From positions 1-64,000 of IMG/VR virus record IMGVR_UViG_3300027833_000028: 64,000 bases of DNA; one strand, given 5' to 3'. The DNA comes from a virus. A program made the position numbers and the translations under genes. The notes beneath the pieces were generated by a model, which saw nothing but the letters and a program-made list of their open reading frames with translations, did no database searches and was not told where the DNA came from. This document shows positions 1 through 64,000 of this stretch, one piece after another (position 1 is the stretch's first letter; each line of letters opens with the position of its first letter).

Positions 1-3
1 AAA

Positions 4-102
4 ATGAAAGCAAAGCGTAAGTCTTTTAAAGCTAGACACGGAAAGAATATAAAGAAAGGTAAGATGTCTGCAGCATACTGGGCAGATAAAGTTAAATGGT
101 AG
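4..102 (+). CDS. Small basic protein, 32 aa
   Basis: A 32-residue, Lys/Arg-rich ORF reading MKAKRKSFKARH at the start and ending SAAYWADKVKW before TAG at 100-102. It is only three bases upstream of the next start. Short basic proteins with the pattern S-F-K-A-R-H ... G-K-M-S-A-A-Y-W-x-x-K-V-K-W are familiar to me from marine phages, with unknown role. I cannot name the family with certainty. The composition suggests nucleic-acid contact, which is inference. The start may lie further upstream, because only three bases precede this ATG in the window. Confidence 0.65.
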   Translation: MKAKRKSFKARHGKNIKKGKMSAAYWADKVKW

Positions 103-105
103 ATT

Positions 106-366
106 ATGACAGCAGCACAATTAAGAGAATTAGGATTTACTAAAATGGGTCATCATGAAGATGATGATTGGCCAGAAGGATATTATTATTTTAGTATTGA
201 GTTTGGTGATATGCTATTTCACTCTGGAGGTAATGATGAAGCAGAAGAAGATGGTGGATGGTATATTCAAGATCCGTCATATACAATTAAAATATGGCAA
301 TACTCGGAAGCCAAAATGTTAATAGACGTATTGAGACGTAATACGGTTTCTAAAATAAGTATCTAA
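106..366 (+). CDS. Hypothetical acidic protein, 86 aa
   Basis: Not recognised. It is an acidic protein with a His/Asp cluster (GHHEDDDWPEG, residues 15-25) and a Trp/Tyr-rich middle, and no membrane segment or signal peptide. It looks like a small cytoplasmic accessory protein. It follows the 32-aa gene by three bases and is followed by a T-rich gap with a host-like promoter, so it probably ends the upstream transcription unit. Confidence 0.7.
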   Translation: MTAAQLRELGFTKMGHHEDDDWPEGYYYFSIEFGDMLFHSGGNDEAEEDGGWYIQDPSYTIKIWQYSEAKMLIDVLRRNTVSKISI

Positions 367-392
367 ACTTTTTTTATTTAAACTATTTTTGT

Positions 393-400
393 TACCTTTG
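393..400 (+). promoter_or_regulatory. Host-type promoter -7 element TACCTTTG
   Basis: The gap between 366 and 424 holds TACCTTTG, an exact match to the Bacteroidota sigma-ABfA -7 consensus TAnnTTTG, about 24 bases before the ATG at 424. The upstream sequence is T-rich, and no clear -33 TTTG is placed at the ideal spacing. It would drive the run of overlapping genes starting at 424. The consensus is established knowledge; its use here is inferred. Confidence 0.5.
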
Positions 401-423
401 TTTTTATTAACTTTAAAAAACAT

Positions 424-738
424 ATGATGACAGATTTTAAAACCAATGAAAATCTTCAAGACAAAGATCCAAAAATGTCTAAAGAAGAAATGGCAGCACG
501 TAGAGATGAAATTACTACATTCTACAAAGACAACATACCACATTTAGAAGTACAAGCAGATTATGAAACTCTTTTAGCTGCAATTGAAAAAGCTAGGGCA
601 GAGCGTATGCAAGCACAAATGTTTATGGCACAACAATATGCTGCACAAAAAGGTGAGGGAACTCCTGATCCTGAATCTCCAGAAGGAAAGGCATTTCAAG
701 ATGCAATGGCTAAAGCAATGACAAATGAAACAGCTTAA
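424..738 (+). CDS. Hypothetical alpha-helical protein, 104 aa
   Basis: No function recognised. The protein is charged and Ala/Met/Gln-rich, with a helical central part (residues about 20-75, MSKEEMAARRDEI ... AERMQAQMFMAQQYA) that may form a coiled coil, and a disordered Gly/Pro/Glu tail. The first of two tandem ATGs was used; the second at 427 is equally possible. Its 3' end overlaps the amidase gene by 14 bases, so the two are probably translationally coupled. Confidence 0.8.
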   Translation: MMTDFKTNENLQDKDPKMSKEEMAARRDEITTFYKDNIPHLEVQADYETLLAAIEKARAERMQAQMFMAQQYAAQKGEGTPDPESPEGKAFQDAMAKAMTNETA

Positions 739-1648
739 GAAAGGAGATAGAGGTTCTGACGTAAAAACTCTACAAACAAAATTAGGGCTGTCAGTTGATG
801 GTGTGTTTGGTCCTATAACAGAAAAAGCTGTTGAGAGATTTCAATTAGACAAGGACATAATGGTTACTGGTGTAGTTGATTCAAACATGTGGGTTTTAGT
901 ACTTAACATGGAATATAAAATTGATGATTCAATAATTGAAGATACTGATGCGTCATCACAATACTTTACTACAAGATTTAATCAAATAATTCACAAACAT
1001 TATTTACCTAAAGATGAATATGTAAAAGGACCAATACAAAACAGTTATATATTTTTGCATCATACGGCAGGAAATCCTAACCCATACAGGTGTATTGATC
1101 ATTGGGGAAGAGATAGCAGAGGACGTATTGCCACTGAATTTGTTTTAGGTGGTATTAATCATAGAAATGGAGATGATGAGTTTGATGGTGTAATGGTACA
1201 AGCATTTCCAGAAGGTAGTCAAGCATATCATTTAGGAAAAACAGGATCAGGTTATATGAACCGTCATTCTGTAGGACTAGAGATTTGTAACATGGGATAT
1301 TTAAATAGCAAAGATATGACTACATATGTTGGCTCAAAATGTATCAAGGAGCAAGTTTATGAATTACCTGAACACTTTAAAGGTAAGTTACATTGGCATA
1401 ACTATTCTGAAGCCCAAATTAAAGAAACTGAAAAGTGGATAAAATATGTTGCTGAGAGAGATGAAATAGATGTTAGGTTAGGATTAAAACAATACATCAA
1501 AAAATTTGGAGCAACAAAAGGCTTTGACTTTCAAGAGGATGCTTATTATGGAAAAGTCAAAGGATTATTAACACATACCAATGTAAGAAAAGGAAAAATG
1601 GATTGTTATCCTCATCCTGATTTTGTTGATATGATAATGAGTTTATAA
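725..1648 (+). CDS. N-acetylmuramoyl-L-alanine amidase with N-terminal peptidoglycan-binding domain
   Basis: Zinc amidase predicted to cut the bond between N-acetylmuramic acid and L-alanine in host peptidoglycan. Residues about 1-60 form a PG_binding_1 repeat (GDRGSDVKTLQTKLGL, DGVFGPITEKAVERFQ). The Amidase_2 fold spans about 105-295. Visible candidate metal and catalytic residues are H112-H113 (LHHTAG), H169 (AYHLG), E186 (VGLEI) and the late H284 ... K291-x-D293 motif. There is no signal peptide or membrane segment, so release would need a holin or similar, and none was found in this window. At 307 aa it is normal for a phage endolysin. It overlaps the previous gene by 14 bases and is one base from the next. 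A second set of wall-active domains sits in the 1375-aa virion protein, so this one is more likely the late lysis enzyme. Confidence 0.9.
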   Translation: MKQLKKGDRGSDVKTLQTKLGLSVDGVFGPITEKAVERFQLDKDIMVTGVVDSNMWVLVLNMEYKIDDSIIEDTDASSQYFTTRFNQIIHKHYLPKDEYVKGPIQNSYIFLHHTAGNPNPYRCIDHWGRDSRGRIATEFVLGGINHRNGDDEFDGVMVQAFPEGSQAYHLGKTGSGYMNRHSVGLEICNMGYLNSKDMTTYVGSKCIKEQVYELPEHFKGKLHWHNYSEAQIKETEKWIKYVAERDEIDVRLGLKQYIKKFGATKGFDFQEDAYYGKVKGLLTHTNVRKGKMDCYPHPDFVDMIMSL

Positions 1649-1649
1649 A

Positions 1650-2021
1650 ATGGCAATTGTAAATAAAGTAGATCTTAAACATCAAGTAGATATTAATGTT
1701 TCAATAAAGTATCAAATAGTTACATACTGTTTCTTTAATGATACATTGATAAGTAATTCTGACTTAAAGTTTTTAACTGAACTAGCAAAAGAAAAAGGTA
1801 TTGAATTAACTAAGTTTTGTAACAAGACTGTTAATGAAGATATATTTAAAAGTGCACAATCAGCTAGAAATGCAATAACTAAAGCAGAAAAAAAAGGTCT
1901 GCTTGTTAAGACAGGACATAATAAAAAAACTATTAAGTTAAATCCTGATATTAATGTACAATCTAATGGTTTAGTATTATTAGATTATAAAATATTAGGA
2001 CGTGAATCCGAAAAGTCATAA
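1650..2021 (+). CDS. Hypothetical protein, 123 aa (possible winged-helix)
   Basis: Not confidently recognised. Residues about 35-100 read as helices followed by basic strands (SARNAITKAEKKGLLVKTGH, then KKTIKLNPD). That resembles a winged-helix DNA-binding arrangement in which K/G-rich turns form the wing. There are no catalytic motifs. It starts one base after the amidase stop and overlaps the IHF-like gene by 20 bases. The pairing with a nucleoid-type protein is compatible with a DNA-binding role, but this is inference. Confidence 0.8.
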   Translation: MAIVNKVDLKHQVDINVSIKYQIVTYCFFNDTLISNSDLKFLTELAKEKGIELTKFCNKTVNEDIFKSAQSARNAITKAEKKGLLVKTGHNKKTIKLNPDINVQSNGLVLLDYKILGRESEKS

Positions 2022-2358
2022 AGATCTAAGAAAGGGTATTGCTGATGAAGTTGGTGTTCATCCTACTGTTGTAGATGATTTTATATCATTTTATTATGCA
2101 AAAGTTAGAAAGAAACTTTCAACTTTAGCTTATCCTAGAATAAATATAGACGGGTTAGGTACATTTTATCTAAGAAAAAATAAACTTGATAAAGCAATTT
2201 TAAAAAATAAAAGTTTATTGGGAAATATTGCTAAAAGAACTTACAACGGTTTTGCACAAAGTGAAGATATACATAAGAATATAGTTGAGATGGAGTCAGC
2301 AATGAAGCAGTTAGAAAAAGATATTAAAATTAAAAAAAAATTTAAAAATGAAAGGTAA
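2002..2358 (+). CDS. IHF/HU-like DNA-bending protein
   Basis: Small basic protein of 118 aa with the HU/IHF layout: an N-terminal helical pair (residues 5-40) and the signature turn RINIDGLGTFYLRKNK at about 46-61, matching the family pattern of a Gly-Phe/Leu-Gly-x-Phe loop followed by basic residues. The basic C-terminal tail is unusually long for HU. IHF-like subunits are a known part of crAss-like genomes. The likely role is DNA bending in packaging, replication or late transcription. It overlaps both neighbours, by 20 and 11 bases, within the packaging operon. Confidence 0.85.
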   Translation: MNPKSHKDLRKGIADEVGVHPTVVDDFISFYYAKVRKKLSTLAYPRINIDGLGTFYLRKNKLDKAILKNKSLLGNIAKRTYNGFAQSEDIHKNIVEMESAMKQLEKDIKIKKKFKNER

Positions 2359-2680
2359 GTGGGGTAAATATCTTGATGTGTTTAAAAACGCTGATGCTAT
2401 TGTAGATGGTATTGCAAATACTATATTTAAAAAAGAACATGTTGAAGCTGCTGCAGCTGAAAGATTTATAGTTTGTATAGGTTGTTCTTTATTTGATGCT
2501 AAAGGTGATGACTGTTTAGTGCCGGGTACCCAACCTTGTTGTAGTGACTGTGGGTGTTCTTTGGCATTTAAAGTTAGATCATTATCATCAGAGTGTCCTA
2601 AAGGATATTGGGATGCATATACAACGGAGGAACAAGAAGAAATAATAACTAAACAAATTGAAAATGGAAAAGCTGACTAA
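2348..2680 (+). CDS. Cys-rich putative zinc-binding protein, 110 aa
   Basis: Contains eight cysteines between residues 43 and 83 in the order C-x2-C, single C, C-C-x2-C-x-C, then a last Cys before PKGYW. This fits one or two structural zinc sites. The N-terminal 40 residues are helical with no catalytic motif. I recall Cys-rich proteins of this style in Bacteroidota phages but know no function. It overlaps the IHF-like gene by 11 bases and the following mini-gene by 17 bases. Confidence 0.85.
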   Translation: MKGKWGKYLDVFKNADAIVDGIANTIFKKEHVEAAAAERFIVCIGCSLFDAKGDDCLVPGTQPCCSDCGCSLAFKVRSLSSECPKGYWDAYTTEEQEEIITKQIENGKAD

Positions 2681-2822
2681 AGAACAAATAGTAGGAGAAC
2701 TATTAGCTGAAGGGCAAATAACCGCAGAAGAAGCAGTTACTTTATTAACTGAAAAAGCTAGTACAATAATAAATAATTACACAACTCCTGAAAAATATTA
2801 TTATACAACAACAACAACATAA
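2664..2822 (+). CDS. Small hypothetical protein, 52 aa
   Basis: ATG at 2664 inside the end of the Cys-rich gene, TAA at 2820-2822. It encodes MEKLTKEQIVGELLAEGQ, then a helical Glu/Ala-rich middle, and ends in a short Tyr run and five Thr residues. It fills the otherwise empty space between its neighbours and is in the same operon. Its function is unknown. The helix-turn-helix-like spacing (EQIVGELLAEGQITAEEA) is suggestive but too short to call. Confidence 0.6.
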   Translation: MEKLTKEQIVGELLAEGQITAEEAVTLLTEKASTIINNYTTPEKYYYTTTTT

Positions 2823-2832
2823 AAACTAAATC

Positions 2833-3648
2833 ATGGGACTAAAATTTGTAGAAGAGGGTCATGTGTATGAAAGTACAAATGATGAAAAAATAAATTGGCT
2901 AAGTGTTACTTCATTTATTGCTAAGTTTAAACCTAAGTTTGATAGAGATGGTCAAGCTAAGAAATCATCTAAAAATAAAAGGTCCAAGTGGTATGGTATG
3001 ACACCAAAAGAAATCCTGGCTGCATGGGATGGTGAGACAGCAAGAGCTATTAAGTTAGGTAACTTTTATCATGATCAAAGAGAAGCAGATATGCTTGATT
3101 TAAAAACAATAGGTAGACATGGTGTGGAAGTTCCCATCATTAAGCCTATTATTGATGAACAAGGAACTAAATTTGCACCAAAACAAAAACTTGATGAAGG
3201 TGTTTATCCAGAACATTTAGTATATTTAAAATCAGCTGGTTTATGTGGTCAAGCAGATGTAGTTGAAGTAGTTAATGGTTATATAAACATTAATGATTAC
3301 AAGACAAACAAAGAAATAAAAGAAAAAGGATTTACTAATTGGGAGGGCATTACTAATAAAATGTATAAGCCAGTTAATCATTTGGATGATTGTAATTTAA
3401 ATCATTATAACTTACAGCTTAGTCTTTATGCGTATATTATTAAGAAGCATAACCCTAAACTTAAAATAGGTAAGTTGACTATACAACATGTAAAGTTTAA
3501 ACAGGTTGGTGAAGATGCAAATGGTTATCCTATAAATGAACATGTAAATGGAGAACCCGTTTTAGAAAAAATTAAAATTTATGAATTACCATATTTAAAA
3601 GATGAAGTAAATTCAATTATTATGTGGTTAAAAGACAATCAATTATGA
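2833..3648 (+). CDS. PD-(D/E)XK superfamily nuclease
   Basis: A 271-aa protein with a RecB/Cas4-like nuclease core. Candidate metal-site residues are H80 in GNFYHDQRE, D142 in LCGQAD and the D155-Y-K157 element of ININDYKTNK, with a helical basic C-terminus. The order Gly-x-x-Asp then strand then Asp-Tyr-Lys-Thr is the classical motif II/III arrangement. PDDEXK nucleases are conserved in crAss-like phages close to the packaging genes. Roles in DNA processing, recombination or headful maturation are possible. Its stop overlaps the next start in an ATGA arrangement, indicating translational coupling. Confidence 0.85.
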   Translation: MGLKFVEEGHVYESTNDEKINWLSVTSFIAKFKPKFDRDGQAKKSSKNKRSKWYGMTPKEILAAWDGETARAIKLGNFYHDQREADMLDLKTIGRHGVEVPIIKPIIDEQGTKFAPKQKLDEGVYPEHLVYLKSAGLCGQADVVEVVNGYININDYKTNKEIKEKGFTNWEGITNKMYKPVNHLDDCNLNHYNLQLSLYAYIIKKHNPKLKIGKLTIQHVKFKQVGEDANGYPINEHVNGEPVLEKIKIYELPYLKDEVNSIIMWLKDNQL

Positions 3649-3902
3649 AAGAATATATAGCAGCAGTAGCAGTACAATCATTAAAATCTAAAGTTCCAAC
3701 AGATTTTAGATTTGAGGAAACAAAAATAATGATTAACTTAGATAGGGTATCATGGTTTAAACAATATTGGAATGTAGCTACAGAAAAGTTTAAACATACT
3801 TATACTGAAGTACTTATTCATGGGCAAGAAATACCTATATTAATAGTAATACCATATGAAGAATTTAAACAAGATATTTCTAACTTTTTAAAACACATAT
3901 AA
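3645..3902 (+). CDS. Hypothetical protein, 85 aa
   Basis: Not recognised. The ATG at 3645 was chosen because it forms an ATGA overlap with the nuclease stop; an upstream ATG at 3624 would add seven residues but overlap more. The product is a small alpha/beta protein with hydrophobic strand segments (YTEVLIHGQEIPILIVIP), no cysteines and no membrane helix. Its own stop shares a base with the next start (TAATG). Confidence 0.8.
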   Translation: MKEYIAAVAVQSLKSKVPTDFRFEETKIMINLDRVSWFKQYWNVATEKFKHTYTEVLIHGQEIPILIVIPYEEFKQDISNFLKHI

Positions 3903-4420
3903 TGGTAATAAGATTATTTGACATACAGAACAGTAAGGTTGTCTTAACAGAACACTGTTATGCATTGCCATTTCTAAAGAGTATAATGGAGAAGTATCCA
4001 GACACACATATGCAAGTATATCAATACTTATTTTACATGACATGTCCTAATCCAGATTTAAATCCATTCTTTAATCTTCCAGAACATGAGAAAGAAGATA
4101 TTATTATTGAAGAGATTGGCTTAGAAGAATCTCCAGAAGATGGTAAGATAAGATATGCAATAGATATGTGTAAGCAAATGTATGAAACACCTACCTATAG
4201 GGCCTATGTGGGTATTAAAGCTATGTTAGATAGATTAGCAAGGTATATGGAGGTAACCCCTATTGAACACGGTAGAGATGGTAATATGAATTCTATGATT
4301 AATGCAGCTGCTAAGTTTGAACAAATTAGACAATCATATAAAGGTGCATTTACTGATATGCAACAAGAACAAGAAAGTTCAGTACGTGGTGGTGCTGGAT
4401 TAGCTTATGATCAAATCTAA
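3902..4420 (+). CDS. Hypothetical protein, 172 aa; candidate small terminase subunit
   Basis: Mainly helical acidic protein with no recognised catalytic motif. The middle and C-terminal parts (RYAIDMCKQMYETPTYRA, LDRLARYMEV and the Asn/Ala-rich helix that follows) suggest an oligomerising helical bundle. It lies shortly upstream of the GroES-like gene and TerL, where small terminase subunits often sit, and no other TerS candidate is seen. The TerS call rests on position and fold style only. The start is fixed by the TAATG junction at 3900-3904. Confidence 0.8.
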   Translation: MVIRLFDIQNSKVVLTEHCYALPFLKSIMEKYPDTHMQVYQYLFYMTCPNPDLNPFFNLPEHEKEDIIIEEIGLEESPEDGKIRYAIDMCKQMYETPTYRAYVGIKAMLDRLARYMEVTPIEHGRDGNMNSMINAAAKFEQIRQSYKGAFTDMQQEQESSVRGGAGLAYDQI

Positions 4421-4567
4421 ATGAATAAAAAAAAATCAGAATGGCTCTTTTGTTATTGGGATGAACCAAAATTTAATAATAAATCAACAAATAAAAAGAA
4501 TGAAAAATCAAGTAGTAGTACCAGTAGGAATGAAGTTACTAATAAAGGAGATAAAAGCAGAGACTAA
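4421..4567 (+). CDS. Possible mini-protein, 48 aa, overlapping the GroES-like gene
   Basis: ATG immediately follows the previous stop (TAAATG) and the frame runs to TAA at 4565-4567. The product begins MNKKKSEWLFCYWDEPKFN and becomes Ser/Asn/Lys-rich. Its last 68 bases lie within the GroES-like reading frame if that gene starts at 4500. The first half, with aromatic residues, looks protein-like. The second half is low complexity and may be only a by-product of the overlapping gene. Confidence 0.35.
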   Translation: MNKKKSEWLFCYWDEPKFNNKSTNKKNEKSSSSTSRNEVTNKGDKSRD

Positions 4568-4778
4568 AACTGCCTCTGGAATTATATTACCTGAAATGGC
4601 ACGTAAAAAAACTTTTCAAGGTGAAGTTGTAGGACGGGGAGATGAGGTAAAAGAAATTCAAATAGGAGATGTAGTGCAATATGCTGATCATGCAATGCCA
4701 ACACCAATGCAACATCATAATGAAGAACATTTATTATTGCAAGTAGGAGACGTATATGCTATCATAAGATATGAGTAG
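4500..4778 (+). CDS. GroES-like co-chaperonin (Cpn10 family)
   Basis: About 92 aa matching the Cpn10 layout: an N-terminal strand VVVPVGMKLLIKEIKAETKT, the roof-loop entry SGIILPEMARKK, then GEVVGRGDEVKEIQIGDVVQY and a terminal strand VGDVYAIIRYE. The mobile loop T-x-x-G-I-I-L-P that docks to GroEL is visible. An ATG at 4461 would add 13 residues; 4500 was preferred because family members begin a few residues before the first strand and its leader is A-rich. By analogy with T4 gp31 and other phage co-chaperonins it could adapt host GroEL for capsid folding, which suits its place next to the packaging and head genes. Its end overlaps TerL by 8 bases. Confidence 0.85.
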   Translation: MKNQVVVPVGMKLLIKEIKAETKTASGIILPEMARKKTFQGEVVGRGDEVKEIQIGDVVQYADHAMPTPMQHHNEEHLLLQVGDVYAIIRYE

Positions 4779-6960
4779 AGTTATACCTACATATGAGAAA
4801 GGTTTATGGACAACAACTGAATTTAATACGGATATAGAATTTAGAGAATATCTTGAGTCTATATTTAAGGAACCGGGTAAGTATGATTTTACAAAAATTG
4901 CTTTAAAGTTTAATCAAGAAGCAAGAACATTTAATAAGGATGGTTATTATATCAATGCTCCTTTTAGATCTAAAGATTTTACAGCTTATTGGGAAGATCA
5001 AAAGAATAAATGTAGAGTTGGAGTAATATATAAAGATCAAGGAAAAGCCTGGTATCTAACTAGGGATTACTATATGTGGTTAAACTTCTTACCTATCTTT
5101 GATAAAGAAGAGAAACATTATGGTTTTGCTAAAGTAAGAGATGCACAATATCATATGGCATTGTATGAAGTAATATCTGAATTAAATAATCAGCATGTTG
5201 CTATATTAAAAAAACGTCAGATAGCATCTTCTTATTTTCATATGGGTAAAATCATAAACCAATATTGGTTTGAAGAAGGATCTATATGTAAAATTGGTGC
5301 TTCATTAAAAGATTATATTAATGATAAAGGATCATGGAAGTTTCTAGAAGAATACAAAACATTTCTTAATGAACATACTGCATGGTATAGACCTAGTAAT
5401 CCAGAAAAAGTATTATTATGGCAACAGCAAATAGAAGTCAAAGTAAACAATAGAAAAACATCAAGAGGTCTTAAATCAAAGATACAAGGTGCTTCATTTG
5501 AAAAGAATGCTACCACAGGGGTAGGGGGGCCTTGTACATATTTCTTTCATGAGGAAGCAGGAATTGCAAAAAACATGATGCAGACTTATGAGTACTTGCG
5601 TCCTGCAATGTCTTCAGGTATGATGACAACAGGTCAATTTATAGCTGCTGGTTCAGTTGGTGATTTAGAACAATGTGGTCCATTAAAGGATATGATTTTA
5701 AATCCAGGTGCAAATGACATATATGCGGTAGAGACTAACCTAATGGACGCTGATGGTACTATTGGTATGGCAGGGTTATTTATTCCTGAACAGTGGTCTA
5801 TGCCACCTTATATTGATGATTATGGTAACTCTCAAGTTGAAGAAGCTATTAAAGCAATTAATATAGAAAGGGATAGATGGAGAAATGAATTAAGTGGAGA
5901 ACAATTTCAATTAAGAATATCTCAGAAACCTTTAAATATTGCTGAAGCATTTGCATATAGAAAAGAATCAGTATTTCCTCAAGGTGTATTATCCAGACAA
6001 TTAAAAAGAATTGAGGAAAAAGAATATCCTTATGAGTTAATTGAACTAGATAGAGATAGCACAGGTATTGTTGCTAAGCGTACAAGTAAATTACCTATAT
6101 CTTCATTTCCAGTAAATAAAAAAGAAGTTGATAAAACAGGTTCAATTGTTGTATGGGAAAGACCAGTAAAGAGCCCATCTTTTGGAGCATACTACGGTTC
6201 TATTGATCCTGTCTCAGAAGGTAAAACAACAACCTCTGATTCATTGTGTAGTATATTTATATATAAAAATGCAATTGAAGTAACAAGAACAACTGTATCA
6301 GGTGAAATAGAACAGTTTATAGAAAAAGATAAAATTGTGGCAGCATGGTGTGGACGTTTTGATGATATAAACAAAACCCATGAAAGGTTAGAAATGATTA
6401 TTGAATGGTACAATGCCTGGACAATAGTTGAAAATAATATATCATTATTTATTCAACATATGATTGCCAGAAAAAAACAAAGATACCTTGTACCTAAACA
6501 ACAAATACTTTTTCTAAAAGATTTAGGATCAAACAGAACTGTATATCAAGAGTATGGTTGGAAAAATACAGGTACATTATTTAAAAGTCATTTGATATCT
6601 TATGCAATAGAATTTTTAAGAGAGGTTATTGATGAAGAGCTTGATGAAAATGGTAATGTAATGAAACAAACATTAGGTGTAGAAAGAATTCCTGATCCTA
6701 TGTTACTGAAAGAAATGTTAGCTTATTATCCTGGATTAAACGTAGATAGACTTGTTACATTTGGTGCATTAATAGCATTTGTAAAAATACAACAATCAAA
6801 TAGAGGTTATACAAAGAGACGTGAATCAGAAGGTAATTCTTTGGATAGTTCAGAAAAAATGAGTAAATTAAAGTATAGTGGTCCTTTTAGAAATATAGGG
6901 CGTAACAAGACATTTGGAAGTTCTAAAAATAGAAGGTCCGGATTCAAGAATATAAAATAG
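4771..6960 (+). CDS. terL: Terminase large subunit (TerL)
   Basis: DNA-packaging motor of 729 aa. The ATPase half is at about 140-400: a Walker A-like strand-loop at HVAILKKRQIASS (142-154) and a Walker B with catalytic Glu at CTYFFHEEAG (255-264). The nuclease half shows the RNase H-like acidic triad candidates D479 (YYGSIDPVSEG), E554 (TIVENN) and D659 (NVDRLVTFGALIAF). The basic Ser/Arg/Lys tail (about 676-729) may contact the portal or DNA. The Walker A loop lacks the usual Gly-Lys and has the packaging-type basic residues earlier in the loop. Length and order are typical of large Bacteroidota phage TerL proteins. It is followed by the portal after 10 bases. Confidence 0.92.
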   Translation: MSRVIPTYEKGLWTTTEFNTDIEFREYLESIFKEPGKYDFTKIALKFNQEARTFNKDGYYINAPFRSKDFTAYWEDQKNKCRVGVIYKDQGKAWYLTRDYYMWLNFLPIFDKEEKHYGFAKVRDAQYHMALYEVISELNNQHVAILKKRQIASSYFHMGKIINQYWFEEGSICKIGASLKDYINDKGSWKFLEEYKTFLNEHTAWYRPSNPEKVLLWQQQIEVKVNNRKTSRGLKSKIQGASFEKNATTGVGGPCTYFFHEEAGIAKNMMQTYEYLRPAMSSGMMTTGQFIAAGSVGDLEQCGPLKDMILNPGANDIYAVETNLMDADGTIGMAGLFIPEQWSMPPYIDDYGNSQVEEAIKAINIERDRWRNELSGEQFQLRISQKPLNIAEAFAYRKESVFPQGVLSRQLKRIEEKEYPYELIELDRDSTGIVAKRTSKLPISSFPVNKKEVDKTGSIVVWERPVKSPSFGAYYGSIDPVSEGKTTTSDSLCSIFIYKNAIEVTRTTVSGEIEQFIEKDKIVAAWCGRFDDINKTHERLEMIIEWYNAWTIVENNISLFIQHMIARKKQRYLVPKQQILFLKDLGSNRTVYQEYGWKNTGTLFKSHLISYAIEFLREVIDEELDENGNVMKQTLGVERIPDPMLLKEMLAYYPGLNVDRLVTFGALIAFVKIQQSNRGYTKRRESEGNSLDSSEKMSKLKYSGPFRNIGRNKTFGSSKNRRSGFKNIK

Positions 6961-6970
6961 AACAAAGGAT

Positions 6971-9721
6971 ATGAGAGTATTAAACGCAATGCAAATGAAG
7001 AATGGGGCCAAAGCTGAAAGCGGGCCAACATTTTCTAGCTTAACACAGCCTATCCAGTTTTTACCTTACAAAGAAAAAACGGATGATTGGGCTGCATGGA
7101 ATTTAGATTGGCTAGAACTTCAAGGTATTGAGTTCTTACGTGTTAACTCTAGAAGATTGCTTAAAAATTATAAACTTGCTAAAGGGATTATTGACAAGAC
7201 TGATTACATTGTTGAACCAGACAATGAATATAAAGATCTTATGGATACCCTTACAGCAGAAAATGATTCTGCACTAGAGTTAAAGTTTTATCCAATTGTA
7301 CCCAATGTAATTAATGTATTAACTGGTGAATTTGCAAAGAGATATTCTAAAGTTCAATTTAGAGCTGTAGATGATGCATCATATAATGAAATGCTTGATG
7401 CTAAAAAAGTTCAGATAGAAGAAGCATTGTTATCTGAAGCAGAATCTAATCTAGTAACTAAGATGGTAGAGATGGGTATGGATCCTAGCTCAGAAGAAGC
7501 ACAAAAACAATTATCACCAGAAGGTTTAAAATCATTACCAGAAATAGAAGATTTTTTTAGTAAGTCTTATAGAAGTATGGTAGAAGAATGGGCATCCCAT
7601 CAACTTGCAGTAGATGAAGAAAGATTTAAAATGCAAGAACTTGAGGAAAGAGGATTTCAAGATATGCTTATTGCAGATAGAGAATTTTGGCATTTTAGAA
7701 TGTTAGAAGATGACTATGATGTAGAGTTATGGAATCCAGTATTAACTTTCTATCAAAAATCACCAGACCAAAGATATATAGCAGATTCTAACTATGCAGG
7801 TAAAGTAGATTTAATGACTGTATCAGATGTAGTAGATAGATATGGATATTTGATGGATGAAAAACAATTAAAATCTTTACAAAGAGTATATCCTGCTAGA
7901 TCTGCACAGTATCAAGTAAGTGGATATCAAAATGATGGTGCATACTATGACGCAACAAGATCACATGAATGGAATACTAATGCACCAGGATTAGCATACA
8001 GACAGTTTACATCTAATTATTGGGAAGACCCGGCAGCAGGTGGAGATATACTTAGTGAGATCTTAAATGAAAATGAAGATATTTCAATGTGGGGTGAAGG
8101 TGACTTGATGAGGGTTGCTACAATATATTGGAAAACACAAAGAAGAATAGGTCATCTTACAAAAATAGAAGATGATGGAGAAGTGACACAAGAGATTATA
8201 GATGAGACCTTTAAGAAAACAAAAAAGGCCATATATGACACTTCTATATTTAAACAAAAAACAAAAGAAACATTACTAGAGGGTGAACATATAGACTGGA
8301 TATGGATTAATGAAGTTTGGGGTGGTGTAAAAATTGGACCAAACTTACCTGCTATGTGGCAGTCTAGTATGGGTGATAATGTAAATCCAATATACTTAGG
8401 TATTAATAGAACTAAACCAGGTAGACTACCTTTTCAATTTAAAGGAGATAATTCATTATATGGTTGTAAACTACCTGTAGAGGGTAGAGTATTTTCAGAT
8501 AGAAATACTAGATCAACATCTTTAGTAGATTTAATGAAGGCGTATCAAGTTGGATATAATATGGTTAACAACCAAATTGCTGACATTCTAATAGATGAAT
8601 TAGGAACAGTAATAATGTTTGATCAGAATGCTTTACCACGTCACTCAATGGGAGAAGACTGGGGTAAGAATAATTATGCTAAAGCATATGTAGCAATGAA
8701 AGATTTTCAGATGCTACCTCTTGATACATCTATTACTAATACTGAGAATGCAACTAACTTTAATCACTATCAAACTCTAAACATGGAGCAGACTAGTAGA
8801 TTAATGTCTAGAATTCAACTTGCAAATTATTTTAAACAACAATGTTTTGATGCTATAGGTATTAACCCACAACGTCTTGGAGGAGCTGTATCAGCTCAAA
8901 CAGCTACAGGAGTAGTACAAGCTATGCAACAATCATATGCACAAACAGAAATGTATTTTGTACAGCATTCTGATCATTTGATGCCACGTATTCACCAGAT
9001 GAGAACTGACTTAGCACAATATTACTATAGTACTAATCCAAGTATTAGATTACAGTATATATCTACAGAAGCTGAGAAAGTTAATTTCCAAATTAATGGT
9101 ACAGATTTATTACTTAGAGATTTTAATGTATTTGCAACTACTAAGACTAACCATAGAGCTATCTTAGAAAACTTAAAGCAAATGGCATTAACTAACAATA
9201 CTACTGGAGCAAGTATATATGAGCTTGGTAATATTGTTAAAGCTGATAATATAGCTGAAGTATCAGATATACTAAAAGACTCTGAAGCAAGAGTTAAAGC
9301 ACAAAGAGAGCAGGACATGGCACAACAACGTGAAATGCAAGAGCAACAAATCAAAGCTAAACAACAAGAAGAGCAGCAGAAGTTGCAAGTTGAGATGGCA
9401 GAGAATGATAAAGACAGAAAGAATGATGTATTGTTAGCTGAGATTAGATCAGCTGGATATGGTTCTATGGTTGATTTGAATGAAAACAAACGATCTGATT
9501 ATCAAGATGCTATGAAAGATATAAAAGAAACTACCCAGTACAGAGAACAGATGAATTTTAAACGTCAAGAAAGCGCTACAAAATCTGTTCAAGAAAATGC
9601 TAGGTTGGGTGTTGAAAGAGAAAAGATTGCTGCTCAAAAACAAATAGCTGATACCAAACTACAAATTGCAAGAGAGAATAAAAACAAGTATGATGTAAAA
9701 AATAATAAGGATAAAAAGTAG
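6971..9721 (+). CDS. Portal protein
   Basis: A 916-aa protein directly after TerL, consistent with the dodecameric portal of crAss-like phages, which is larger than in most podoviruses. It has a mixed alpha/beta clip and wing region in the middle (for example PVEGRVFSDRNTRSTSLVD, then the helix AYQVGYNMVNNQIADILI) and a Gln/Glu/Lys-rich coiled coil at about 775-905, compatible with a C-terminal barrel or crown. The identification rests on length, position and overall pattern rather than a short motif. It ends the first operon: a 129-base gap with a palindrome and a promoter candidate follows. Confidence 0.82.
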   Translation: MRVLNAMQMKNGAKAESGPTFSSLTQPIQFLPYKEKTDDWAAWNLDWLELQGIEFLRVNSRRLLKNYKLAKGIIDKTDYIVEPDNEYKDLMDTLTAENDSALELKFYPIVPNVINVLTGEFAKRYSKVQFRAVDDASYNEMLDAKKVQIEEALLSEAESNLVTKMVEMGMDPSSEEAQKQLSPEGLKSLPEIEDFFSKSYRSMVEEWASHQLAVDEERFKMQELEERGFQDMLIADREFWHFRMLEDDYDVELWNPVLTFYQKSPDQRYIADSNYAGKVDLMTVSDVVDRYGYLMDEKQLKSLQRVYPARSAQYQVSGYQNDGAYYDATRSHEWNTNAPGLAYRQFTSNYWEDPAAGGDILSEILNENEDISMWGEGDLMRVATIYWKTQRRIGHLTKIEDDGEVTQEIIDETFKKTKKAIYDTSIFKQKTKETLLEGEHIDWIWINEVWGGVKIGPNLPAMWQSSMGDNVNPIYLGINRTKPGRLPFQFKGDNSLYGCKLPVEGRVFSDRNTRSTSLVDLMKAYQVGYNMVNNQIADILIDELGTVIMFDQNALPRHSMGEDWGKNNYAKAYVAMKDFQMLPLDTSITNTENATNFNHYQTLNMEQTSRLMSRIQLANYFKQQCFDAIGINPQRLGGAVSAQTATGVVQAMQQSYAQTEMYFVQHSDHLMPRIHQMRTDLAQYYYSTNPSIRLQYISTEAEKVNFQINGTDLLLRDFNVFATTKTNHRAILENLKQMALTNNTTGASIYELGNIVKADNIAEVSDILKDSEARVKAQREQDMAQQREMQEQQIKAKQQEEQQKLQVEMAENDKDRKNDVLLAEIRSAGYGSMVDLNENKRSDYQDAMKDIKETTQYREQMNFKRQESATKSVQENARLGVEREKIAAQKQIADTKLQIARENKNKYDVKNNKDKK

Positions 9722-9751
9722 TGTTAGCTATATACTGCTAAAAACTTTCAC

Positions 9752-9775
9752 TAACCTTAAAATATTTTAAGTTTA
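9752..9775 (+). repeat. A/T-rich palindrome in the portal-scaffold gap
   Basis: A perfect 16-base palindrome CTTAAAATATTTTAAG (9756-9771) extends to 24 bases with a single mismatched pair. It lies 30 bases after the portal stop and about 25 bases before the promoter-like motif. It could be an operator or an A/U-rich RNA hairpin. It lacks a GC-rich stem and a U-tract, so it is a poor intrinsic terminator. Confidence 0.6.
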
Positions 9776-9797
9776 ACTTGATAGTTATAACAGAAAC

Positions 9798-9820
9798 ATT
9801 TCTTATATTATATATGTAAC
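9798..9820 (+). promoter_or_regulatory. Promoter-like motif before the scaffold gene
   Basis: TTTCTTATATTATATATG followed by TAAC, a variant of the recurring TTTGTATATTAT element found before several other transcription units in this window. It lies about 30-50 bases before the ATG at 9851 and would drive scaffold and capsid expression. Function is inferred from recurrence and placement. Confidence 0.4.
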
Positions 9821-9850
9821 AAGATATTAATTATTAAAACCAACATAATT

Positions 9851-11170
9851 ATGAGTACAACAACACAAACACAACCTGTGAAAAGTAACGTAGCACAAAA
9901 TGTAGAAGTTAATTTGGATGAAATATTCAATGCTGCCCCAAGCGGTGCTGATATGATTCAAGATGACAAACAACCTAAGAATATCTTTTCTGGATTACAA
10001 GAGAAAGCAGATATGTCTTTTGCTGATCCTGATAAAGATGATGCAACAGATGTATTAGCTAAGTCAGAAGAAAAAGATGAAGCTACTGAAGAGGTTAAGA
10101 ATGAAGCTACTGAAGAAGTAGTTAAAGAAGGTAAAGAAACTTCAAATGAAAGCGTTGAAGAAATCTTTGGTGAACCTGGACAAGAAGAAACTGAAGAAGA
10201 AGTTCAAACAAAAGAAAAAAGAGGAAGAAAATCTATTAACGGTATATCAGATGTATTTGGTAAGTTGATTAAAGATGACAAGATTGTTCCTTTTGATGAT
10301 GAAAAAGATTTAGAAGATTATTCTGCTAAAGATTGGGAAGAGTTAATTGAAGCTAACTTAGAAGAGAAAGCTAGGCAGGTTAGAAGTGAAACTCCTAAAC
10401 AATTTTTTAACAGCTTACCACAAGAATTACAAATTGCTGCAAGATATGTAGCTGATGGTGGTAAAGATTTAAAAGGATTGTTTACTACTTTAGGTCAAGT
10501 TGAAGAAACTAAAAGTATTGATATCAAATCAGTTACTGGACAAGAAAGAGTAATCACAGAATATTTAAGTGCAACCGGTTATGGAACTGCAGAAGATATT
10601 CAAGAAGAAATAGAAATTTGGAAAGACTTAGGTAAGCTTGAAACTCAAGCAAGTAAGTTCAAACCAAAACTTGATAAGATGCAAGAAAAGGTTGTTGCTC
10701 AAAAACTTGAAGAACAAGATCTTAAAAAGAAACAACAAGAGAACGCATCTCAAGCATACATGAAAAATGTATATGAAACATTAAAAGAAGGACAATTAGG
10801 TGATATAAAAGTAGATAGAAAAACTCAAGCCATGTTATACAATGGTTTAGTACAACCTAATTATCCATCAGTAAGTGGACGTAATACTAATCTATTAGGA
10901 CACTTGCTAGAAAAATATCAATTTGTGGAACCTAATTATGGATTAATCTCAGAAGCTCTGTGGCTCTTACAAGACCCTACAGGATATAAAGCTAAGATTA
11001 TGGATAAGGGTGCACAAAAAAGTGTTGAGAAGACGGTTAGAAAATTGAAAAGTGAACAATCAAATATTGGTGGTGCATCATTAGGTGTTAATCAAGCAGA
11101 AAAAGAATCTGCAAAGAAAAGTTCAAAAAGAAAAATTCAAAGACCAAACAACATATTTAAAAGAATTTAA
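9851..11170 (+). CDS. Probable scaffolding protein, 439 aa
   Basis: Sits between portal and major capsid protein, the usual place for the internal scaffold. The N-terminal 130 residues are strongly acidic and disordered (runs of Glu, Thr, Val, Lys), the middle is helical, residues about 275-300 form a Gln/Lys/Glu-rich coiled coil, and the C-terminus is basic (SSKRKIQRPNNIFKRI). An acidic helical body with a basic C-terminal capsid-binding tail is the known scaffold design. No protease motif is seen. It is separated from the capsid gene by 62 bases with a weak promoter-like stretch. Confidence 0.78.
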   Translation: MSTTTQTQPVKSNVAQNVEVNLDEIFNAAPSGADMIQDDKQPKNIFSGLQEKADMSFADPDKDDATDVLAKSEEKDEATEEVKNEATEEVVKEGKETSNESVEEIFGEPGQEETEEEVQTKEKRGRKSINGISDVFGKLIKDDKIVPFDDEKDLEDYSAKDWEELIEANLEEKARQVRSETPKQFFNSLPQELQIAARYVADGGKDLKGLFTTLGQVEETKSIDIKSVTGQERVITEYLSATGYGTAEDIQEEIEIWKDLGKLETQASKFKPKLDKMQEKVVAQKLEEQDLKKKQQENASQAYMKNVYETLKEGQLGDIKVDRKTQAMLYNGLVQPNYPSVSGRNTNLLGHLLEKYQFVEPNYGLISEALWLLQDPTGYKAKIMDKGAQKSVEKTVRKLKSEQSNIGGASLGVNQAEKESAKKSSKRKIQRPNNIFKRI

Positions 11171-11172
11171 TT

Positions 11173-11195
11173 AAGTAAATTAAATATAAACAGAG
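11173..11195 (+). promoter_or_regulatory. Possible promoter or leader element before the capsid gene
   Basis: AAGTAAATTAAATATAAAC resembles the motif at 32393 (TTTGTAAATTATAAATATAAC) and falls about 40 bases before the capsid ATG. It would give extra transcription of the most abundant virion protein. In such A/T-rich DNA this similarity could arise by chance. Confidence 0.25.
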
Positions 11196-11232
11196 TAAAA
11201 CAATTATTAACAATTAAAAACAATCAAAAATT

Positions 11233-12852
11233 ATGGCAACTCCAGTTTTAAATAATGGGATTTTCCTACGTGATACAAGCTACAAAGCTAGTTCTCATGT
11301 TGATTCTTATCACCTTACCCAAATGCTTGGTAACCCTGAGCCTATGGATATGGGACCAATTGATCTATGGGCTATGACCCAAAAGGTAGAAATGCCTTTG
11401 TATCAAATGGCTTCATTCGGTGGAAAGAATACAATCATGGTGGATAACGCTAGAGGTGAGTACAAGTGGCAAACTCCTATTGCACAAGATCTTCCCTACA
11501 TAGTAGCGGATATTGAACCAGGCTCCTCCACTAAAGGTGTAGATGGAACAACATTTAAGATCAAAATTAACAAAAGAACTTTTGGACACGGTGACATTAT
11601 TACTTATGATAAGTATAATGGACTTGAACTTTACATCACAGCTGATGATATTATCCCAGCAGGTGACGGTTATGTTTATACTGTTCAATTAGTTAACAAC
11701 AACAATGCGGCTATCTTGGATAACAAGTATTTAGCTAAAGGTACAAAGTTCTTCAGAAAAGGTTCTGCAAGAGGTGAGTACGGAGAAAGATTCTCTGACA
11801 TTGAAACAGGTTCTGGTTTCCGTGAATTTTACAATTTTGTAGGAGGAGCAGAAGCACATGTACACTATTCAATTTCTTCTAGAGCAGACTTAATGATCAA
11901 AGGCGGATTAAACGCTGATGGTACTGTGCCTGTTACTGAAATCTGGAGAAACTTTGACAATGATCCAAACAATCCATCAGTACCAAGTATTGAAGGACTT
12001 GTAGCAACTATGGGTAAAGCTGGTGCTAGAGATGCATTTGAAAATGGAACTCTAACACGTACTTTCATTACAAATATGGAAGCAGCACATTTATCTAAAA
12101 TTGCAACGGATATTGAGACTTACCTAATGTGGGGTAAAGGTGGTAGAATTAAACAAGATGGACCGGATGATATTAGATTATCTGTAGGTTTATGGTCACA
12201 GTTAGATAACTCTTTCAAGAGAGTATATAACAAGTCATCATTTACTCTTGACATGTTTAAGTCTGAACTTTACAACTTCTATCAAGGTAAAGTTGAATTC
12301 AAAGGGCCAGACCCACAAAGATCACTTGTTGTACAAACAGGTATTGGAGGTATGCAACTAATCAACAAAGCAATTGCTGATGAGGTGTATGGTTCAGGTC
12401 TAGTTCAAAATGCATCAGATATTGGAGCTGTTAAAGGCTCAGGTATGGATTTAGATTATGGTTTTGCTTACACAAGCTTTACTATTCCTTTCTTAGCTAA
12501 CGTTAAGTTTGTATTGAATCCAGCATTTGATAACTTAAACACAAATGATATTGAGAATCCATTGATTGATGGAAGACCTCTAAGTTCATTTAGCTTTATT
12601 ATCTTTGATGTGACTGACGAAGGAAATGACAACATTCACTTGTTGAAACTTTCTTGGGATAATCAACTCAAGTGGTTCTACCAAAATGGTACTATGGACT
12701 ACATGGGAAGAACTCAAGGGTTTGCTTCTACTGGTCAATTCAATGGATATAGAGTTTATATGACTCAGACTATGCCAGCTATTTGGGTTAAGGATCCAAC
12801 CAAAGTTCTTAAAATTGTAATGAGAAACCCTGTAACAGGAGGATCATTCTAG
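11233..12852 (+). CDS. Major capsid protein
   Basis: A 539-aa protein following the scaffold, with no coiled coil and an even alpha/beta composition expected of an HK97-fold shell protein of the larger crAss-like type. Features include an N-terminal arm with Pro/Met-rich text (QMLGNPEPMDMGPIDLWAM), a central E-loop-like region and a Gly-rich C-terminus. The codon choice includes more C-ending codons than neighbours (for example TTC, AAC), consistent with high expression. It is followed 12 bases later by a strong terminator, as expected for a dominant late transcript. No short diagnostic motif exists, so the call is by order, size and composition. Confidence 0.87.
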   Translation: MATPVLNNGIFLRDTSYKASSHVDSYHLTQMLGNPEPMDMGPIDLWAMTQKVEMPLYQMASFGGKNTIMVDNARGEYKWQTPIAQDLPYIVADIEPGSSTKGVDGTTFKIKINKRTFGHGDIITYDKYNGLELYITADDIIPAGDGYVYTVQLVNNNNAAILDNKYLAKGTKFFRKGSARGEYGERFSDIETGSGFREFYNFVGGAEAHVHYSISSRADLMIKGGLNADGTVPVTEIWRNFDNDPNNPSVPSIEGLVATMGKAGARDAFENGTLTRTFITNMEAAHLSKIATDIETYLMWGKGGRIKQDGPDDIRLSVGLWSQLDNSFKRVYNKSSFTLDMFKSELYNFYQGKVEFKGPDPQRSLVVQTGIGGMQLINKAIADEVYGSGLVQNASDIGAVKGSGMDLDYGFAYTSFTIPFLANVKFVLNPAFDNLNTNDIENPLIDGRPLSSFSFIIFDVTDEGNDNIHLLKLSWDNQLKWFYQNGTMDYMGRTQGFASTGQFNGYRVYMTQTMPAIWVKDPTKVLKIVMRNPVTGGSF

Positions 12853-12863
12853 GAACTATAATT

Positions 12864-12900
12864 AAAGGGGAGGGGCTAATACCTCCTCCCTTTTTATTTT
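12864..12900 (+). terminator. Intrinsic terminator after the capsid gene
   Basis: A GC-rich hairpin with left arm AAAGGGGAGGGG, loop CTAATA, right arm CCTCCTCCC and a T-rich tail (TTTTTATTTT). The stem pairs well with one bulged G and one G-T wobble. It ends the scaffold-capsid unit. Confidence 0.85.
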
Positions 12901-12921
12901 TAACTAATAAATATAACAATC

Positions 12922-13164
12922 ATGGCAGCACCAAAACAAATAACTAAGTTGAAGCAACAATTTGAGAGCCCGGCTTATGAAGGTGTATCAAGAGCAGCAA
13001 CAGGAAACGCAAGATTACTTCATGTAAATGAGGTTATTTCTTGGATACGTGATGTAGCTGTTTCTTCTTCTTATGCAGACAATGCAGCAGCAATTGCAGC
13101 AGGTCTTAAACTAGGAGATATATATCATACAGGCGGAGCACTAAAAATTGTTATTGCAGAATAG
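12922..13164 (+). CDS. Small structural protein with fibre-type C-terminal motif, 80 aa
   Basis: The last 30 residues (AAIAAGLKLGDIYHTGGALKIV) match a short motif I recognise at the C-termini of phage head-fibre and decoration proteins, usually written AIAGGLxxGDLYxTGDxLKxV. Here it stands as an independent 80-aa protein. It follows the capsid terminator, so it relies on read-through or a weak promoter. It is probably a capsid-associated protein. The exact location is inferred. Confidence 0.8.
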   Translation: MAAPKQITKLKQQFESPAYEGVSRAATGNARLLHVNEVISWIRDVAVSSSYADNAAAIAAGLKLGDIYHTGGALKIVIAE

Positions 13165-13175
13165 TCAAATACTTT

Positions 13176-13195
13176 AGCAAGGATAAAACCTTGCT
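13176..13195 (+). repeat. RNA hairpin in the 13165-13280 gap
   Basis: AGCAAGG, loop ATAAAA, then CCTTGCT gives a perfect 7-bp stem eleven bases after the 80-aa gene. Only three T residues follow, so it is at best a weak terminator. It may instead be an attenuator or mRNA 3'-end stabiliser. Confidence 0.6.
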
Positions 13196-13221
13196 TTAGA
13201 AATATTAGTAATAATAGAAGC

Positions 13222-13237
13222 GTATACTACGGTATAC
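13222..13237 (+). repeat. GTATAC inverted repeat with UACG loop
   Basis: GTATAC-TACG-GTATAC forms a 6-bp stem whose RNA loop is UACG closed by a C-G pair, a member of the very stable UNCG tetraloop class. As DNA it is a pair of GTATAC palindromes 10 bases apart, like an operator. It is placed about 45 bases before the ATG at 13281. Its role is unknown. Confidence 0.6.
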
Positions 13238-13280
13238 AATTTGACTAGAGTAATAATTATTAATTTTTAAAAACCAAAAA

Positions 13281-14300
13281 ATGGAAGATTACACAATTGT
13301 TGAAAAGTATCAACAGACAAAAAAGACTAGCACTATTGCTATAAGACCTTATTTTAATCCTAACAAGGAAAATATGGGTTTAGAAACTTACGGACTTTCT
13401 CTACATGATGGAGTATTTCATGAGGAATCACTTGCATGTTTAGAAATGAATGGAGTGAAGAGGTATATAACTGGATTAAATGAATTTGATCCAAAAGTTA
13501 AAATGTTACCTGCTAAAGAAAAAAAGGTAAAGATTGCAGAAATCAGAAAAGTAGTTTCAGAGCTTGAAGCTGAATTAGCTGCTAATGTAGTTGACCCAGG
13601 AGATAAAGATTTTTGGAACAAATTGACTGTGATGAAACCAGATAACTCTAAGTTTTGGGATAAGATTAGTTTAAGATGTGGTAATGATCCGGTATTTTTA
13701 GATGGTGAGGTAGATCCTTATGATAGAATTAAACTTCATGCAATTAAAGCAGGTGGATTTTCTATTGTTGCTGCTTCATTAAAGGATGCAAAGCAATCAC
13801 AGAATAACCCAAAGTTTTATTTAGATACTGTTGAAGAAACTCTTACAACAAGAACTGAATTAACTAAATTAAAAAATAAAGCATTATCAGCATTGCAGAA
13901 TTTATATGATAGCAACCCTACAAAATTAATGTATGTTTCAAAAGTAGCTGATGTAGATAGTGTACAATATACTAAGAATACACCTAATGATATTATGTAT
14001 GAAAACATGGATACATATATTAATGGGCATGGTGCAGAATCAAATAAGAAAAGAGCTGCCAGCCAATTTTTAGATGTTTCTAAATTAGGAATGGAAGAAT
14101 TGAAATTAAGAGCATTGATTAAAGATGGTCTTTATTATAGATTTATAACAACAAAAGCAGGTGGTTGGATTGAGCCAATTGACAGTGGTATCAGAATGGG
14201 TAAAAGACCTTCAGAAGTATTAGAGTTTTTGTTAAAACCTGATAATGAAGAACAACTTCTTTCTTTGTTGGATAAGGTTGAACCATATTGGAATTCATAA
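13281..14300 (+). CDS. Hypothetical protein, 339 aa (head-region gene)
   Basis: Not recognised. It is soluble and mostly helical, with a Lys-rich stretch at about 75-90 and repeated charged helices, and no signal peptide, cysteine cluster or catalytic motif. Its position between small head proteins and the connector candidate suggests a head-completion or assembly role. It is only 12 bases from the next gene. The start has the A/T-rich leader typical of this phage (TTTTTAAAAACCAAAAAATGG). Confidence 0.82.
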   Translation: MEDYTIVEKYQQTKKTSTIAIRPYFNPNKENMGLETYGLSLHDGVFHEESLACLEMNGVKRYITGLNEFDPKVKMLPAKEKKVKIAEIRKVVSELEAELAANVVDPGDKDFWNKLTVMKPDNSKFWDKISLRCGNDPVFLDGEVDPYDRIKLHAIKAGGFSIVAASLKDAKQSQNNPKFYLDTVEETLTTRTELTKLKNKALSALQNLYDSNPTKLMYVSKVADVDSVQYTKNTPNDIMYENMDTYINGHGAESNKKRAASQFLDVSKLGMEELKLRALIKDGLYYRFITTKAGGWIEPIDSGIRMGKRPSEVLEFLLKPDNEEQLLSLLDKVEPYWNS

Positions 14301-14312
14301 ATATAATTAATA

Positions 14313-15017
14313 ATGGAAAATAGTACACTCTTACTTAAACTTAAACAAAGGCTTAACAAGCTTGATAGTCAGGATTATGATAATATTGAATGTTGGCAAT
14401 TTGTGGAAGCTTTTAATAAAGCACAAATAGAGTGGTGTAGAAGAAATTTACACGGGGGTAATATGTATAAGGAAGGTGATGAACTATCTAAAAAAAGAAT
14501 AGATGATTTACAACCATTACTTAGAGAATTAACTCTTACTGGTACTGAGACAGATAATTATTTTGAAACAGATAATTTTCCAGTTGATACATATTTAGAA
14601 TTTAAACGTGTCACTACAGAAGCAAAAGATGATTGTTGTACACCAAGGTCAATGACTGTATATTTAGCTGAAGAAGCAAATGTATCTTTGTTATTGAGAG
14701 ATCCATTGAAGAATCCGGATTTTGACTGGGGTGAAACATTTTGTACAATGCTAGGAAATACAATAAGAATATATAGGAATAGCAATTTTAATATTGTTAA
14801 TCCTATATTAACTTATTATCAAAAACCTACACTAATTCAAGTTCAAGGTTGTGTTGATCCTTATACAGGTGACTTAAGTTTAGTAAATGTAAATTGTGAA
14901 TTTAAAGATGATTTAGTAGAAGTTATGTTAGACGATACTGCTGCATTAATTGCAGGTGATATTGAAAACATATATCAATCTCAAAGAGGTACACAAGCTG
15001 CAGAAAGAAACAATTAA
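14313..15017 (+). CDS. Candidate head-tail connector/ring protein, 234 aa
   Basis: N-terminal helical segment (LLLKLKQRLNKLD, CWQFVEAFNKAQIEWCRRNL), a beta-rich middle, and a C-terminal helix VEVMLDDTAALIAGDIEN followed by a polar tail. A beta core with a late acidic helix plus polar tail is what I recall of connector proteins that follow the capsid genes in crAss-like and other Bacteroidota phages. There is no enzyme motif. I judge it a structural connector with moderate confidence and cannot assign a ring number. Confidence 0.8.
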   Translation: MENSTLLLKLKQRLNKLDSQDYDNIECWQFVEAFNKAQIEWCRRNLHGGNMYKEGDELSKKRIDDLQPLLRELTLTGTETDNYFETDNFPVDTYLEFKRVTTEAKDDCCTPRSMTVYLAEEANVSLLLRDPLKNPDFDWGETFCTMLGNTIRIYRNSNFNIVNPILTYYQKPTLIQVQGCVDPYTGDLSLVNVNCEFKDDLVEVMLDDTAALIAGDIENIYQSQRGTQAAERNN

Positions 15018-15027
15018 TATATGATTT

Positions 15028-15143
15028 TACACAAAAATTGTGTATATTATTATAGTAACACAGAAGTTACGAGCAGAGTAAACTGTTAAAATCATTTATA
15101 TATAACCAGTGAGGGTAATGGTCTTCACACAAAATTAATAATT
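15028..15143 (+). promoter_or_regulatory. Promoter motif and structured leader of the 406-aa structural gene
   Basis: The gap holds TTGTGTATATTATTATAG (15038-15055), a member of the recurring motif set, overlapped by a 7-bp inverted repeat TACACAA-AAA-TTGTGTA (15028-15044). A second small hairpin GTAAC-acagaa-GTTAC follows at 15055-15070. If transcription starts just after the motif, the untranslated leader would be about 80 bases, longer than elsewhere in the window. This suggests RNA-level control or stabilisation of an abundant transcript. Confidence 0.45.
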
Positions 15144-16364
15144 ATGGCTTATTTTAATCATGCGTTTAACAAGACGTTTATTGCAAATAGCACGCTGGAA
15201 ACAGCTGATACTGCAACAAGCGCACTTACCGCTGGTCAAGTAGCTTTAGTAAGTGATGCAACTTGGGCATCTGTAGCAATACCGGGAGCACCTGCAAAGG
15301 GAGCACTTGGCTACATTGTACAAGGTTCATTCTATACTAAAGATACTATTGGAAACAATCCAGGACACGGTGGGTATCAAGAATCTGTAAAATCTAAAGG
15401 GATTAACCCAAGATATATTACAAGATTATGGAGTGCAACATGTCAGTCTGCTGTACAAGCTACAGCTAGCTTATCTTTAGCATCTGATTGTGCACCATGT
15501 GGTAAAACACAATTTATGAGAATTGACGTGAAGGGATCTCCTGCACTAAGATTCTTAAACCACAATGCATATGCTATTGGTGATTCTGCCAATGTATGTT
15601 GTATTGAAGGACAAGAGTTTATTGATCCAGCAGTAGTTGCTGCAACAATGGCTCAGATGGTTCTTGGAGATCCACTAATCAAGCCTTTTGTAGCTGAGAA
15701 AAATGGTGGTGGTGTAGATGTAACAGTAACTACAGGTGGTGTAGGTACAACAAGTACTTATACAATTGCTGAAGTATTAGACGGAACATATACTCCTTCT
15801 ACTGATCCTAATGGAGTAGATAAAGTATCTGTAAAAGTAAACTTTGTTGGAGCTTATGTAGATACTGTATTTGGAAATTGTTCTTTTGACACAAGAGATC
15901 ACTTTAATGCTGAGCCAGTAGAAATCATTACTTCATTGTTAGATGAAACTGGTAATCCATGTAATGACTGTGGTGTATCTGAAAGAACTCCAGGACAAAT
16001 GCAACAGACTCAAGGTGAAGAAGTAATTAGAGATTTAATTATGTCTGAAAGATACCGTCAGTCTCCTTATAACCAAGGAAATGCTGATAGTGCAAGATTC
16101 AGAGAAATTGAAATGTCTGATGAATTACTTTCTGCTGTTGATAGAAGTGCAACTTACAAAGCATATTACGTACAACATTCTGTACCAAGATTTAACAATC
16201 CATCTGGAGTGTTTGATAATGATCAGTATGTATACAAGATTTTTGTAAAATGTTCTGATGCCGCTGCTCAATTAGAAGCAGAAGTTTTAATGGATGCTTT
16301 AGCAACCTGGGCTGATGGAACAGGAAACTATGTACCATTTGAAAAAGATATAGACGCAATTTAA
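15144..16364 (+). CDS. Probable major structural protein, 406 aa
   Basis: Ala/Thr/Val-rich soluble protein with several Cys residues (CQSAVQ, CAPCG, VCCIEG, CNDCG) and a beta-rich central domain (TVTTGGVGTTSTYTIAEVLDG). It is a single-gene unit with its own promoter-like motif, long leader and a near-perfect terminator, and it uses more C-ending codons than its neighbours. All of this points to very high expression. In a crAss-like layout it could be a capsid auxiliary or decoration protein; a tail-tube role is less likely because the tail genes look podoviral. No family motif was recognised. Confidence 0.85.
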   Translation: MAYFNHAFNKTFIANSTLETADTATSALTAGQVALVSDATWASVAIPGAPAKGALGYIVQGSFYTKDTIGNNPGHGGYQESVKSKGINPRYITRLWSATCQSAVQATASLSLASDCAPCGKTQFMRIDVKGSPALRFLNHNAYAIGDSANVCCIEGQEFIDPAVVAATMAQMVLGDPLIKPFVAEKNGGGVDVTVTTGGVGTTSTYTIAEVLDGTYTPSTDPNGVDKVSVKVNFVGAYVDTVFGNCSFDTRDHFNAEPVEIITSLLDETGNPCNDCGVSERTPGQMQQTQGEEVIRDLIMSERYRQSPYNQGNADSARFREIEMSDELLSAVDRSATYKAYYVQHSVPRFNNPSGVFDNDQYVYKIFVKCSDAAAQLEAEVLMDALATWADGTGNYVPFEKDIDAI

Positions 16365-16387
16365 AAAAGCAACTATATTTAAATAAT

Positions 16388-16422
16388 AGAGCAGGGGAGA
16401 AATCTCCTGCTCTTTTTATTTT
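16388..16422 (+). terminator. Strong intrinsic terminator with GAAA tetraloop
   Basis: An 11-bp stem (AGAGCAGGGGA with TCTCCTGCTCT, one G-T wobble) is capped by a GAAA tetraloop and followed by TTTTTATTTT. It is the most regular terminator in the window and closes the single-gene unit of the 406-aa structural protein. Confidence 0.92.
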
Positions 16423-16435
16423 ATATTGTCTGTTA

Positions 16436-16458
16436 TTTTTTGTATATTATCTATATAG
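16436..16458 (+). promoter_or_regulatory. Late-promoter-like motif before the fibre region
   Basis: A run of six T then GTATATTATCTATATAG, 20-40 bases before the ATG at 16478 and 14 bases after the terminator tail. It is one of the best copies of the recurring motif. It does not match the host TAnnTTTG element, so a phage-specified polymerase or sigma activity is possible. Confidence 0.5.
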
Positions 16459-16477
16459 TCTAATAAAGTACTAAAAC

Positions 16478-17053
16478 ATGGCAAGCAAACATATATTAAG
16501 TTTAGAAATACCTACAGTATCAAACTGTGATTTACTGTGTATTAAAGATACAAGTCAATACAGTTCAGAGCTTGCTGTGGATTGTGAAGAACTATTAATT
16601 ACACTACCTGGATTTAGTGTACCAGTACTTATAAAAGTAGATAAAGAATTTGACATGTGTTTGACTGCATGTACATTAGCATTACAAACATTAAATTGTG
16701 GTACATCTCAGGATAAAATCCCTGACGGAATATACATTGTTAAATATAGTGTCTCACCTAACTCTAAAGTTTATGTAGAATATAACCATTTAAGAGTAAC
16801 TAGATTGCTTACAACATACTATGAAGTGTTATGTGATTTAGAAGTACAAGCATGTCAACCAGATTCTGATAAACAAGAATTGTTATCAGAGATGAGTTTT
16901 ATAAAAACTTTAATAGATGCAGCAGTAGCTAATGTAGAATATTGTCAATCTGCCGTACAAGGAATGCAACTATATAATTATGCTAAAAGTAGATTAAACA
17001 AAATTGCTTGTCCTTCAGGAAACTGTGGATCAAGCTCAACATATTTAACATAA
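16478..17053 (+). CDS. Conserved Bacteroidota-phage structural protein, 191 aa
   Basis: I recognise the layout from many Bacteroidota phages: IPTVSNCDLLCIKDTSQY near the start, a beta-sandwich with LPGFSVPVLIKV, DGIYIVKYSVSPNSKVYVEY and NHLRVTR, then a helical C-terminal half with a conserved run of small residues and a closing Cys pair (ACPSGNC). It typically precedes the tail-fibre genes together with the Cys-rich mini-protein that follows here. It probably acts as a fibre-attachment or tail adaptor subunit, which is inference. Confidence 0.85.
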   Translation: MASKHILSLEIPTVSNCDLLCIKDTSQYSSELAVDCEELLITLPGFSVPVLIKVDKEFDMCLTACTLALQTLNCGTSQDKIPDGIYIVKYSVSPNSKVYVEYNHLRVTRLLTTYYEVLCDLEVQACQPDSDKQELLSEMSFIKTLIDAAVANVEYCQSAVQGMQLYNYAKSRLNKIACPSGNCGSSSTYLT

Positions 17054-17063
17054 ACCAAACAAT

Positions 17064-17243
17064 ATGTCAAACTGTGCACACTGTAATAAAAGATTTACCT
17101 GCGGATGTCAAAAAGCTTCATTAGGTAATGGAGTTATTGTATGTAAACAATGTAAAACAAAAGCTGAAGCAGATGTATCTACCTCAAGTAATTTGAATAG
17201 AGAATTGGCTAGGCAACAGATACAAGATTTAAGAAATAAATAA
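17064..17243 (+). CDS. Cys-rich mini-protein, 59 aa
   Basis: ATG at 17064, TAA at 17241-17243. The N-terminal 30 residues carry C-x2-C, C-x-C and C-x2-C sets (CAHCNKRFTCGC, then CKQCK), likely binding one or two zinc ions, followed by a polar helical tail. Short proteins of this pattern occur beside the preceding 191-aa family in Bacteroidota phages. It is separated by 10 bases upstream and one base downstream from its neighbours. Confidence 0.8.
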   Translation: MSNCAHCNKRFTCGCQKASLGNGVIVCKQCKTKAEADVSTSSNLNRELARQQIQDLRNK

Positions 17244-17244
17244 T

Positions 17245-17787
17245 ATGGCTAAAGCAATAAGATCATATTCTAATGCAGAGCAAGTAAAAGAACAAGCTTT
17301 AATAAAAAGAATTAAAGTAGAACAAACTTTTGCTAAGCAAGTATACGCTAATTTTCAATCTATTAGATTTGGAATAGAAGCATGCTGCTATACAGATATG
17401 GAACAAGCTATACTAAGAAAAGATATATGTGATTGGCAGAATGCCGCAAGTTTTAAAGTTATTGCTGCTACAGAATCACCAGGTGTATTTGTTGAACCAT
17501 TAGCTAAAATAAATTTAAAAGCAAGCATGAGTTGTCCTGAGACACCATCAAGTGTTTGTACAATATTAGATTTAGAAGAGATATTAGAAGATAAAGGGAC
17601 ATACACAGTATGTTTTGAAGAAGCATCTAGTGTATGGACTGTATCACACAATTTAGGTAGTTTTCCATCTGTTACTGTTGTAGATAGCGGTAATACAGTA
17701 GTAGTGGGTAATGTAGATTATATAAGCAGTCAACAATTAGTAATAACATTTAATGCATCATTTTCAGGATGTGTATTTTTAAATTAA
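17245..17787 (+). CDS. Fibre-module adaptor protein, 180 aa
   Basis: The N-terminal half is helical (residues 5-60), and the C-terminal 65 residues form a small beta module with WTVSHNLGSFPSVTVVDSG and a closing Gly-Cys-Val-Phe-Leu strand. That module (W-x-V-x-H-N-L-G ... P-x-V-x-V-V-D) is familiar from the ends of phage fibre and baseplate-adaptor proteins. Its position before the first long fibre suggests a trimeric or chaperone-like connection between tail and fibre. Confidence 0.8.
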   Translation: MAKAIRSYSNAEQVKEQALIKRIKVEQTFAKQVYANFQSIRFGIEACCYTDMEQAILRKDICDWQNAASFKVIAATESPGVFVEPLAKINLKASMSCPETPSSVCTILDLEEILEDKGTYTVCFEEASSVWTVSHNLGSFPSVTVVDSGNTVVVGNVDYISSQQLVITFNASFSGCVFLN

Positions 17788-17820
17788 TAAATAAATAAAT
17801 AATAAATAAATAAAATAAAA
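17788..17820 (+). repeat. TAAA tetranucleotide repeat leader
   Basis: The 32 bases between the 180-aa gene and the first fibre consist almost only of TAAA/TAA units. They supply stops in several frames and an unstructured A/T-rich ribosome landing zone before the ATG at 17820. Short repeats like this can change length by slippage. Confidence 0.7.
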
Positions 17821-20222
17821 TGGCAGTACAATTTTTAACGGGACTAGATGTCCAAGGAAATTTAAATCTGAATAATAATCAAATACAAAATGTTATTATT
17901 CAACCTCTTGGCGCAGACCCGTCAGGAATTGCAGGTAAAATTTATTATAACTCTGGTACAAGTAAACTAAGGTTATATGATGGTTCTGCTTGGGTAGATT
18001 TAACAACAGGTGCAGATGGTGACACAACTTATGATTTAGAAGGTGTTGGTTCTACAAACGGATCAGCTGGTATAAGACTAAAAGGTTCAGATGCAACTGA
18101 TGATGATGTATTAATAGTAGGAGCTGGTACAACAACTGTAAGTAGATCTGGTAATACATTAACAGTTACATCAAATGATCAGTTTGATGGAACAGTTACA
18201 GATGTAAGTGCAGGTACAGGAATTACTGTCACAGGTACATCAACTGTAACACCAACCGTAAACATTACATATAGTGGTGCAGCCAATGCTATCTTAGAAG
18301 CAGCCTCACTAGCTATTAAAGCTGACGATTACTTATGGTTCTCAGCTAAAGAAGATAATACTATTTACAAGACTACTCTTGCTACTATGCCAGGATTTGG
18401 TAAAGATGGTACAGTTACTTCTGTAGGATCTGGAGCAGGTTTAACAGGTGGTGCAATTACTGCATCAGGAACACTAGCAGTAGATTATGCAGGTGCAGAT
18501 AACGTTGTATTAGCAGCAGCAGATGGAACAGCTGTTACATTAGCAGGAACTGATAAAGTAATATTTTCTGATGCTACAGATAGCAATGCTAAATTTGCAA
18601 ACCTATCTCAGGTAGCAACATATATTAATGCAGGTGCAGGTTCTGTAACTTCTGTTGATGTAAGTGGTGGAACTACAGGTTTAACAACAAGTGGTGGTCC
18701 AATTACAAGTAATGGTACAATAACACTTGCTGGTACATTAACTGAAGCAAATGGTGGTACAGGAACAGGTTCTTACACTAAAGGAGATATATTATTTTCA
18801 GATGCTACAAATTCATTAGCTAAATTAGGAATTGGTGGAAACGGGCAAAGACTTGCTGTTTCTTCAACGGGTGTAGTAGAGTGGGTTAATGACTCTGGAT
18901 CAGGTGTAACAAGTATAGAAATTACTGAAACAGGTAATGCATTAACAATTACTGGAGGTCCTATTACTACTTCAGGTACAATTAACATTGCTGGAGCAGG
19001 TTCTTCTTCTCAAGTAATATTGGGTGATTTAACTTTAGGATCTTATACACAAGGTACAGTAACAAGTGTTGCTACAGGTCCAGGTCTTAAGGGTGGAACA
19101 ATAACAGCTACAGGTACAGTTGAAGTTGATTATGGTGTAGCAGGTCTTATAGAAGATGCCCCACAAATGGCACAAACACCAAAGTCTGATGACTTAATAT
19201 TAATACAAGATGTAGCAAGTGGTACAGGTGTAACAGCTAAACAACCACTTGGTAAGGTTTCATTATCTGTATTTGATGCACCTACTGCTGATTTAAGTTT
19301 TGGAAACTTCAAACTTACATCTCTAGCAAATGGTACAGCATCAAAGGATGGAGTTAACTTAGGACAAGTACAAGCACTTGTAGCCGGAGTTGGTGTATTC
19401 CAAGGTGGATATGACGCATCTGCAAACTTACCAGCAATAGCAGGAGCAAGTAATATTGCTCTTACAACGGGTGATTTCTATGTTGTTACTAAAGATGGTA
19501 CTATAGCATTTAATGGAAGTACGGTAGCAGTAGAGGTTGGTGATACAATTTATGCTAATCAAGCAATTGCAGCAGGTTCTAATCCTCCAGCTTCAGATTA
19601 TGCTATAGTAATACAAGATCAAAACATTGCGGGTGTAGGTGCTACAGATGGAGCAACTGAAAAAGGTGTTGCTGGATTTAGTAGTGCAACTTTTGCTGGT
19701 ACAGCAACTGGATTCATTACTGTTAAAGCAGGTGGAATTAGTGATGCTCAACTAGCAAGTACATTCAACAAAGAGATTGGTACTAGTACAGATCTTGATA
19801 CAGCTGATGTAGATGTAGTAGATGAGATTAATGTTACTGATGGTGTTATTACATCAATGAGTAAAAGAACATTACCTAATGCTGCAACAGGATCAGTTGG
19901 TGTTACACAGATAGCAACACAAGCTCAAGTAGATGCAGGAACAGATACATTTAGATATGTAACTCCAGCAACATTAGCAAGTGCTCAAGCTAAAAGATCA
20001 TATACAGGTACTTATCCAGCAACTGTTACAAACACTTTTTCAATTGCAACAGGTGTTCATGGATTAGCTAACGGACCATGGATTATTCAAACTTATGATA
20101 GTAAAGGTGCACAGGTATTTATGGATGTTCTTGCTGATCAAACAACGGGAACTGTAACATTTACTACTTCTAATAACTTAGGTGTAAATGATATTACAGT
20201 AGTAATGCAACTTGTAGGATAA
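17820..20222 (+). CDS. Tail fibre protein, 800 aa
   Basis: Gly/Thr/Ser/Ala-rich repetitive beta-fibre. The N-terminus (FLTGLDVQGNLNLNNNQIQN and IYYNSGTSKLRLYDGSAW) is the common phage-fibre start that anchors to the tail. The middle contains repeated Val-Thr-Ser-x-Gly ... Gly-Thr-Ile/Leu strands (for example GTVTSVGSGAGLTGGAI, VTSVDVSGG, VTSIEITETG) typical of trimeric beta-helices. About residues 520-600 match the fibre module Y-D-A ... TGDFYVVTKDG ... VGDTIYANQ. The C-terminal 60 residues form a separate cap (HGLANGPWIIQTYDSKGAQV), probably the receptor-contacting tip. It is followed by a terminator. Confidence 0.9.
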   Translation: MAVQFLTGLDVQGNLNLNNNQIQNVIIQPLGADPSGIAGKIYYNSGTSKLRLYDGSAWVDLTTGADGDTTYDLEGVGSTNGSAGIRLKGSDATDDDVLIVGAGTTTVSRSGNTLTVTSNDQFDGTVTDVSAGTGITVTGTSTVTPTVNITYSGAANAILEAASLAIKADDYLWFSAKEDNTIYKTTLATMPGFGKDGTVTSVGSGAGLTGGAITASGTLAVDYAGADNVVLAAADGTAVTLAGTDKVIFSDATDSNAKFANLSQVATYINAGAGSVTSVDVSGGTTGLTTSGGPITSNGTITLAGTLTEANGGTGTGSYTKGDILFSDATNSLAKLGIGGNGQRLAVSSTGVVEWVNDSGSGVTSIEITETGNALTITGGPITTSGTINIAGAGSSSQVILGDLTLGSYTQGTVTSVATGPGLKGGTITATGTVEVDYGVAGLIEDAPQMAQTPKSDDLILIQDVASGTGVTAKQPLGKVSLSVFDAPTADLSFGNFKLTSLANGTASKDGVNLGQVQALVAGVGVFQGGYDASANLPAIAGASNIALTTGDFYVVTKDGTIAFNGSTVAVEVGDTIYANQAIAAGSNPPASDYAIVIQDQNIAGVGATDGATEKGVAGFSSATFAGTATGFITVKAGGISDAQLASTFNKEIGTSTDLDTADVDVVDEINVTDGVITSMSKRTLPNAATGSVGVTQIATQAQVDAGTDTFRYVTPATLASAQAKRSYTGTYPATVTNTFSIATGVHGLANGPWIIQTYDSKGAQVFMDVLADQTTGTVTFTTSNNLGVNDITVVMQLVG

Positions 20223-20237
20223 TAAAGAGTAAAATTT

Positions 20238-20284
20238 AAAGGGGAAGCATTTAAATTAAAAATTTAGTGTTTCCCCTTTTTTTA
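20238..20284 (+). terminator. Intrinsic terminator after the first tail fibre
   Basis: AAAGGGGAAGCA pairs with TGTTTCCCCTTT across an A/T-rich loop, with one G-T wobble, followed by a run of seven T. It lies 16 bases after the fibre stop and runs into the next promoter motif. Confidence 0.85.
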
Positions 20285-20300
20285 AAATACGTATATTGCA
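20284..20300 (+). promoter_or_regulatory. Promoter-like motif before the second fibre
   Basis: AAAATACGTATATTGCA, sharing GTATATT with the other motif copies, overlaps the tail of the terminator and lies about 20-30 bases before the ATG at 20319. Confidence 0.4.
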
Positions 20301-20318
20301 AAAAAAGAATAAAATGTC

Positions 20319-21905
20319 ATGGCTATAAGTTTTTTATCTTCAATAGAAATAACCGGATCATGCACTGTTACTAGTATAAGCAATGATAACAGTACATATA
20401 CTGGTATATTAGTTTGGGATGGTTCTGCAATGAAGTATAGAACTAAAGCACAACTTTTATCTGATATTGGTGCAGGAAGTGGAACAGGTACTGTAACCTC
20501 AGTTACTGTTACGGGTTCTAATGGTTTATCTGGTACAGGTACAATAACATCAAGCGGTACAATAACTTTATCAAATAGTGATAGAGGATCAGCTCAAAAC
20601 ATATTTAAAAATATTGCAGCAGCTGGTCAATCTGATATTGTTGCAGATAATAATAATGATACACTTACATTTAAGGCAGGTACTAACATTACAATAAAGA
20701 CTGATGTTTCTACAGATACTATTGAGATTATTTCTAAAGATACAACAACAAATTATTATTTAAGTTCTGCATCTTTTAATACATCTAATGGTGTATTAAC
20801 ACTTAATAGATCTGGTCTTAGTGCAGTAACAGTTGATCTTGACGGAAGATATGTTACAAGTTCAGGTGTTACTTCTATAGCTACTACAAACGGTATTACG
20901 GGTGGTACAATAACATCAACGGGAACTATTCAATTAGACAGTACTGTTATAAGAACTACAGGTAATCAAACTAAAGCAGGAAACCTAACATTAAGCAATT
21001 CATTAACTGTAACAAGTGATATACTTGGTAATGATTTAAGATGTAGATCAGGACAACAGCTTGTTCTTAATGCAGGTGAGTCTTACAGTCAAGCAACAGG
21101 ACAAACAAATGAGTTAGTTTATTTAAATGCTGAGTCAGGAATACAGATTAATTCTTCTCCTGATAACTGGAATAGTGGATGGGCAAATAGAAAAACAACA
21201 ACAATAAATGATTCAAGTGGTAATTCTACTTTTGCTAATGATATAACAGTATCAGGTGGTGATATTACTCTTGGAGGAACTGGTAGAATACAAGGTGTAG
21301 ATACAGTTTCATCTGGTACAGATGCAACAAGTAAAACATATGTAGATAATGCTATAAGCAATCATAGACCTACAGCACCAGGTGCTCCTACTAATGTATC
21401 AACAAAAATTGTAGGTGACACTATTGAAGTTATTTTTGGTAAATCATCAACAAGTAGTATAGATTACTATCAAGTTTGGTCATCAGATGATGGTGCAGAC
21501 TTTGGCATTATAGGTCAAGTACCAATAGATGATTTTTCTGCCACAATGACTATTGTAGATACTACCTTTAATACAGGCGGTACAATGGCATATAGAGTGT
21601 ATGCTGTTAAAGAAGGTGTATATTCAAGTCCTACATTGGTAAGTCAAGCATATACTGTAGGTGCATTAACTGTAGGTAACATGAGTGTTGTTAATTTAAA
21701 CACTGCATATTATGTACAATATGAAAAACCAGAAAGTAGATTCATAGATCATATAGAAATATATATGGATTCACAACCAACTCAAGCTGCATTGTCAAGA
21801 TCTAATGCATCAATAGTTTATAGTGGGCAAAACGCATCATATATGTATAATGTTGCTAAGAGTAGAAATTTCCATCAGTTTTGGGTTGAAGTAGTAACAA
21901 CATAA
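20319..21905 (+). CDS. Tail fibre protein with Fn3-like module, 528 aa
   Basis: The N-terminus resembles the other fibres (SFLSSIEITGSCTVTSI, ILVWDGSAMKYRTK). The central region has Val-Thr-Ser beta repeats and two modules shared with the 1167-aa fibre: [20 protein letters not shown] ending in DLDGRY, and GSAQNIFKNI ... NNDTLTF. Residues about 350-450 read as a fibronectin type III-like domain (PGAPTNVSTKIVGDTIEVIF, later YRVYAVKEGVYS). A second, less regular beta domain follows to the C-terminus. Fn3-type modules in phage structural proteins are known as weak carbohydrate-binding or spacer domains. Confidence 0.88.
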   Translation: MAISFLSSIEITGSCTVTSISNDNSTYTGILVWDGSAMKYRTKAQLLSDIGAGSGTGTVTSVTVTGSNGLSGTGTITSSGTITLSNSDRGSAQNIFKNIAAAGQSDIVADNNNDTLTFKAGTNITIKTDVSTDTIEIISKDTTTNYYLSSASFNTSNGVLTLNRSGLSAVTVDLDGRYVTSSGVTSIATTNGITGGTITSTGTIQLDSTVIRTTGNQTKAGNLTLSNSLTVTSDILGNDLRCRSGQQLVLNAGESYSQATGQTNELVYLNAESGIQINSSPDNWNSGWANRKTTTINDSSGNSTFANDITVSGGDITLGGTGRIQGVDTVSSGTDATSKTYVDNAISNHRPTAPGAPTNVSTKIVGDTIEVIFGKSSTSSIDYYQVWSSDDGADFGIIGQVPIDDFSATMTIVDTTFNTGGTMAYRVYAVKEGVYSSPTLVSQAYTVGALTVGNMSVVNLNTAYYVQYEKPESRFIDHIEIYMDSQPTQAALSRSNASIVYSGQNASYMYNVAKSRNFHQFWVEVVTT

Positions 21906-21907
21906 TT

Positions 21908-22078
21908 ATGGCAGAAAAAGGTACAGGAACAGATAGAGAATATTGGCTAAATTGTTTAGCAGAATATGAGCTTGCACTTGAAGAAGAATTTCAAATGGAA
22001 GCTGGCTATGGGTTTAATGATGAAATGATACAATTATTAAAATTTGAAATAGAAGAATGTTTAAAGCAGCTTACTTAA
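21908..22078 (+). CDS. Small acidic protein, 56 aa
   Basis: ATG at 21908 two bases after the fibre stop; TAA at 22076-22078. It encodes an acidic helical protein (MAEKGTGTDREYWLNCLAEY, then Glu-rich helices) with no known family. It overlaps the start of the next fibre-like gene by 22 bases, suggesting coupling. It could be a fibre-assembly chaperone, though this rests on position alone. Confidence 0.65.
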   Translation: MAEKGTGTDREYWLNCLAEYELALEEEFQMEAGYGFNDEMIQLLKFEIEECLKQLT

Positions 22079-23787
22079 ATAGAAGTGATATAAAAGAAGT
22101 TATAGGTTGTGCTGCTAATGATTATGGTGGTCAAGTTGCTATTGTACCTGTGCAAAAAAGGGGTATGAGTAATACTACCGTATCTTCAGGTAGTGGTGAG
22201 TATGATGGTGGTGATAGATGTATAGGTTTTACAAACTCTTATGAAATAGATGGTGACTTGCTTTTTACAGTTGGTTGGGGTGATGGTTTTGCTGTACGTA
22301 GATTGAATGATGATGGTACTATGACCAGGTTATATCATGATACCTATTTTCTTTGGAGAGATACTACTAGTACTTATAATCATATTACATCAGTTGCAAT
22401 AGATAAAATAAATAAGAAGGGTGTTGCAATGTCATATAATGTGGAAGGATATACTACATTTGATTACAGCGGTCTTGTTAATGGAGGATCAACATTTGTT
22501 AAAGATCCAAGACCTACACATAGTAATCCAGATACTTTTATAGGGTCACAAGATACAGCTGGTGGTTATGTTAATAGAGTAGGTTCATCTTACTTTAGTG
22601 GTTTAGTAGCTGCAGGAGAATGGATATATGCAGGTGATCATGACTCTCATCATTACAAAAAAATAATGAGAAGAAACCTAAAAACAGGTGCTGAGGAAAG
22701 AATACAAGCTGATGATGCAGCTAACATGTATCCTGGATCTACTCCTATGGATAGGAATGGTTATAGGAACTGGATGATGTATGATGAAGTTAATGATAGA
22801 GTTTTATACGGATATTATTACAATGCCAATTTTGCTTTAGTGCTTGATGCATCAACAGCTAAACCAAAAATTGTATGGTGTGACATGGGTGATATTGGTC
22901 TTGGTGATGACGGCTATGAACAAGGTTGGTATATACCAGATCCTAAAGGAGCACCAAATGTTTTCTGGGTTGGAGTAAATTCAAGTATAGCTAAAGTTGA
23001 TGTAACACCGTGTTTTAGTGGAGCAAAAGCAATTTTATTAAAAAGGAGATATACAGAATCTCAAACACCTGGTAACAATTATTCTGTTCAATTTAGGGCA
23101 GGTACTAAATACCAATCAGATGCAGCAGGACAACCAACAGATAGAATGCCAGGATATGACTTTTGTCCAACAACAGGAGATAGAGGTAAAGCAATGATAC
23201 CAGGTTGGATAGATGAAGATAATAATAGAGTTATTGCATTGTTAAGATATAATGATGTGACTAATGATAGCTCTTCTTTAGGTAGAGGAAGAAACTATAG
23301 AGTAGATTATGGATCTAATATGACAAGAATGTATTCTACTAATGGGGTACCTTGGTGGATTCATAGTGGTTATGGTGCAGATGGTCATGGTTTTAGAATA
23401 TGGAGTGATAATTATAAAAATGAGTTAATAGGAGATTGGTCAATAACATATGGTGATTATACACTTGACAATAGTCAAGAAATAAATGTAGTTTATTGGG
23501 AAACAATTGATTGGTTTATTCCTACAGGGTGTTCATTAAGTTATTTTGTATCTAATGATGGAGGATCTACATGGGAAGGTTATAATACGGGTACTAATCA
23601 CGTATTTCCAAATCCAGGTACTTCTTTAAGAGTTAAGGCGGTTGCAACAGGCCATCCAAATAAAGCTCCATATAAGATGTCTGGTGATAGAGATGTGCTA
23701 GTATACGGTAGTATGTATCAAGGTGCTATGGATCCACAAATCAAAATGAAAATGACAAGATTTAAATTAAAAGGAAAAAAGAAATAA
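22057..23787 (+). CDS. Putative host-recognition protein, 576 aa (beta-rich)
   Basis: No collagen or Val-Thr-Ser fibre repeats. It is a Gly/Asp/Tyr/Trp-rich protein with repeated strand-turn blocks such as [39 protein letters not shown] and [19 protein letters not shown], suggesting a beta-propeller or similar repeat domain over about residues 40-430. The C-terminal part ([22 protein letters not shown]) looks like a beta-sandwich with a BNR-like Asp-Gly-Gly-x-Thr-Trp turn. Sandwiched between fibre genes, it is probably the tip or an adhesin. No catalytic residues can be argued with confidence. Confidence 0.83.
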
Positions 23788-23788
23788 T

Positions 23789-26700
23789 ATGGCAACTATA
23801 CCAGGCTCACAAAGATTATTAGATATTGATGGTGACAAGTTACATTCAAGTGTACAGCTAGGCACTGATGATGCATTCTTGGATAGTTCAGGATCTGCTG
23901 GCTCAAATGGTCAGGTACTTAGTAGTACAGGTTCTGCTGTAAAATGGGTTAATGATCAGACAGGTACAAATAACTATGTATCAGGTGTTAGCTTTAATAC
24001 TAGCAATGGAGTTTTAACAATGACACGTTCAGGTCTAGCAGACCTTACAGTAGATTTAGATGGTAGATATTTAACATCTGCATCAAACTTTTATCTCAAT
24101 GGTATAACTAAATCAGGTAACATACTAACGTTTAGCGTTAGTGGTGCAACTAACCAAACATATACATTTGGATCAAATGCATTTAATAGTTCAACTATTT
24201 ATGCTCAGCCAGGTATATTTAGTGGTGGTGGTACACCAACTTTAGCTTCCGGTGTAACTGGAGCAGAAGTAAGGTCATTAATTGGGGCTGGAACAGGTTC
24301 AGGATCTATGAGTTCTTGGACAATAAAAGAAGGTAATGGTACTGAGTCAACTTCTGTTACTAATGGAGAGACTTTTACTATTGCTCAAGGTACAGGTATT
24401 ACATCTGAGATGACATCAACAAGTAGTGGTGGAACTATAACCATTACTAACACACTACCAGATACTGGTAGACCAGCAATATTATCTGATGGAGCAACTC
24501 CAACTTTAAATACAGGGATAACTGGAGCAGAGGTTAGATCTCTTATAGGAGCAGGAACAGGAAATGGTAGTTCTAACTTAGTTATTGGTACAACATCAAC
24601 AACTGCAATGGCAGGTAATACTACAACTATCACTGCTCAACAAGCTACAGATATTGTAAATAACAATAAGAAAATAACAGATAGTGGAACACCAGCAGTT
24701 TTATCTAATGGTACCACTCCTTCACTAAACTCAGGAATATCAGCTTCAGAAATGAGAAATCTTATTGGGGCAGGTACAGGTAATGGATCATCTAATTTAG
24801 TAATTGGGACTACCTCTACAACAGCTAAGGCAGGTAATATAACTACTATTACAGGTGCTCAAGCAACTGCCATAACTGCAAATACTGCTAAGAAAACTGA
24901 TACAGGAACACCAGCAATTTTGTCTAATGGCACAACACCTACTTTAAATTCAGGTATATCTGCTGCTGAAGTAAGAACCCTTATTGGAGCAGGTACTTCA
25001 AGTAGTGCTGGAGTTACAAGAGTAAGAGGTACTGCAAATAGAATATCAGTAACTGCAGGAACAGATCCTATAGTAAATGCAATTACAGGTACAGTAACTT
25101 CTTCTTCTGCTAATTTAGCAACAGGAGCTCAGATACAAACAGCTATTAATTCAGCTGTAACAGGAGTATTAAAGTATAAAGGAACTTGGGATGCTGCTGC
25201 AAATAGTCCAGCACTAATAAGTGCAAAGGGAACTGTTGGTGAATATTATATTGTTTCTAAAGCTGGATCAACAAATTTAGATGGAATTACAGATTGGGCA
25301 GTTGGTGACTGGGCAGTATTCTCTGATCAAGCTACAGATGCTTGGCAGAAAATAGATAACACTCAAGTAGGTAATGTAACAGGTAGTGGTTCATCAGGTA
25401 GAGTAGCATATTGGAATGGCTCATCTAACATTACAAGTGATGCAGGATTAACATTTAATGGCAGTACAAATGCTTTAACGGTTAGTGGTGCGGTAACTTG
25501 GAGTGGTGGTAGTTCAGCAGAATCTAATTCTGCATATGATAATACTATTACAGGATTCTCTGATAGTGGATCTTCAACAAAGACTTTAACATTAACACAA
25601 AGAGATGGTGGTACTTTAACAACATCTTTTAGTGTACCACAAGGAACAATGTCTTCATGGACTATTAAAGAAGGAAATGGAACAGAAAGTACAGCTGTTA
25701 CAAATGGTGAAACATTAACAATAGCACAAGGTAGTGGTATACAATCAGAAATGACTTCTACAACTAGTGGAGGTACTATTACTATTACAAATACAGATAA
25801 AGGTTCTTCTCAAAATATATTTAAAAATGTAACTGATGGTAAATTTACTACTACAGCTAATGTAAATAATGATACTTTAACTATTGTAGGTTGTAAAGGA
25901 ACAAATATAGAAATTGATGAAGAAGCACAGACTGTATCTATATGTGCCGATCAGCAAACATTATCCGTAGTAGGACAAACACTTACTATTAGTGATGGTA
26001 ATTCTGTAACAATGCCAACTAATACAGGACCGCAGGGTCCTAAAGGTGATCAGGGTATACAAGGTATACAAGGAGTTACAGGTTCCGCTGGTGCCAAGGG
26101 AGATCAAGGTGATCAAGGTATTAGAGGTCTTACCGGAGCTGCAGGAGCTGCCGGTGCCAAAGGTGATACAGGAAGTCAAGGTATACAAGGGATACGAGGA
26201 TTAACTGGAGCAGCTGGAGCAGCGGGAGCCAAAGGAGATACTGGAGATAGAGGTCTTCAAGGTATACAAGGAAATCCTGGTGCAGCAGGTGCTAAGGGAG
26301 ATACGGGAGCAAGAGGATCTGCGGGTGCTGCTGGTGCAGCCGGAGCAAAAGGGGACACAGGATCACAGGGTGCAAAGGGTGATACTGGATCACAAGGTCC
26401 AGCTGGTCCTAATGGTGGAACATATCACTACACAAATTCAGGTGATAATGCAAGTAAATATAGATTTTGGGGTACTTCATCTACTTATGGTATTGGTATG
26501 GTGTCCGGTCAATCTTATGGTTATTTAAATGACTATGCTACAGTATTCCAAATGAATAATGATGCAGACCGTGGATGGGTTTGGAAATATGAAGGTCAGG
26601 GAAATAATGATGGTGCTATGTCACTAACAACTTCCGGTAAATTAAAAGTTAAAGGAGTTGTTGATGCTGGTTCTGTGGCTATAGATGGTAATGAAGTAAT

Positions 26701-27292
26701 TAATATTAAAGGTGATTGGGTTGGTAATCCCACAGGTTTAACAGGACCTAAAGGAGACACCGGTTCACAAGGTATTCAGGGTATTCAAGGTGCTACAGGA
26801 TCTCAGGGTCCGGCTGGTGCTAAAGGTAATACAGGTAGCACTGGTGCTGCCGGTACTAATGGAACTAATGGAAGTAATGGAGCACCGGGTGCAACAGGTT
26901 CCACTGGACCAAAAGGTGCAACTGGATCAGCTGGAGCTACAGGAAGTCAAGGACCACAGGGACCACAAGGTGATAAAGGACCTACAGGTAGTCAAGGACC
27001 AACCGGAGACAGAGGGCCTCAAGGTTTAACTGGTCCAACAGGGAGCCAAGGCCCGCAGGGAATACAAGGTCCTGCAGGTTCTAAAGGTAATACGGGAGCT
27101 ACTGGTGCACAGGGACCTAAAGGAGATCCTGGTCAAGATGGTTCAAGTTTTCCAGTTAAGGTTGATTCTAAAGACAGTTCAATTAAAAGCATGGACTTTT
27201 TTGTTGAAGGACAAAAATTCCCTATTATGCAGATAACACTAGAAGACGGAACACAACTTTGCTTTACTGCAGGAGATTGTCCTAGATTTTAA
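23789..27292 (+). CDS. Collagen-like tail fibre, 1167 aa
   Basis: Residues 1-130 are a fibre N-terminal segment shared with the 528-aa fibre ([15 protein letters not shown]). Four copies of a module ending in E-V/M-R-x-L-I-G-A-G-T lie at about 148-170, 234-258, 305-332 and 379-403. A 49-residue block ([15 protein letters not shown] ...) is duplicated at 174-222 and 621-669. Residues 463-530 are the widespread fibre module YKGTWDAA ... GEYYIVS ... VGDWAVF. Gly-X-Y collagen-like stretches occupy about 747-876 and 984-1117, separated by a globular beta domain (about 878-980). A short C-terminal cap contains two Cys residues. It starts two bases after the preceding stop. It is presumably a trimer forming a long rod with receptor-binding caps. 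Confidence 0.9.
26027..26416 (+). repeat. First collagen-like Gly-X-Y coding block
   Basis: About 43 consecutive Gly-X-Y triplets with frequent [10 protein letters not shown] and GIQGI units. The DNA is a degenerate 9-base periodic repeat, richer in G+C than the flanks, which produces long spurious open frames in the other reading phases. Confidence 0.9.
26738..27139 (+). repeat. Second collagen-like Gly-X-Y coding block
   Basis: About 45 Gly-X-Y triplets near the C-terminus of the same fibre, with more Pro (GPQGPQG, GPTGSQG) than the first block. It forms a second triple-helical rod after the internal globular domain. Confidence 0.9.
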
Positions 27293-27309
27293 TATTTAAA
27301 CTAACTATT

Positions 27310-27759
27310 ATGGCAAGAAAGAAAAAAACATCAACTAAAAAAGCAATTAAAAAACCTACTAAGAAAAGAGTAGTGAAAAAAAAGGTTGTAAAAGAAGTAG
27401 AGGTGCCTGTAGTAAAAGAGTACTTATCTCAAAGATTTTATTTTGATATTGAGTCTTTAGTTACAAATGGTAATTCTTTAATAAAGGAAATAGTATTTAC
27501 TTATACAGGTTCACTAGTTATACCTAAGTCATTAAAATCAACATATGAAAAGAAAAGTGTAACTGTACACGGATCATATATTGTAAAAGATACTGATGAA
27601 GGTGTTGTTACTACAACTGACTATAAACAACTATCAAAATCAGATGTTAAATCATTTTTACAAATGCATTTACGTGATGACTATATTAATGGAATGCAGG
27701 ATGTAATTAAGAAAGATTTACTACCTGAAACAAATTTAGTTGTTGATCTTCCTTGGTAG
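27310..27759 (+). CDS. Hypothetical protein with basic N-terminal tail, 149 aa
   Basis: The first 38 residues are almost entirely Lys, Arg, Thr and Val (MARKKKTSTKKAIKKPTKKR), resembling a nucleic-acid-binding or histone-like tail. The rest is a compact alpha/beta domain (YLSQRFYFDIESLVTNGNSL onward) with no recognised motif. It is placed after the fibres and before a host-type promoter. Structural or DNA-associated roles are possible. Confidence 0.82.
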   Translation: MARKKKTSTKKAIKKPTKKRVVKKKVVKEVEVPVVKEYLSQRFYFDIESLVTNGNSLIKEIVFTYTGSLVIPKSLKSTYEKKSVTVHGSYIVKDTDEGVVTTTDYKQLSKSDVKSFLQMHLRDDYINGMQDVIKKDLLPETNLVVDLPW

Positions 27760-27774
27760 TTAAAAAATTATTAT

Positions 27775-27782
27775 TATCTTTG
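27775..27782 (+). promoter_or_regulatory. Host-type promoter -7 element TATCTTTG
   Basis: Exact match to TAnnTTTG, 31 bases before the ATG at 27814. A TTGG at 27753-27756 lies 18 bases upstream, near the expected -33 position. This is the best full host-like promoter in the window and would drive the 87-aa coiled-coil gene. Confidence 0.6.
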
Positions 27783-27813
27783 AAAAGTATACAAACATTT
27801 AAAACCAATTATA

Positions 27814-28077
27814 ATGGCAAAGAAAAGCAAAAAGATTTCTTCAAAGGAATTGACTGAAGTTAAAGAGCTTCAAAATCAAATCAACACACTACTAATGAAC
27901 ATTGGTAATGCAGAACTAGTTAAGAATCAATTAGTATCTAAACATTCAGAATTACAAGTTGAATGGAAAACTTTAAGTGAATCATTAGAAACAAAATATG
28001 GTTCAGTTAATATTAGTCTTGAAGATGGTGCTATATCTGATATTGAAAAAGAAGATGCTTCTCTAGAAAAAGCTTAA
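27814..28077 (+). CDS. Coiled-coil protein, 87 aa
   Basis: Helical throughout, with a heptad pattern at residues about 14-65 (LKELTEV-like start, LQNQINTLLMNIGNAELV, then LVSKHSELQVEWKTLSESLE) and an acidic tail. Small coiled-coil proteins of this shape are common in Bacteroidota phages next to structural genes. Its function is unknown; it may be an assembly chaperone or spacer subunit. It has its own host-like promoter. Confidence 0.82.
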   Translation: MAKKSKKISSKELTEVKELQNQINTLLMNIGNAELVKNQLVSKHSELQVEWKTLSESLETKYGSVNISLEDGAISDIEKEDASLEKA

Positions 28078-28099
28078 ATCTTATTTCCATAAGTGTTTG

Positions 28100-28148
28100 C
28101 AAAATTTTTTAAAACTGGCATTAACTTGTTTGGTTTTAAAAAATTTTG
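28100..28148 (+). repeat. Perfect 16-bp inverted repeat overlapping a promoter motif
   Basis: CAAAATTTTTTAAAAC at 28100-28115 is the exact reverse complement of GTTTTAAAAAATTTTG at 28133-28148, with a 17-base loop. The right arm supplies the TTTTG that begins the next promoter-like motif. A 16-bp perfect match is unlikely by chance even in A/T-rich DNA. It could be an operator, a cruciform or an A/U-rich 3'-end hairpin. Confidence 0.8.
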
Positions 28149-28166
28149 TATATTATAAATGTATAG
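28143..28166 (+). promoter_or_regulatory. Late-promoter-like motif before the VWA fibre gene
   Basis: ATTTTGTATATTATAAATG followed by TATAG, 40-60 bases before the ATG at 28207, matches the recurring TTTGTATATTAT core exactly. It overlaps the right arm of the inverted repeat ending at 28148. Confidence 0.5.
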
Positions 28167-28206
28167 TTTACAATACGGCAGTACATTATAGTAAAATAAA
28201 ACATTT

Positions 28207-30435
28207 ATGATTCCAACAAACTCAAGCGGCACCACAAATGGATGTGACAGTATATCTTCTAATTGTGTAATATGGCAAGGACCGGACATTTCATGCATAG
28301 ACTTATGTAATGGGGATTCTATTTCTGAAGTAGTATTTAAATTAGCTACTAAACTGTGTGATCTTATAGAAAGTGGGGTTGAGGCAAACCCTAATTTAAC
28401 AGGGTTAGATTTATCATGTTTAGATTTACCAGGTACTGACCCTACTGAAATTGTACCTGTATTACAGGCTATGGTAGTGCAGATATGTGCTAATGCTGAC
28501 ACAACACCAGTTGTTGCACGCCTTACTACTGCTAGCATGCCAATAATGACATTGCAGCAATGTTTAGAATATAACGATGCAAATGGAAATCCTGTAACTG
28601 AATTACCTTTAGATGAGTATGCTACTCTTATAGCACAACAGGTATGTAGAAATGTTCAGGAAATAATTGACATTAAAGCTCAAATTGCCAATATAACTTC
28701 AAGATTAACTTTAATAGAAAATTGTGTGTTTGTTGGTGGTGTGTGCCAAGTTGGTACATCAGACGAAGTACAAATTATTCCAACTTGTGTTAGTACAGTT
28801 GGACAATTAACAGATGTATCCGTTGTAGTACTGGCACTTGAAAGTGCTTTTTGTGCTTTACGAGATGCTGTAGGTACACCAGCATTAATTAGTAATGCTG
28901 TAGCTCAAACAATAATAACTGGCTCAACATCAATGTTGAGTGTAGAAGGTGCAACATATAATTCAATAGGAGGTTACAATACATCACCTTCAACATTAGC
29001 ACAGTCTGTGCAAAATGCATGGGTGGTTATTGATGATATGTATAATGCAATTCAAAGTATACAAACTAATTGCTGCCCAGGCGGGTGTGACTCAGTCATA
29101 TTTGGATATACAACAGCAGTGAGATTAGATACAGTAGGAGTGATAGAAGCAATTAATTTTGATTTTACTAGTTCTTCAATACCTACTGGTTTTAATGATA
29201 CATCAGGACGTTCTTTAATTACACTTACTGATGCAAATGGATCTTCATTGAGTGAAGTAGTAAATGTAGCATCATTACAAAATAATGCATCTGGTATACA
29301 AATATCTACAGGATCATTAAATGTATTTCAAGACATAAGCATTACAGTTGACTTTGTTGTATCAAATGGAACTGATACATGTGAAACAAGAATAGCAAGT
29401 TTATCAAATGGAATTATACCATGCCCAACCGTGTTAGTGGGAACAGTAACCGGAACAGAAGCTGAATTAAGCTTTTCAAATAATTTAGGAATAACAGCTC
29501 AGTATACTTTAGATTTACTTCAAAGTTCTGTTGTAGTACAATCACATGTATTCAACAATCCAGGAGTAGGCTTATCACATAACTTTACAGGATTGACTCC
29601 TAATACAGCATATCAAGCTAGACTTACAATAGTTATTGATGGGGCTACTAAGGTTTGCCCAATACTAGTAGATGTTGTAACAATTGCTGGTGCAGCACCA
29701 TGTACAGAAGGTATGGATGTAGCATTTGTAATTGATTATACATTTAGTATGAGTGGTATTATAGATGGTGTAAAATCAGGTGTAGCTTCTCTTGTTAGTA
29801 CAATAGATACAGCATCAGGATCTAATGACTATAGATTAGCATTAATTACTGCTGATGAAAGAGCTAATCCTTCACCAAAATATTCTTCTTGTGTAGACTA
29901 TACAAGTTTACCAACATCTCAAAAAGTTGCAAATTTAGGCTCAGCAGGAAATTATCAATTTATAACATCATGGGAGCAATTTGGAACTAACAATGGTGCA
30001 ACGTTTACAACACAATTAGATAAATTAAATGGAGGGGTAGATGGTACTTGTGTAAATCTTGGAGATGGTAATGGACTTCCTGAACCAACAGATTATGCAT
30101 CTCAGTTAGTTGTAGGGGGTGCTGCATTAAGTGGAACTCTTAGAAGCAATGTAGCTAAGTATGTTATTATTATAACAGATGCTTTACCAGGTGGAACATC
30201 TGATGCATTTAATGCAACAACATGGTCTGGTATTCAGTCAATGATTGCATTTGCAAATACTAATGGAATTAAATATAATGTATGTGGACCTGGAGTAAAT
30301 TTATCAGGATCAATACCTCCTGTAACAGATCCTATTTTCCCATGGAGAGAATTAGCAACACAAACAGGTGGGGTTTGGAATGCATCTGCTGATGCATCAC
30401 AAATTAGTGCTGATATAATAGCTGGTTGCTCATAA
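28207..30435 (+). CDS. Structural protein with C-terminal VWA domain, 742 aa
   Basis: The Cys-rich N-terminus (CVIWQGPDISCIDLCNGDSI, residues 20-39) and helical continuation are a pattern I know from Bacteroidota phage structural proteins. Residues about 295-495 are two beta-sandwich modules, the second Fn3-like (FTGLTPNTAYQARLTIVIDG). Residues about 503-742 are a von Willebrand A domain: strand MDVAFVID ending in the MIDAS Asp510, then Y-T-F-S-M-S, and a second metal loop at IIITDALPGG (D658). VWA domains bind metal-dependent protein or glycan partners, so this is a good adsorption candidate. It is led by a promoter motif and inverted repeat and followed by the 188-aa Fn3-like protein. Confidence 0.88.
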   Translation: MIPTNSSGTTNGCDSISSNCVIWQGPDISCIDLCNGDSISEVVFKLATKLCDLIESGVEANPNLTGLDLSCLDLPGTDPTEIVPVLQAMVVQICANADTTPVVARLTTASMPIMTLQQCLEYNDANGNPVTELPLDEYATLIAQQVCRNVQEIIDIKAQIANITSRLTLIENCVFVGGVCQVGTSDEVQIIPTCVSTVGQLTDVSVVVLALESAFCALRDAVGTPALISNAVAQTIITGSTSMLSVEGATYNSIGGYNTSPSTLAQSVQNAWVVIDDMYNAIQSIQTNCCPGGCDSVIFGYTTAVRLDTVGVIEAINFDFTSSSIPTGFNDTSGRSLITLTDANGSSLSEVVNVASLQNNASGIQISTGSLNVFQDISITVDFVVSNGTDTCETRIASLSNGIIPCPTVLVGTVTGTEAELSFSNNLGITAQYTLDLLQSSVVVQSHVFNNPGVGLSHNFTGLTPNTAYQARLTIVIDGATKVCPILVDVVTIAGAAPCTEGMDVAFVIDYTFSMSGIIDGVKSGVASLVSTIDTASGSNDYRLALITADERANPSPKYSSCVDYTSLPTSQKVANLGSAGNYQFITSWEQFGTNNGATFTTQLDKLNGGVDGTCVNLGDGNGLPEPTDYASQLVVGGAALSGTLRSNVAKYVIIITDALPGGTSDAFNATTWSGIQSMIAFANTNGIKYNVCGPGVNLSGSIPPVTDPIFPWRELATQTGGVWNASADASQISADIIAGCS

Positions 30436-30450
30436 AATAAAAAATAAAAA

Positions 30451-31017
30451 ATGGCTTGTAATTGTACAAAATGTAGTAATAAATGTAGTTGTGCTGATAC
30501 AGCATTAACTAATGCATGTACTTATACTGATTGTAGTGTAGGTAGTGAAAGATGTAATGATGTTCAAAGTGCAGCATGTGTAAGCTATACGGGTACATCA
30601 TTTCAAATAGGTGATACTAATAGTAAAATAGTTATAACCTCCGGTGAACGGTTGGATTCTATTATACAAAAGTTTTCTATGATACTATCAAATGGGTTAG
30701 GGGCTTGTACTTCTAATGATGTTCAGCATGATCCATATAATGTATATGCAGGTGTAATAACTAGTAGTACTATTTCAGTATTGTGGAATGGCATATGGAG
30801 TAATAGTACAGGTATTAATATATATACTGCACCTCAAATAGGAGGAGGAAGTAATGTCTGGACGCTACAGAATAGTACACCAATTGTTACTAATGTAAGT
30901 AATTTTACTATAACAAATTTAGTAGCAAGTACAGCATATAAGGTAAAAGTTGTTGATAACGGCAACAGTGCTGCATGCAAACCAATAGAGCTTTTAATTT
31001 CTACTCTAGCAGCATAA
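30451..31017 (+). CDS. Cys-rich and Fn3-like structural protein, 188 aa
   Basis: The N-terminal 45 residues hold about ten cysteines (MACNCTKCSNKCSCADT and on to CVSYTG), suggesting metal binding or disulphide bonding in the mature particle. A short helical linker follows, and residues about 90-188 form an Fn3-like beta-sandwich (ITSSTISVLWNGIW, later STAYKVKVVDNGN). It probably works with the preceding VWA protein, 15 bases upstream. It is followed by a strong terminator. Confidence 0.83.
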   Translation: MACNCTKCSNKCSCADTALTNACTYTDCSVGSERCNDVQSAACVSYTGTSFQIGDTNSKIVITSGERLDSIIQKFSMILSNGLGACTSNDVQHDPYNVYAGVITSSTISVLWNGIWSNSTGINIYTAPQIGGGSNVWTLQNSTPIVTNVSNFTITNLVASTAYKVKVVDNGNSAACKPIELLISTLAA

Positions 31018-31063
31018 AAAAACAACACGTGGTGGTTTGTTGGTTTTCTACTACAAACGTTGG

Positions 31064-31098
31064 AAGAGGCTGGATATATTCCAGTCTCTTTTTTTTTC
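31064..31098 (+). terminator. Intrinsic terminator ending the fibre region
   Basis: AGAGGCTGGA, loop TATAT, TCCAGTCTCT gives a 10-bp stem with one G-T wobble, extended by an A-T pair, then a run of nine T. It separates the adsorption module from the phosphoesterase gene. Confidence 0.9.
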
Positions 31099-31099
31099 T

Positions 31100-31107
31100 T
31101 ATCTTTA
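31100..31107 (+). promoter_or_regulatory. Weak host-type promoter candidate TATCTTTA
   Basis: One mismatch from TAnnTTTG, directly after the terminator tail and 28 bases before the ATG at 31135. It is the only promoter-like element in front of the phosphoesterase gene. Confidence 0.3.
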
Positions 31108-31134
31108 CAATAAAAAAATCAAATTATTTAACTT

Positions 31135-32358
31135 ATGGATAATATAAAGCAAAAAGTTCTTGACAGTTTAAAATGGAAAAAGCACCCATCATATTGTGCT
31201 GAAAAACTGAACATTACAGAAAAGCAGTATAAGAAAGTAAAGAAAGAATTATTAGCAGAAAGAAAAAATAAAAAAAAGAAATCAATATTTTTTAGCAAAG
31301 CTGCAGACAATGCACAAATTGCAGAAGCAATTGATTTAGAAAATGGAACTGGAAAGTTATCAGGAACGTTTGATCATGAGCCTAAAAGTGCAGAAGAAAT
31401 AGTTATCTTATTAAAAATAGATACAGATAAATGGAAATTATCTCAGTATTGGAATAAACAAATGGGTGATCACTGGAGAGTTTCAGCATTAGTATCACAA
31501 ATAAAAAATCCAGAAGAAAAACTATTTGAAGACTTACTGAAAAACTGGACTCCCAAAAAATATAAAATATCAAATATACCTTATAAAAATAAATTTACTG
31601 ATGATCCACATTGTGCAGTGATATCTCTACAAGATATTCATTTTGGTAAAGAAGGTAATGATACCATAGATAAAGATTTTGAAGATACAGTTAAGAACTT
31701 AGTAAGTAGAGCAAATGCTATACATTACATAGAAACCATGTATTTTGTTGTAGGAGGTGATTTAATCAACATGGATACCTTTCAGGGCACAACCACAAGC
31801 GGAACACCTTTAGACAACTGTATGAGCGCTACAGAGGCTTATGTGCAAGCATTTGATGCAATGCATTGGGCTGTAACATATATTAAAGCTCACTGTGATA
31901 AATTAGTTGTAGTATATGTCCCTGGAAATCATGATAGACTTTCTTCTTTTCATTTAGCTCATGCTCTCTCAAGATCAATAGATTGTGATAAAATAACATG
32001 GGATGTAAAATATGAAGAAAGAAAGGTTCATGTATGGCATAATAACTTTAATGCATTTGAACATGGTGATAAGCGTAGCAAGAATAATCCTTTAATATAT
32101 GCATCAGAGTATCCAAAGGCTTGGGGTGACACAACAAATAGAACATTATTTAAAGGTCATATACATACAGATAGAAAGGTTGAATATATGACATCAAATG
32201 AAACAGCAGGTTTTATAGAAAAGACTTTACCTAGCCTAGGTAAAACAGATTACTATCATTACAGTAACAAATATGTAGGTAACAGACGTTCAGGTAAACT
32301 AGAAATACAACACCCTACTATGGGTAATATATGTGAATTAACTTACCAAGCATTGTAA
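31135..32358 (+). CDS. Calcineurin-like metallophosphoesterase with N-terminal HTH-like segment
   Basis: A complete dinuclear metal site is visible in family order: D167-x-H169 (SLQDIHFG), G-G-D209, G-N-H-D at 264-267 (VPGNHDRLS), the EHGD at 309-312 and G-H-I-H at 341-344. It therefore probably hydrolyses phosphodiester or phosphomonoester bonds, with nucleic acid or a nucleotide as likely substrate. The N-terminal 50 residues (PSYCAEKLNITEKQYKKVKK) look like a helix-turn-helix, followed by a poly-Lys linker, so DNA tethering is plausible. There is no signal peptide. It is a separate unit bounded by terminators on both sides. Confidence 0.88.
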   Translation: MDNIKQKVLDSLKWKKHPSYCAEKLNITEKQYKKVKKELLAERKNKKKKSIFFSKAADNAQIAEAIDLENGTGKLSGTFDHEPKSAEEIVILLKIDTDKWKLSQYWNKQMGDHWRVSALVSQIKNPEEKLFEDLLKNWTPKKYKISNIPYKNKFTDDPHCAVISLQDIHFGKEGNDTIDKDFEDTVKNLVSRANAIHYIETMYFVVGGDLINMDTFQGTTTSGTPLDNCMSATEAYVQAFDAMHWAVTYIKAHCDKLVVVYVPGNHDRLSSFHLAHALSRSIDCDKITWDVKYEERKVHVWHNNFNAFEHGDKRSKNNPLIYASEYPKAWGDTTNRTLFKGHIHTDRKVEYMTSNETAGFIEKTLPSLGKTDYYHYSNKYVGNRRSGKLEIQHPTMGNICELTYQAL

Positions 32359-32397
32359 AGACCTTACTTTTAATTTCATTAAGTGGTCTTTTTTTTG
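32357..32397 (+). terminator. Intrinsic terminator after the phosphoesterase gene
   Basis: AAAGACC with GGTCTTT, plus an inner ACTT/AAGT pairing separated by a two-base bulge, then a run of eight T. The left arm begins inside the stop codon, so the hairpin is directly attached to the gene end. Confidence 0.82.
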
Positions 32398-32414
32398 TAA
32401 ATTATAAATATAAC
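32393..32414 (+). promoter_or_regulatory. Late-promoter-like motif fused to the terminator tail
   Basis: TTTTGTAAATTATAAATA followed by TAAC begins within the U-tract of the terminator and ends 4 bases before the ATG at 32418. If used, transcription would start almost at the start codon, giving a nearly leaderless mRNA. It would drive the tail-ring and muzzle operon. Confidence 0.45.
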
Positions 32415-32417
32415 TGT

Positions 32418-32984
32418 ATGATCAACAATTTTAAAAAACCCAATTTAAATGCTCCAAGATATAGAGAGAAAAGACTGGGATTGTTAAATGAACAAACAAT
32501 TAAAGAGTTTAAAGAAAAAAAGCCTTTGTACTCAGATATAGATAACGTTAAATTAAAAAAAATAATTAAATTATATAATGTTAAACTTTGGAATACTGTA
32601 GTAGAAAATAGAGATGGGGTAGAATTACCTGATTCATTAGGTTATTTATTTATTGGAACATGCCCCTCTTCTAAATCTATTAATACAAATTACGCATTAT
32701 CAAAACAATATGGTAAAGTTTTACAAAATAAAAACTGGGAGACAGATGGAAATTTAGGTAAAATATTTTATACAAACTACTCTACAAAGTATAGATTTAA
32801 AAATAGAGAGTTGTGGAGGTTTGTAGCATGCAGAGAGTTTAAAAGAACTGTTGCAAAAACTTACCCTAATAACTGGACAAAGTATTTAGTTATGAAAAAT
32901 AAATATAAGGTGGCTCATCTATATGATGAAAACCCTGAAGAAACCAACAAAGCATTAAAGTATTATAATGAATTTGAAAAATAA
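32418..32984 (+). CDS. Conserved phage structural/assembly protein, 188 aa
   Basis: I recognise the pattern from Bacteroidota phages: DGVELPDSLGYLFIGTCPS, then NTNYALSKQYGKVLQNKNW, IFYTNYSTKYRFKN and LWRFVACREFKRTVAKTYP, in an overall basic protein. The function is not known to me. It regularly sits beside connector genes, as here, where a 224-aa and a 311-aa ring-type protein follow. No membrane or catalytic motif is seen. Confidence 0.84.
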   Translation: MINNFKKPNLNAPRYREKRLGLLNEQTIKEFKEKKPLYSDIDNVKLKKIIKLYNVKLWNTVVENRDGVELPDSLGYLFIGTCPSSKSINTNYALSKQYGKVLQNKNWETDGNLGKIFYTNYSTKYRFKNRELWRFVACREFKRTVAKTYPNNWTKYLVMKNKYKVAHLYDENPEETNKALKYYNEFEK

Positions 32985-32989
32985 GAAAC

Positions 32990-33664
32990 ATGGCAACAAT
33001 AGCAGACGTAGTATCTAGAATTAGAGGTCAAGTAAAAGCTGAAGTTCAAGATGCATTTACTACAGATAGATATATTTACAGTCTAATTGAAAAGTATGCT
33101 CAAGTTTTAATGAGAAGGCAAGACTATGCAAATAAATTAATGAAGTTTAATTCAGTATGGAAAACATTACCATATGTAGAATTGATTGACGTAGATAAAG
33201 TAGAAGCACATTGTGCTGGAATACAAAGCGGTTGTACAATAAAACGTACAAAACATAGATTACCTTCAATGTTTGAAGGTTACTGGGGCCCTCTAATACG
33301 TACCATTAGTTCAATAGATGGTTCACAAGAGTTACAAGGAACCCAACCTGGTACATATACTTCAATGACTAAAACAACATCTTTTAAATATAACAACACG
33401 TTATATTTTTGGTGGTTAGATGGATATATTTATTGTCCAAATATAGCATGGGATGCAATTAAAGTTGAAGGTGTATTTGATTCAGATATTACAAAATGGA
33501 ATTGTGACACAGAAGATGACTGTACACCTAGATATGAACAAGAAATTTACATACCTGAAGCATTGTTTGCTGAAATAGAAAGTCAAGTAATTCAGACTAT
33601 GGTAGGTACATTAAAAATACCATCTGATGATTCAGATAATAAACGTAACCTAGCAAGAACATAA
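32990..33664 (+). CDS. Candidate tail ring/connector protein, 224 aa
   Basis: N-terminal helical arm (SRIRGQVKAEVQDAFTTDRY, SLIEKYAQVLMRRQDY), a beta core with several cysteines, and a C-terminal helix starting YIPEALFAEIESQVIQTMVG with a polar end (PSDDSDNKRNL). The C-terminal pattern P-x-x-L/I-x-A-x-I-E-x-x-I is one I associate with the stacked ring proteins under the portal in crAss-like phages. It starts 5 bases after the previous stop and is followed 10 bases later by the next ring candidate. Confidence 0.82.
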   Translation: MATIADVVSRIRGQVKAEVQDAFTTDRYIYSLIEKYAQVLMRRQDYANKLMKFNSVWKTLPYVELIDVDKVEAHCAGIQSGCTIKRTKHRLPSMFEGYWGPLIRTISSIDGSQELQGTQPGTYTSMTKTTSFKYNNTLYFWWLDGYIYCPNIAWDAIKVEGVFDSDITKWNCDTEDDCTPRYEQEIYIPEALFAEIESQVIQTMVGTLKIPSDDSDNKRNLART

Positions 33665-33674
33665 AACAATAACA

Positions 33675-34610
33675 ATGGGAGTATCACAAAAATATAGAAC
33701 ATTTAGTCAATTAATGGAAGACGTATCTATTGATTTTTCTAACTATGCGTTAGAAGGAATGATAGAACCTGCTCAATTGATAAAAGTTGCAACCAGAGTA
33801 AACTATGATTTGGGCTTAAAGATTCATAGAACTAAAGAAGTAGTAATAGATATTGAACACGGAAAAGGACAATTACCATTTGACTTTCAATATTTAAATT
33901 ATGCTTTTAAATGCGGAGAATATACAGTTAATAATACAATGCCTTCTGGCACTCATGTAGAAACTTTTAATGATGTACCCTATGTACCAGCGCCAGGTGA
34001 ATCAGCACCATGTGAAGATGGGGAAGCATGTAAAGATGTATGTGTTGTTAAAACATGTAATGATACAAATAGTTATCAATTAGTACAAAGAGTTGGGGCA
34101 GGTCAATTTAGAACATTCACAGATTGGACTGAGCTAAGAATTAAAAATGTTAATGATAAAGTTTGCTATTGTCCAAGTCTAGGAGCACAAGCCGTAGATA
34201 TAGCAGAAATTAAAGACGGTTTTTTAATTACAACTTTCCGTACAGGTAAAGTTTATTTGAGTTTTCAAGGAGCAATGGAAAATGCTGTTGGTGATTTACT
34301 AGTATTAGATCAACCATACTGTAATGAATATTATGAGTATGCACTAAAACAAAGAATATTAGAAAATATGGTTTGGAATGGTGAGAATGTTTCTCAGCAA
34401 TTAGGTTTAGTTGAAACAAGATTAAGAGCCGCTAGAAATAATGCATTAAGTTTTGTTAATACACCAGACTTTGCAGAAATGAGAAAGGTATGGACTATGA
34501 ATAGAAGAGCGCAGTATCATAATTATTACAATATGTTTTTAAGTTATGCCCCTGTCAATCCTAGAGTTGTTACAGGACCTTCTACATTAGGATCATCAAC
34601 ATCATATTAA
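33675..34610 (+). CDS. Candidate tail ring/adaptor protein, 311 aa
   Basis: The start SQKYRTFSQLMEDVSIDFSN and the following helix (LIKVATRVNYDLGLKIHRTK) lead into a beta region with VVIDIEHGKGQLPFDFQYLN. The middle has a Cys-rich insertion (CEDGEACKDVCVVKTC), and the C-terminus is helical with an aromatic tail (RRAQYHNYYNMFLSYAPVNP). This order of helix, beta core and C-terminal helical hairpin is shared with adaptor/ring proteins that precede the muzzle gene in crAss-like phages. The identification is by pattern and gene order. Confidence 0.82.
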   Translation: MGVSQKYRTFSQLMEDVSIDFSNYALEGMIEPAQLIKVATRVNYDLGLKIHRTKEVVIDIEHGKGQLPFDFQYLNYAFKCGEYTVNNTMPSGTHVETFNDVPYVPAPGESAPCEDGEACKDVCVVKTCNDTNSYQLVQRVGAGQFRTFTDWTELRIKNVNDKVCYCPSLGAQAVDIAEIKDGFLITTFRTGKVYLSFQGAMENAVGDLLVLDQPYCNEYYEYALKQRILENMVWNGENVSQQLGLVETRLRAARNNALSFVNTPDFAEMRKVWTMNRRAQYHNYYNMFLSYAPVNPRVVTGPSTLGSSTSY

Positions 34611-34624
34611 AGAAGTAATATATT

Positions 34625-37600
34625 ATGGCAAAAAAGAAATCTTCTTCACCAAGGGGTACACAGGGTCAAGGATCATCCTCAGTAAATACAAATTCATTTA
34701 CAAAAGGAATGAACAAAGATGTTACACCTTCCTTTGAAAGTAAAGAGTCATGGTGGCATGCACGTAATGTAGCAAACAATTCTGAAGATGGAGATTTAGG
34801 AATAATAGGGAATGAGCCATCAAATTTATTGTGTGGTGTTATTCCATATACTGTTATTGGAGCAATACATAGATATGGTGATGAATGGATTATTTATTCC
34901 ACGGATAATATAAATTCTGAGATAGGAACTTTTGATGATAGTGAATGTAAGTATACAGCTTTAGTAAATGATCAATGTTTAAATTTTAATAAGAAATTTT
35001 TAATAACAGGTGCATCTAAAGAAAACTTTGACTGTACATGGCAAGTATATTGGGATGATGGAAACAATCCATCTAGAACATTAAATATTGATAAGATTCC
35101 ATGGAAACAAGAACAAATTACAGGTCCAGATATTAATGGATCTGATTGTGTTGAGTTTGCAGATATAATACCAAGAACATTAAATTGTGAAAAAATAAGA
35201 TTAGCACCGTTAGTAGATACACCTTGTGTTGAAATAACACAATCAGTTGATTCAGGTCAAGTAGCTAATGGAGCATATCAAGCATTTATAGCTTACACAG
35301 AGAATGAACAAAAAATAGGGGATTACATTGGTATATCTAATATACAAACTATATTTAGTCATTTAGGTACTAATGGTTCATTAGATATATCTGTATCTAA
35401 TTTAGATGAAAAGTATGACTATTATGAATTAGTTATATTAAGAAGAAATCAAGGTCAAACATCTGCAAAAAAGATAGGTCTCTACAGCACTCAACAAAAG
35501 CAAATTAATATTGATTATATAGATGAGGCATTGGTTGCTATTGATTTAGTACAAATTCCTTTGATGAGTCCAGCTTATGAAAAGTCTGAATCAATGTTTG
35601 TTGTAAATGATTGGCTTATTAGACAGGGGCCTGTTGAACAATTTGATTTTAATTATCAACCTATAGCAAATGATATAAAAGTGGAATGGGTTACTAATTC
35701 AGTACCATCTAATTATTATCATAAAGGAGGAAATAAATATAATTTTCTAAGGGATGAACAGTATGCATTTTTTATAAGATGGATATACAATACAGGTGAA
35801 AGATCTTCTTCATATCATATCCCAGGTAGAGCTCCAGAAGTAGTTGATATAGGAGGTGTACCATATAATGAAGATCAACTTTTCAATGGTGCTAATGTAT
35901 TAAATACTATAGATGGTGAAAAACTATTTAAAGTATATAATACTGCTACTGTTGAAAGCACAGCTGTAAGTCAGTTACCTGATGGTTCAACAATAACATC
36001 AAGAGGTAAAATGGGTTTTTGGGAATCTACAGAAAGATATCCAAATGAACCAGATATTTGGGGTGATCTATGTGGTAAATTTATTAGGCATCATAAAATG
36101 CCTACTGAGGAAACTGGACCTTCTGTAGCTTTATCAAATACAGGAAATGATTTAATAAATCTTTTAGGTGTTCAATTTAATAATATTGGTAGACCTAAAT
36201 ATAATGATGGTACATATATTCCAAATGTAGTAGGTTATGAGTTATTAAAAGGTTCAAGACTAGGAGCTAAATCTATATTAGGAAAAGGCTTGTTTAGAAA
36301 CATGCGTAAATATGAAGTACCTAATCCTGAAGACTTAATAGGTAATGGGGTACAGGGATTATATCCTAACCATCCATACAATGATTTAAGACCTGATGTA
36401 TATTTTCAGAATGGAACAAATGATAAATTAACAAATGGGTGTGATAAATTTGGTGATTCAATAACTAGGTTTAAACCTTTAGGTTTTGCAGGAATAGTAA
36501 ATGGTGAACAATCAGGATATTCTCAATCAGTTTTTACATTTTCATCACCTGACTTAAACTTTACAAAGCCTTTTTTAAATGCATATGAGACACGTTTATA
36601 TGGTCAGATATCAGGTAGGTCATCAGGATACTTTATACCATCAGAAGATCACCCTAAACAAAAAATAATAAGAGGTATTGCTGCATTTGCTGCAGCTATA
36701 ATTGGGTTTGGATATGCAATACATCAATTAAGAGGTACTACTGGTAGAAATGCCACAAGTAATAGTACTAATTTATCTAGTACAACAGTTAAAGGTGAAG
36801 AAATTATAGGTAAAAGACAAGGAGGGGGTGGTGGATTTGTAAGTTTAACGGTACCACCCGGTGTTGCAACAGTAAACTTAAATAATAGAAATGGTGGAGA
36901 GATTTCTGGTGGTGATTTTCAAGGACCATGGGATGATAGGTTTGATGATTATATTGATGCTGCTAGGGACGAGGCTATAAGATCTGGAGAGGATTCCGGA
37001 ACTCTAATGAACTCTAGTGGAACAATAGATTTTGCCCCTGAGTCAGGAGCTCAAGGAGGATTTGGTTTAGCTGGTTTAGCTGATTTATATGCTGGTGGTA
37101 GTGCTACAGATAATGCTGAACAAAGAAACGCTGATGATAATGCTGAAGAAGGTGCAATACCAGGTGTTCAAAGTGGTAAAGTAGAAACAAGTAAATTAAA
37201 AGATACTAATATATCAAACTTACCAAGGTTTCTTAGAGTAGTTACAAATATATTAAGCATGCAAACCAACATTGCCATTGCAGGTAATGAAATTATTGAT
37301 GGTTTTTATAACTCAACTGACTTCCGTGATTACATGTGGAAGTACAATTCTGATGGACAATTTACAGATTTTACTCCTGTTAGTAGTGGTTTATGGAGAA
37401 TTAAGAATGAAGACTCAAATTATATAGGTTCTTCTTTTCAAACTTTTGATAATGGTAAATATAAAATAAATAATTTATTTAGACCAAGCACAGTTGCTGT
37501 TTCATTAAGTCAAAATATAGATGACCCTACTGTACAAGATAATTCTAGATTTGTGGTAGGAGGTTCAGTTAATGCTGATGGTACTGATAATGTTCATAGT

Positions 37601-40600
37601 GATGATTATTTTATATCACCCGGTAAAGACAATCCACGTAGTTCAAATATATCAGGACATTATGGTGCATTAAAGTTTAACTTTGATAATCAATACGGTC
37701 AACTATCCGGTATAAAACAAATACCTATGAGAGGTTGTGTTGAATTACTAGATCCTGAAAAACCTCTAGCATATTTATATTCTTCTCAACCAATATTTGC
37801 AGGGGATACATTTGTTGGAAGATATACTGAAAAAAATATTATGCCTATATACACTAGGTATTTATTAGGTCAACCTGATGGGTTTACATTTGATTATGCT
37901 TTGTATGTGAATATACCATACCCAAGATATTGGATGAATTCACAAAGGTTTGATATAACTAACTTAGCTAGAGCAATATCAAGTTTAGGTCTCTCAGGTA
38001 TATTTGGTGGATGGGATGATATAGTTCCAAATGATTTATACTATCTAGACAGGGGAGAAAACTCATGTAGTGATATGTTTGATGCATCTACATGGAATGG
38101 TGATGATCCTAATGGCTTCTTTGAAATGAGATATGCATATGGATATACACATACTAATGGTATATTAGATTTTTATACTGAGTCAGATGTAAATTTAGCT
38201 AATAGAGATTGGGAAGATGAACCTAAGAAAAGAATATATGAACCATATGATTACAATGATGTAGATGAATTGTTTCATGCAAAAATTGAGAAGGCAGATA
38301 ACTTTTACAAATATGATGACTCATTAAGCCCAAGCAAGTTTCCTACACAAATGACAAGCTTTGGTTTATTACAACCTTTGGATTATGATCCAATAACAGC
38401 TGAGGAGTGTTTTGTAAATTATCCTAAAAGATTAATATATTCACTACAAGCACAAGAAGAATCTAAGAAAGATTTTTGGAGAGTCTTTTTACAAAATAAT
38501 TATAAAGACTTTAAGAATGATGTTAGTGTAATTAAACCTATAAATAAAAATGGTGCATTAATATTTTTCCCTCATCTATCTCCTCAAATGTTTCAAGGTC
38601 TTGATACATTGAAGACTCAATTAAATACAAAACTTACAATAGGTGATGGAGGATTATTTAGTCAACCATTTCAAAATGTTGCTAATGCAGATTTATCAAA
38701 TGAGTATGGCTCATCAGAAAGTTTAAGGGGTGTAATAAATACTCCATTAGGTTTATTTTTTATATCTCAAGCACAAGGTAAAATATTTCAATATGGTGGT
38801 AAAGGTTTAGATCCTATATCTAATCAAGGTATGAAATGGTGGTTTGCAAAATACTTGCCATCTAAATTTATAAAACAATTCCCTAACTCTGAAAAATCTG
38901 TTTGGTCAGATAATCCAGTTGCAGGAGTTGGATGTCATGTTATTTATGATTCAGTAGATGACATAGTATATTTTATGAAAAAGGATTACCAGCTTAAACC
39001 ACAATATATAGCCGGAGCAGAATTTACAAATAGTATAACTAAGCCAGTTACAATTACTTTAGGTACTACACTTATTCCTGTAGATATAGGTGATCCAATA
39101 TATTTTGATGATTGTTCATGGACTGTATCATATGATCCAAAAGCAAAGGCTTGGATATCTTTTCATGATTGGCATCCAGGCTTAGCATTACCTAGCATTA
39201 ATCATTTCTTTACAACTAATCAATTTGAAGATTTAGATAATCCACAGTGTCCACCAGGTTATACATTTAATCCAGTAAATGGTTTATGTGAAATAAGTAT
39301 AAACGAAACAGAATTATCAGAAGTAACTATAGATAATGTTGCAGCTACTGTTACAGGTGGAGCAACGAATTGTTTATTAGATATTGTTATTGCAATGGAT
39401 GTATCAGGAAGTACTACACCAGCTGGTCCTCCACAATATATTCCTATGCAGTTTATTGGAGGAAATCAAGTTCCCGGTACAGGAGTCATGGGAGATACAC
39501 AAAACTCAACTGCACAACTACGTTGGTTAGATGTATTTATGAATAGCCCTGAAGTAACAACCGCATTGGCTGCAGGCACAATGCAAATAGGTACTACAAT
39601 GTGGGCAGACAATAGCACTCAACTACTTCAGGGAACAGTAAGTATGAGTAATACAGCAACAGGTGCATCACTATGTAATCTGTATACTGCAGCTTGGCCT
39701 GGTGGTGGGGGTACTGATGCTGATAATGCTATTTTTGGTTCTGGGGGAATTAATAATCCTTTAGGAGGTAATGGAGGGTTAGCAATGCTAAACAATAAAG
39801 CTGCCTCTAGCTTAAGTGCAAGTTACCCAGCAAGAACACAAGACCCTAGTTTTAAGCAAATTTTAATTGTTGTTACAGATGGAACAGGAGGAGATCAAGC
39901 AACTCAAAATCCAAACGGTACACCTCAATATCAATCACCTCTGATTAATTCAGGTACACAGCCAAATCCTAATACTGGTAATTGGGCATCTGGAGCAAAT
40001 CAATCAGCATTGATAGATTTGCAAGATAGTCAGAAGCAAGAAATTTATGCTGTTTATTGTGGATCAACTGATCCAGTACCAGGTACTTCTGCATTATTAG
40101 ATAGTATTAGTAATTCAACATATAATGTTGGTATTGGACCGGGCCCAAATCAATATGCAATGGCAGCTAATAATAATAATTCATTGCTGCTTTCAGCAAC
40201 AGCAATAGCTGGTGATGTTTGTTCTACACCTTTTGTATGTGAATGCCCTACAGGTTACACACTAGTTTACCCTGACCCAACTACATCAACATATAGTTCA
40301 GCTACTGGTACATGTACTGATGATCCAGTTGAAAGACCTATATGTAGAAAAGTAGAATGTGAATGTCCACCAGCTACAGTACCTGGAACAGTTATAACAG
40401 AGCTAGGAACTTGTCCAGACAGTGCACCATTGATTTATCAAATTGGTGATCCTAATTTTGTACAAACTGATCCTGCTCAATGTAATTACTTTTATTACGT
40501 AAGTACACAAGCTAATTATGTATATGGTGGTATTTGGAGGCATAATGTACGTTGTGATTCATTTGCTAATTATTATACTACAGATTACCCATGGGAGATT

Positions 40601-41143
40601 GATTTAATTTCTAACACTGGCCAATCAGTAAACACAGTAAGAAGCTTTGAATACCAATTAGAAACTTATGTATATAAAGGAGATCCACAATACAACATGT
40701 GTGGTGGTGATAAGTGGGAGGATTTAGATTTTAATTTTGATGCTTCCATTATATATAACAATGATCAGGTTTCAGGTTTATTAGTGTTAAATCCACAACC
40801 TGTAAATAACCCTTGGAATAATTTAACTTATCCAATAGTAAATCTAAATAGTATAGATGTATTAGTATCTAAAGTAGAACACAAATTTAGGTTTAATCAG
40901 TTTTGGGATATAACTAATGATAGAGGAGAATTTACAAATGTTGAGCAATCAATATTTAATACAGAGTCTAATGGTTATATTAGACCATTAAATACTCTTA
41001 ATTTAAATTATCAAAAATCACCTACACAACGTAAAAAGTTTAGACACTATTCTAATAATTTAATTTTACGTAGGAATGTATCAGGAAACAGAAAGATGTT
41101 ATTGAGATTAAATAATACTAAACTTTTACTATCACAAAGATAA
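34625..41143 (+). CDS. Muzzle-like tail protein with inserted VWA domain, 2172 aa
   Basis: Residues 22-66 (NSFTKGMNKDVTPSFESKE, WWHARNVANN, GDLGIIGNEPSN) match the start of the crAss-like tail muzzle/stabilisation protein, which forms the short-tail tube end. The long beta-rich body follows. A strongly hydrophobic segment lies at about 681-702 (IIRGIAAFAAAIIGFGYAI). From about 1542 a Cys-rich element (CPPGYTFNPVNGLCEI) leads into a VWA domain at about 1578-1862 with MIDAS D1592-V-S-G-S1596 and IVVTDGTGGD near 1752, closed by more Cys-rich text. After about 1965 the muzzle pattern resumes (GGIWRHNVRCDSFANYYTTD). It therefore looks like a muzzle with a roughly 420-residue insertion. It overlaps the next gene by one base. 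Confidence 0.88.
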   Translation: MAKKKSSSPRGTQGQGSSSVNTNSFTKGMNKDVTPSFESKESWWHARNVANNSEDGDLGIIGNEPSNLLCGVIPYTVIGAIHRYGDEWIIYSTDNINSEIGTFDDSECKYTALVNDQCLNFNKKFLITGASKENFDCTWQVYWDDGNNPSRTLNIDKIPWKQEQITGPDINGSDCVEFADIIPRTLNCEKIRLAPLVDTPCVEITQSVDSGQVANGAYQAFIAYTENEQKIGDYIGISNIQTIFSHLGTNGSLDISVSNLDEKYDYYELVILRRNQGQTSAKKIGLYSTQQKQINIDYIDEALVAIDLVQIPLMSPAYEKSESMFVVNDWLIRQGPVEQFDFNYQPIANDIKVEWVTNSVPSNYYHKGGNKYNFLRDEQYAFFIRWIYNTGERSSSYHIPGRAPEVVDIGGVPYNEDQLFNGANVLNTIDGEKLFKVYNTATVESTAVSQLPDGSTITSRGKMGFWESTERYPNEPDIWGDLCGKFIRHHKMPTEETGPSVALSNTGNDLINLLGVQFNNIGRPKYNDGTYIPNVVGYELLKGSRLGAKSILGKGLFRNMRKYEVPNPEDLIGNGVQGLYPNHPYNDLRPDVYFQNGTNDKLTNGCDKFGDSITRFKPLGFAGIVNGEQSGYSQSVFTFSSPDLNFTKPFLNAYETRLYGQISGRSSGYFIPSEDHPKQKIIRGIAAFAAAIIGFGYAIHQLRGTTGRNATSNSTNLSSTTVKGEEIIGKRQGGGGGFVSLTVPPGVATVNLNNRNGGEISGGDFQGPWDDRFDDYIDAARDEAIRSGEDSGTLMNSSGTIDFAPESGAQGGFGLAGLADLYAGGSATDNAEQRNADDNAEEGAIPGVQSGKVETSKLKDTNISNLPRFLRVVTNILSMQTNIAIAGNEIIDGFYNSTDFRDYMWKYNSDGQFTDFTPVSSGLWRIKNEDSNYIGSSFQTFDNGKYKINNLFRPSTVAVSLSQNIDDPTVQDNSRFVVGGSVNADGTDNVHSDDYFISPGKDNPRSSNISGHYGALKFNFDNQYGQLSGIKQIPMRGCVELLDPEKPLAYLYSSQPIFAGDTFVGRYTEKNIMPIYTRYLLGQPDGFTFDYALYVNIPYPRYWMNSQRFDITNLARAISSLGLSGIFGGWDDIVPNDLYYLDRGENSCSDMFDASTWNGDDPNGFFEMRYAYGYTHTNGILDFYTESDVNLANRDWEDEPKKRIYEPYDYNDVDELFHAKIEKADNFYKYDDSLSPSKFPTQMTSFGLLQPLDYDPITAEECFVNYPKRLIYSLQAQEESKKDFWRVFLQNNYKDFKNDVSVIKPINKNGALIFFPHLSPQMFQGLDTLKTQLNTKLTIGDGGLFSQPFQNVANADLSNEYGSSESLRGVINTPLGLFFISQAQGKIFQYGGKGLDPISNQGMKWWFAKYLPSKFIKQFPNSEKSVWSDNPVAGVGCHVIYDSVDDIVYFMKKDYQLKPQYIAGAEFTNSITKPVTITLGTTLIPVDIGDPIYFDDCSWTVSYDPKAKAWISFHDWHPGLALPSINHFFTTNQFEDLDNPQCPPGYTFNPVNGLCEISINETELSEVTIDNVAATVTGGATNCLLDIVIAMDVSGSTTPAGPPQYIPMQFIGGNQVPGTGVMGDTQNSTAQLRWLDVFMNSPEVTTALAAGTMQIGTTMWADNSTQLLQGTVSMSNTATGASLCNLYTAAWPGGGGTDADNAIFGSGGINNPLGGNGGLAMLNNKAASSLSASYPARTQDPSFKQILIVVTDGTGGDQATQNPNGTPQYQSPLINSGTQPNPNTGNWASGANQSALIDLQDSQKQEIYAVYCGSTDPVPGTSALLDSISNSTYNVGIGPGPNQYAMAANNNNSLLLSATAIAGDVCSTPFVCECPTGYTLVYPDPTTSTYSSATGTCTDDPVERPICRKVECECPPATVPGTVITELGTCPDSAPLIYQIGDPNFVQTDPAQCNYFYYVSTQANYVYGGIWRHNVRCDSFANYYTTDYPWEIDLISNTGQSVNTVRSFEYQLETYVYKGDPQYNMCGGDKWEDLDFNFDASIIYNNDQVSGLLVLNPQPVNNPWNNLTYPIVNLNSIDVLVSKVEHKFRFNQFWDITNDRGEFTNVEQSIFNTESNGYIRPLNTLNLNYQKSPTQRKKFRHYSNNLILRRNVSGNRKMLLRLNNTKLLLSQR

Positions 41144-44100
41144 TGGCACATAAAAAAAGCACAGGACTTAAAGGAGGACCAAATGAATATATAACAGATA
41201 TATCTGAATTTGTTTCTATAGAAGGATATAAAAGAAATAGTCCTGATGTAAACAATCCGTACAACATTATTGAGTCAGGTAATATTACTATGGAAGGTGT
41301 AGACTTTCCTGTTAGGGGATATGGTAATAATGGTATGGTTCAGGATATGATACCAGGGGTAGAAAATTATGATTATGGTAATGCAGACTATGTTGTTGAA
41401 GTACCAATAGCAAAACGTGGTGGTGGATTACTAGACAAAACCATGAAGTGCAACAGCTGTAGTTGGGAATGGAAAGCTGCTGATGGTGGATCTGATATAG
41501 ACACATGTCACAAATGTGGAGGCAAAGCTTTACCAAAAGCCCAAAATGCAGGAGAAACAGGTAATGCTGTAGTATTTGTAGAATCACCTACAAGAGATAA
41601 ACATACATATGATCTTTATGATACTTCAAAGAAAAACTTACCTGCTGAATTATTACAATTTAAAGAAGACTTTAATTTTGGTGAGAGTATGCTTCAAGGT
41701 CTTTATGGTGATATGTCAAAAGAAAAACTTGATAATAAATATTTAAAGTTTTTAAATGGATTATATAAGGATTTATATAATCAAGAACGTCAATCTGACA
41801 TAGATGGTGAAGCTTCGGATCAAATACATGCACAACGAATGCAAGTTTATAAAGTTATACAAGGTGAAGAAAAGAAAATTGATCAGAAGTATGAAGAAGA
41901 GATTGACCTTTATGGTCAAATGGTAAACCTTGGTCAGGAAAGTTTTAATAATAGTGAGTTGAATCCAAGGACTATATCAATGGATTCTACGTTTTACAAA
42001 GAAGCGGAGAATCTTAAAAAAGTTTATGCAAGGCTACATCCAAATTCTAATGTTGATATAGTTCCTATATATGATAACCCTGATTTAGTGAGAGATAAAG
42101 TTGCTGGGTTAAATCCAAATGATTCAATGTATTTTTTTGGTCATAGTGGAGATAGGATGGGTGGTATACCAAATGAAGAAATAGCAACTATTTTAGGAGG
42201 CTCTAAAGCAGAGAATTGTTATTTGGGTACTTGTGAATTAGAAGGGCAAGAACTACAACCATTTCAAGAAGCTCTACAAGGAAAGAATCTTCAATATAGA
42301 CCTGCAGGTTCTTGGTGGGGAGTAAACCCAAGTGGAAGTTCAATAGAAGATGCTATGTGGTCTAGAGTTACTAAAGATTGGTCAGACCCTCTTGGTACAG
42401 GACGAACTGCAACAGTAGTAAAACCTAAATTAGGAAAAGATTATAATAAAGAACAAGACGGTGGACAACCCACACAACCTGAAACATGGCAAGATACAAT
42501 TAACTATATTGATCAAGAAAAATTAAAAAGAGCAATTGCTCAGGCAGAAAGTTTAAATGGTAAACTTATGAAAAACCCTGACTCAACTGCTTCTGGATTA
42601 TATGGTCAACGTTTTTCAGAATTACAAAAGGGTAAATTATATGATGGCACAAGAGATGAGTTTATAGCTGATTTAGATGCACAGAATAGGATGTTTGATG
42701 TTAGACTTAATGAAGGTTTTAAATCAAATAAGACTACACCTTTATTAAAGGACGCATATGATTTAATGAATGAGTATAAACCTCAGATTGAAAACTTTGA
42801 TTTCTCTTATGAGGACATTATATCTTTATCTAATTTTTTAGGCAGACAAGGTGCAAGAGAGTATTTAGGAAATGTAATTAGAGATGGTAAAACTTTACAA
42901 GATGTATATCCTAAGTTATATGGAGACTCTGTTGAGCAAGCAAATAAAACACCTGAAGAATATTTAAATATAACAAGAGGGTATTATAAACAATATGCTG
43001 GTGAAATAAATGAAGTTGTTCAAGACAACACAAGAGTTGCTCCACGTATTATTAGAGACTTACCTGACTTAGGATTTCAACCTCAAAGTCCATTGCAACA
43101 ATTTTTAATTGATGCTGAGTCAGAATTAGATTTATTAAATATAAATAATAGAACAGTAGCTCAAGATAATACTGCTGTTACCAGACGGTTTGAACCACCA
43201 ATTAATATTGGCGATAGCAGAGCAATAGTTGATTATGACCAAATTGTAGGTGATATCCGTCAAGAAAATGATTTAGAAGAGTCATTATATGATAGTCCTG
43301 CATTGATTGCAGAGTTTATTAGGAAATCAAATGAGTATGCATCAGGGTGGAAAGATATGACAGATGCATCTGATGCAGAAGTAAGAGATCTACAAAATGT
43401 TTTATTAGGTAAAGGTTATGGTATTGGACCAACAGGTGCTGATGGTGATTATGGAACAAAAACATTAGCAGCTCATAGAGCTATGGTAGATGATACAAAT
43501 CTAAATCCATCAGCAATATCAAGATATTATAATAAATTTAATTTAGATAATAAACAAGAAGTAATGGGTATTCAGAAAATTCTTGTTGATAAAGGATTTT
43601 TAGCTCCTACATTAATTGGTAAACAGTCAACTAGTATTGATGGCAAATTTGGTAATCAAACTAAAGATGCATTGGATGCATTTAATACAGAGAATGCTGA
43701 AGATGATCCTCAAGCTCTTGTTTTTGATTATATACCAAGTACATTAGAAGAGCCTAGATGTGCGGCAGGTATGTGTCAGATATTAGAAGGAAACCAAGTT
43801 TTAACAGATGCACTGGGTGTTAAGTTTAAAGATGCTTGGGACATATTTGAAAATATGACTGAGTCTAAAAACAGTGATAGTATATTTAATATATATGATG
43901 ATAAAGCATTTGATAATGTTAGTTCAGTAGAAGATTTAAAAAGAATTACAAAAAAAGTAAAAAGAAAAAAACAAACAACAGAGAGTGATTATGAAATTGG
44001 AGATATTGTAGGTTTGTACTGGGATGGTTCATCTCATCATAATGAAACATTAAGTTCAAAAACACATAATACTCATAGTGGTTTTGTGTCAGATATAGTT

Positions 44101-45270
44101 GATGGTGTACCTATTATAACTCATAATGTAAATGGTAATGTTAGACAACAACCTTATAATGAATTGGTAACAGCATGGATTAGAAGACCTAATGAAAACT
44201 TAGATATCAAATCTCAATATAATGTAGATGGTATTGAAGAGATGCAATTTGACTCAAGTGGAATTCAAAATTTAGCTTTTAGATATTCTGGAACTGATGT
44301 TGATGATAAAGTTGTATATGAGGGAGAAAGACTTGAGCAACTTGAAAATATATTTAAAAGAGTACAATTTAATGCTAATAAAATACCAAAAATATTAAAT
44401 TCTTCTGTAGATAGTAAATGGTTAGAGTCAACTGTAGTTGGTATAACTGGAGTTGAGACAGGAGTTGGGAAAACTGTTCCAAGAACTGTAGAAGATTATG
44501 GTAGACTTAGAAACTTGGTGTATGATGCTAAGGGTAAAAAAGATGAAGATGTTTCATTGGGTATTGGTAAAACTAAATTTAATTCATTAGATAGTTTTGC
44601 AAAAGAATATTTTGACATAAAGTCTGTAGATGATTTAGCAGAAGACAATAAAGGTATTGATGCAGTTACATATATGATTACAAAAAATTATGAACTCTTT
44701 AAAGATTATTCTAAGACATATCCTCAATTAGGTTTAACAGAAACGGATATAAGAAATATGACTATATTATCATACAACCAAGGAGCCAGTAGATTATTAA
44801 AAACTGGACGTGTAGATGATAATAGAAGTGCACAAGAAGAGGTAGATGCTTTAAGAGAACTATATGATGCTACTTTACTGGACATTAGTTCAACTAATTA
44901 TAAACATGTACCTCTTGTAGCTGATGCTGCTTTTAAAGTAGGTCAAATGATACCAGAATTTTTGCCTGGATCTGTAAGACCATCTGATTCCTATATTAAA
45001 AAAGTAAATCAATATAGAGCAGATGTATTTCCAGAAACATTTGCTTCTGTAGAAGAAGATATTTCCCCTTTTGAGATGTCATCTATGGCGCAGGGAGGTG
45101 AGTATGGTGTATATAATAATTATATATCCGGTAAATATGATGGTACCAGTAGAGAAAAGGGTGCTATGGAATTATATGACAAATTAAATAGAAAGCATTA
45201 TCAAGAAGCAAAACAAACAGGTATGAGTGTTCCTAATTACATTATGAGTCAACTTATAAAAGATTCTTAA
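41143..45270 (+). CDS. Multi-domain virion lysin with caspase-like domain, 1375 aa
   Basis: Domains in order: a zinc ribbon at 103-125 (CNSCSWEWKA, CHKCGG). Residues about 285-410 resemble a caspase/CHAT-type fold with His334 in MYFFGHSGDRMGG and Cys364 in CYLGTCELEG. Residues about 455-620 are a muramidase/transglycosylase-like domain with candidate E469 (IAQAESLNGK ... STASGLYGQRF). Two PG_binding_1 repeats lie at about 742-785 and 803-850. An NlpC/P60 or CHAP-like peptidase follows, with C873 or C877 (RCAAGMCQIL) and a His in NTHSGFVSDIVDG (about 977). A second transglycosylase-like domain lies at about 1085-1220, with E1105 (ITGVETGVGK) and ILSYNQGASRLL. Wall-cutting domains inside a tail-region gene suggest an enzyme that opens the host wall during entry. 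The individual domain calls vary in strength. Confidence 0.85.
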   Translation: MAHKKSTGLKGGPNEYITDISEFVSIEGYKRNSPDVNNPYNIIESGNITMEGVDFPVRGYGNNGMVQDMIPGVENYDYGNADYVVEVPIAKRGGGLLDKTMKCNSCSWEWKAADGGSDIDTCHKCGGKALPKAQNAGETGNAVVFVESPTRDKHTYDLYDTSKKNLPAELLQFKEDFNFGESMLQGLYGDMSKEKLDNKYLKFLNGLYKDLYNQERQSDIDGEASDQIHAQRMQVYKVIQGEEKKIDQKYEEEIDLYGQMVNLGQESFNNSELNPRTISMDSTFYKEAENLKKVYARLHPNSNVDIVPIYDNPDLVRDKVAGLNPNDSMYFFGHSGDRMGGIPNEEIATILGGSKAENCYLGTCELEGQELQPFQEALQGKNLQYRPAGSWWGVNPSGSSIEDAMWSRVTKDWSDPLGTGRTATVVKPKLGKDYNKEQDGGQPTQPETWQDTINYIDQEKLKRAIAQAESLNGKLMKNPDSTASGLYGQRFSELQKGKLYDGTRDEFIADLDAQNRMFDVRLNEGFKSNKTTPLLKDAYDLMNEYKPQIENFDFSYEDIISLSNFLGRQGAREYLGNVIRDGKTLQDVYPKLYGDSVEQANKTPEEYLNITRGYYKQYAGEINEVVQDNTRVAPRIIRDLPDLGFQPQSPLQQFLIDAESELDLLNINNRTVAQDNTAVTRRFEPPINIGDSRAIVDYDQIVGDIRQENDLEESLYDSPALIAEFIRKSNEYASGWKDMTDASDAEVRDLQNVLLGKGYGIGPTGADGDYGTKTLAAHRAMVDDTNLNPSAISRYYNKFNLDNKQEVMGIQKILVDKGFLAPTLIGKQSTSIDGKFGNQTKDALDAFNTENAEDDPQALVFDYIPSTLEEPRCAAGMCQILEGNQVLTDALGVKFKDAWDIFENMTESKNSDSIFNIYDDKAFDNVSSVEDLKRITKKVKRKKQTTESDYEIGDIVGLYWDGSSHHNETLSSKTHNTHSGFVSDIVDGVPIITHNVNGNVRQQPYNELVTAWIRRPNENLDIKSQYNVDGIEEMQFDSSGIQNLAFRYSGTDVDDKVVYEGERLEQLENIFKRVQFNANKIPKILNSSVDSKWLESTVVGITGVETGVGKTVPRTVEDYGRLRNLVYDAKGKKDEDVSLGIGKTKFNSLDSFAKEYFDIKSVDDLAEDNKGIDAVTYMITKNYELFKDYSKTYPQLGLTETDIRNMTILSYNQGASRLLKTGRVDDNRSAQEEVDALRELYDATLLDISSTNYKHVPLVADAAFKVGQMIPEFLPGSVRPSDSYIKKVNQYRADVFPETFASVEEDISPFEMSSMAQGGEYGVYNNYISGKYDGTSREKGAMELYDKLNRKHYQEAKQTGMSVPNYIMSQLIKDS

Positions 45271-45297
45271 ACCCTAAAGATTAGTGAATCTCCTTAA

Positions 45298-45320
45298 TTA
45301 TTTGTATATTAATAATATAA
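45298..45320 (+). promoter_or_regulatory. Late-promoter-like motif before the cargo genes
   Basis: TTATTTGTATATTAATAATA, an exact TTTGTATATTA core, ending about 12 bases before the GTG at 45331. It follows a minor hairpin (AGATT-AGTG-AATCT, 45278-45291). It would give the cargo genes separate transcription from the tail operon. Confidence 0.5.
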
Positions 45321-45330
45321 TATTATCAAC

Positions 45331-48300
45331 GTGGATTTAAACAAAAAAAGTGTAAAACAACAAGGTGGTGCTATGATACCTCAACAACCAGGCATGCAAC
45401 AACAGCCGCAAGTTGATCCTCAAGTTATGCAAATAACTGAGGTATTTTCTCAATCTATGGGACAAGGTAAAGAACCACAAGAAATAGTAATGGGTTTAAT
45501 GGAACAGCAGGTTGATCAAAACCTTATAGGCCAAGCTCTTATGACTATGGGATATGAGCAAGAAATGGTAGTGCAATTATTTAAACAAATTGCAGAATCA
45601 CAAAGACCTCAATCACCAAGTCCACAAGAGATAACAAATAATCCACAACAGTTAGCTAGAGCAGAAGAAATGCAAAAAGAAGCTCCAGCTATGAATATGA
45701 ATATTGATCCTATTGATATGGCTAAATCTGGTATAGAAATTAAACCAGAAAACAAAGGTAAGTTTACAGCATGGGCTAAATCACGTGGTATGAGCGTTAA
45801 GGAGGCTGCTAACAAGGTTATGGCAAATCCTAAGAGATACCCTCCATCTGTAGTAAAGATGGCTAATTTTGCAAAGAACGCAGCTGGATTTAAAAAACAA
45901 CCCGGTGGTGCAGTAACTCAAAATGATACTAATGATATTGAAATTCAAATAGCACTACTGCAACAACAAGCTGCAATTGCAAAAGCACAAGCAGAGCATG
46001 CTGCTAAAATGGAGTTGTTAGAAGATCCATCAATGTCTAGAACTATAACTCCAGAAAGAAAGATAGAGATGGAGGAAATAGGTAAACTTGATGCTATTAA
46101 TGAGTCAATGTATAGAACCCTAACTCCACAAAGACAATTTGAACAGGACTACATAAACTACACAGAAAAAAATGGTCCAATATCCGTCCAAGATTATAGT
46201 AAACTAACTGGTATGGATGCGTCAATGTATAGAACTATAACTCCTGAAAGACAACTTGAAGATGATATTATAAAAAAACAAGGTGGTGAATTTAAACCAC
46301 ACTTTATGTACAAAGGTAAAAGAAAGATAAGAGCTAAAGATTTGGCTACCCACCTTAGACTGAAGAAAGCTGGTTATAATCATAAAGCTCCAAAGGCCCA
46401 AACTGGTGGAGAAGGTATGTATGATACACCTATGTCAGATAGAACACCGGGTGCATATGCACCAAAAATGTATACAGGTGGTAATGTTCCAATTGGTTTT
46501 AATCCAGATCCAAAAGTACAAGCTGAATTAGAAAAGAAGTTTGGTGATAATCCTATGGCTAATCAACTTAATGATTTTTTAAAACTAACAGCAAACGGTA
46601 AACAAAATAAATTAATAGATCAAAAGGATAATGGTTATGTGGCACCAAACCCAATGTATTTTAATCCAGCAATGTTTGGAGATATGGATGTTAATGTTGC
46701 AGATATTATAAATACTACATCTAGCGTTGTTGGTGACTTGTTTGGGGAAGAAGGATCAATTTCAAACTTTGGTGAGAACAGCGCAAATGATAAATTAAGA
46801 AAGCTTACCAATTCATCTTATGATGTTAAAGCAGATTTATCTCCAGAAAATCAACAAGCATTTCAAGATTATGTTACGCAATTTAAATATGAAAATCCTG
46901 AAAAAGATATACTAGGTAATCTAGTAGAGGAATCAGAAAAAATTGCAAGTGAAATTTCTACAGAAAACATTGATCTAAAAGATCCTCAAATATTAAAATT
47001 TCTTAAGATGTCTACTAAGAACATGTCTAAGAAAGGTCAAGAATTATATGATCAACTCAAACTTAAATTTTTTCCAGATGGTGTACCTGATGTAGAAGTT
47101 GAAGAGACTGAAGAAGTTACAGAAGAAGGTACTACTAATGTTAAATATGGAGGTTCTCCTTTCTTACCAAAGGCACAGTTTAATATTCCAGACTTTATGT
47201 ATGGCAAACAAGATGCTGAGTATGATATGACCGGTGGAGGTTTTAATCCTTACACAGATGATTTAGGTGAGTTTATGAGTAATGCTGGTCAAACTAATTA
47301 TAGGGAAGATACTGAATTAGTAGATAGAGCTGCTATTGATGCAGGTACATATGGTAATAGAACACAGGACCCAACACAATCATCTGCACCACTAGATACT
47401 GAATATGACAAAGATGGAGATGGAATACCAGATATGATAGATATTGATGGTGGTAATGGAACAGGTGAAGGATTTCCAGGTACAGCAGGAAGCCCATCTG
47501 CAGATGAATTAAGAAGTAGGATAAATAAACCTACAGTAAAAAGAAATAGAAATCCTTTGGCTGCAGCAGAAAACATGTTTAACACAGCAGGTGCTGGGGT
47601 TTTTGCTGATATATCTAATGGTATTTATCAAGGTACTAGAATAGCAAATGATATAGGTGATGCTAAAAGAGCAAGACAAGCTGAGTATGATTTAAAAACT
47701 GTAGATACCATAGCTGATAATACATATGGTGTTATGACAGATATGAATTTTAAACGTGGTAAAGGTGAGTTAGTAAATCCAGGTGGTTTTGGTAGTGAAG
47801 GTGATAGAACTACTGGACTATACATGGATACAGCTAAAGAAGGTGGAGGTGTAAATAATGCAGGATTTAAAGCATTACCCCCAGCAGTACAACAAAAAAT
47901 ATTAAAATCCTTACAGGTTGGAGGAGGTGCAGGAGGCACAGCAGCTATTGATACAGCTGCAATTCTAAAAGGTTTACCATATGATTTTATGTCTACAAGT
48001 ATGGGCAAGCAGCTTTTAAATGTACAACCAGATACAGCAACTGATATTATGGATGTATATCGTAAAGCTCAAAACATTAGTAGCTTAAGTGATGGTCTTG
48101 ATTTCTTTACATCTGTAAGTAAAAAGGACATTAAAAATGTAATGAATGAGTCAGGTATAGATAAATACACTGTTAGAGATTATGTGAAAAACCAAGATTT
48201 TTATAATGATGCTAGTTGGGCAACCCAACAAGCTATAAAACTAGCAATGAAAACTAAAGGTTTAAAACAAGGTGGGGAAACAGTAAACGTAGATTCAAGA

Positions 48301-48348
48301 ATGTTGGCAAAATTAATTGCAGCCGGAGCTGATATAGAAAAATTATAA
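45331..48348 (+). CDS. Cargo/internal virion protein, 1005 aa
   Basis: A GTG start was chosen for its placement after the promoter motif; the first in-frame ATG is at 45373. Residues 10-110 are Gln/Met/Pro-rich and disordered. Residues about 142-188 form a conserved phage motif (KGKFTAWAKSRGMSVKEAAN ... ANFAKNAAGFKK). Three copies of S-M-x-R-T-x-T-P-x-R lie at 234-243, 259-268 and 298-307. A basic segment (320-360) follows. A calcium-type loop DKDGDGIPDMIDIDGG lies at about 692-707. The C-terminus is helical. This is consistent with a protein packed in the capsid or tail and ejected with DNA, like the large cargo proteins of crAss-like phages. Confidence 0.84.
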   Translation: MDLNKKSVKQQGGAMIPQQPGMQQQPQVDPQVMQITEVFSQSMGQGKEPQEIVMGLMEQQVDQNLIGQALMTMGYEQEMVVQLFKQIAESQRPQSPSPQEITNNPQQLARAEEMQKEAPAMNMNIDPIDMAKSGIEIKPENKGKFTAWAKSRGMSVKEAANKVMANPKRYPPSVVKMANFAKNAAGFKKQPGGAVTQNDTNDIEIQIALLQQQAAIAKAQAEHAAKMELLEDPSMSRTITPERKIEMEEIGKLDAINESMYRTLTPQRQFEQDYINYTEKNGPISVQDYSKLTGMDASMYRTITPERQLEDDIIKKQGGEFKPHFMYKGKRKIRAKDLATHLRLKKAGYNHKAPKAQTGGEGMYDTPMSDRTPGAYAPKMYTGGNVPIGFNPDPKVQAELEKKFGDNPMANQLNDFLKLTANGKQNKLIDQKDNGYVAPNPMYFNPAMFGDMDVNVADIINTTSSVVGDLFGEEGSISNFGENSANDKLRKLTNSSYDVKADLSPENQQAFQDYVTQFKYENPEKDILGNLVEESEKIASEISTENIDLKDPQILKFLKMSTKNMSKKGQELYDQLKLKFFPDGVPDVEVEETEEVTEEGTTNVKYGGSPFLPKAQFNIPDFMYGKQDAEYDMTGGGFNPYTDDLGEFMSNAGQTNYREDTELVDRAAIDAGTYGNRTQDPTQSSAPLDTEYDKDGDGIPDMIDIDGGNGTGEGFPGTAGSPSADELRSRINKPTVKRNRNPLAAAENMFNTAGAGVFADISNGIYQGTRIANDIGDAKRARQAEYDLKTVDTIADNTYGVMTDMNFKRGKGELVNPGGFGSEGDRTTGLYMDTAKEGGGVNNAGFKALPPAVQQKILKSLQVGGGAGGTAAIDTAAILKGLPYDFMSTSMGKQLLNVQPDTATDIMDVYRKAQNISSLSDGLDFFTSVSKKDIKNVMNESGIDKYTVRDYVKNQDFYNDASWATQQAIKLAMKTKGLKQGGETVNVDSRMLAKLIAAGADIEKL

Positions 48349-48350
48349 TT

Positions 48351-51347
48351 ATGGCAAAAATTAAAATAAATAAATTACCTGAAGGTTTTAGTATCCGCAA
48401 CGGAGAAGTTGTTGAAGATACAAAGTCCATGCAAGAAGGTGGTATGACAACGGGTGATCAAGCTGATTATGGCTTAGTTACAACTCCACAGGCATATTAT
48501 GGTGATACTAATTTTAACAATTCAAGAGACGAATCTGTTAGATATAGTTTATCAAGTGTACCTAGAGAAGATGCTAATTTAGAAGCAGAAGGTGGAGAAA
48601 CAGTATTAACTGATTTAAATGATGATGGTACTTTTGGTTTATATGACATTGTAGGACCAAGACATGGTAGCGGTGGTGTACCAATGTTTTTACCTGAGCA
48701 ATCTTTTGTTTTTTCTGACACACGTAAATTAAAATTATCAAAAGATGAAATGTCAGAATTTGGTATGGGCGGAAGTAGAAAAACGCCAGCTAAAGTTTCT
48801 AAGAAATTTGGTTTGCAAGATTACTATGGGGAATTAAACTCACAGTATTCTGATGATATATCTGCCACTAGTGCAGAATTAATGTTAAAGAAAAATATGA
48901 ATGATCTTTCTAGATTAGCATTTATGCAAGAAGCAAAGAAAGAATTTTCTGATGGTGTACCATTAGCATCTCATCCATATTTAGTTTCTATAGGAGAGGA
49001 CCCAATAGAGTTTACAGCTAAGATAGAAGAAATATCTAGAAAAGAAGCAGAAGCAAAAGCATTACAAGCTTTGCCACTAGAGCAACAGCAACAGTTAATG
49101 ATGATGCAGCAAATGATGGCTCAACAAGAACAGCAACAAGGTATGCAACAACAAGGTATGCCTGCACCAATGGATGCATTTATGCCTCCAGCAGGTGAAC
49201 CAGGCTTAGCTATGGAAAATAATGCTATGTTAGATACTGCTAGATTTGGTACAGAGCTGGGAGATTTTATACAGAAAGCACAAGAAGGTAATGGTGAGAA
49301 AAAAGAAACTTATACTTTAAATAGACAACCAGCTACTAGAGCAGAATATTATGATTATATGATTAGACATAATATGCATAGAAATTTTGATGGTTCTGTT
49401 CAGCCAAAATTTTTAGATCAGTTAACTGCAGGAGAAAAATATTTATATGGTAAAGCATTAACTAAGATTGATGATTATGATCCAATGAGCATAACAGAAT
49501 CTAATGACGGTGATCTCTCACTTACTGAAGAAGAATTTGCTGTACAGTTTCCTGAAGATGTAGAAGGTTTTGTAGGTCCTACACAAACTAATGTAGAAAA
49601 AGCACAAAACAATCAGGTTTCTAAAACAGAGATGCCAGTAACTAAGAAAGAAACTGATAAAGTTGAGGATAATAAAAATCCATTTAAAGCAGGTACTGCG
49701 GATGCTATAGAGTTTGATCAAAATATTATGGATGGTTATAGCCCTGTTGTAGTAAAAAACGAGAGTGGTAAAAGTATAATTAGGTTTATTAAACCTGCGT
49801 CAGATGAAAGAAAAGATACAAGACAAAGTAGAACTAAAGGAGAAATTTCTGAAGGTGATATAGTAGGTACTGGTAATAGGACAGATGTATACACAGATGA
49901 GGTACAGGAACAACAAAAGATAACAGATGCATCTGGAATAGCATCTTTTATACCTGGTATGTATGATTTAGCAAAACTACCTGATGAACAGCTTGGAGCT
50001 GATGAATTTGGCTATGGTTCATCATTATTTTCTAGTGAAGAAGCAGAAGAAGATTTCATGTATAGAAATCAATCTATTGTTGATGAGTTAGGACCTGAGT
50101 GGAAGTACAATTATCCAAAATCTGATAAAAAAGGTTATGATAAAAACTGGAGAGATTTCCAAAATAAATATGAGGAGAAAAGAAGAGATTACTTTAAAAA
50201 GAAAGGTCTTCCATATATACCATATTTCTTTAATGATGAATCTTTAAAGCAAGCTTTTGCTGATAGTCCAGAAACCTATGATAAAGACGGTGATGGTAAA
50301 ATAGATGCGGAATGGAAAAAAAGAAAGTTTGATGGAATGAGAGGTGGTTATACTGCCAATGCTCCAGGTTTTGATATTGACTATAGTCCGGAAGATATAA
50401 GAGAGATGTCATTACCAGAAGAAACACCAACAATAAAAACACCTGGGGTAAAAGAGTATGATGGTTACCCAGCACAATGGTGGGCTCAAGACATTAATAA
50501 TCTTAATACTGTTGGGGCTATAAAGGATACTTTACGTTTACCATATGCTCCTGAACTAGAGGATCAAAAAATTGATTATGTACTTGATGATTATACAGGA
50601 AGAGTAAATGCTAATACATCAGCATTAAATACTATGGCAGGTGCATTAGGTGCATATGGACCACAAGCTCTTGCAAGAAGTAATGTATTTGGAAAAACAT
50701 TAGATGCTAATGCTAAAGCAATTAATCAAGTAAATAGCAATAATGTTAGAACAATGAATCAAGTTGCTACAATGCAACCTCAGTTAAACATGAAAGTTGA
50801 TATGACTAACAATGCTACTAATAAGCAATTGTATGATGACACAATAACAGCACTACAACAAAAAGATAATTTTACTAACTGGAGAACAGGTAAGTACAAT
50901 GAATTATTTAATGCTGGATTAACTAATTTAGCTAATACATATAACTTAAATACAATTAATCCTAATATGAATGTCAATCCAAATCAATTTGGTATGATTG
51001 AATTTACCGAAGATGGTAGAAAATTATATAAAGATGGAGATACTGATATAGCATTACAAAGAGCACAACAATTTCAAAGAGCTCAGCGGTTGATTGGAGA
51101 AGATAGTGATGGTAAACAAAGACCTGTAACAAAAGAATATTTAGAATTTTTGTATCCTAATAGTGCAACAACAAAAACAAGTAGGGCTAACCAAACTAGA
51201 GGACAATATGATCTGGAAAACAATGGTTTGCCTCCTGGCTATCAACAACCAATTGCACAATCAAAAATGGGTAGTGAAAAGAAAAAAGACAAAACCAGTT
51301 TATCAAAGTGGGCAGTGCCGTTTTACACAGGTAAGATAGGTATGTAA
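48351..51347 (+). CDS. Cargo/internal virion protein, 998 aa
   Basis: Residues about 83-125 contain a motif I recognise from large Bacteroidota phage virion proteins: DLNDDGTFGLYDIVGPRHGS, GGVPMFLPEQSFVFSDT. Next come a helix (LAFMQEAKKEFSDGVPLASH), a Gln/Met-rich low-complexity run at about 243-268 and an acidic middle. An EF-hand-like loop DKDGDGKIDAEW sits at about 643-654. The C-terminal third is Asn/Gln/Ala-rich. It starts two bases after the previous cargo gene. No enzyme motif is seen. It is likely delivered into the cell with DNA. Confidence 0.84.
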   Translation: MAKIKINKLPEGFSIRNGEVVEDTKSMQEGGMTTGDQADYGLVTTPQAYYGDTNFNNSRDESVRYSLSSVPREDANLEAEGGETVLTDLNDDGTFGLYDIVGPRHGSGGVPMFLPEQSFVFSDTRKLKLSKDEMSEFGMGGSRKTPAKVSKKFGLQDYYGELNSQYSDDISATSAELMLKKNMNDLSRLAFMQEAKKEFSDGVPLASHPYLVSIGEDPIEFTAKIEEISRKEAEAKALQALPLEQQQQLMMMQQMMAQQEQQQGMQQQGMPAPMDAFMPPAGEPGLAMENNAMLDTARFGTELGDFIQKAQEGNGEKKETYTLNRQPATRAEYYDYMIRHNMHRNFDGSVQPKFLDQLTAGEKYLYGKALTKIDDYDPMSITESNDGDLSLTEEEFAVQFPEDVEGFVGPTQTNVEKAQNNQVSKTEMPVTKKETDKVEDNKNPFKAGTADAIEFDQNIMDGYSPVVVKNESGKSIIRFIKPASDERKDTRQSRTKGEISEGDIVGTGNRTDVYTDEVQEQQKITDASGIASFIPGMYDLAKLPDEQLGADEFGYGSSLFSSEEAEEDFMYRNQSIVDELGPEWKYNYPKSDKKGYDKNWRDFQNKYEEKRRDYFKKKGLPYIPYFFNDESLKQAFADSPETYDKDGDGKIDAEWKKRKFDGMRGGYTANAPGFDIDYSPEDIREMSLPEETPTIKTPGVKEYDGYPAQWWAQDINNLNTVGAIKDTLRLPYAPELEDQKIDYVLDDYTGRVNANTSALNTMAGALGAYGPQALARSNVFGKTLDANAKAINQVNSNNVRTMNQVATMQPQLNMKVDMTNNATNKQLYDDTITALQQKDNFTNWRTGKYNELFNAGLTNLANTYNLNTINPNMNVNPNQFGMIEFTEDGRKLYKDGDTDIALQRAQQFQRAQRLIGEDSDGKQRPVTKEYLEFLYPNSATTKTSRANQTRGQYDLENNGLPPGYQQPIAQSKMGSEKKKDKTSLSKWAVPFYTGKIGM

Positions 51348-51400
51348 ACCTAAAGGGTTTATACAAAACACTTTGTAAACTTATATAATTATATTAATTT
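51345..51400 (+). promoter_or_regulatory. Hairpin and promoter-like stretch between cargo genes
   Basis: TAAACC-TAAAG-GGTTTA is a 6-bp hairpin starting in the stop codon, with no U-tract. It is followed by ACAAA-ACAC-TTTGT and then TTTGTAAACTTATATAATTA, a degenerate copy of the recurring motif, ending just before the ATG at 51407. Evidence is weak. Confidence 0.3.
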
Positions 51401-51406
51401 TACATT

Positions 51407-54400
51407 ATGGCAACATACATAAAAGGAGCAGATACATATTTACCGGATATTAAGCCGTTCACACCGGATTATAAATTCTTGTCTGCAGTTTTGGAGACAA
51501 GACAAGATAAGTATGATACTAATTTTAAGGCTACCAATGACTTATATAACAAGGTAGTCTATGCTGATTTGTCTAGGAATGATACTAAAGAAAGAAGAGA
51601 TCAGTATGCAGAACAAATAGCACCACAGATAGAAAAAATATCTGGTATGGATTTATCATTAGCTCAAAATGTTAATGCAGCTAAGGATGTCTTTGCACCA
51701 TTTTATGAAGATGATATAACTGTAAAAGATGTTGTATATACATCTAGGTATAGAGAAGAAATGAAGACAGCAAATCTATTGCTTAATTCACCAGATAGAA
51801 CTGTACAAGCAACATACTGGAAGACTGGTGAGAGAGCAATGCAATATCAAATGGATGCATTTATAAATGCAGATCCTGATAAAGCATTACAAATGGGTTT
51901 ACCTAAATATGTACCAGATGCAAATTTGTTTGAAATGAGTCAACAGATGTTGGAAAACATGGATCCTCCTTTAAAGATGAAGAGAGATAGGTTTGCCAAA
52001 AAAGCTAATCCAAAGTTTAACCCTAATAAACCTGTATCAGAAACTAATCAAAGAGAGATTGCAAATTCTGATTGGATTATTACAGAACAAAATGGTGCTC
52101 AAGTAACTGGTGCTGCATTACAGCAGATCAGAAATAGACTTATGGAAGCTCCAAGAGTACAAGCTGCATATCAAACAGAAGCATATGTTAAAGGTATGGA
52201 TTGGGCAACGCAAGCTGTGAACGAAGGTAGAGCTGCTAACTTAGAACAAGGACAAGAACTTTGGGCTTCTGAAACAATAAGAAGGCTTGATAAAATTAAT
52301 GAATTAAGAATGGCTCAAGACATGCAGGCTTTATCTAAAGCAGAAAAAGCAAATGTTTCATGGGCAAATTATAAAGGTGCTAATGGTATTATAGAAGGGT
52401 CACAACTTGATCAAGCTAATACAGAACAACTTTCAAGAACTGAACAATTTAAAGCAGCTTTAGAAGCTAAAAAAAGAATTAGAGAAGAAGCAGCATTACC
52501 TAGTAAGACGCTGGGTAATACTTTGAATAAAGCATATAGTATGCTAATGCAGAATAATATCATGGCTGACATGAGAGAGTCTGCACAAGCATGGAGCGCA
52601 AGAGATTATGAGTATGAAATGCGTGAAAATAAATATGCTCTTCAAGACAAACAATTTAAAATGGACATGAGTAAGATTAGAGCTAATGCATCAAATGCTC
52701 TTAATCTAGAAAAAGTTAAACAAAAAAATAGAGTTGATCTTAAACTATTAGAAAATGAATTAGAAGGATCTAGATCAAATAGCCCACTTGGGGATGCTGT
52801 GTCAAGTGCTTATACTACCCTTGGGGATGGAAATACAATTGATTTAGCAACTGATAAAAAAAATAAGATTACCGAAAATCCTGATATGATTCAAAGAACC
52901 AAGGATCAGTTTACTGAAGCAGATGGTAAATTAGCAGCAACTCAGGTTAATGATATTGTTAATATGATGTCATTAATGAATCCTAGAGGTGACAACTCAA
53001 GCCAAGATCAAACGTATGGTATTCAAGTAACTGGAGAGAATGGTGAGTTAAAAGAATTTAGAGGGTCAATAGAACAGATAAAAACAAAACTATTAGAGCA
53101 ATCTACAAATGATGAAGGTGTCTCTACAGGTTATAAAAACAGAGATTTAATAGCTAAAATATATTCTGATAAGAATACAGAGTTTACTAACACAAGACAA
53201 CAAGCATTAGATAATCCAAATATGGTATTATCAAGAGACCAAAGAACTTCTTATGATCAGCTCTATGAAAAGATGAATGGTATAAATGGTACTAACACTC
53301 AAGTAAAAGGTGTAGAGCAATTTGTACAAACAGCATATAATAAATTTGAGGAAGCTAATAATGTTACAACTGCTAGTGTAAAAAAAGAAGAGAAGCATGT
53401 TAGAAACTTAATGGACAATGGTAATTTCCCAAATATTTTTAAAGACGGTATACCTTTAAATAAAGAAGAATACATTAACATGGTAAAGGAAGGTATTAAA
53501 GATGGTAAAATTACTAATGTTAATTTAGATTGGAAAGTAGATACTGGAACTAATAATAAAGATTATATGATTCAAGCTACAGAGACAGAATATACTGAAA
53601 ACTATGCAACCACAGTATACTTAAGAAATCCAGACGGTTCTCCGAAAATGATTCTTGATGAGAAAGCAGTTAATGATGAAGCAGGAATGGTTTATGACGC
53701 ACTTAAAAAAGGATTAAACAAAAGACTTACTGGTCAACAAGATTCTAATGTTAATTCAGGAGATTTTAATTCTGCTAGATATGGAATCAACGGGAGCTTT
53801 ACAGATGTAGTCAGTAATCCTACGTACAACTATTCTATTAATCCTTTAGTAAACAATCCTGACAATGAACAGGAAATGGCTAATATGATTAATCAAGTTA
53901 AATCTTTACAAGCTACCAACACACCTTATGGATTAGGAGTTGGAAGGTTAAATAAAGACTCAGAGTTGTTAAGCAAAAATGCTTTAGCATCAAAGGTTTA
54001 TAATTTATGGTTAGAAGATTTAAATACTTGGATTAATAATCCTAAAAGATCTAACACAGATGCAATAGCACCTATTGGTGTTTTAGCATATATGCCAGTC
54101 TATGATAAAGCAAATGTAGGAGATAAAACTCATGCAGGTTATGAACTTAAGTTTAGTCAAGAGTGGCTTGCATCAAAAGTTAAAGGACCAAAAGATGCAG
54201 AGTATGGTGCATTAACTAAAGAAGATTTAAAAAAATTAAAAGGTGTAGGTGAAAATAATAATGACAGTGGTATATTTTTAGTTTTTGATCAGAGTCAAGA
54301 TTTAAATGTTAAAGCAAAAAAGAATGATTATTATTCTTCAACAGAAATAGATATTCTTGGTGGTGATGATAGCAACTATCATGATTATTCAGTACCTAAT

Positions 54401-54679
54401 GATAATGGTATAACTAATACAGCTGACTATAGAGTTATTAAAAATGGGACTGGAAATTACATGCTTGATTATTCAGTTAATTATTATAATCCTTATGATC
54501 CAAATGCTGAAAATTATAGTGAATATACAACTGACACAGGCACAGTTCAAATGGATTTTAGAAATGGCTTAATGGGAATTGATCAACAGATGATAAATCT
54601 GCAAGCTCAGTATCAAGAAATTAGAAGAAATAACCAGGCCTTAAGAGAAAAAGATCAGGCTATTTACGGTAAAAAATAA
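51407..54679 (+). CDS. Cargo/internal virion protein, 1090 aa
   Basis: The N-terminal 130 residues follow a pattern I know from Bacteroidota phages: IKPFTPDYKFLSAVLETRQD, KYDTNFKATNDLYNKVVYAD, MDLSLAQNVNAAKDVFAPFY. The rest is strongly helical and hydrophilic with long Gln/Lys/Glu helices (about 380-450) and no membrane segment or enzyme motif. Its position before the giant gene resembles the T7 gp15-gp16 arrangement of ejected internal proteins, which is an analogy only. It ends 11 bases before the next start. Confidence 0.84.
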   Translation: MATYIKGADTYLPDIKPFTPDYKFLSAVLETRQDKYDTNFKATNDLYNKVVYADLSRNDTKERRDQYAEQIAPQIEKISGMDLSLAQNVNAAKDVFAPFYEDDITVKDVVYTSRYREEMKTANLLLNSPDRTVQATYWKTGERAMQYQMDAFINADPDKALQMGLPKYVPDANLFEMSQQMLENMDPPLKMKRDRFAKKANPKFNPNKPVSETNQREIANSDWIITEQNGAQVTGAALQQIRNRLMEAPRVQAAYQTEAYVKGMDWATQAVNEGRAANLEQGQELWASETIRRLDKINELRMAQDMQALSKAEKANVSWANYKGANGIIEGSQLDQANTEQLSRTEQFKAALEAKKRIREEAALPSKTLGNTLNKAYSMLMQNNIMADMRESAQAWSARDYEYEMRENKYALQDKQFKMDMSKIRANASNALNLEKVKQKNRVDLKLLENELEGSRSNSPLGDAVSSAYTTLGDGNTIDLATDKKNKITENPDMIQRTKDQFTEADGKLAATQVNDIVNMMSLMNPRGDNSSQDQTYGIQVTGENGELKEFRGSIEQIKTKLLEQSTNDEGVSTGYKNRDLIAKIYSDKNTEFTNTRQQALDNPNMVLSRDQRTSYDQLYEKMNGINGTNTQVKGVEQFVQTAYNKFEEANNVTTASVKKEEKHVRNLMDNGNFPNIFKDGIPLNKEEYINMVKEGIKDGKITNVNLDWKVDTGTNNKDYMIQATETEYTENYATTVYLRNPDGSPKMILDEKAVNDEAGMVYDALKKGLNKRLTGQQDSNVNSGDFNSARYGINGSFTDVVSNPTYNYSINPLVNNPDNEQEMANMINQVKSLQATNTPYGLGVGRLNKDSELLSKNALASKVYNLWLEDLNTWINNPKRSNTDAIAPIGVLAYMPVYDKANVGDKTHAGYELKFSQEWLASKVKGPKDAEYGALTKEDLKKLKGVGENNNDSGIFLVFDQSQDLNVKAKKNDYYSSTEIDILGGDDSNYHDYSVPNDNGITNTADYRVIKNGTGNYMLDYSVNYYNPYDPNAENYSEYTTDTGTVQMDFRNGLMGIDQQMINLQAQYQEIRRNNQALREKDQAIYGKK

Positions 54680-54690
54680 ATCATAAGTAA

Positions 54691-57600
54691 ATGGAAAACG
54701 AATCAAAAACACCATTACAAGAACTCAACCAAGCATCTTTAAGACCTGCCCCAAGTGTAATACCTGACGGGCAGTTCCGCTTTGAGCCTATTGAAGAGTT
54801 GTTTGAAACCCCAGAGGAAAAGTTTAATGATTATGCTATGAGTGGTAATTTAGCTGCTGATGATATATCTGGAGTTAATTTAGTGAAGTCTGATATAGAT
54901 AAATATGGTATTGGAGCTATGGCTAGTTTGGGTATAGCTGATCCTGGTACTGCTACTGATACATATAATCCAATAAAACAAAATAGACCTGATAGTAATG
55001 AGAATACCTTTTCAATGACGAAGAGGTTACTAACTTTAGATGACACACCTGTGTCAGAGAAAAAGGTTGCCCCTGCATTTTCAGGCATGAGGCAAACTCA
55101 ATTTATGAGGTATTACGAACATCCTGAATTTAATAACTTAGGATATTCTCCATATGCAAATATGGAAAACTACTATAATGAAAACTCAACTATTTATGAT
55201 GACATGGCTAGGATGAGAGGAAACTGGTGGTCATTAGTTGGTACTGGTCTTGATTCTGTATATGGATCTATGTTTAGTGGAGGAGATTTTTTAGAACCTG
55301 ATCTTGAATCTGCTACTGCATTTGAAGACAAGATGGGAATCATGAGTTCTACAAGAGGTGGTTTTGGAGGCTTTGTAAATAACCTAGCAGCTAACTCTGC
55401 TTACACGGGAGGTATACTTATTTCTATAGCAGCTGAAGAATTGATATTAGCTGGAGTAACTGCTTTGTCTGGAGGTACAGCAGCACCAGTTACTATTGCT
55501 AAGACAGGTGCAAATGTTGTTAAAGGTGCTAAAGCAATTTTTAGCTTTACTAAAATGTTTGAAAAAACAAGAAAGATATTATCAAAAGCTAAAGAGATTG
55601 AAACTGCTAGAGATTTTTGGGTTGCCGCTAATGGTGGTAGAAAGATGGTTGCTGGTGCATTAAAAAAAGGATTTACCCCAAACACTTATAAAGCATTTAA
55701 AGAAATAAAGACTGCAAAAAATGCAGGTCAAAATATGTCTAATCTTGCCAAAATGAATTTAAAGTTTGGTGGATTTTATAGAGATATGAGAGCTGTTAAT
55801 TTAGCTGCGTCAGAGGCTAAGCTTGAAGCAGGTATGGCATACAACCAAGTCTTGAAGAATGGTATGAATAATTATTCTGCTGCTAATGGAGGCAAGAGTG
55901 TTGATGAATATGAAATGTCAAGAATTAGTAATGCGGCTAATAAAGCAGCATTTAAAACTATGATTGCTAATGCTCCTTTAATATATGCAAGCAACTGGCT
56001 TGTTCTTGGTAATGCATTAGGTGGATTTCAAAGAGGTGTTCAAAATACATTAGGTTCTGCTTTTGGAAAAGGCATTACTAAAAATGTAATTAATACAGCA
56101 GGTAAAAAAGTTGTTGATGCTGCGGGTAAAGTAATTAAAAATCCTTTTAAATATTTAGGAGGAAAAGAAGCAGGGTTCTTAGGACTCAAAAGATTAGGTG
56201 CAAAAATTAAAGCTGCTGGTGGTTGGAAAAGTGTGGCTGGTAGTGGTAGTATAGTTATGTTAGATTACTTTGCTGCAAATGTTGCAGAAGGTATACAAGA
56301 AGTTTCTCAAGAAGCAATTTCTGCAGCAACTGTTGGATACTATACAGAAATACTACAGAACCCAGCACAAGGTGGAGTTGCTTTGCAAAATCAAATGATA
56401 CTATCAGCAATGGGAGATCAGTTTTCTTCTGAAGGTGCTGGTGTATTTATGTCTGGTTTTTTAATGGGTGGTCTTGTACAACCTGTTCAATCAGTTTTTA
56501 TGCAAGGTGTACCTTCTGTATTTAAGTATGGATTACAGGAAGCAGGTATAGGTCTAGCCACAAAGAAACAAAAGGAAACCTACGCTGAGTTTAGAAAAAC
56601 AAAGGACGAGATGATAGAGAGAATTGTTGACTCCTATAATAAATCTTGGAATAGTCAGGCTATAGATCCTTCTGAACTTTTTGATGTAAATAGATTAAAC
56701 TTCATGGTTCAGAAAGAGATGGCTGAAAAAATGAAAGATAGTACTTACAGACAAGATTTCTTTGGATTTAAAGATGCAGCAGATAATGCTAAGTTTCAGC
56801 AGTTCTATACTATGTTTGAAACTAATGGTACACAAAACTTTAGAAATCAACTACAAGGATTTTTAGAAATGTCTGATACTGAAATGATTGAGGCCTTTCC
56901 TGGAGTATCTAAGAAAGATCAAAAAGATGGTAAGTTAAGACAACGTATAAATGACACTATTATCCAGATGGATAAAATGGAAGAGAATTATAATAAACTT
57001 AAAGATAAATTTATTAATCCATTTGATGAAACAAAATATAACCGCAAGACACAAGAGAAAGAATACATTAATGAGTTAGTAAATAGAGCAGGGTATGATC
57101 ATGCACGTTATTTATATATGTTTACTAATCAAGGATTCATGTCTGCTGTAGAAAGAGCAGATGGAATATACAGTAAACTTCAAGCAGAACCATTATTTCA
57201 AAAAATGGCTGCTAGTGATATTACTACTTTGCTTGACCCAGCATCAATAGAAAGAGAGATAATTATTCTTGAACAAGAAATTGAAGCCTTTGAAGGAACC
57301 CCAGAAGGAGCAGCAACAGCAGCATCACCTAAAAAGGAAAAAATAAATAGACTTAAAGCTATTCAAAAGATTGTTAATGATCCTAAAAATAGATTTAAGA
57401 ACGGAACATTTAAAAGAAACAAGGCACTTAAAGACAGTTTAAGGTCAGAGTTTAAAAACTATGTAAGATTCCTAGCAAAGAATGAAGGTTCTTTTATTAA
57501 TGAAGATAATATTGATTCTGCATTAACTGATATTGTAGACTACTATGCTTTAAACAATAGAGCTAAGGTGTATGATAAGGCAATTGAGTTCATGAATAAC

Positions 57601-60600
57601 CCTGAGAAATTTGCTGAAATGGTAGCTAGATCTCAAGCTCTATCTAAAAATAGATTAGATGGCAGAATTAAAGAAACAAAAGCTGCATTAGAAAAATACA
57701 CAGATATTATTTTAGCAAATCAATTAGTAAATGATTTAACTAAAGATCCAATTGGAGCTTATGCTGATGAAGGGCAAATGGCATTGTTTTTACAAACAGG
57801 AGATTCACGCTTTTTAATAAACTTCTATGATGAAAATGGAGAGATAATTGAAGGTGTTCATGATGTTAAGTATAAAATGATACAAAGACTTATTGAGGTA
57901 TATAACTCTACTAGGTCTGATCAAACAACTGAAAAGGATTTAACAGAAGATCAAAAAGAAGATGCTAAAGTTAATGATGTAGAAAATCAAAAGTCTGATA
58001 TTGAAATGATGCTTGAGAATGCAGGTATTGAATTATCTGTTGATACAATAACTATAAGCCCATATCTAGATGAGGTCTTAAGAAACGCATATAGAAAGTA
58101 TAAAGCAAGAATGGCTGCCTCTGGTAAGCCCAGCTTATCTGCACAAGAATGGAAAAGTACTGCTGAGGCATTAGATTTAAAAAATGTTTTTAATGCTATT
58201 AAACAAGTATGGGCAGCTGGTGCAATGACACAAAACCCTGCTGGAGAAACTTTATTTACAAGTCCTATAGAGCAATCACTTGTTGACTCTGATACAGGAT
58301 TTAAAGAATTTTTATCTACACCTAAACAGCAATTGTTAGCAGAGAACCCATTAATTACTTCAATATTAAATCAAACAACTATTACACTAGATGATATATT
58401 TGAGCAACCAAACGTTGCTGATAATACAGAAGTAGCTGGAGGAGTAGATCCTGTTGGTGAAGGTGTAGTTGCTGATCTATATAAACGAGAAGTAAAAACA
58501 TCCGGAGAAGAAACAATTATAATCTATGAGTTACTTGATAAAAAAGGAAATAAATTATCTCCTGAAATATTAGATTTTGTAGATGAACAATTTGATTCAT
58601 TAAGAGGAACATTTAATGAGTCTCAGGCTACTGAAGCATATGAAGCTTTAAAAGCTATTGATTCACAAGCACCAGATTCAACACCGTTTGAGTTTGATGG
58701 TGTTGACGGTTTGTTTTATGGAATGACTATTTACAAAGGAAGTGAAAAGTATATTATAATTCAAAAGCCTAACAAATCAAAAACATTTGGTAAGAATCAA
58801 AAGCTTAGAGTAATTAAAGCATCTAATAATGTAGGACCAATATCTGAAAGAAAATTTGAGTACATAAAACAAGGTGAGTTTTCAAATGTATTTACTCAAG
58901 AAGAAATAACAATGGATGTATTGGATGACACTGTTAGTAAATTAGATGTCAACTCATTACTTAGTCCTTATGCACATGCAAATAGAGCAGATACAAAAGG
59001 TATGTCTGAAGATGCAATAGCATCAATGATGACATCACAAAATGCTGAAGGTAAGGAAAGATTAAAAATTATATTAAAGGAATTAACTACTGAGGAAAGA
59101 GAACAGTTAGAATTTGTTGTATATGCAAATCCTAGCCCAACAACTGTAAATGATTATGTTATACGTAATATGTCAGGTGTTGAATATAAATCAGCTAATC
59201 CTCTTATAAAAAGATATTCTAGTGAATATGTTATTGGTATTAGAATAAACAATACAGTAACTCAAGAAAGAATAAATGCAAAATTAATTGAACAGAAGGT
59301 TGATCCAAGTGATTCACCAGATGGAATTTTTGCATATATGAATAATGCTTCATTCTTAATTAAAGATCAATTGACAGGAGCTGATGTAGATCCTAGAACA
59401 ATGAACTTAAGACAAGCTCAAAATGTAATGTATAGTGCGTTTGGAAAAACCATTACTACAGAAGAGCAGTTAAAAGAAATACAAAAAGCATTTATTCTAA
59501 ATTCTATAATTACTACAACATTTAACAATCTTGGTGTAGATGGAGAGAAGCAATTCTTTGGTATTAATGATCTACCTTTTAATATTGATTTAAATCAGAA
59601 AGGTGGTAGAACAGTATATAGCAATGGTAATCCTGTGTTTATAGAAGCTCTTGACTATCAATATGCTGATGAAAATAATAACTACTTTGTGTTTGATTTA
59701 AAGTATGACAAAGGAGTTGGTGGAAGAATATATAACTATAGTTCAACTGCAGAGGATAGTGTTGCTTTAGAAAAACAAATTCTCCTTCAATTAGAAAAGC
59801 AAGGTATTAATAAAGATACTATGCTAGCTGGTAAAGACAGATATTTAGCTGCAGTAAAGTTACCCAATGGGCAGTATAGATTGGTTAATCTTAAAGCTGT
59901 ATCATATACAAAAATAGAACGTGATGCACTTTTTGTTGAAATAATTGACAAGTCCAAAGAGATTCAAAAGATTAAAGATGCTGCCAAAAGACAAGCTGCA
60001 GCATTTAAATATAATGAGGAACTGCAAGAAAAACTTTTCCTAAGTAGTGCACGAGGGAATCAAATTGAATTAAACATTGGTGAAGACGGTAGCATATACT
60101 TATCACTTGACAGAACTGTTGGAGAAGAAAATGAAAAGATTGCTAATGAAGGAATTGATACCGATGTAGTTAATTCAGATACAGATGCTGTTAAGATTAT
60201 AGAAGGTTTATTTACTAAGTATAATAGTAATGAGGCAGTAAATGATTATGATGCAAAAATAAGAGATAAGAATATAAGAAAGTCTTTTCCAACTGGAGCT
60301 CCTACTCAAGATATTATTGATAAGAGTACAACTGAGGTTGCTATACAGGTTGCAACGGACAATTCATTAGTGCTTTCTGCTGAGGCAGATGCAATAAATG
60401 CACAGAGAGCTGTTGCATTTGCTAGCATTAAACCTAAAAATGAAGACAGAAGAGTTGAAGATGAGGCAGCTTTACCTGAGATAGCAGAAGAAGCTGAGGA
60501 TAGTACTGCAGACATGTCAGATGATGAGATACAAAAAAGGGTTGATAATGACTTTAATAGTAATCCATTAGGCATTGAGCATATAATCAATAAGGAACTT

Positions 60601-63600
60601 AGAGGTGAAGAACTTAATGATGCAGAAAAGAAAATGATGAATAACCCTGTTATTGCTAACGGGGTAAACATACGTGTTAGTTTAGCAGGTGGTAGAGGAA
60701 GTCTAGTACCTGAAGGAAAAACAAAAGAAACCTCATTAGATAAAGAAAAAGCAAAACTAAAAGCACTTAGAGATAAATTAATAGAAGGTAAAAAAGGTGT
60801 AGATAAAATTGATGCTTTAGATAAAAGTCCTGAGTATCAAAAACAATTAGCATTAGTAAAGAAGCTTTCTAAAACAGCAAACAAATTAGTTGAAGCAACT
60901 ACAGAAACAGAAAGAATAGAAGACTATAATGAATTTCTTGACTGGGCTAATGAATCATTACCATCTATAATTGGTATTGAAGATATTTTAACATTGGCTG
61001 ATAACGGTATTAGCAAAGGCTACAAAAGAGTTGGTGCATTTGTATTAGATATCCATCAAGTAGCTGGGGGTGTCAGTGTAAACGGAACTGTTTATGTTGG
61101 GGCAAACAATCCATTTAAATATCATGAGGCTTTTCATGGTGTGTTTAGAATGTTACTTACACAAGAACAAATAGATAGATACAGAAAGTTTGCTAAGATA
61201 GAACTAAAAGCAAAATATGGCTCTCAATATAAAACAGAGCTAGAAAAATTTAGAACTTCTGCTAAGCAATATGAAGACATGTCTGATCTTGAATTAGAAA
61301 ATGAATTTGCAGAAGAATACATGGCAGATGAATTTGAAGCATTTAAAAAAGATCCTAGAAGTTCAAAAACCAATACAGAAATAAAATCATTTTTTACTAA
61401 GATAATAGAATGGATTAAAGGTGTGCTAGGTAAATACACATCTAATGAACTTCTAACATTATATGAAAATATTGATGCTGGTAAGTTTAAGAGTGCAACA
61501 TTACAACAAAATGAATTTACTTCTTTAGCAGGAATAACTGTTGCTAATGCTTTAGTAAGACATGATGTAGTATCTAAAGATGAAGATGTATCAGGTTTCT
61601 TATATTTAGATTCTGATGTAGTAGATCCTTTAATTAGATCTATGGCAGGTATGTTTATAACTAAGGTTAATAAAATAGAAGAAGCAACTTATAATCCTAA
61701 TGATGTTTATAATGACTTGTCTAGAGACTTTAGAGTCTTATTAGATCCAGATGACCCAAGCAATAAAATCTTAGGGCCTGGTAAAGTTAAACAACTTCAA
61801 GAATTAGAAGATGCATTTACTAATTACCCAGAAGATATTAAGAAAGAAGTTTTTGGTTTAATTAATATTATATCAGATCAAGATTCACAAAATGAATTAA
61901 ATTCAGAAATTGAAGAGGACGGAACAGGAGTAAGAAAAGCAGATGAATTTGATAAAGATGCATCTGAGATAGGTGGATTTAATTCATTGGCTCAGAAGGT
62001 GAGAGCATATATTGCTACAACAACAATGGTAGGTGTTGACTTTTTTGGTAAGACTGAATTAAAAGATGGTGTGCCTTTGATTGTACCTGTCAAATTTAAT
62101 GAAGCATATAACGGATTATTAAAAGCTGTTTCAAACATAAGTGATCCTATAGTAATGCTAAGAAGGATGTATACATATTCAAGGTTAAATCCTAATATGT
62201 CTTCTGTAGTTGATAAGCTATTTAATGATGCAAACTTAGACCTTGATACCTTGGCTTCTGATACACCATTTATAAATGTATCTAATCCAAACCTATTACA
62301 ATCAATGCTTAAAGGTTTTGAAAACTATAAGGTAGATTATTTATTCAATGAAAGAGATGGTGCAGGAAACATACTAATATACACCGCATCTGAAAGAGAT
62401 GATATAAATGCTCAACTAGACGAATGGTCTCAAGCATATATATTTAAAAGAAAACAAATGAACCTTGATGCTTCAGGTAGCAGGATAGAGGATTTACTTG
62501 GTCTGGTTAAGAACATGGAGAATATACTTGGATCAAAAACCAAGAACAAATCAAACGAAGCAACTCAAAAACTTGCAGTAGAGCATTCAGAAAAATTATT
62601 TGAATTAACTGGGATAAGATTAAGTCCAATGTTTCTTAACTACAGTTACGTTAAAACATTTGACTACAGTAAACTAGATGCTGAGCAAAAGATATTATAT
62701 AACTCATATTCTATAGAGCCAATATCAGAACAGTTCTTAGTTACTTTGTATGATCTTATGTATAAGGATTCTAATATATTTTCTAAGAAGTCTGATGGTA
62801 TGGCTTCTAGACTTACCTATATCAGTTTAAGTAACGCTGCGCTTGATGAGTCTATTGGAGCATCTTCTTTTATTAATCCTAATGGAGATTTGGTTTATGG
62901 ACATCAACTACCAACTTATCATTTAAAAGCGGTAGCACAATTAAACAACTCAAATATATTAGATAAATTTTCTGCTGATAAATATTTAGATAGAAATTAT
63001 TTATTAAATAATGTAGCATTTCTAAATTTATCTGATCAAGGTAGAATTAAAGTAACTAGAATAGCAGGTAGTAAAATAAAATCTGTTGTTTCTACTGATC
63101 TAAACAATGATGCTCAAGAAGATATATTAAATACATCTTTGAATGATAGTAGATCTACACAAAGCTTTGGTGAGTTTACTCCTCAAGAGTTTGCTGTATC
63201 TTTAATTAATAATTACGTTGCTAACTTTAACAGAAGAAGTGGTAAGAATGATATGGTAGATGGTGTTGGACAAATACCTACAGCAACAGCACCTGTATTC
63301 TTACGAGTTATGGAAGCTGCTAATACAGGAGACTTAGTTAGTCTGCCTATAATTAAAGCGGTAACAATGAAAGGTGATAATGTTGAATTAACACCTCAAC
63401 TTGTAAATGCATTTATAAATAGAATAGCATCAGAGTTTGAAAGAATAAACAGAGAAGCTATAGCCTTTGAAGAATTTGGAGATAATATTGCAGGTTATAA
63501 TGATTCTATGCAAGGCAGAGCATTTAGTTTTGTAAACACAGGTTTGTTATTAGATCCTCTTACTCAGCAAACATTAGCTAATGTAGCTATCACAGCAGGT

Positions 63601-64000
63601 AAGGCTAAACAAGAAATGACATTTGAACAAGGAGTTAAGTTAGCATTGGGTATATCTACTTCAGGTATAAGAGCCGAAGTGGAAAATGGATTAAATGAAG
63701 CATTTGCAGGATTTGATGCAATGCTTAATAAACTTCAAGTAAAGAATAATTTATCTACTCAAGTTAGACAAGGATTAACAATAGGTGAAGGGGTGGCTAG
63801 AACTATGGTTGATATAGCCGGTTCTCAGTTAAACTTAAATACTAATGAATCACATAACTTACAACAGATATTTTTTAATAACTGGATTAACGCAGCATCA
63901 ATTAATGATCTTTTATTAGGAGATCAAGCAGTCTCTTTACAAAGTATGATTGATAAAGTTAAAAGAGCTAAGCTAAATAATTCTGCATATTACAGTGCAT
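54691..64000 (+). CDS. Giant virion protein with zincin motif, partial (more than 3100 codons)
   Basis: ATG at 54691; I read long stretches and found no in-frame stop to the window edge, so at least 3103 residues. Residues about 138-190 (SGMRQTQFMRYYEHPEFNNL, GYSPYANMENYYNENS) are a conserved start of giant Bacteroidota phage virion proteins. Residues about 230-275 and 430-610 are Gly/Ala-rich and amphipathic (EGIQEVSQEAISAA, FMSGFLMGGLVQPV), suggesting membrane interaction. Long charged helices follow. At 2145-2149 lies HEAFH in NNPFKYHEAFHGVFRMLLT, with EFAEEYMADEF at 2205-2215 as a possible third-ligand helix, fitting a zinc metallopeptidase. In crAss-like phages such giant cargo proteins are ejected and may be linked to the virion RNA polymerase; no DxDGD polymerase motif was noticed here. 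Confidence 0.9.
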   Translation, partial: MENESKTPLQELNQASLRPAPSVIPDGQFRFEPIEELFETPEEKFNDYAMSGNLAADDISGVNLVKSDIDKYGIGAMASLGIADPGTATDTYNPIKQNRPDSNENTFSMTKRLLTLDDTPVSEKKVAPAFSGMRQTQFMRYYEHPEFNNLGYSPYANMENYYNENSTIYDDMARMRGNWWSLVGTGLDSVYGSMFSGGDFLEPDLESATAFEDKMGIMSSTRGGFGGFVNNLAANSAYTGGILISIAAEELILAGVTALSGGTAAPVTIAKTGANVVKGAKAIFSFTKMFEKTRKILSKAKEIETARDFWVAANGGRKMVAGALKKGFTPNTYKAFKEIKTAKNAGQNMSNLAKMNLKFGGFYRDMRAVNLAASEAKLEAGMAYNQVLKNGMNNYSAANGGKSVDEYEMSRISNAANKAAFKTMIANAPLIYASNWLVLGNALGGFQRGVQNTLGSAFGKGITKNVINTAGKKVVDAAGKVIKNPFKYLGGKEAGFLGLKRLGAKIKAAGGWKSVAGSGSIVMLDYFAANVAEGIQEVSQEAISAATVGYYTEILQNPAQGGVALQNQMILSAMGDQFSSEGAGVFMSGFLMGGLVQPVQSVFMQGVPSVFKYGLQEAGIGLATKKQKETYAEFRKTKDEMIERIVDSYNKSWNSQAIDPSELFDVNRLNFMVQKEMAEKMKDSTYRQDFFGFKDAADNAKFQQFYTMFETNGTQNFRNQLQGFLEMSDTEMIEAFPGVSKKDQKDGKLRQRINDTIIQMDKMEENYNKLKDKFINPFDETKYNRKTQEKEYINELVNRAGYDHARYLYMFTNQGFMSAVERADGIYSKLQAEPLFQKMAASDITTLLDPASIEREIIILEQEIEAFEGTPEGAATAASPKKEKINRLKAIQKIVNDPKNRFKNGTFKRNKALKDSLRSEFKNYVRFLAKNEGSFINEDNIDSALTDIVDYYALNNRAKVYDKAIEFMNNPEKFAEMVARSQALSKNRLDGRIKETKAALEKYTDIILANQLVNDLTKDPIGAYADEGQMALFLQTGDSRFLINFYDENGEIIEGVHDVKYKMIQRLIEVYNSTRSDQTTEKDLTEDQKEDAKVNDVENQKSDIEMMLENAGIELSVDTITISPYLDEVLRNAYRKYKARMAASGKPSLSAQEWKSTAEALDLKNVFNAIKQVWAAGAMTQNPAGETLFTSPIEQSLVDSDTGFKEFLSTPKQQLLAENPLITSILNQTTITLDDIFEQPNVADNTEVAGGVDPVGEGVVADLYKREVKTSGEETIIIYELLDKKGNKLSPEILDFVDEQFDSLRGTFNESQATEAYEALKAIDSQAPDSTPFEFDGVDGLFYGMTIYKGSEKYIIIQKPNKSKTFGKNQKLRVIKASNNVGPISERKFEYIKQGEFSNVFTQEEITMDVLDDTVSKLDVNSLLSPYAHANRADTKGMSEDAIASMMTSQNAEGKERLKIILKELTTEEREQLEFVVYANPSPTTVNDYVIRNMSGVEYKSANPLIKRYSSEYVIGIRINNTVTQERINAKLIEQKVDPSDSPDGIFAYMNNASFLIKDQLTGADVDPRTMNLRQAQNVMYSAFGKTITTEEQLKEIQKAFILNSIITTTFNNLGVDGEKQFFGINDLPFNIDLNQKGGRTVYSNGNPVFIEALDYQYADENNNYFVFDLKYDKGVGGRIYNYSSTAEDSVALEKQILLQLEKQGINKDTMLAGKDRYLAAVKLPNGQYRLVNLKAVSYTKIERDALFVEIIDKSKEIQKIKDAAKRQAAAFKYNEELQEKLFLSSARGNQIELNIGEDGSIYLSLDRTVGEENEKIANEGIDTDVVNSDTDAVKIIEGLFTKYNSNEAVNDYDAKIRDKNIRKSFPTGAPTQDIIDKSTTEVAIQVATDNSLVLSAEADAINAQRAVAFASIKPKNEDRRVEDEAALPEIAEEAEDSTADMSDDEIQKRVDNDFNSNPLGIEHIINKELRGEELNDAEKKMMNNPVIANGVNIRVSLAGGRGSLVPEGKTKETSLDKEKAKLKALRDKLIEGKKGVDKIDALDKSPEYQKQLALVKKLSKTANKLVEATTETERIEDYNEFLDWANESLPSIIGIEDILTLADNGISKGYKRVGAFVLDIHQVAGGVSVNGTVYVGANNPFKYHEAFHGVFRMLLTQEQIDRYRKFAKIELKAKYGSQYKTELEKFRTSAKQYEDMSDLELENEFAEEYMADEFEAFKKDPRSSKTNTEIKSFFTKIIEWIKGVLGKYTSNELLTLYENIDAGKFKSATLQQNEFTSLAGITVANALVRHDVVSKDEDVSGFLYLDSDVVDPLIRSMAGMFITKVNKIEEATYNPNDVYNDLSRDFRVLLDPDDPSNKILGPGKVKQLQELEDAFTNYPEDIKKEVFGLINIISDQDSQNELNSEIEEDGTGVRKADEFDKDASEIGGFNSLAQKVRAYIATTTMVGVDFFGKTELKDGVPLIVPVKFNEAYNGLLKAVSNISDPIVMLRRMYTYSRLNPNMSSVVDKLFNDANLDLDTLASDTPFINVSNPNLLQSMLKGFENYKVDYLFNERDGAGNILIYTASERDDINAQLDEWSQAYIFKRKQMNLDASGSRIEDLLGLVKNMENILGSKTKNKSNEATQKLAVEHSEKLFELTGIRLSPMFLNYSYVKTFDYSKLDAEQKILYNSYSIEPISEQFLVTLYDLMYKDSNIFSKKSDGMASRLTYISLSNAALDESIGASSFINPNGDLVYGHQLPTYHLKAVAQLNNSNILDKFSADKYLDRNYLLNNVAFLNLSDQGRIKVTRIAGSKIKSVVSTDLNNDAQEDILNTSLNDSRSTQSFGEFTPQEFAVSLINNYVANFNRRSGKNDMVDGVGQIPTATAPVFLRVMEAANTGDLVSLPIIKAVTMKGDNVELTPQLVNAFINRIASEFERINREAIAFEEFGDNIAGYNDSMQGRAFSFVNTGLLLDPLTQQTLANVAITAGKAKQEMTFEQGVKLALGISTSGIRAEVENGLNEAFAGFDAMLNKLQVKNNLSTQVRQGLTIGEGVARTMVDIAGSQLNLNTNESHNLQQIFFNNWINAASINDLLLGDQAVSLQSMIDKVKRAKLNNSAYYSA

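Follow-up and report, generated by a model that had tools for sequence, protein, structure and literature searches.

A divergent AUX capsid protein of a Crassvirales-type phage, probably expressed from its own single-gene unit with a structured RNA leader

The 406-aa gene at positions 15144 to 16364 (+ strand; ATG at 15144, stop codon at 16362-16364) of the window, as we call the whole 64,000-nucleotide stretch of DNA analysed here out of a virus record of 88,598 bases, is best explained as the gene for a divergent form of AUX, the auxiliary capsid protein of Crassvirales and counterpart of crAss001 gp36, and as one that forms its own single-gene unit with a structured leader (probability roughly 0.8). 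Judged by its sequence matches, the phage is of the Crassvirales type, as it encodes a crassvirus major capsid protein (MCP; 11233 to 12852, + strand; Pfam PF23898, Crass_capsid, E 1.4e-30) and a tail ring protein. The product of this ring (tail adaptor) gene, the 5' neighbour of the AUX gene (14313 to 15017, + strand), shares 27% identity with the annotated ring protein of csAssE-Sib (E 6e-7) and matches phrog_29507 (E 4.9e-5); the frame at 32990-33664 matches PF25702 (CrAss_Ring_2, E 1.3e-18), and the terminase and portal match PHROGs. Among phage records, the best MCP matches include Leptolyngbya phage Lbo-JY46 (29% identity), gut phage csAssE-Sib and Cellulophaga phages phi17:2 and phi4:1, and from the kind of its relatives we take the phage to be environmental. 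The genes run in the order 439 aa, MCP, 80 aa, 339 aa, ring and 406 aa, which is the crAss001 order of gp31, gp32 (MCP), gp33, gp34/35 (rings) and gp36 (AUX) with the exception of the 80-aa frame and the single ring gene, and the 406-aa gene thus lies where an AUX gene belongs, after the ring gene and downstream of the MCP and gp33-type genes. Toward the window end, an alternative genetic code was considered and rejected, as 54691-63999 is one open frame; it exceeds 3,100 codons, runs off the end of the window and perhaps, as in other crassviruses, encodes a giant RNA-polymerase-type protein. At 23789-27292 lies the gene for a 1167-aa protein that contains collagen-like G-x-y repeats as well as repeated blocks.

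Predicted structure, together with gene order, makes the 406-aa protein almost certainly a divergent gp36-like AUX. Structure prediction, which the original prediction had named as a check, gave an AlphaFold2 model (mean pLDDT 80.2) that matched crAss001 gp36 (7qof_a) with Z 15.3 over 300 of 333 residues (rmsd 4.3, 14% identity) and has the gp36 architecture of a PH-like domain with an inserted FliD-like FD domain. In a Foldseek search of the PDB a single match reached E ≤ 0.001, a crAss001 chain at E 1.9e-7, and 16 viral models in BFVD did so; they include structural proteins of Cellulophaga phages phi14:2 and phi17:2, and at least 10 are crAss-like by name. The conceivable alternative, that this is another virion protein, which has no more than a flagellin/FliD-like domain in common with AUX and lies after the ring gene by chance, would fit the missing sequence match to gp36 and the fact that the model region 102-287, which resembles FliC/FliD, by itself also matches these and other phage proteins with Z 4 to 8. 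We consider it hardly credible, however, since the gp36 alignment spans residues 4-402 and hence both domains, the gp36 score is almost twice the Z of 8.2 reached by the first unrelated chain, modelling a 503-aa homolog as well gave the same result (Z 14.1 for gp36 and 5.3 for the first unrelated chain), crAss-like phages come up in the viral library, and the gene position is identical. The FD domain of gp36 is itself described as resembling FliC/FliD, and the AUX fold as unique to crassviruses among viral capsids (PMC10172136).

Sequence tools, in contrast, miss the protein. Nothing usable was found in PHROGs, the PDB (sequence and profile searches), phage records (0 of 50,697 matched at E ≤ 0.01) or Pfam (no family at E ≤ 0.1), and PF25650 (crAss_AuxCP), which gp36 itself matches at E 1.1e-152, does not detect it. 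Profile comparisons of alignment A1 were insignificant with gp36 alone (E 0.39), with seven gp36 homologs (E 0.13, 0.5% probability) and with the 650-aa phi17:2 type (E 0.0025, 12% probability, counted as insignificant). Because PF25650 misses a protein whose model has the gp36 fold, we call it a divergent AUX: it lies outside PF25650 as that family is modelled, and what we claim is the same fold, place and role. The suspected role of a major decoration protein is hence borne out by the model and by gene order and homology; the notion of an unrecognised family or a new type is not, as the protein, though new and divergent in form, is of a known kind. In crAss001, AUX and MCP each occur nine times per asymmetric unit (PMC10172136). 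As an AUX protein, the 406-aa product should likewise sit on the capsid surface in a number about equal to that of the MCP, and, judging by fold and position, hundreds of copies would presumably be needed.

Homologs of the protein are encoded by 509 stretches in one viral collection; the best 80 of these 509, representing 79 loci, were used, and 34 of the 79 loci plus the window protein made up an AUX alignment of 35 rows. Like gp36 (7qof_a, PF25650), the window AUX has a two-domain predicted fold, a position after the ring gene and a crassvirus MCP nearby, but it is longer (406 versus 333 aa), and whereas gp36 starts 31 nt after gp35, the window gene is flanked by a motif, leader and terminator of its own. 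At least 33 of the 35 AUX homologs share seven cysteines, with CxxC pairs at 116/119 and 273/276, whereas CxxC occurs in none of the seven gp36 homologs, a contrast that counts against our reading; possibly these residues form a metal site or disulfides. Small cysteine-rich proteins are encoded at 16478-17053 (191 aa, 3' of the AUX unit; 5.8% cysteine), 17245-17787 (3.9%) and 30451-31017 (5.9%), and the MCP has no cysteine. Some homologs, unlike gp36, carry an inserted domain: in that of locus L068 about 80-100 extra residues (about 187-285) interrupt the FD domain, resembling domain I of the T4 tail sheath protein gp18 (Z 4.8-5.3), with a Pfam Gp18_dom_I match (E 0.0055) that falls below the cut-off. 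The insertion is also found in L049, L060, L062, L064, L069, L072, L077, L078 and L079, which amounts to two changes on the tree, and we take scattered PHROG matches of single homologs to stem from this putative domain. Two further proteins with matching predicted folds come from the Cellulophaga phages, one of 338 aa in phi14:2 (S0A3H3; E 5e-11, 12% identity) and one of 650 aa in phi17:2 (R9ZWX4; E 3e-10, 9% identity), the latter longer than the window AUX, annotated as 'structural protein' and likewise encoded after a ring-type gene. Extra outer-shell proteins with a role like that of AUX are found on the HK97-type capsids of T4 (Soc/Hoc) and lambda (gpD); none of other phages' decoration proteins, such as these, was among the fold matches listed.

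The AUX gene very probably has a promoter motif, a leader and a terminator of its own and is expressed apart from the MCP unit. A promoter-like motif, AAAAATTGTGTATATTATTATAGTAA (15033 to 15058, + strand), identified by matrix score and by its recurrence in relatives, precedes the gene, and an intrinsic terminator with an 11-bp stem, a GAAA loop and a T-rich tail, as originally described, follows it (16388 to 16413, + strand); the next promoter-like motif (16433 to 16458, + strand) belongs to the 191-aa gene at 16478. This order of motif, gene, terminator and next motif was complete in 51 of 61 distinct flank sets of AUX relatives, with the upstream motif (at most 1 mismatch) in 56, the terminator in 60 and the next motif in 56; the terminator rule was satisfied by 4 of 300 shuffled 150-mers. 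The upstream motif had more than 1 mismatch in L005, L007, L009 and L015, the next motif was missing from L035, L039, L040, L046 and L057, and by the rule used L049 lacked both upstream motif and terminator. Coordinates and recurrence in relatives thus confirm the earlier picture of a gene with its own motif, leader and strong terminator. Its description as insulated holds downstream, where the terminator lies, but not upstream: a terminator was sought between the ring gene end (15017) and the AUX motif and was not found, so that transcription may read through from upstream. Ranking the terminator best in the window was right by folding energy, narrowly, among the three that were folded (-18.6 kcal/mol, compared with -18.4 for a terminator-like hairpin of 13 pairs at 31062-31092 and -16.9 for the terminator after the MCP gene at 12864 to 12894, + strand), but with 11 pairs it comes third behind 13 and 12. 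Another strong terminator-like hairpin, AAGGGGAAGCA...TGTTTCCCCTT with a long loop, follows the 800-aa gene (about 20239-20281).

The motif sequence TTGTGTATATTATTATAG (15038-15055) occurs once in the window, even at up to 3 mismatches. With a matrix built from the AUX promoters of 55 relatives the AUX site scored 28.7 bits, a value that is partly circular, as the matrix was trained on close relatives; maxima in 10 shuffles were 6.9-14.6 bits. Other strong sites in the window start at 28139 (29.0 bits), 9794 (23.2) and 45295 (18.1), and the site at 16433-16458 scored 11.7 bits, inside the shuffle range. The site at 28139-28164, which slightly outscores the AUX site, precedes a gene for a 742-aa protein with 3.2% cysteine. 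The best site upstream of the MCP gene is the one at 9794, which already lies ahead of the preceding 439-aa gene; together with the MCP gene's own terminator this suggests that the two shell-protein genes, MCP and AUX, probably sit in separate transcription units. The structural and lysis genes of crAss-like phages are described in PMC10136315 as one cohesive transcription unit. Two further candidate signals were dismissed: CAGAGTAAA, which precedes the MCP gene in the window (11191), L001, L058, L072, L077 and L079, is missing from L005, L010 and L014 and was rejected as a shared signal, and GGTAATGG has 9 copies in the window, mostly within genes.

From the end of the motif to the ATG the leader measures about 90 nt, within the 80-100 bases originally given, but holds three helices, not two small hairpins. 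Helix 1 (GTAAC-ACAGAA-GTTAC; 15055 to 15070, + strand) lies at the likely 5' end of the mRNA; CAGAGTAAACTG (15074 to 15085, + strand) may form a 3-bp helix 2 or be a conserved single-stranded element; and helix 3 (GTGAGG-GTAATGGT-CTTCAC; 15108 to 15127, + strand) carries a loop with an invariant AATGGT. Folded singly, the leader reached -16 kcal/mol with a z of -1.05, and 28 of 200 shuffles were equally stable, so that the lone sequence would not establish a structure; comparison of relatives does. A hairpin directly after the motif (score of at least 7, reached by 10% of shuffled AUX segments) was present in each of the 42 distinct AUX leaders whose motif could be recognised at the expected distance, those with an over-diverged motif being excluded, versus 10 of 44 other motif sites; at a score of at least 8 the counts were 32/42 and 1/44. 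These 42 hairpins comprise 20 different stem sequences. When 47 distinct AUX leaders were scanned more loosely, L018 and L055 had only weak A-T hairpins, and L015 yielded none, as its motif went undetected at the expected site; all three lie outside the count of 42.

Leaders of the window's clade (30 of the 80 sequences, the window included; 19 distinct leaders) add CAGAGTAAACTG and the third hairpin. CAGAGTAAACTG was identical in 19 of 19 clade leaders chosen with at most 2 mismatches, and 97.8% of 360 cells paired in these leaders, with four trial pairs to the loop counted in. A larger set of 47 distinct leaders, most of them retrieved with an exact pattern holding CAGAGTAAACTG and GGTAATGGTC constant and 4 of them incomplete at the 3' end, paired in 99.8% of 647 cells, with 26 double-change cells versus 4.5 in shuffles (0 of 500 as high) and 0-6 for slid partners. 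Helix 1 was paired in 47/47, with double changes at 2 of 5 pairs, and helix 3 in 99.6% of cells, with compensatory changes at 4 of 6 pairs; the pairs of helix 2 are invariant, and support from covariation is confined to helices 1 and 3. Searched in the viral collection, the leader pattern hit 83 stretches, in every case ahead of AUX; 78 read directly into MAYFN, and in the remaining 5 the script took as start an in-frame ATG further upstream, with MAY after it. The extra leader, lacking in 26 of the 35 rows of the AUX protein tree, maps to one change (support 100/97) and thus to one gain or one loss.

Several other readings of the leader were set aside. No Rfam 15 family matched in the window at gathering score, and the sole hit at E ≤ 5 was a plasmodium snoRNA (16.2 bits) on the opposite strand; neither a tRNA nor another known RNA was found. 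A conserved upstream micro-ORF from the loop ATG (MVFTQN-stop in the window) was rejected because frame and stop are not kept across those leaders that were read by eye; the loop ATG is in frame with AUX in five loci. Pairing of an ACCA (columns 67-70 of alignment A2) with the loop TGGT, compatible in 98.7% of cells with zero double changes, was not adopted, there being no connecting loops on two sides. A shallow search of the literature on hairpins, untranslated regions, transcription and promoters of crAss-like phages and crAss001, covering few subscription papers, did not turn up the leader.

The folded region at about 13162-13247 (+ strand), ahead of the 339-aa gp33-type gene (13281), is on comparative sequence grounds a second conserved structured leader, whose stems change sequence and keep pairing. 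Within its outer helix, TAGTCAAAT/ATTTGACTA, lie the stems AGCAAGG/CCTTGCT and GTATAC/GTATAC along with a linker, TTAGAAATATTAGTAATAAT, whose conserved form is TTAGAAATATTARTAATAAT; other relatives have AACTCAAAA/TTTTGAGTT as outer helix, and their inner stems differ and still pair. About 130 nt upstream of the 339-aa homolog were examined in 31 relatives, and an outer helix of at least 7 pairs was scored by script in 22 of 32 sequences versus 20% in shuffles; several of the misses arose because inner stems were misplaced, and a few of the 22 hits represent some helix other than the one sought. This leader has no counterpart among the Rfam families.

We propose that this Crassvirales-type phage expresses its AUX decoration protein from a short mRNA of its own, and that promoter, folded leader and terminator probably help it to make the right amount. 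Transcription would start about where helix 1 begins, helix 1 would close the 5' end and slow decay, and the terminator hairpin would protect the 3' end, a set of steps to which we give even odds. Helix 1 would in this respect resemble the stabilising 5' hairpins of bacterial mRNAs such as ompA and papA, as a small hairpin where the 5' end of the mRNA is expected; it holds a fixed place after the promoter motif, and the comparison assumes, from the phage group, a Bacteroidota host. Such a 5' hairpin can stabilise mRNA and hinders RppH (PMC3997798). It was originally argued that only very abundant proteins merit such an arrangement, which is unsound here, since the equally abundant MCP has a plain, A-rich leader of its own and a shared upstream promoter. 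Abundance alone thus does not explain the structure of the AUX leader, whereas a need to tune AUX separately would; that the equally needed MCP lacks such a leader counts against our explanation as a whole. More tentatively, and at less than even odds, the clade-specific CAGAGTAAACTG and helix 3 with its fixed loop may exert cis-acting control over translation or stability, perhaps as a binding site for a phage or host protein, and so tune AUX to the MCP.

A stricter form of such control would be an autoregulatory operator, in which helix 3 and its loop are the target of AUX, or of another capsid protein, that would stop its own translation once capsids are saturated. A fixed loop on a covarying stem is typical of protein-bound hairpins, and the element stands ahead of AUX only; moreover, AUX must match the MCP in number (PMC10172136), yet the two appear to be separately transcribed. 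We nonetheless regard this operator as doubtful, because the tree rows that lack the element have equally complete AUX genes, and because about 16 nt separate helix 3 from the ATG, which is left uncovered. Somewhat more speculative is the idea that the AUX leader represents a new class of structured cis-acting phage RNA, in which a covarying 5' hairpin and a protein-binding hairpin with an AAUGGU loop sense free capsid protein and set AUX against MCP.

Helix 1 could also be a dyad in the DNA, an operator or activator site that overlaps the transcription start, and not an RNA structure at all. Its near-fixed spacing after the promoter motif and the nearly constant GTAAC stem letters within the clade would suit this reading, which we find improbable: the many stem sequences, of 5-9 letters and with varied loop lengths, are more natural for an RNA stem, and the same motif elsewhere mostly lacks a hairpin. 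Far less probable still is a hairpin promoter of the kind used by the phage N4 virion RNA polymerase. Some of the hairpins, TGTGCA-CGG-TGCACA among them, recall such promoters in their short stems and small loops, and crassviruses carry their own virion RNA polymerase (PMC10136315), but the same source has the polymerase of phi14:2 and crAss001 as reported or thought to act on early (and middle) genes, with late genes probably left to the host enzyme; in addition, the hairpin lies downstream of the motif, and most other motif sites have none.

These findings name a protein that sequence tools cannot, in a widespread group of phages, and widen the range of crassvirus outer-shell proteins to cysteine-rich forms with sporadic inserted domains. 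They also describe an RNA leader that is backed by covariation and serves a single capsid gene, and this allows a concrete test of how two shell proteins needed in equal number are balanced. If the AUX leader does sense capsid protein as outlined above, and the second leader, ahead of the gp33-type gene, is counted with it, several capsid genes of this lineage would be under control at the RNA level.
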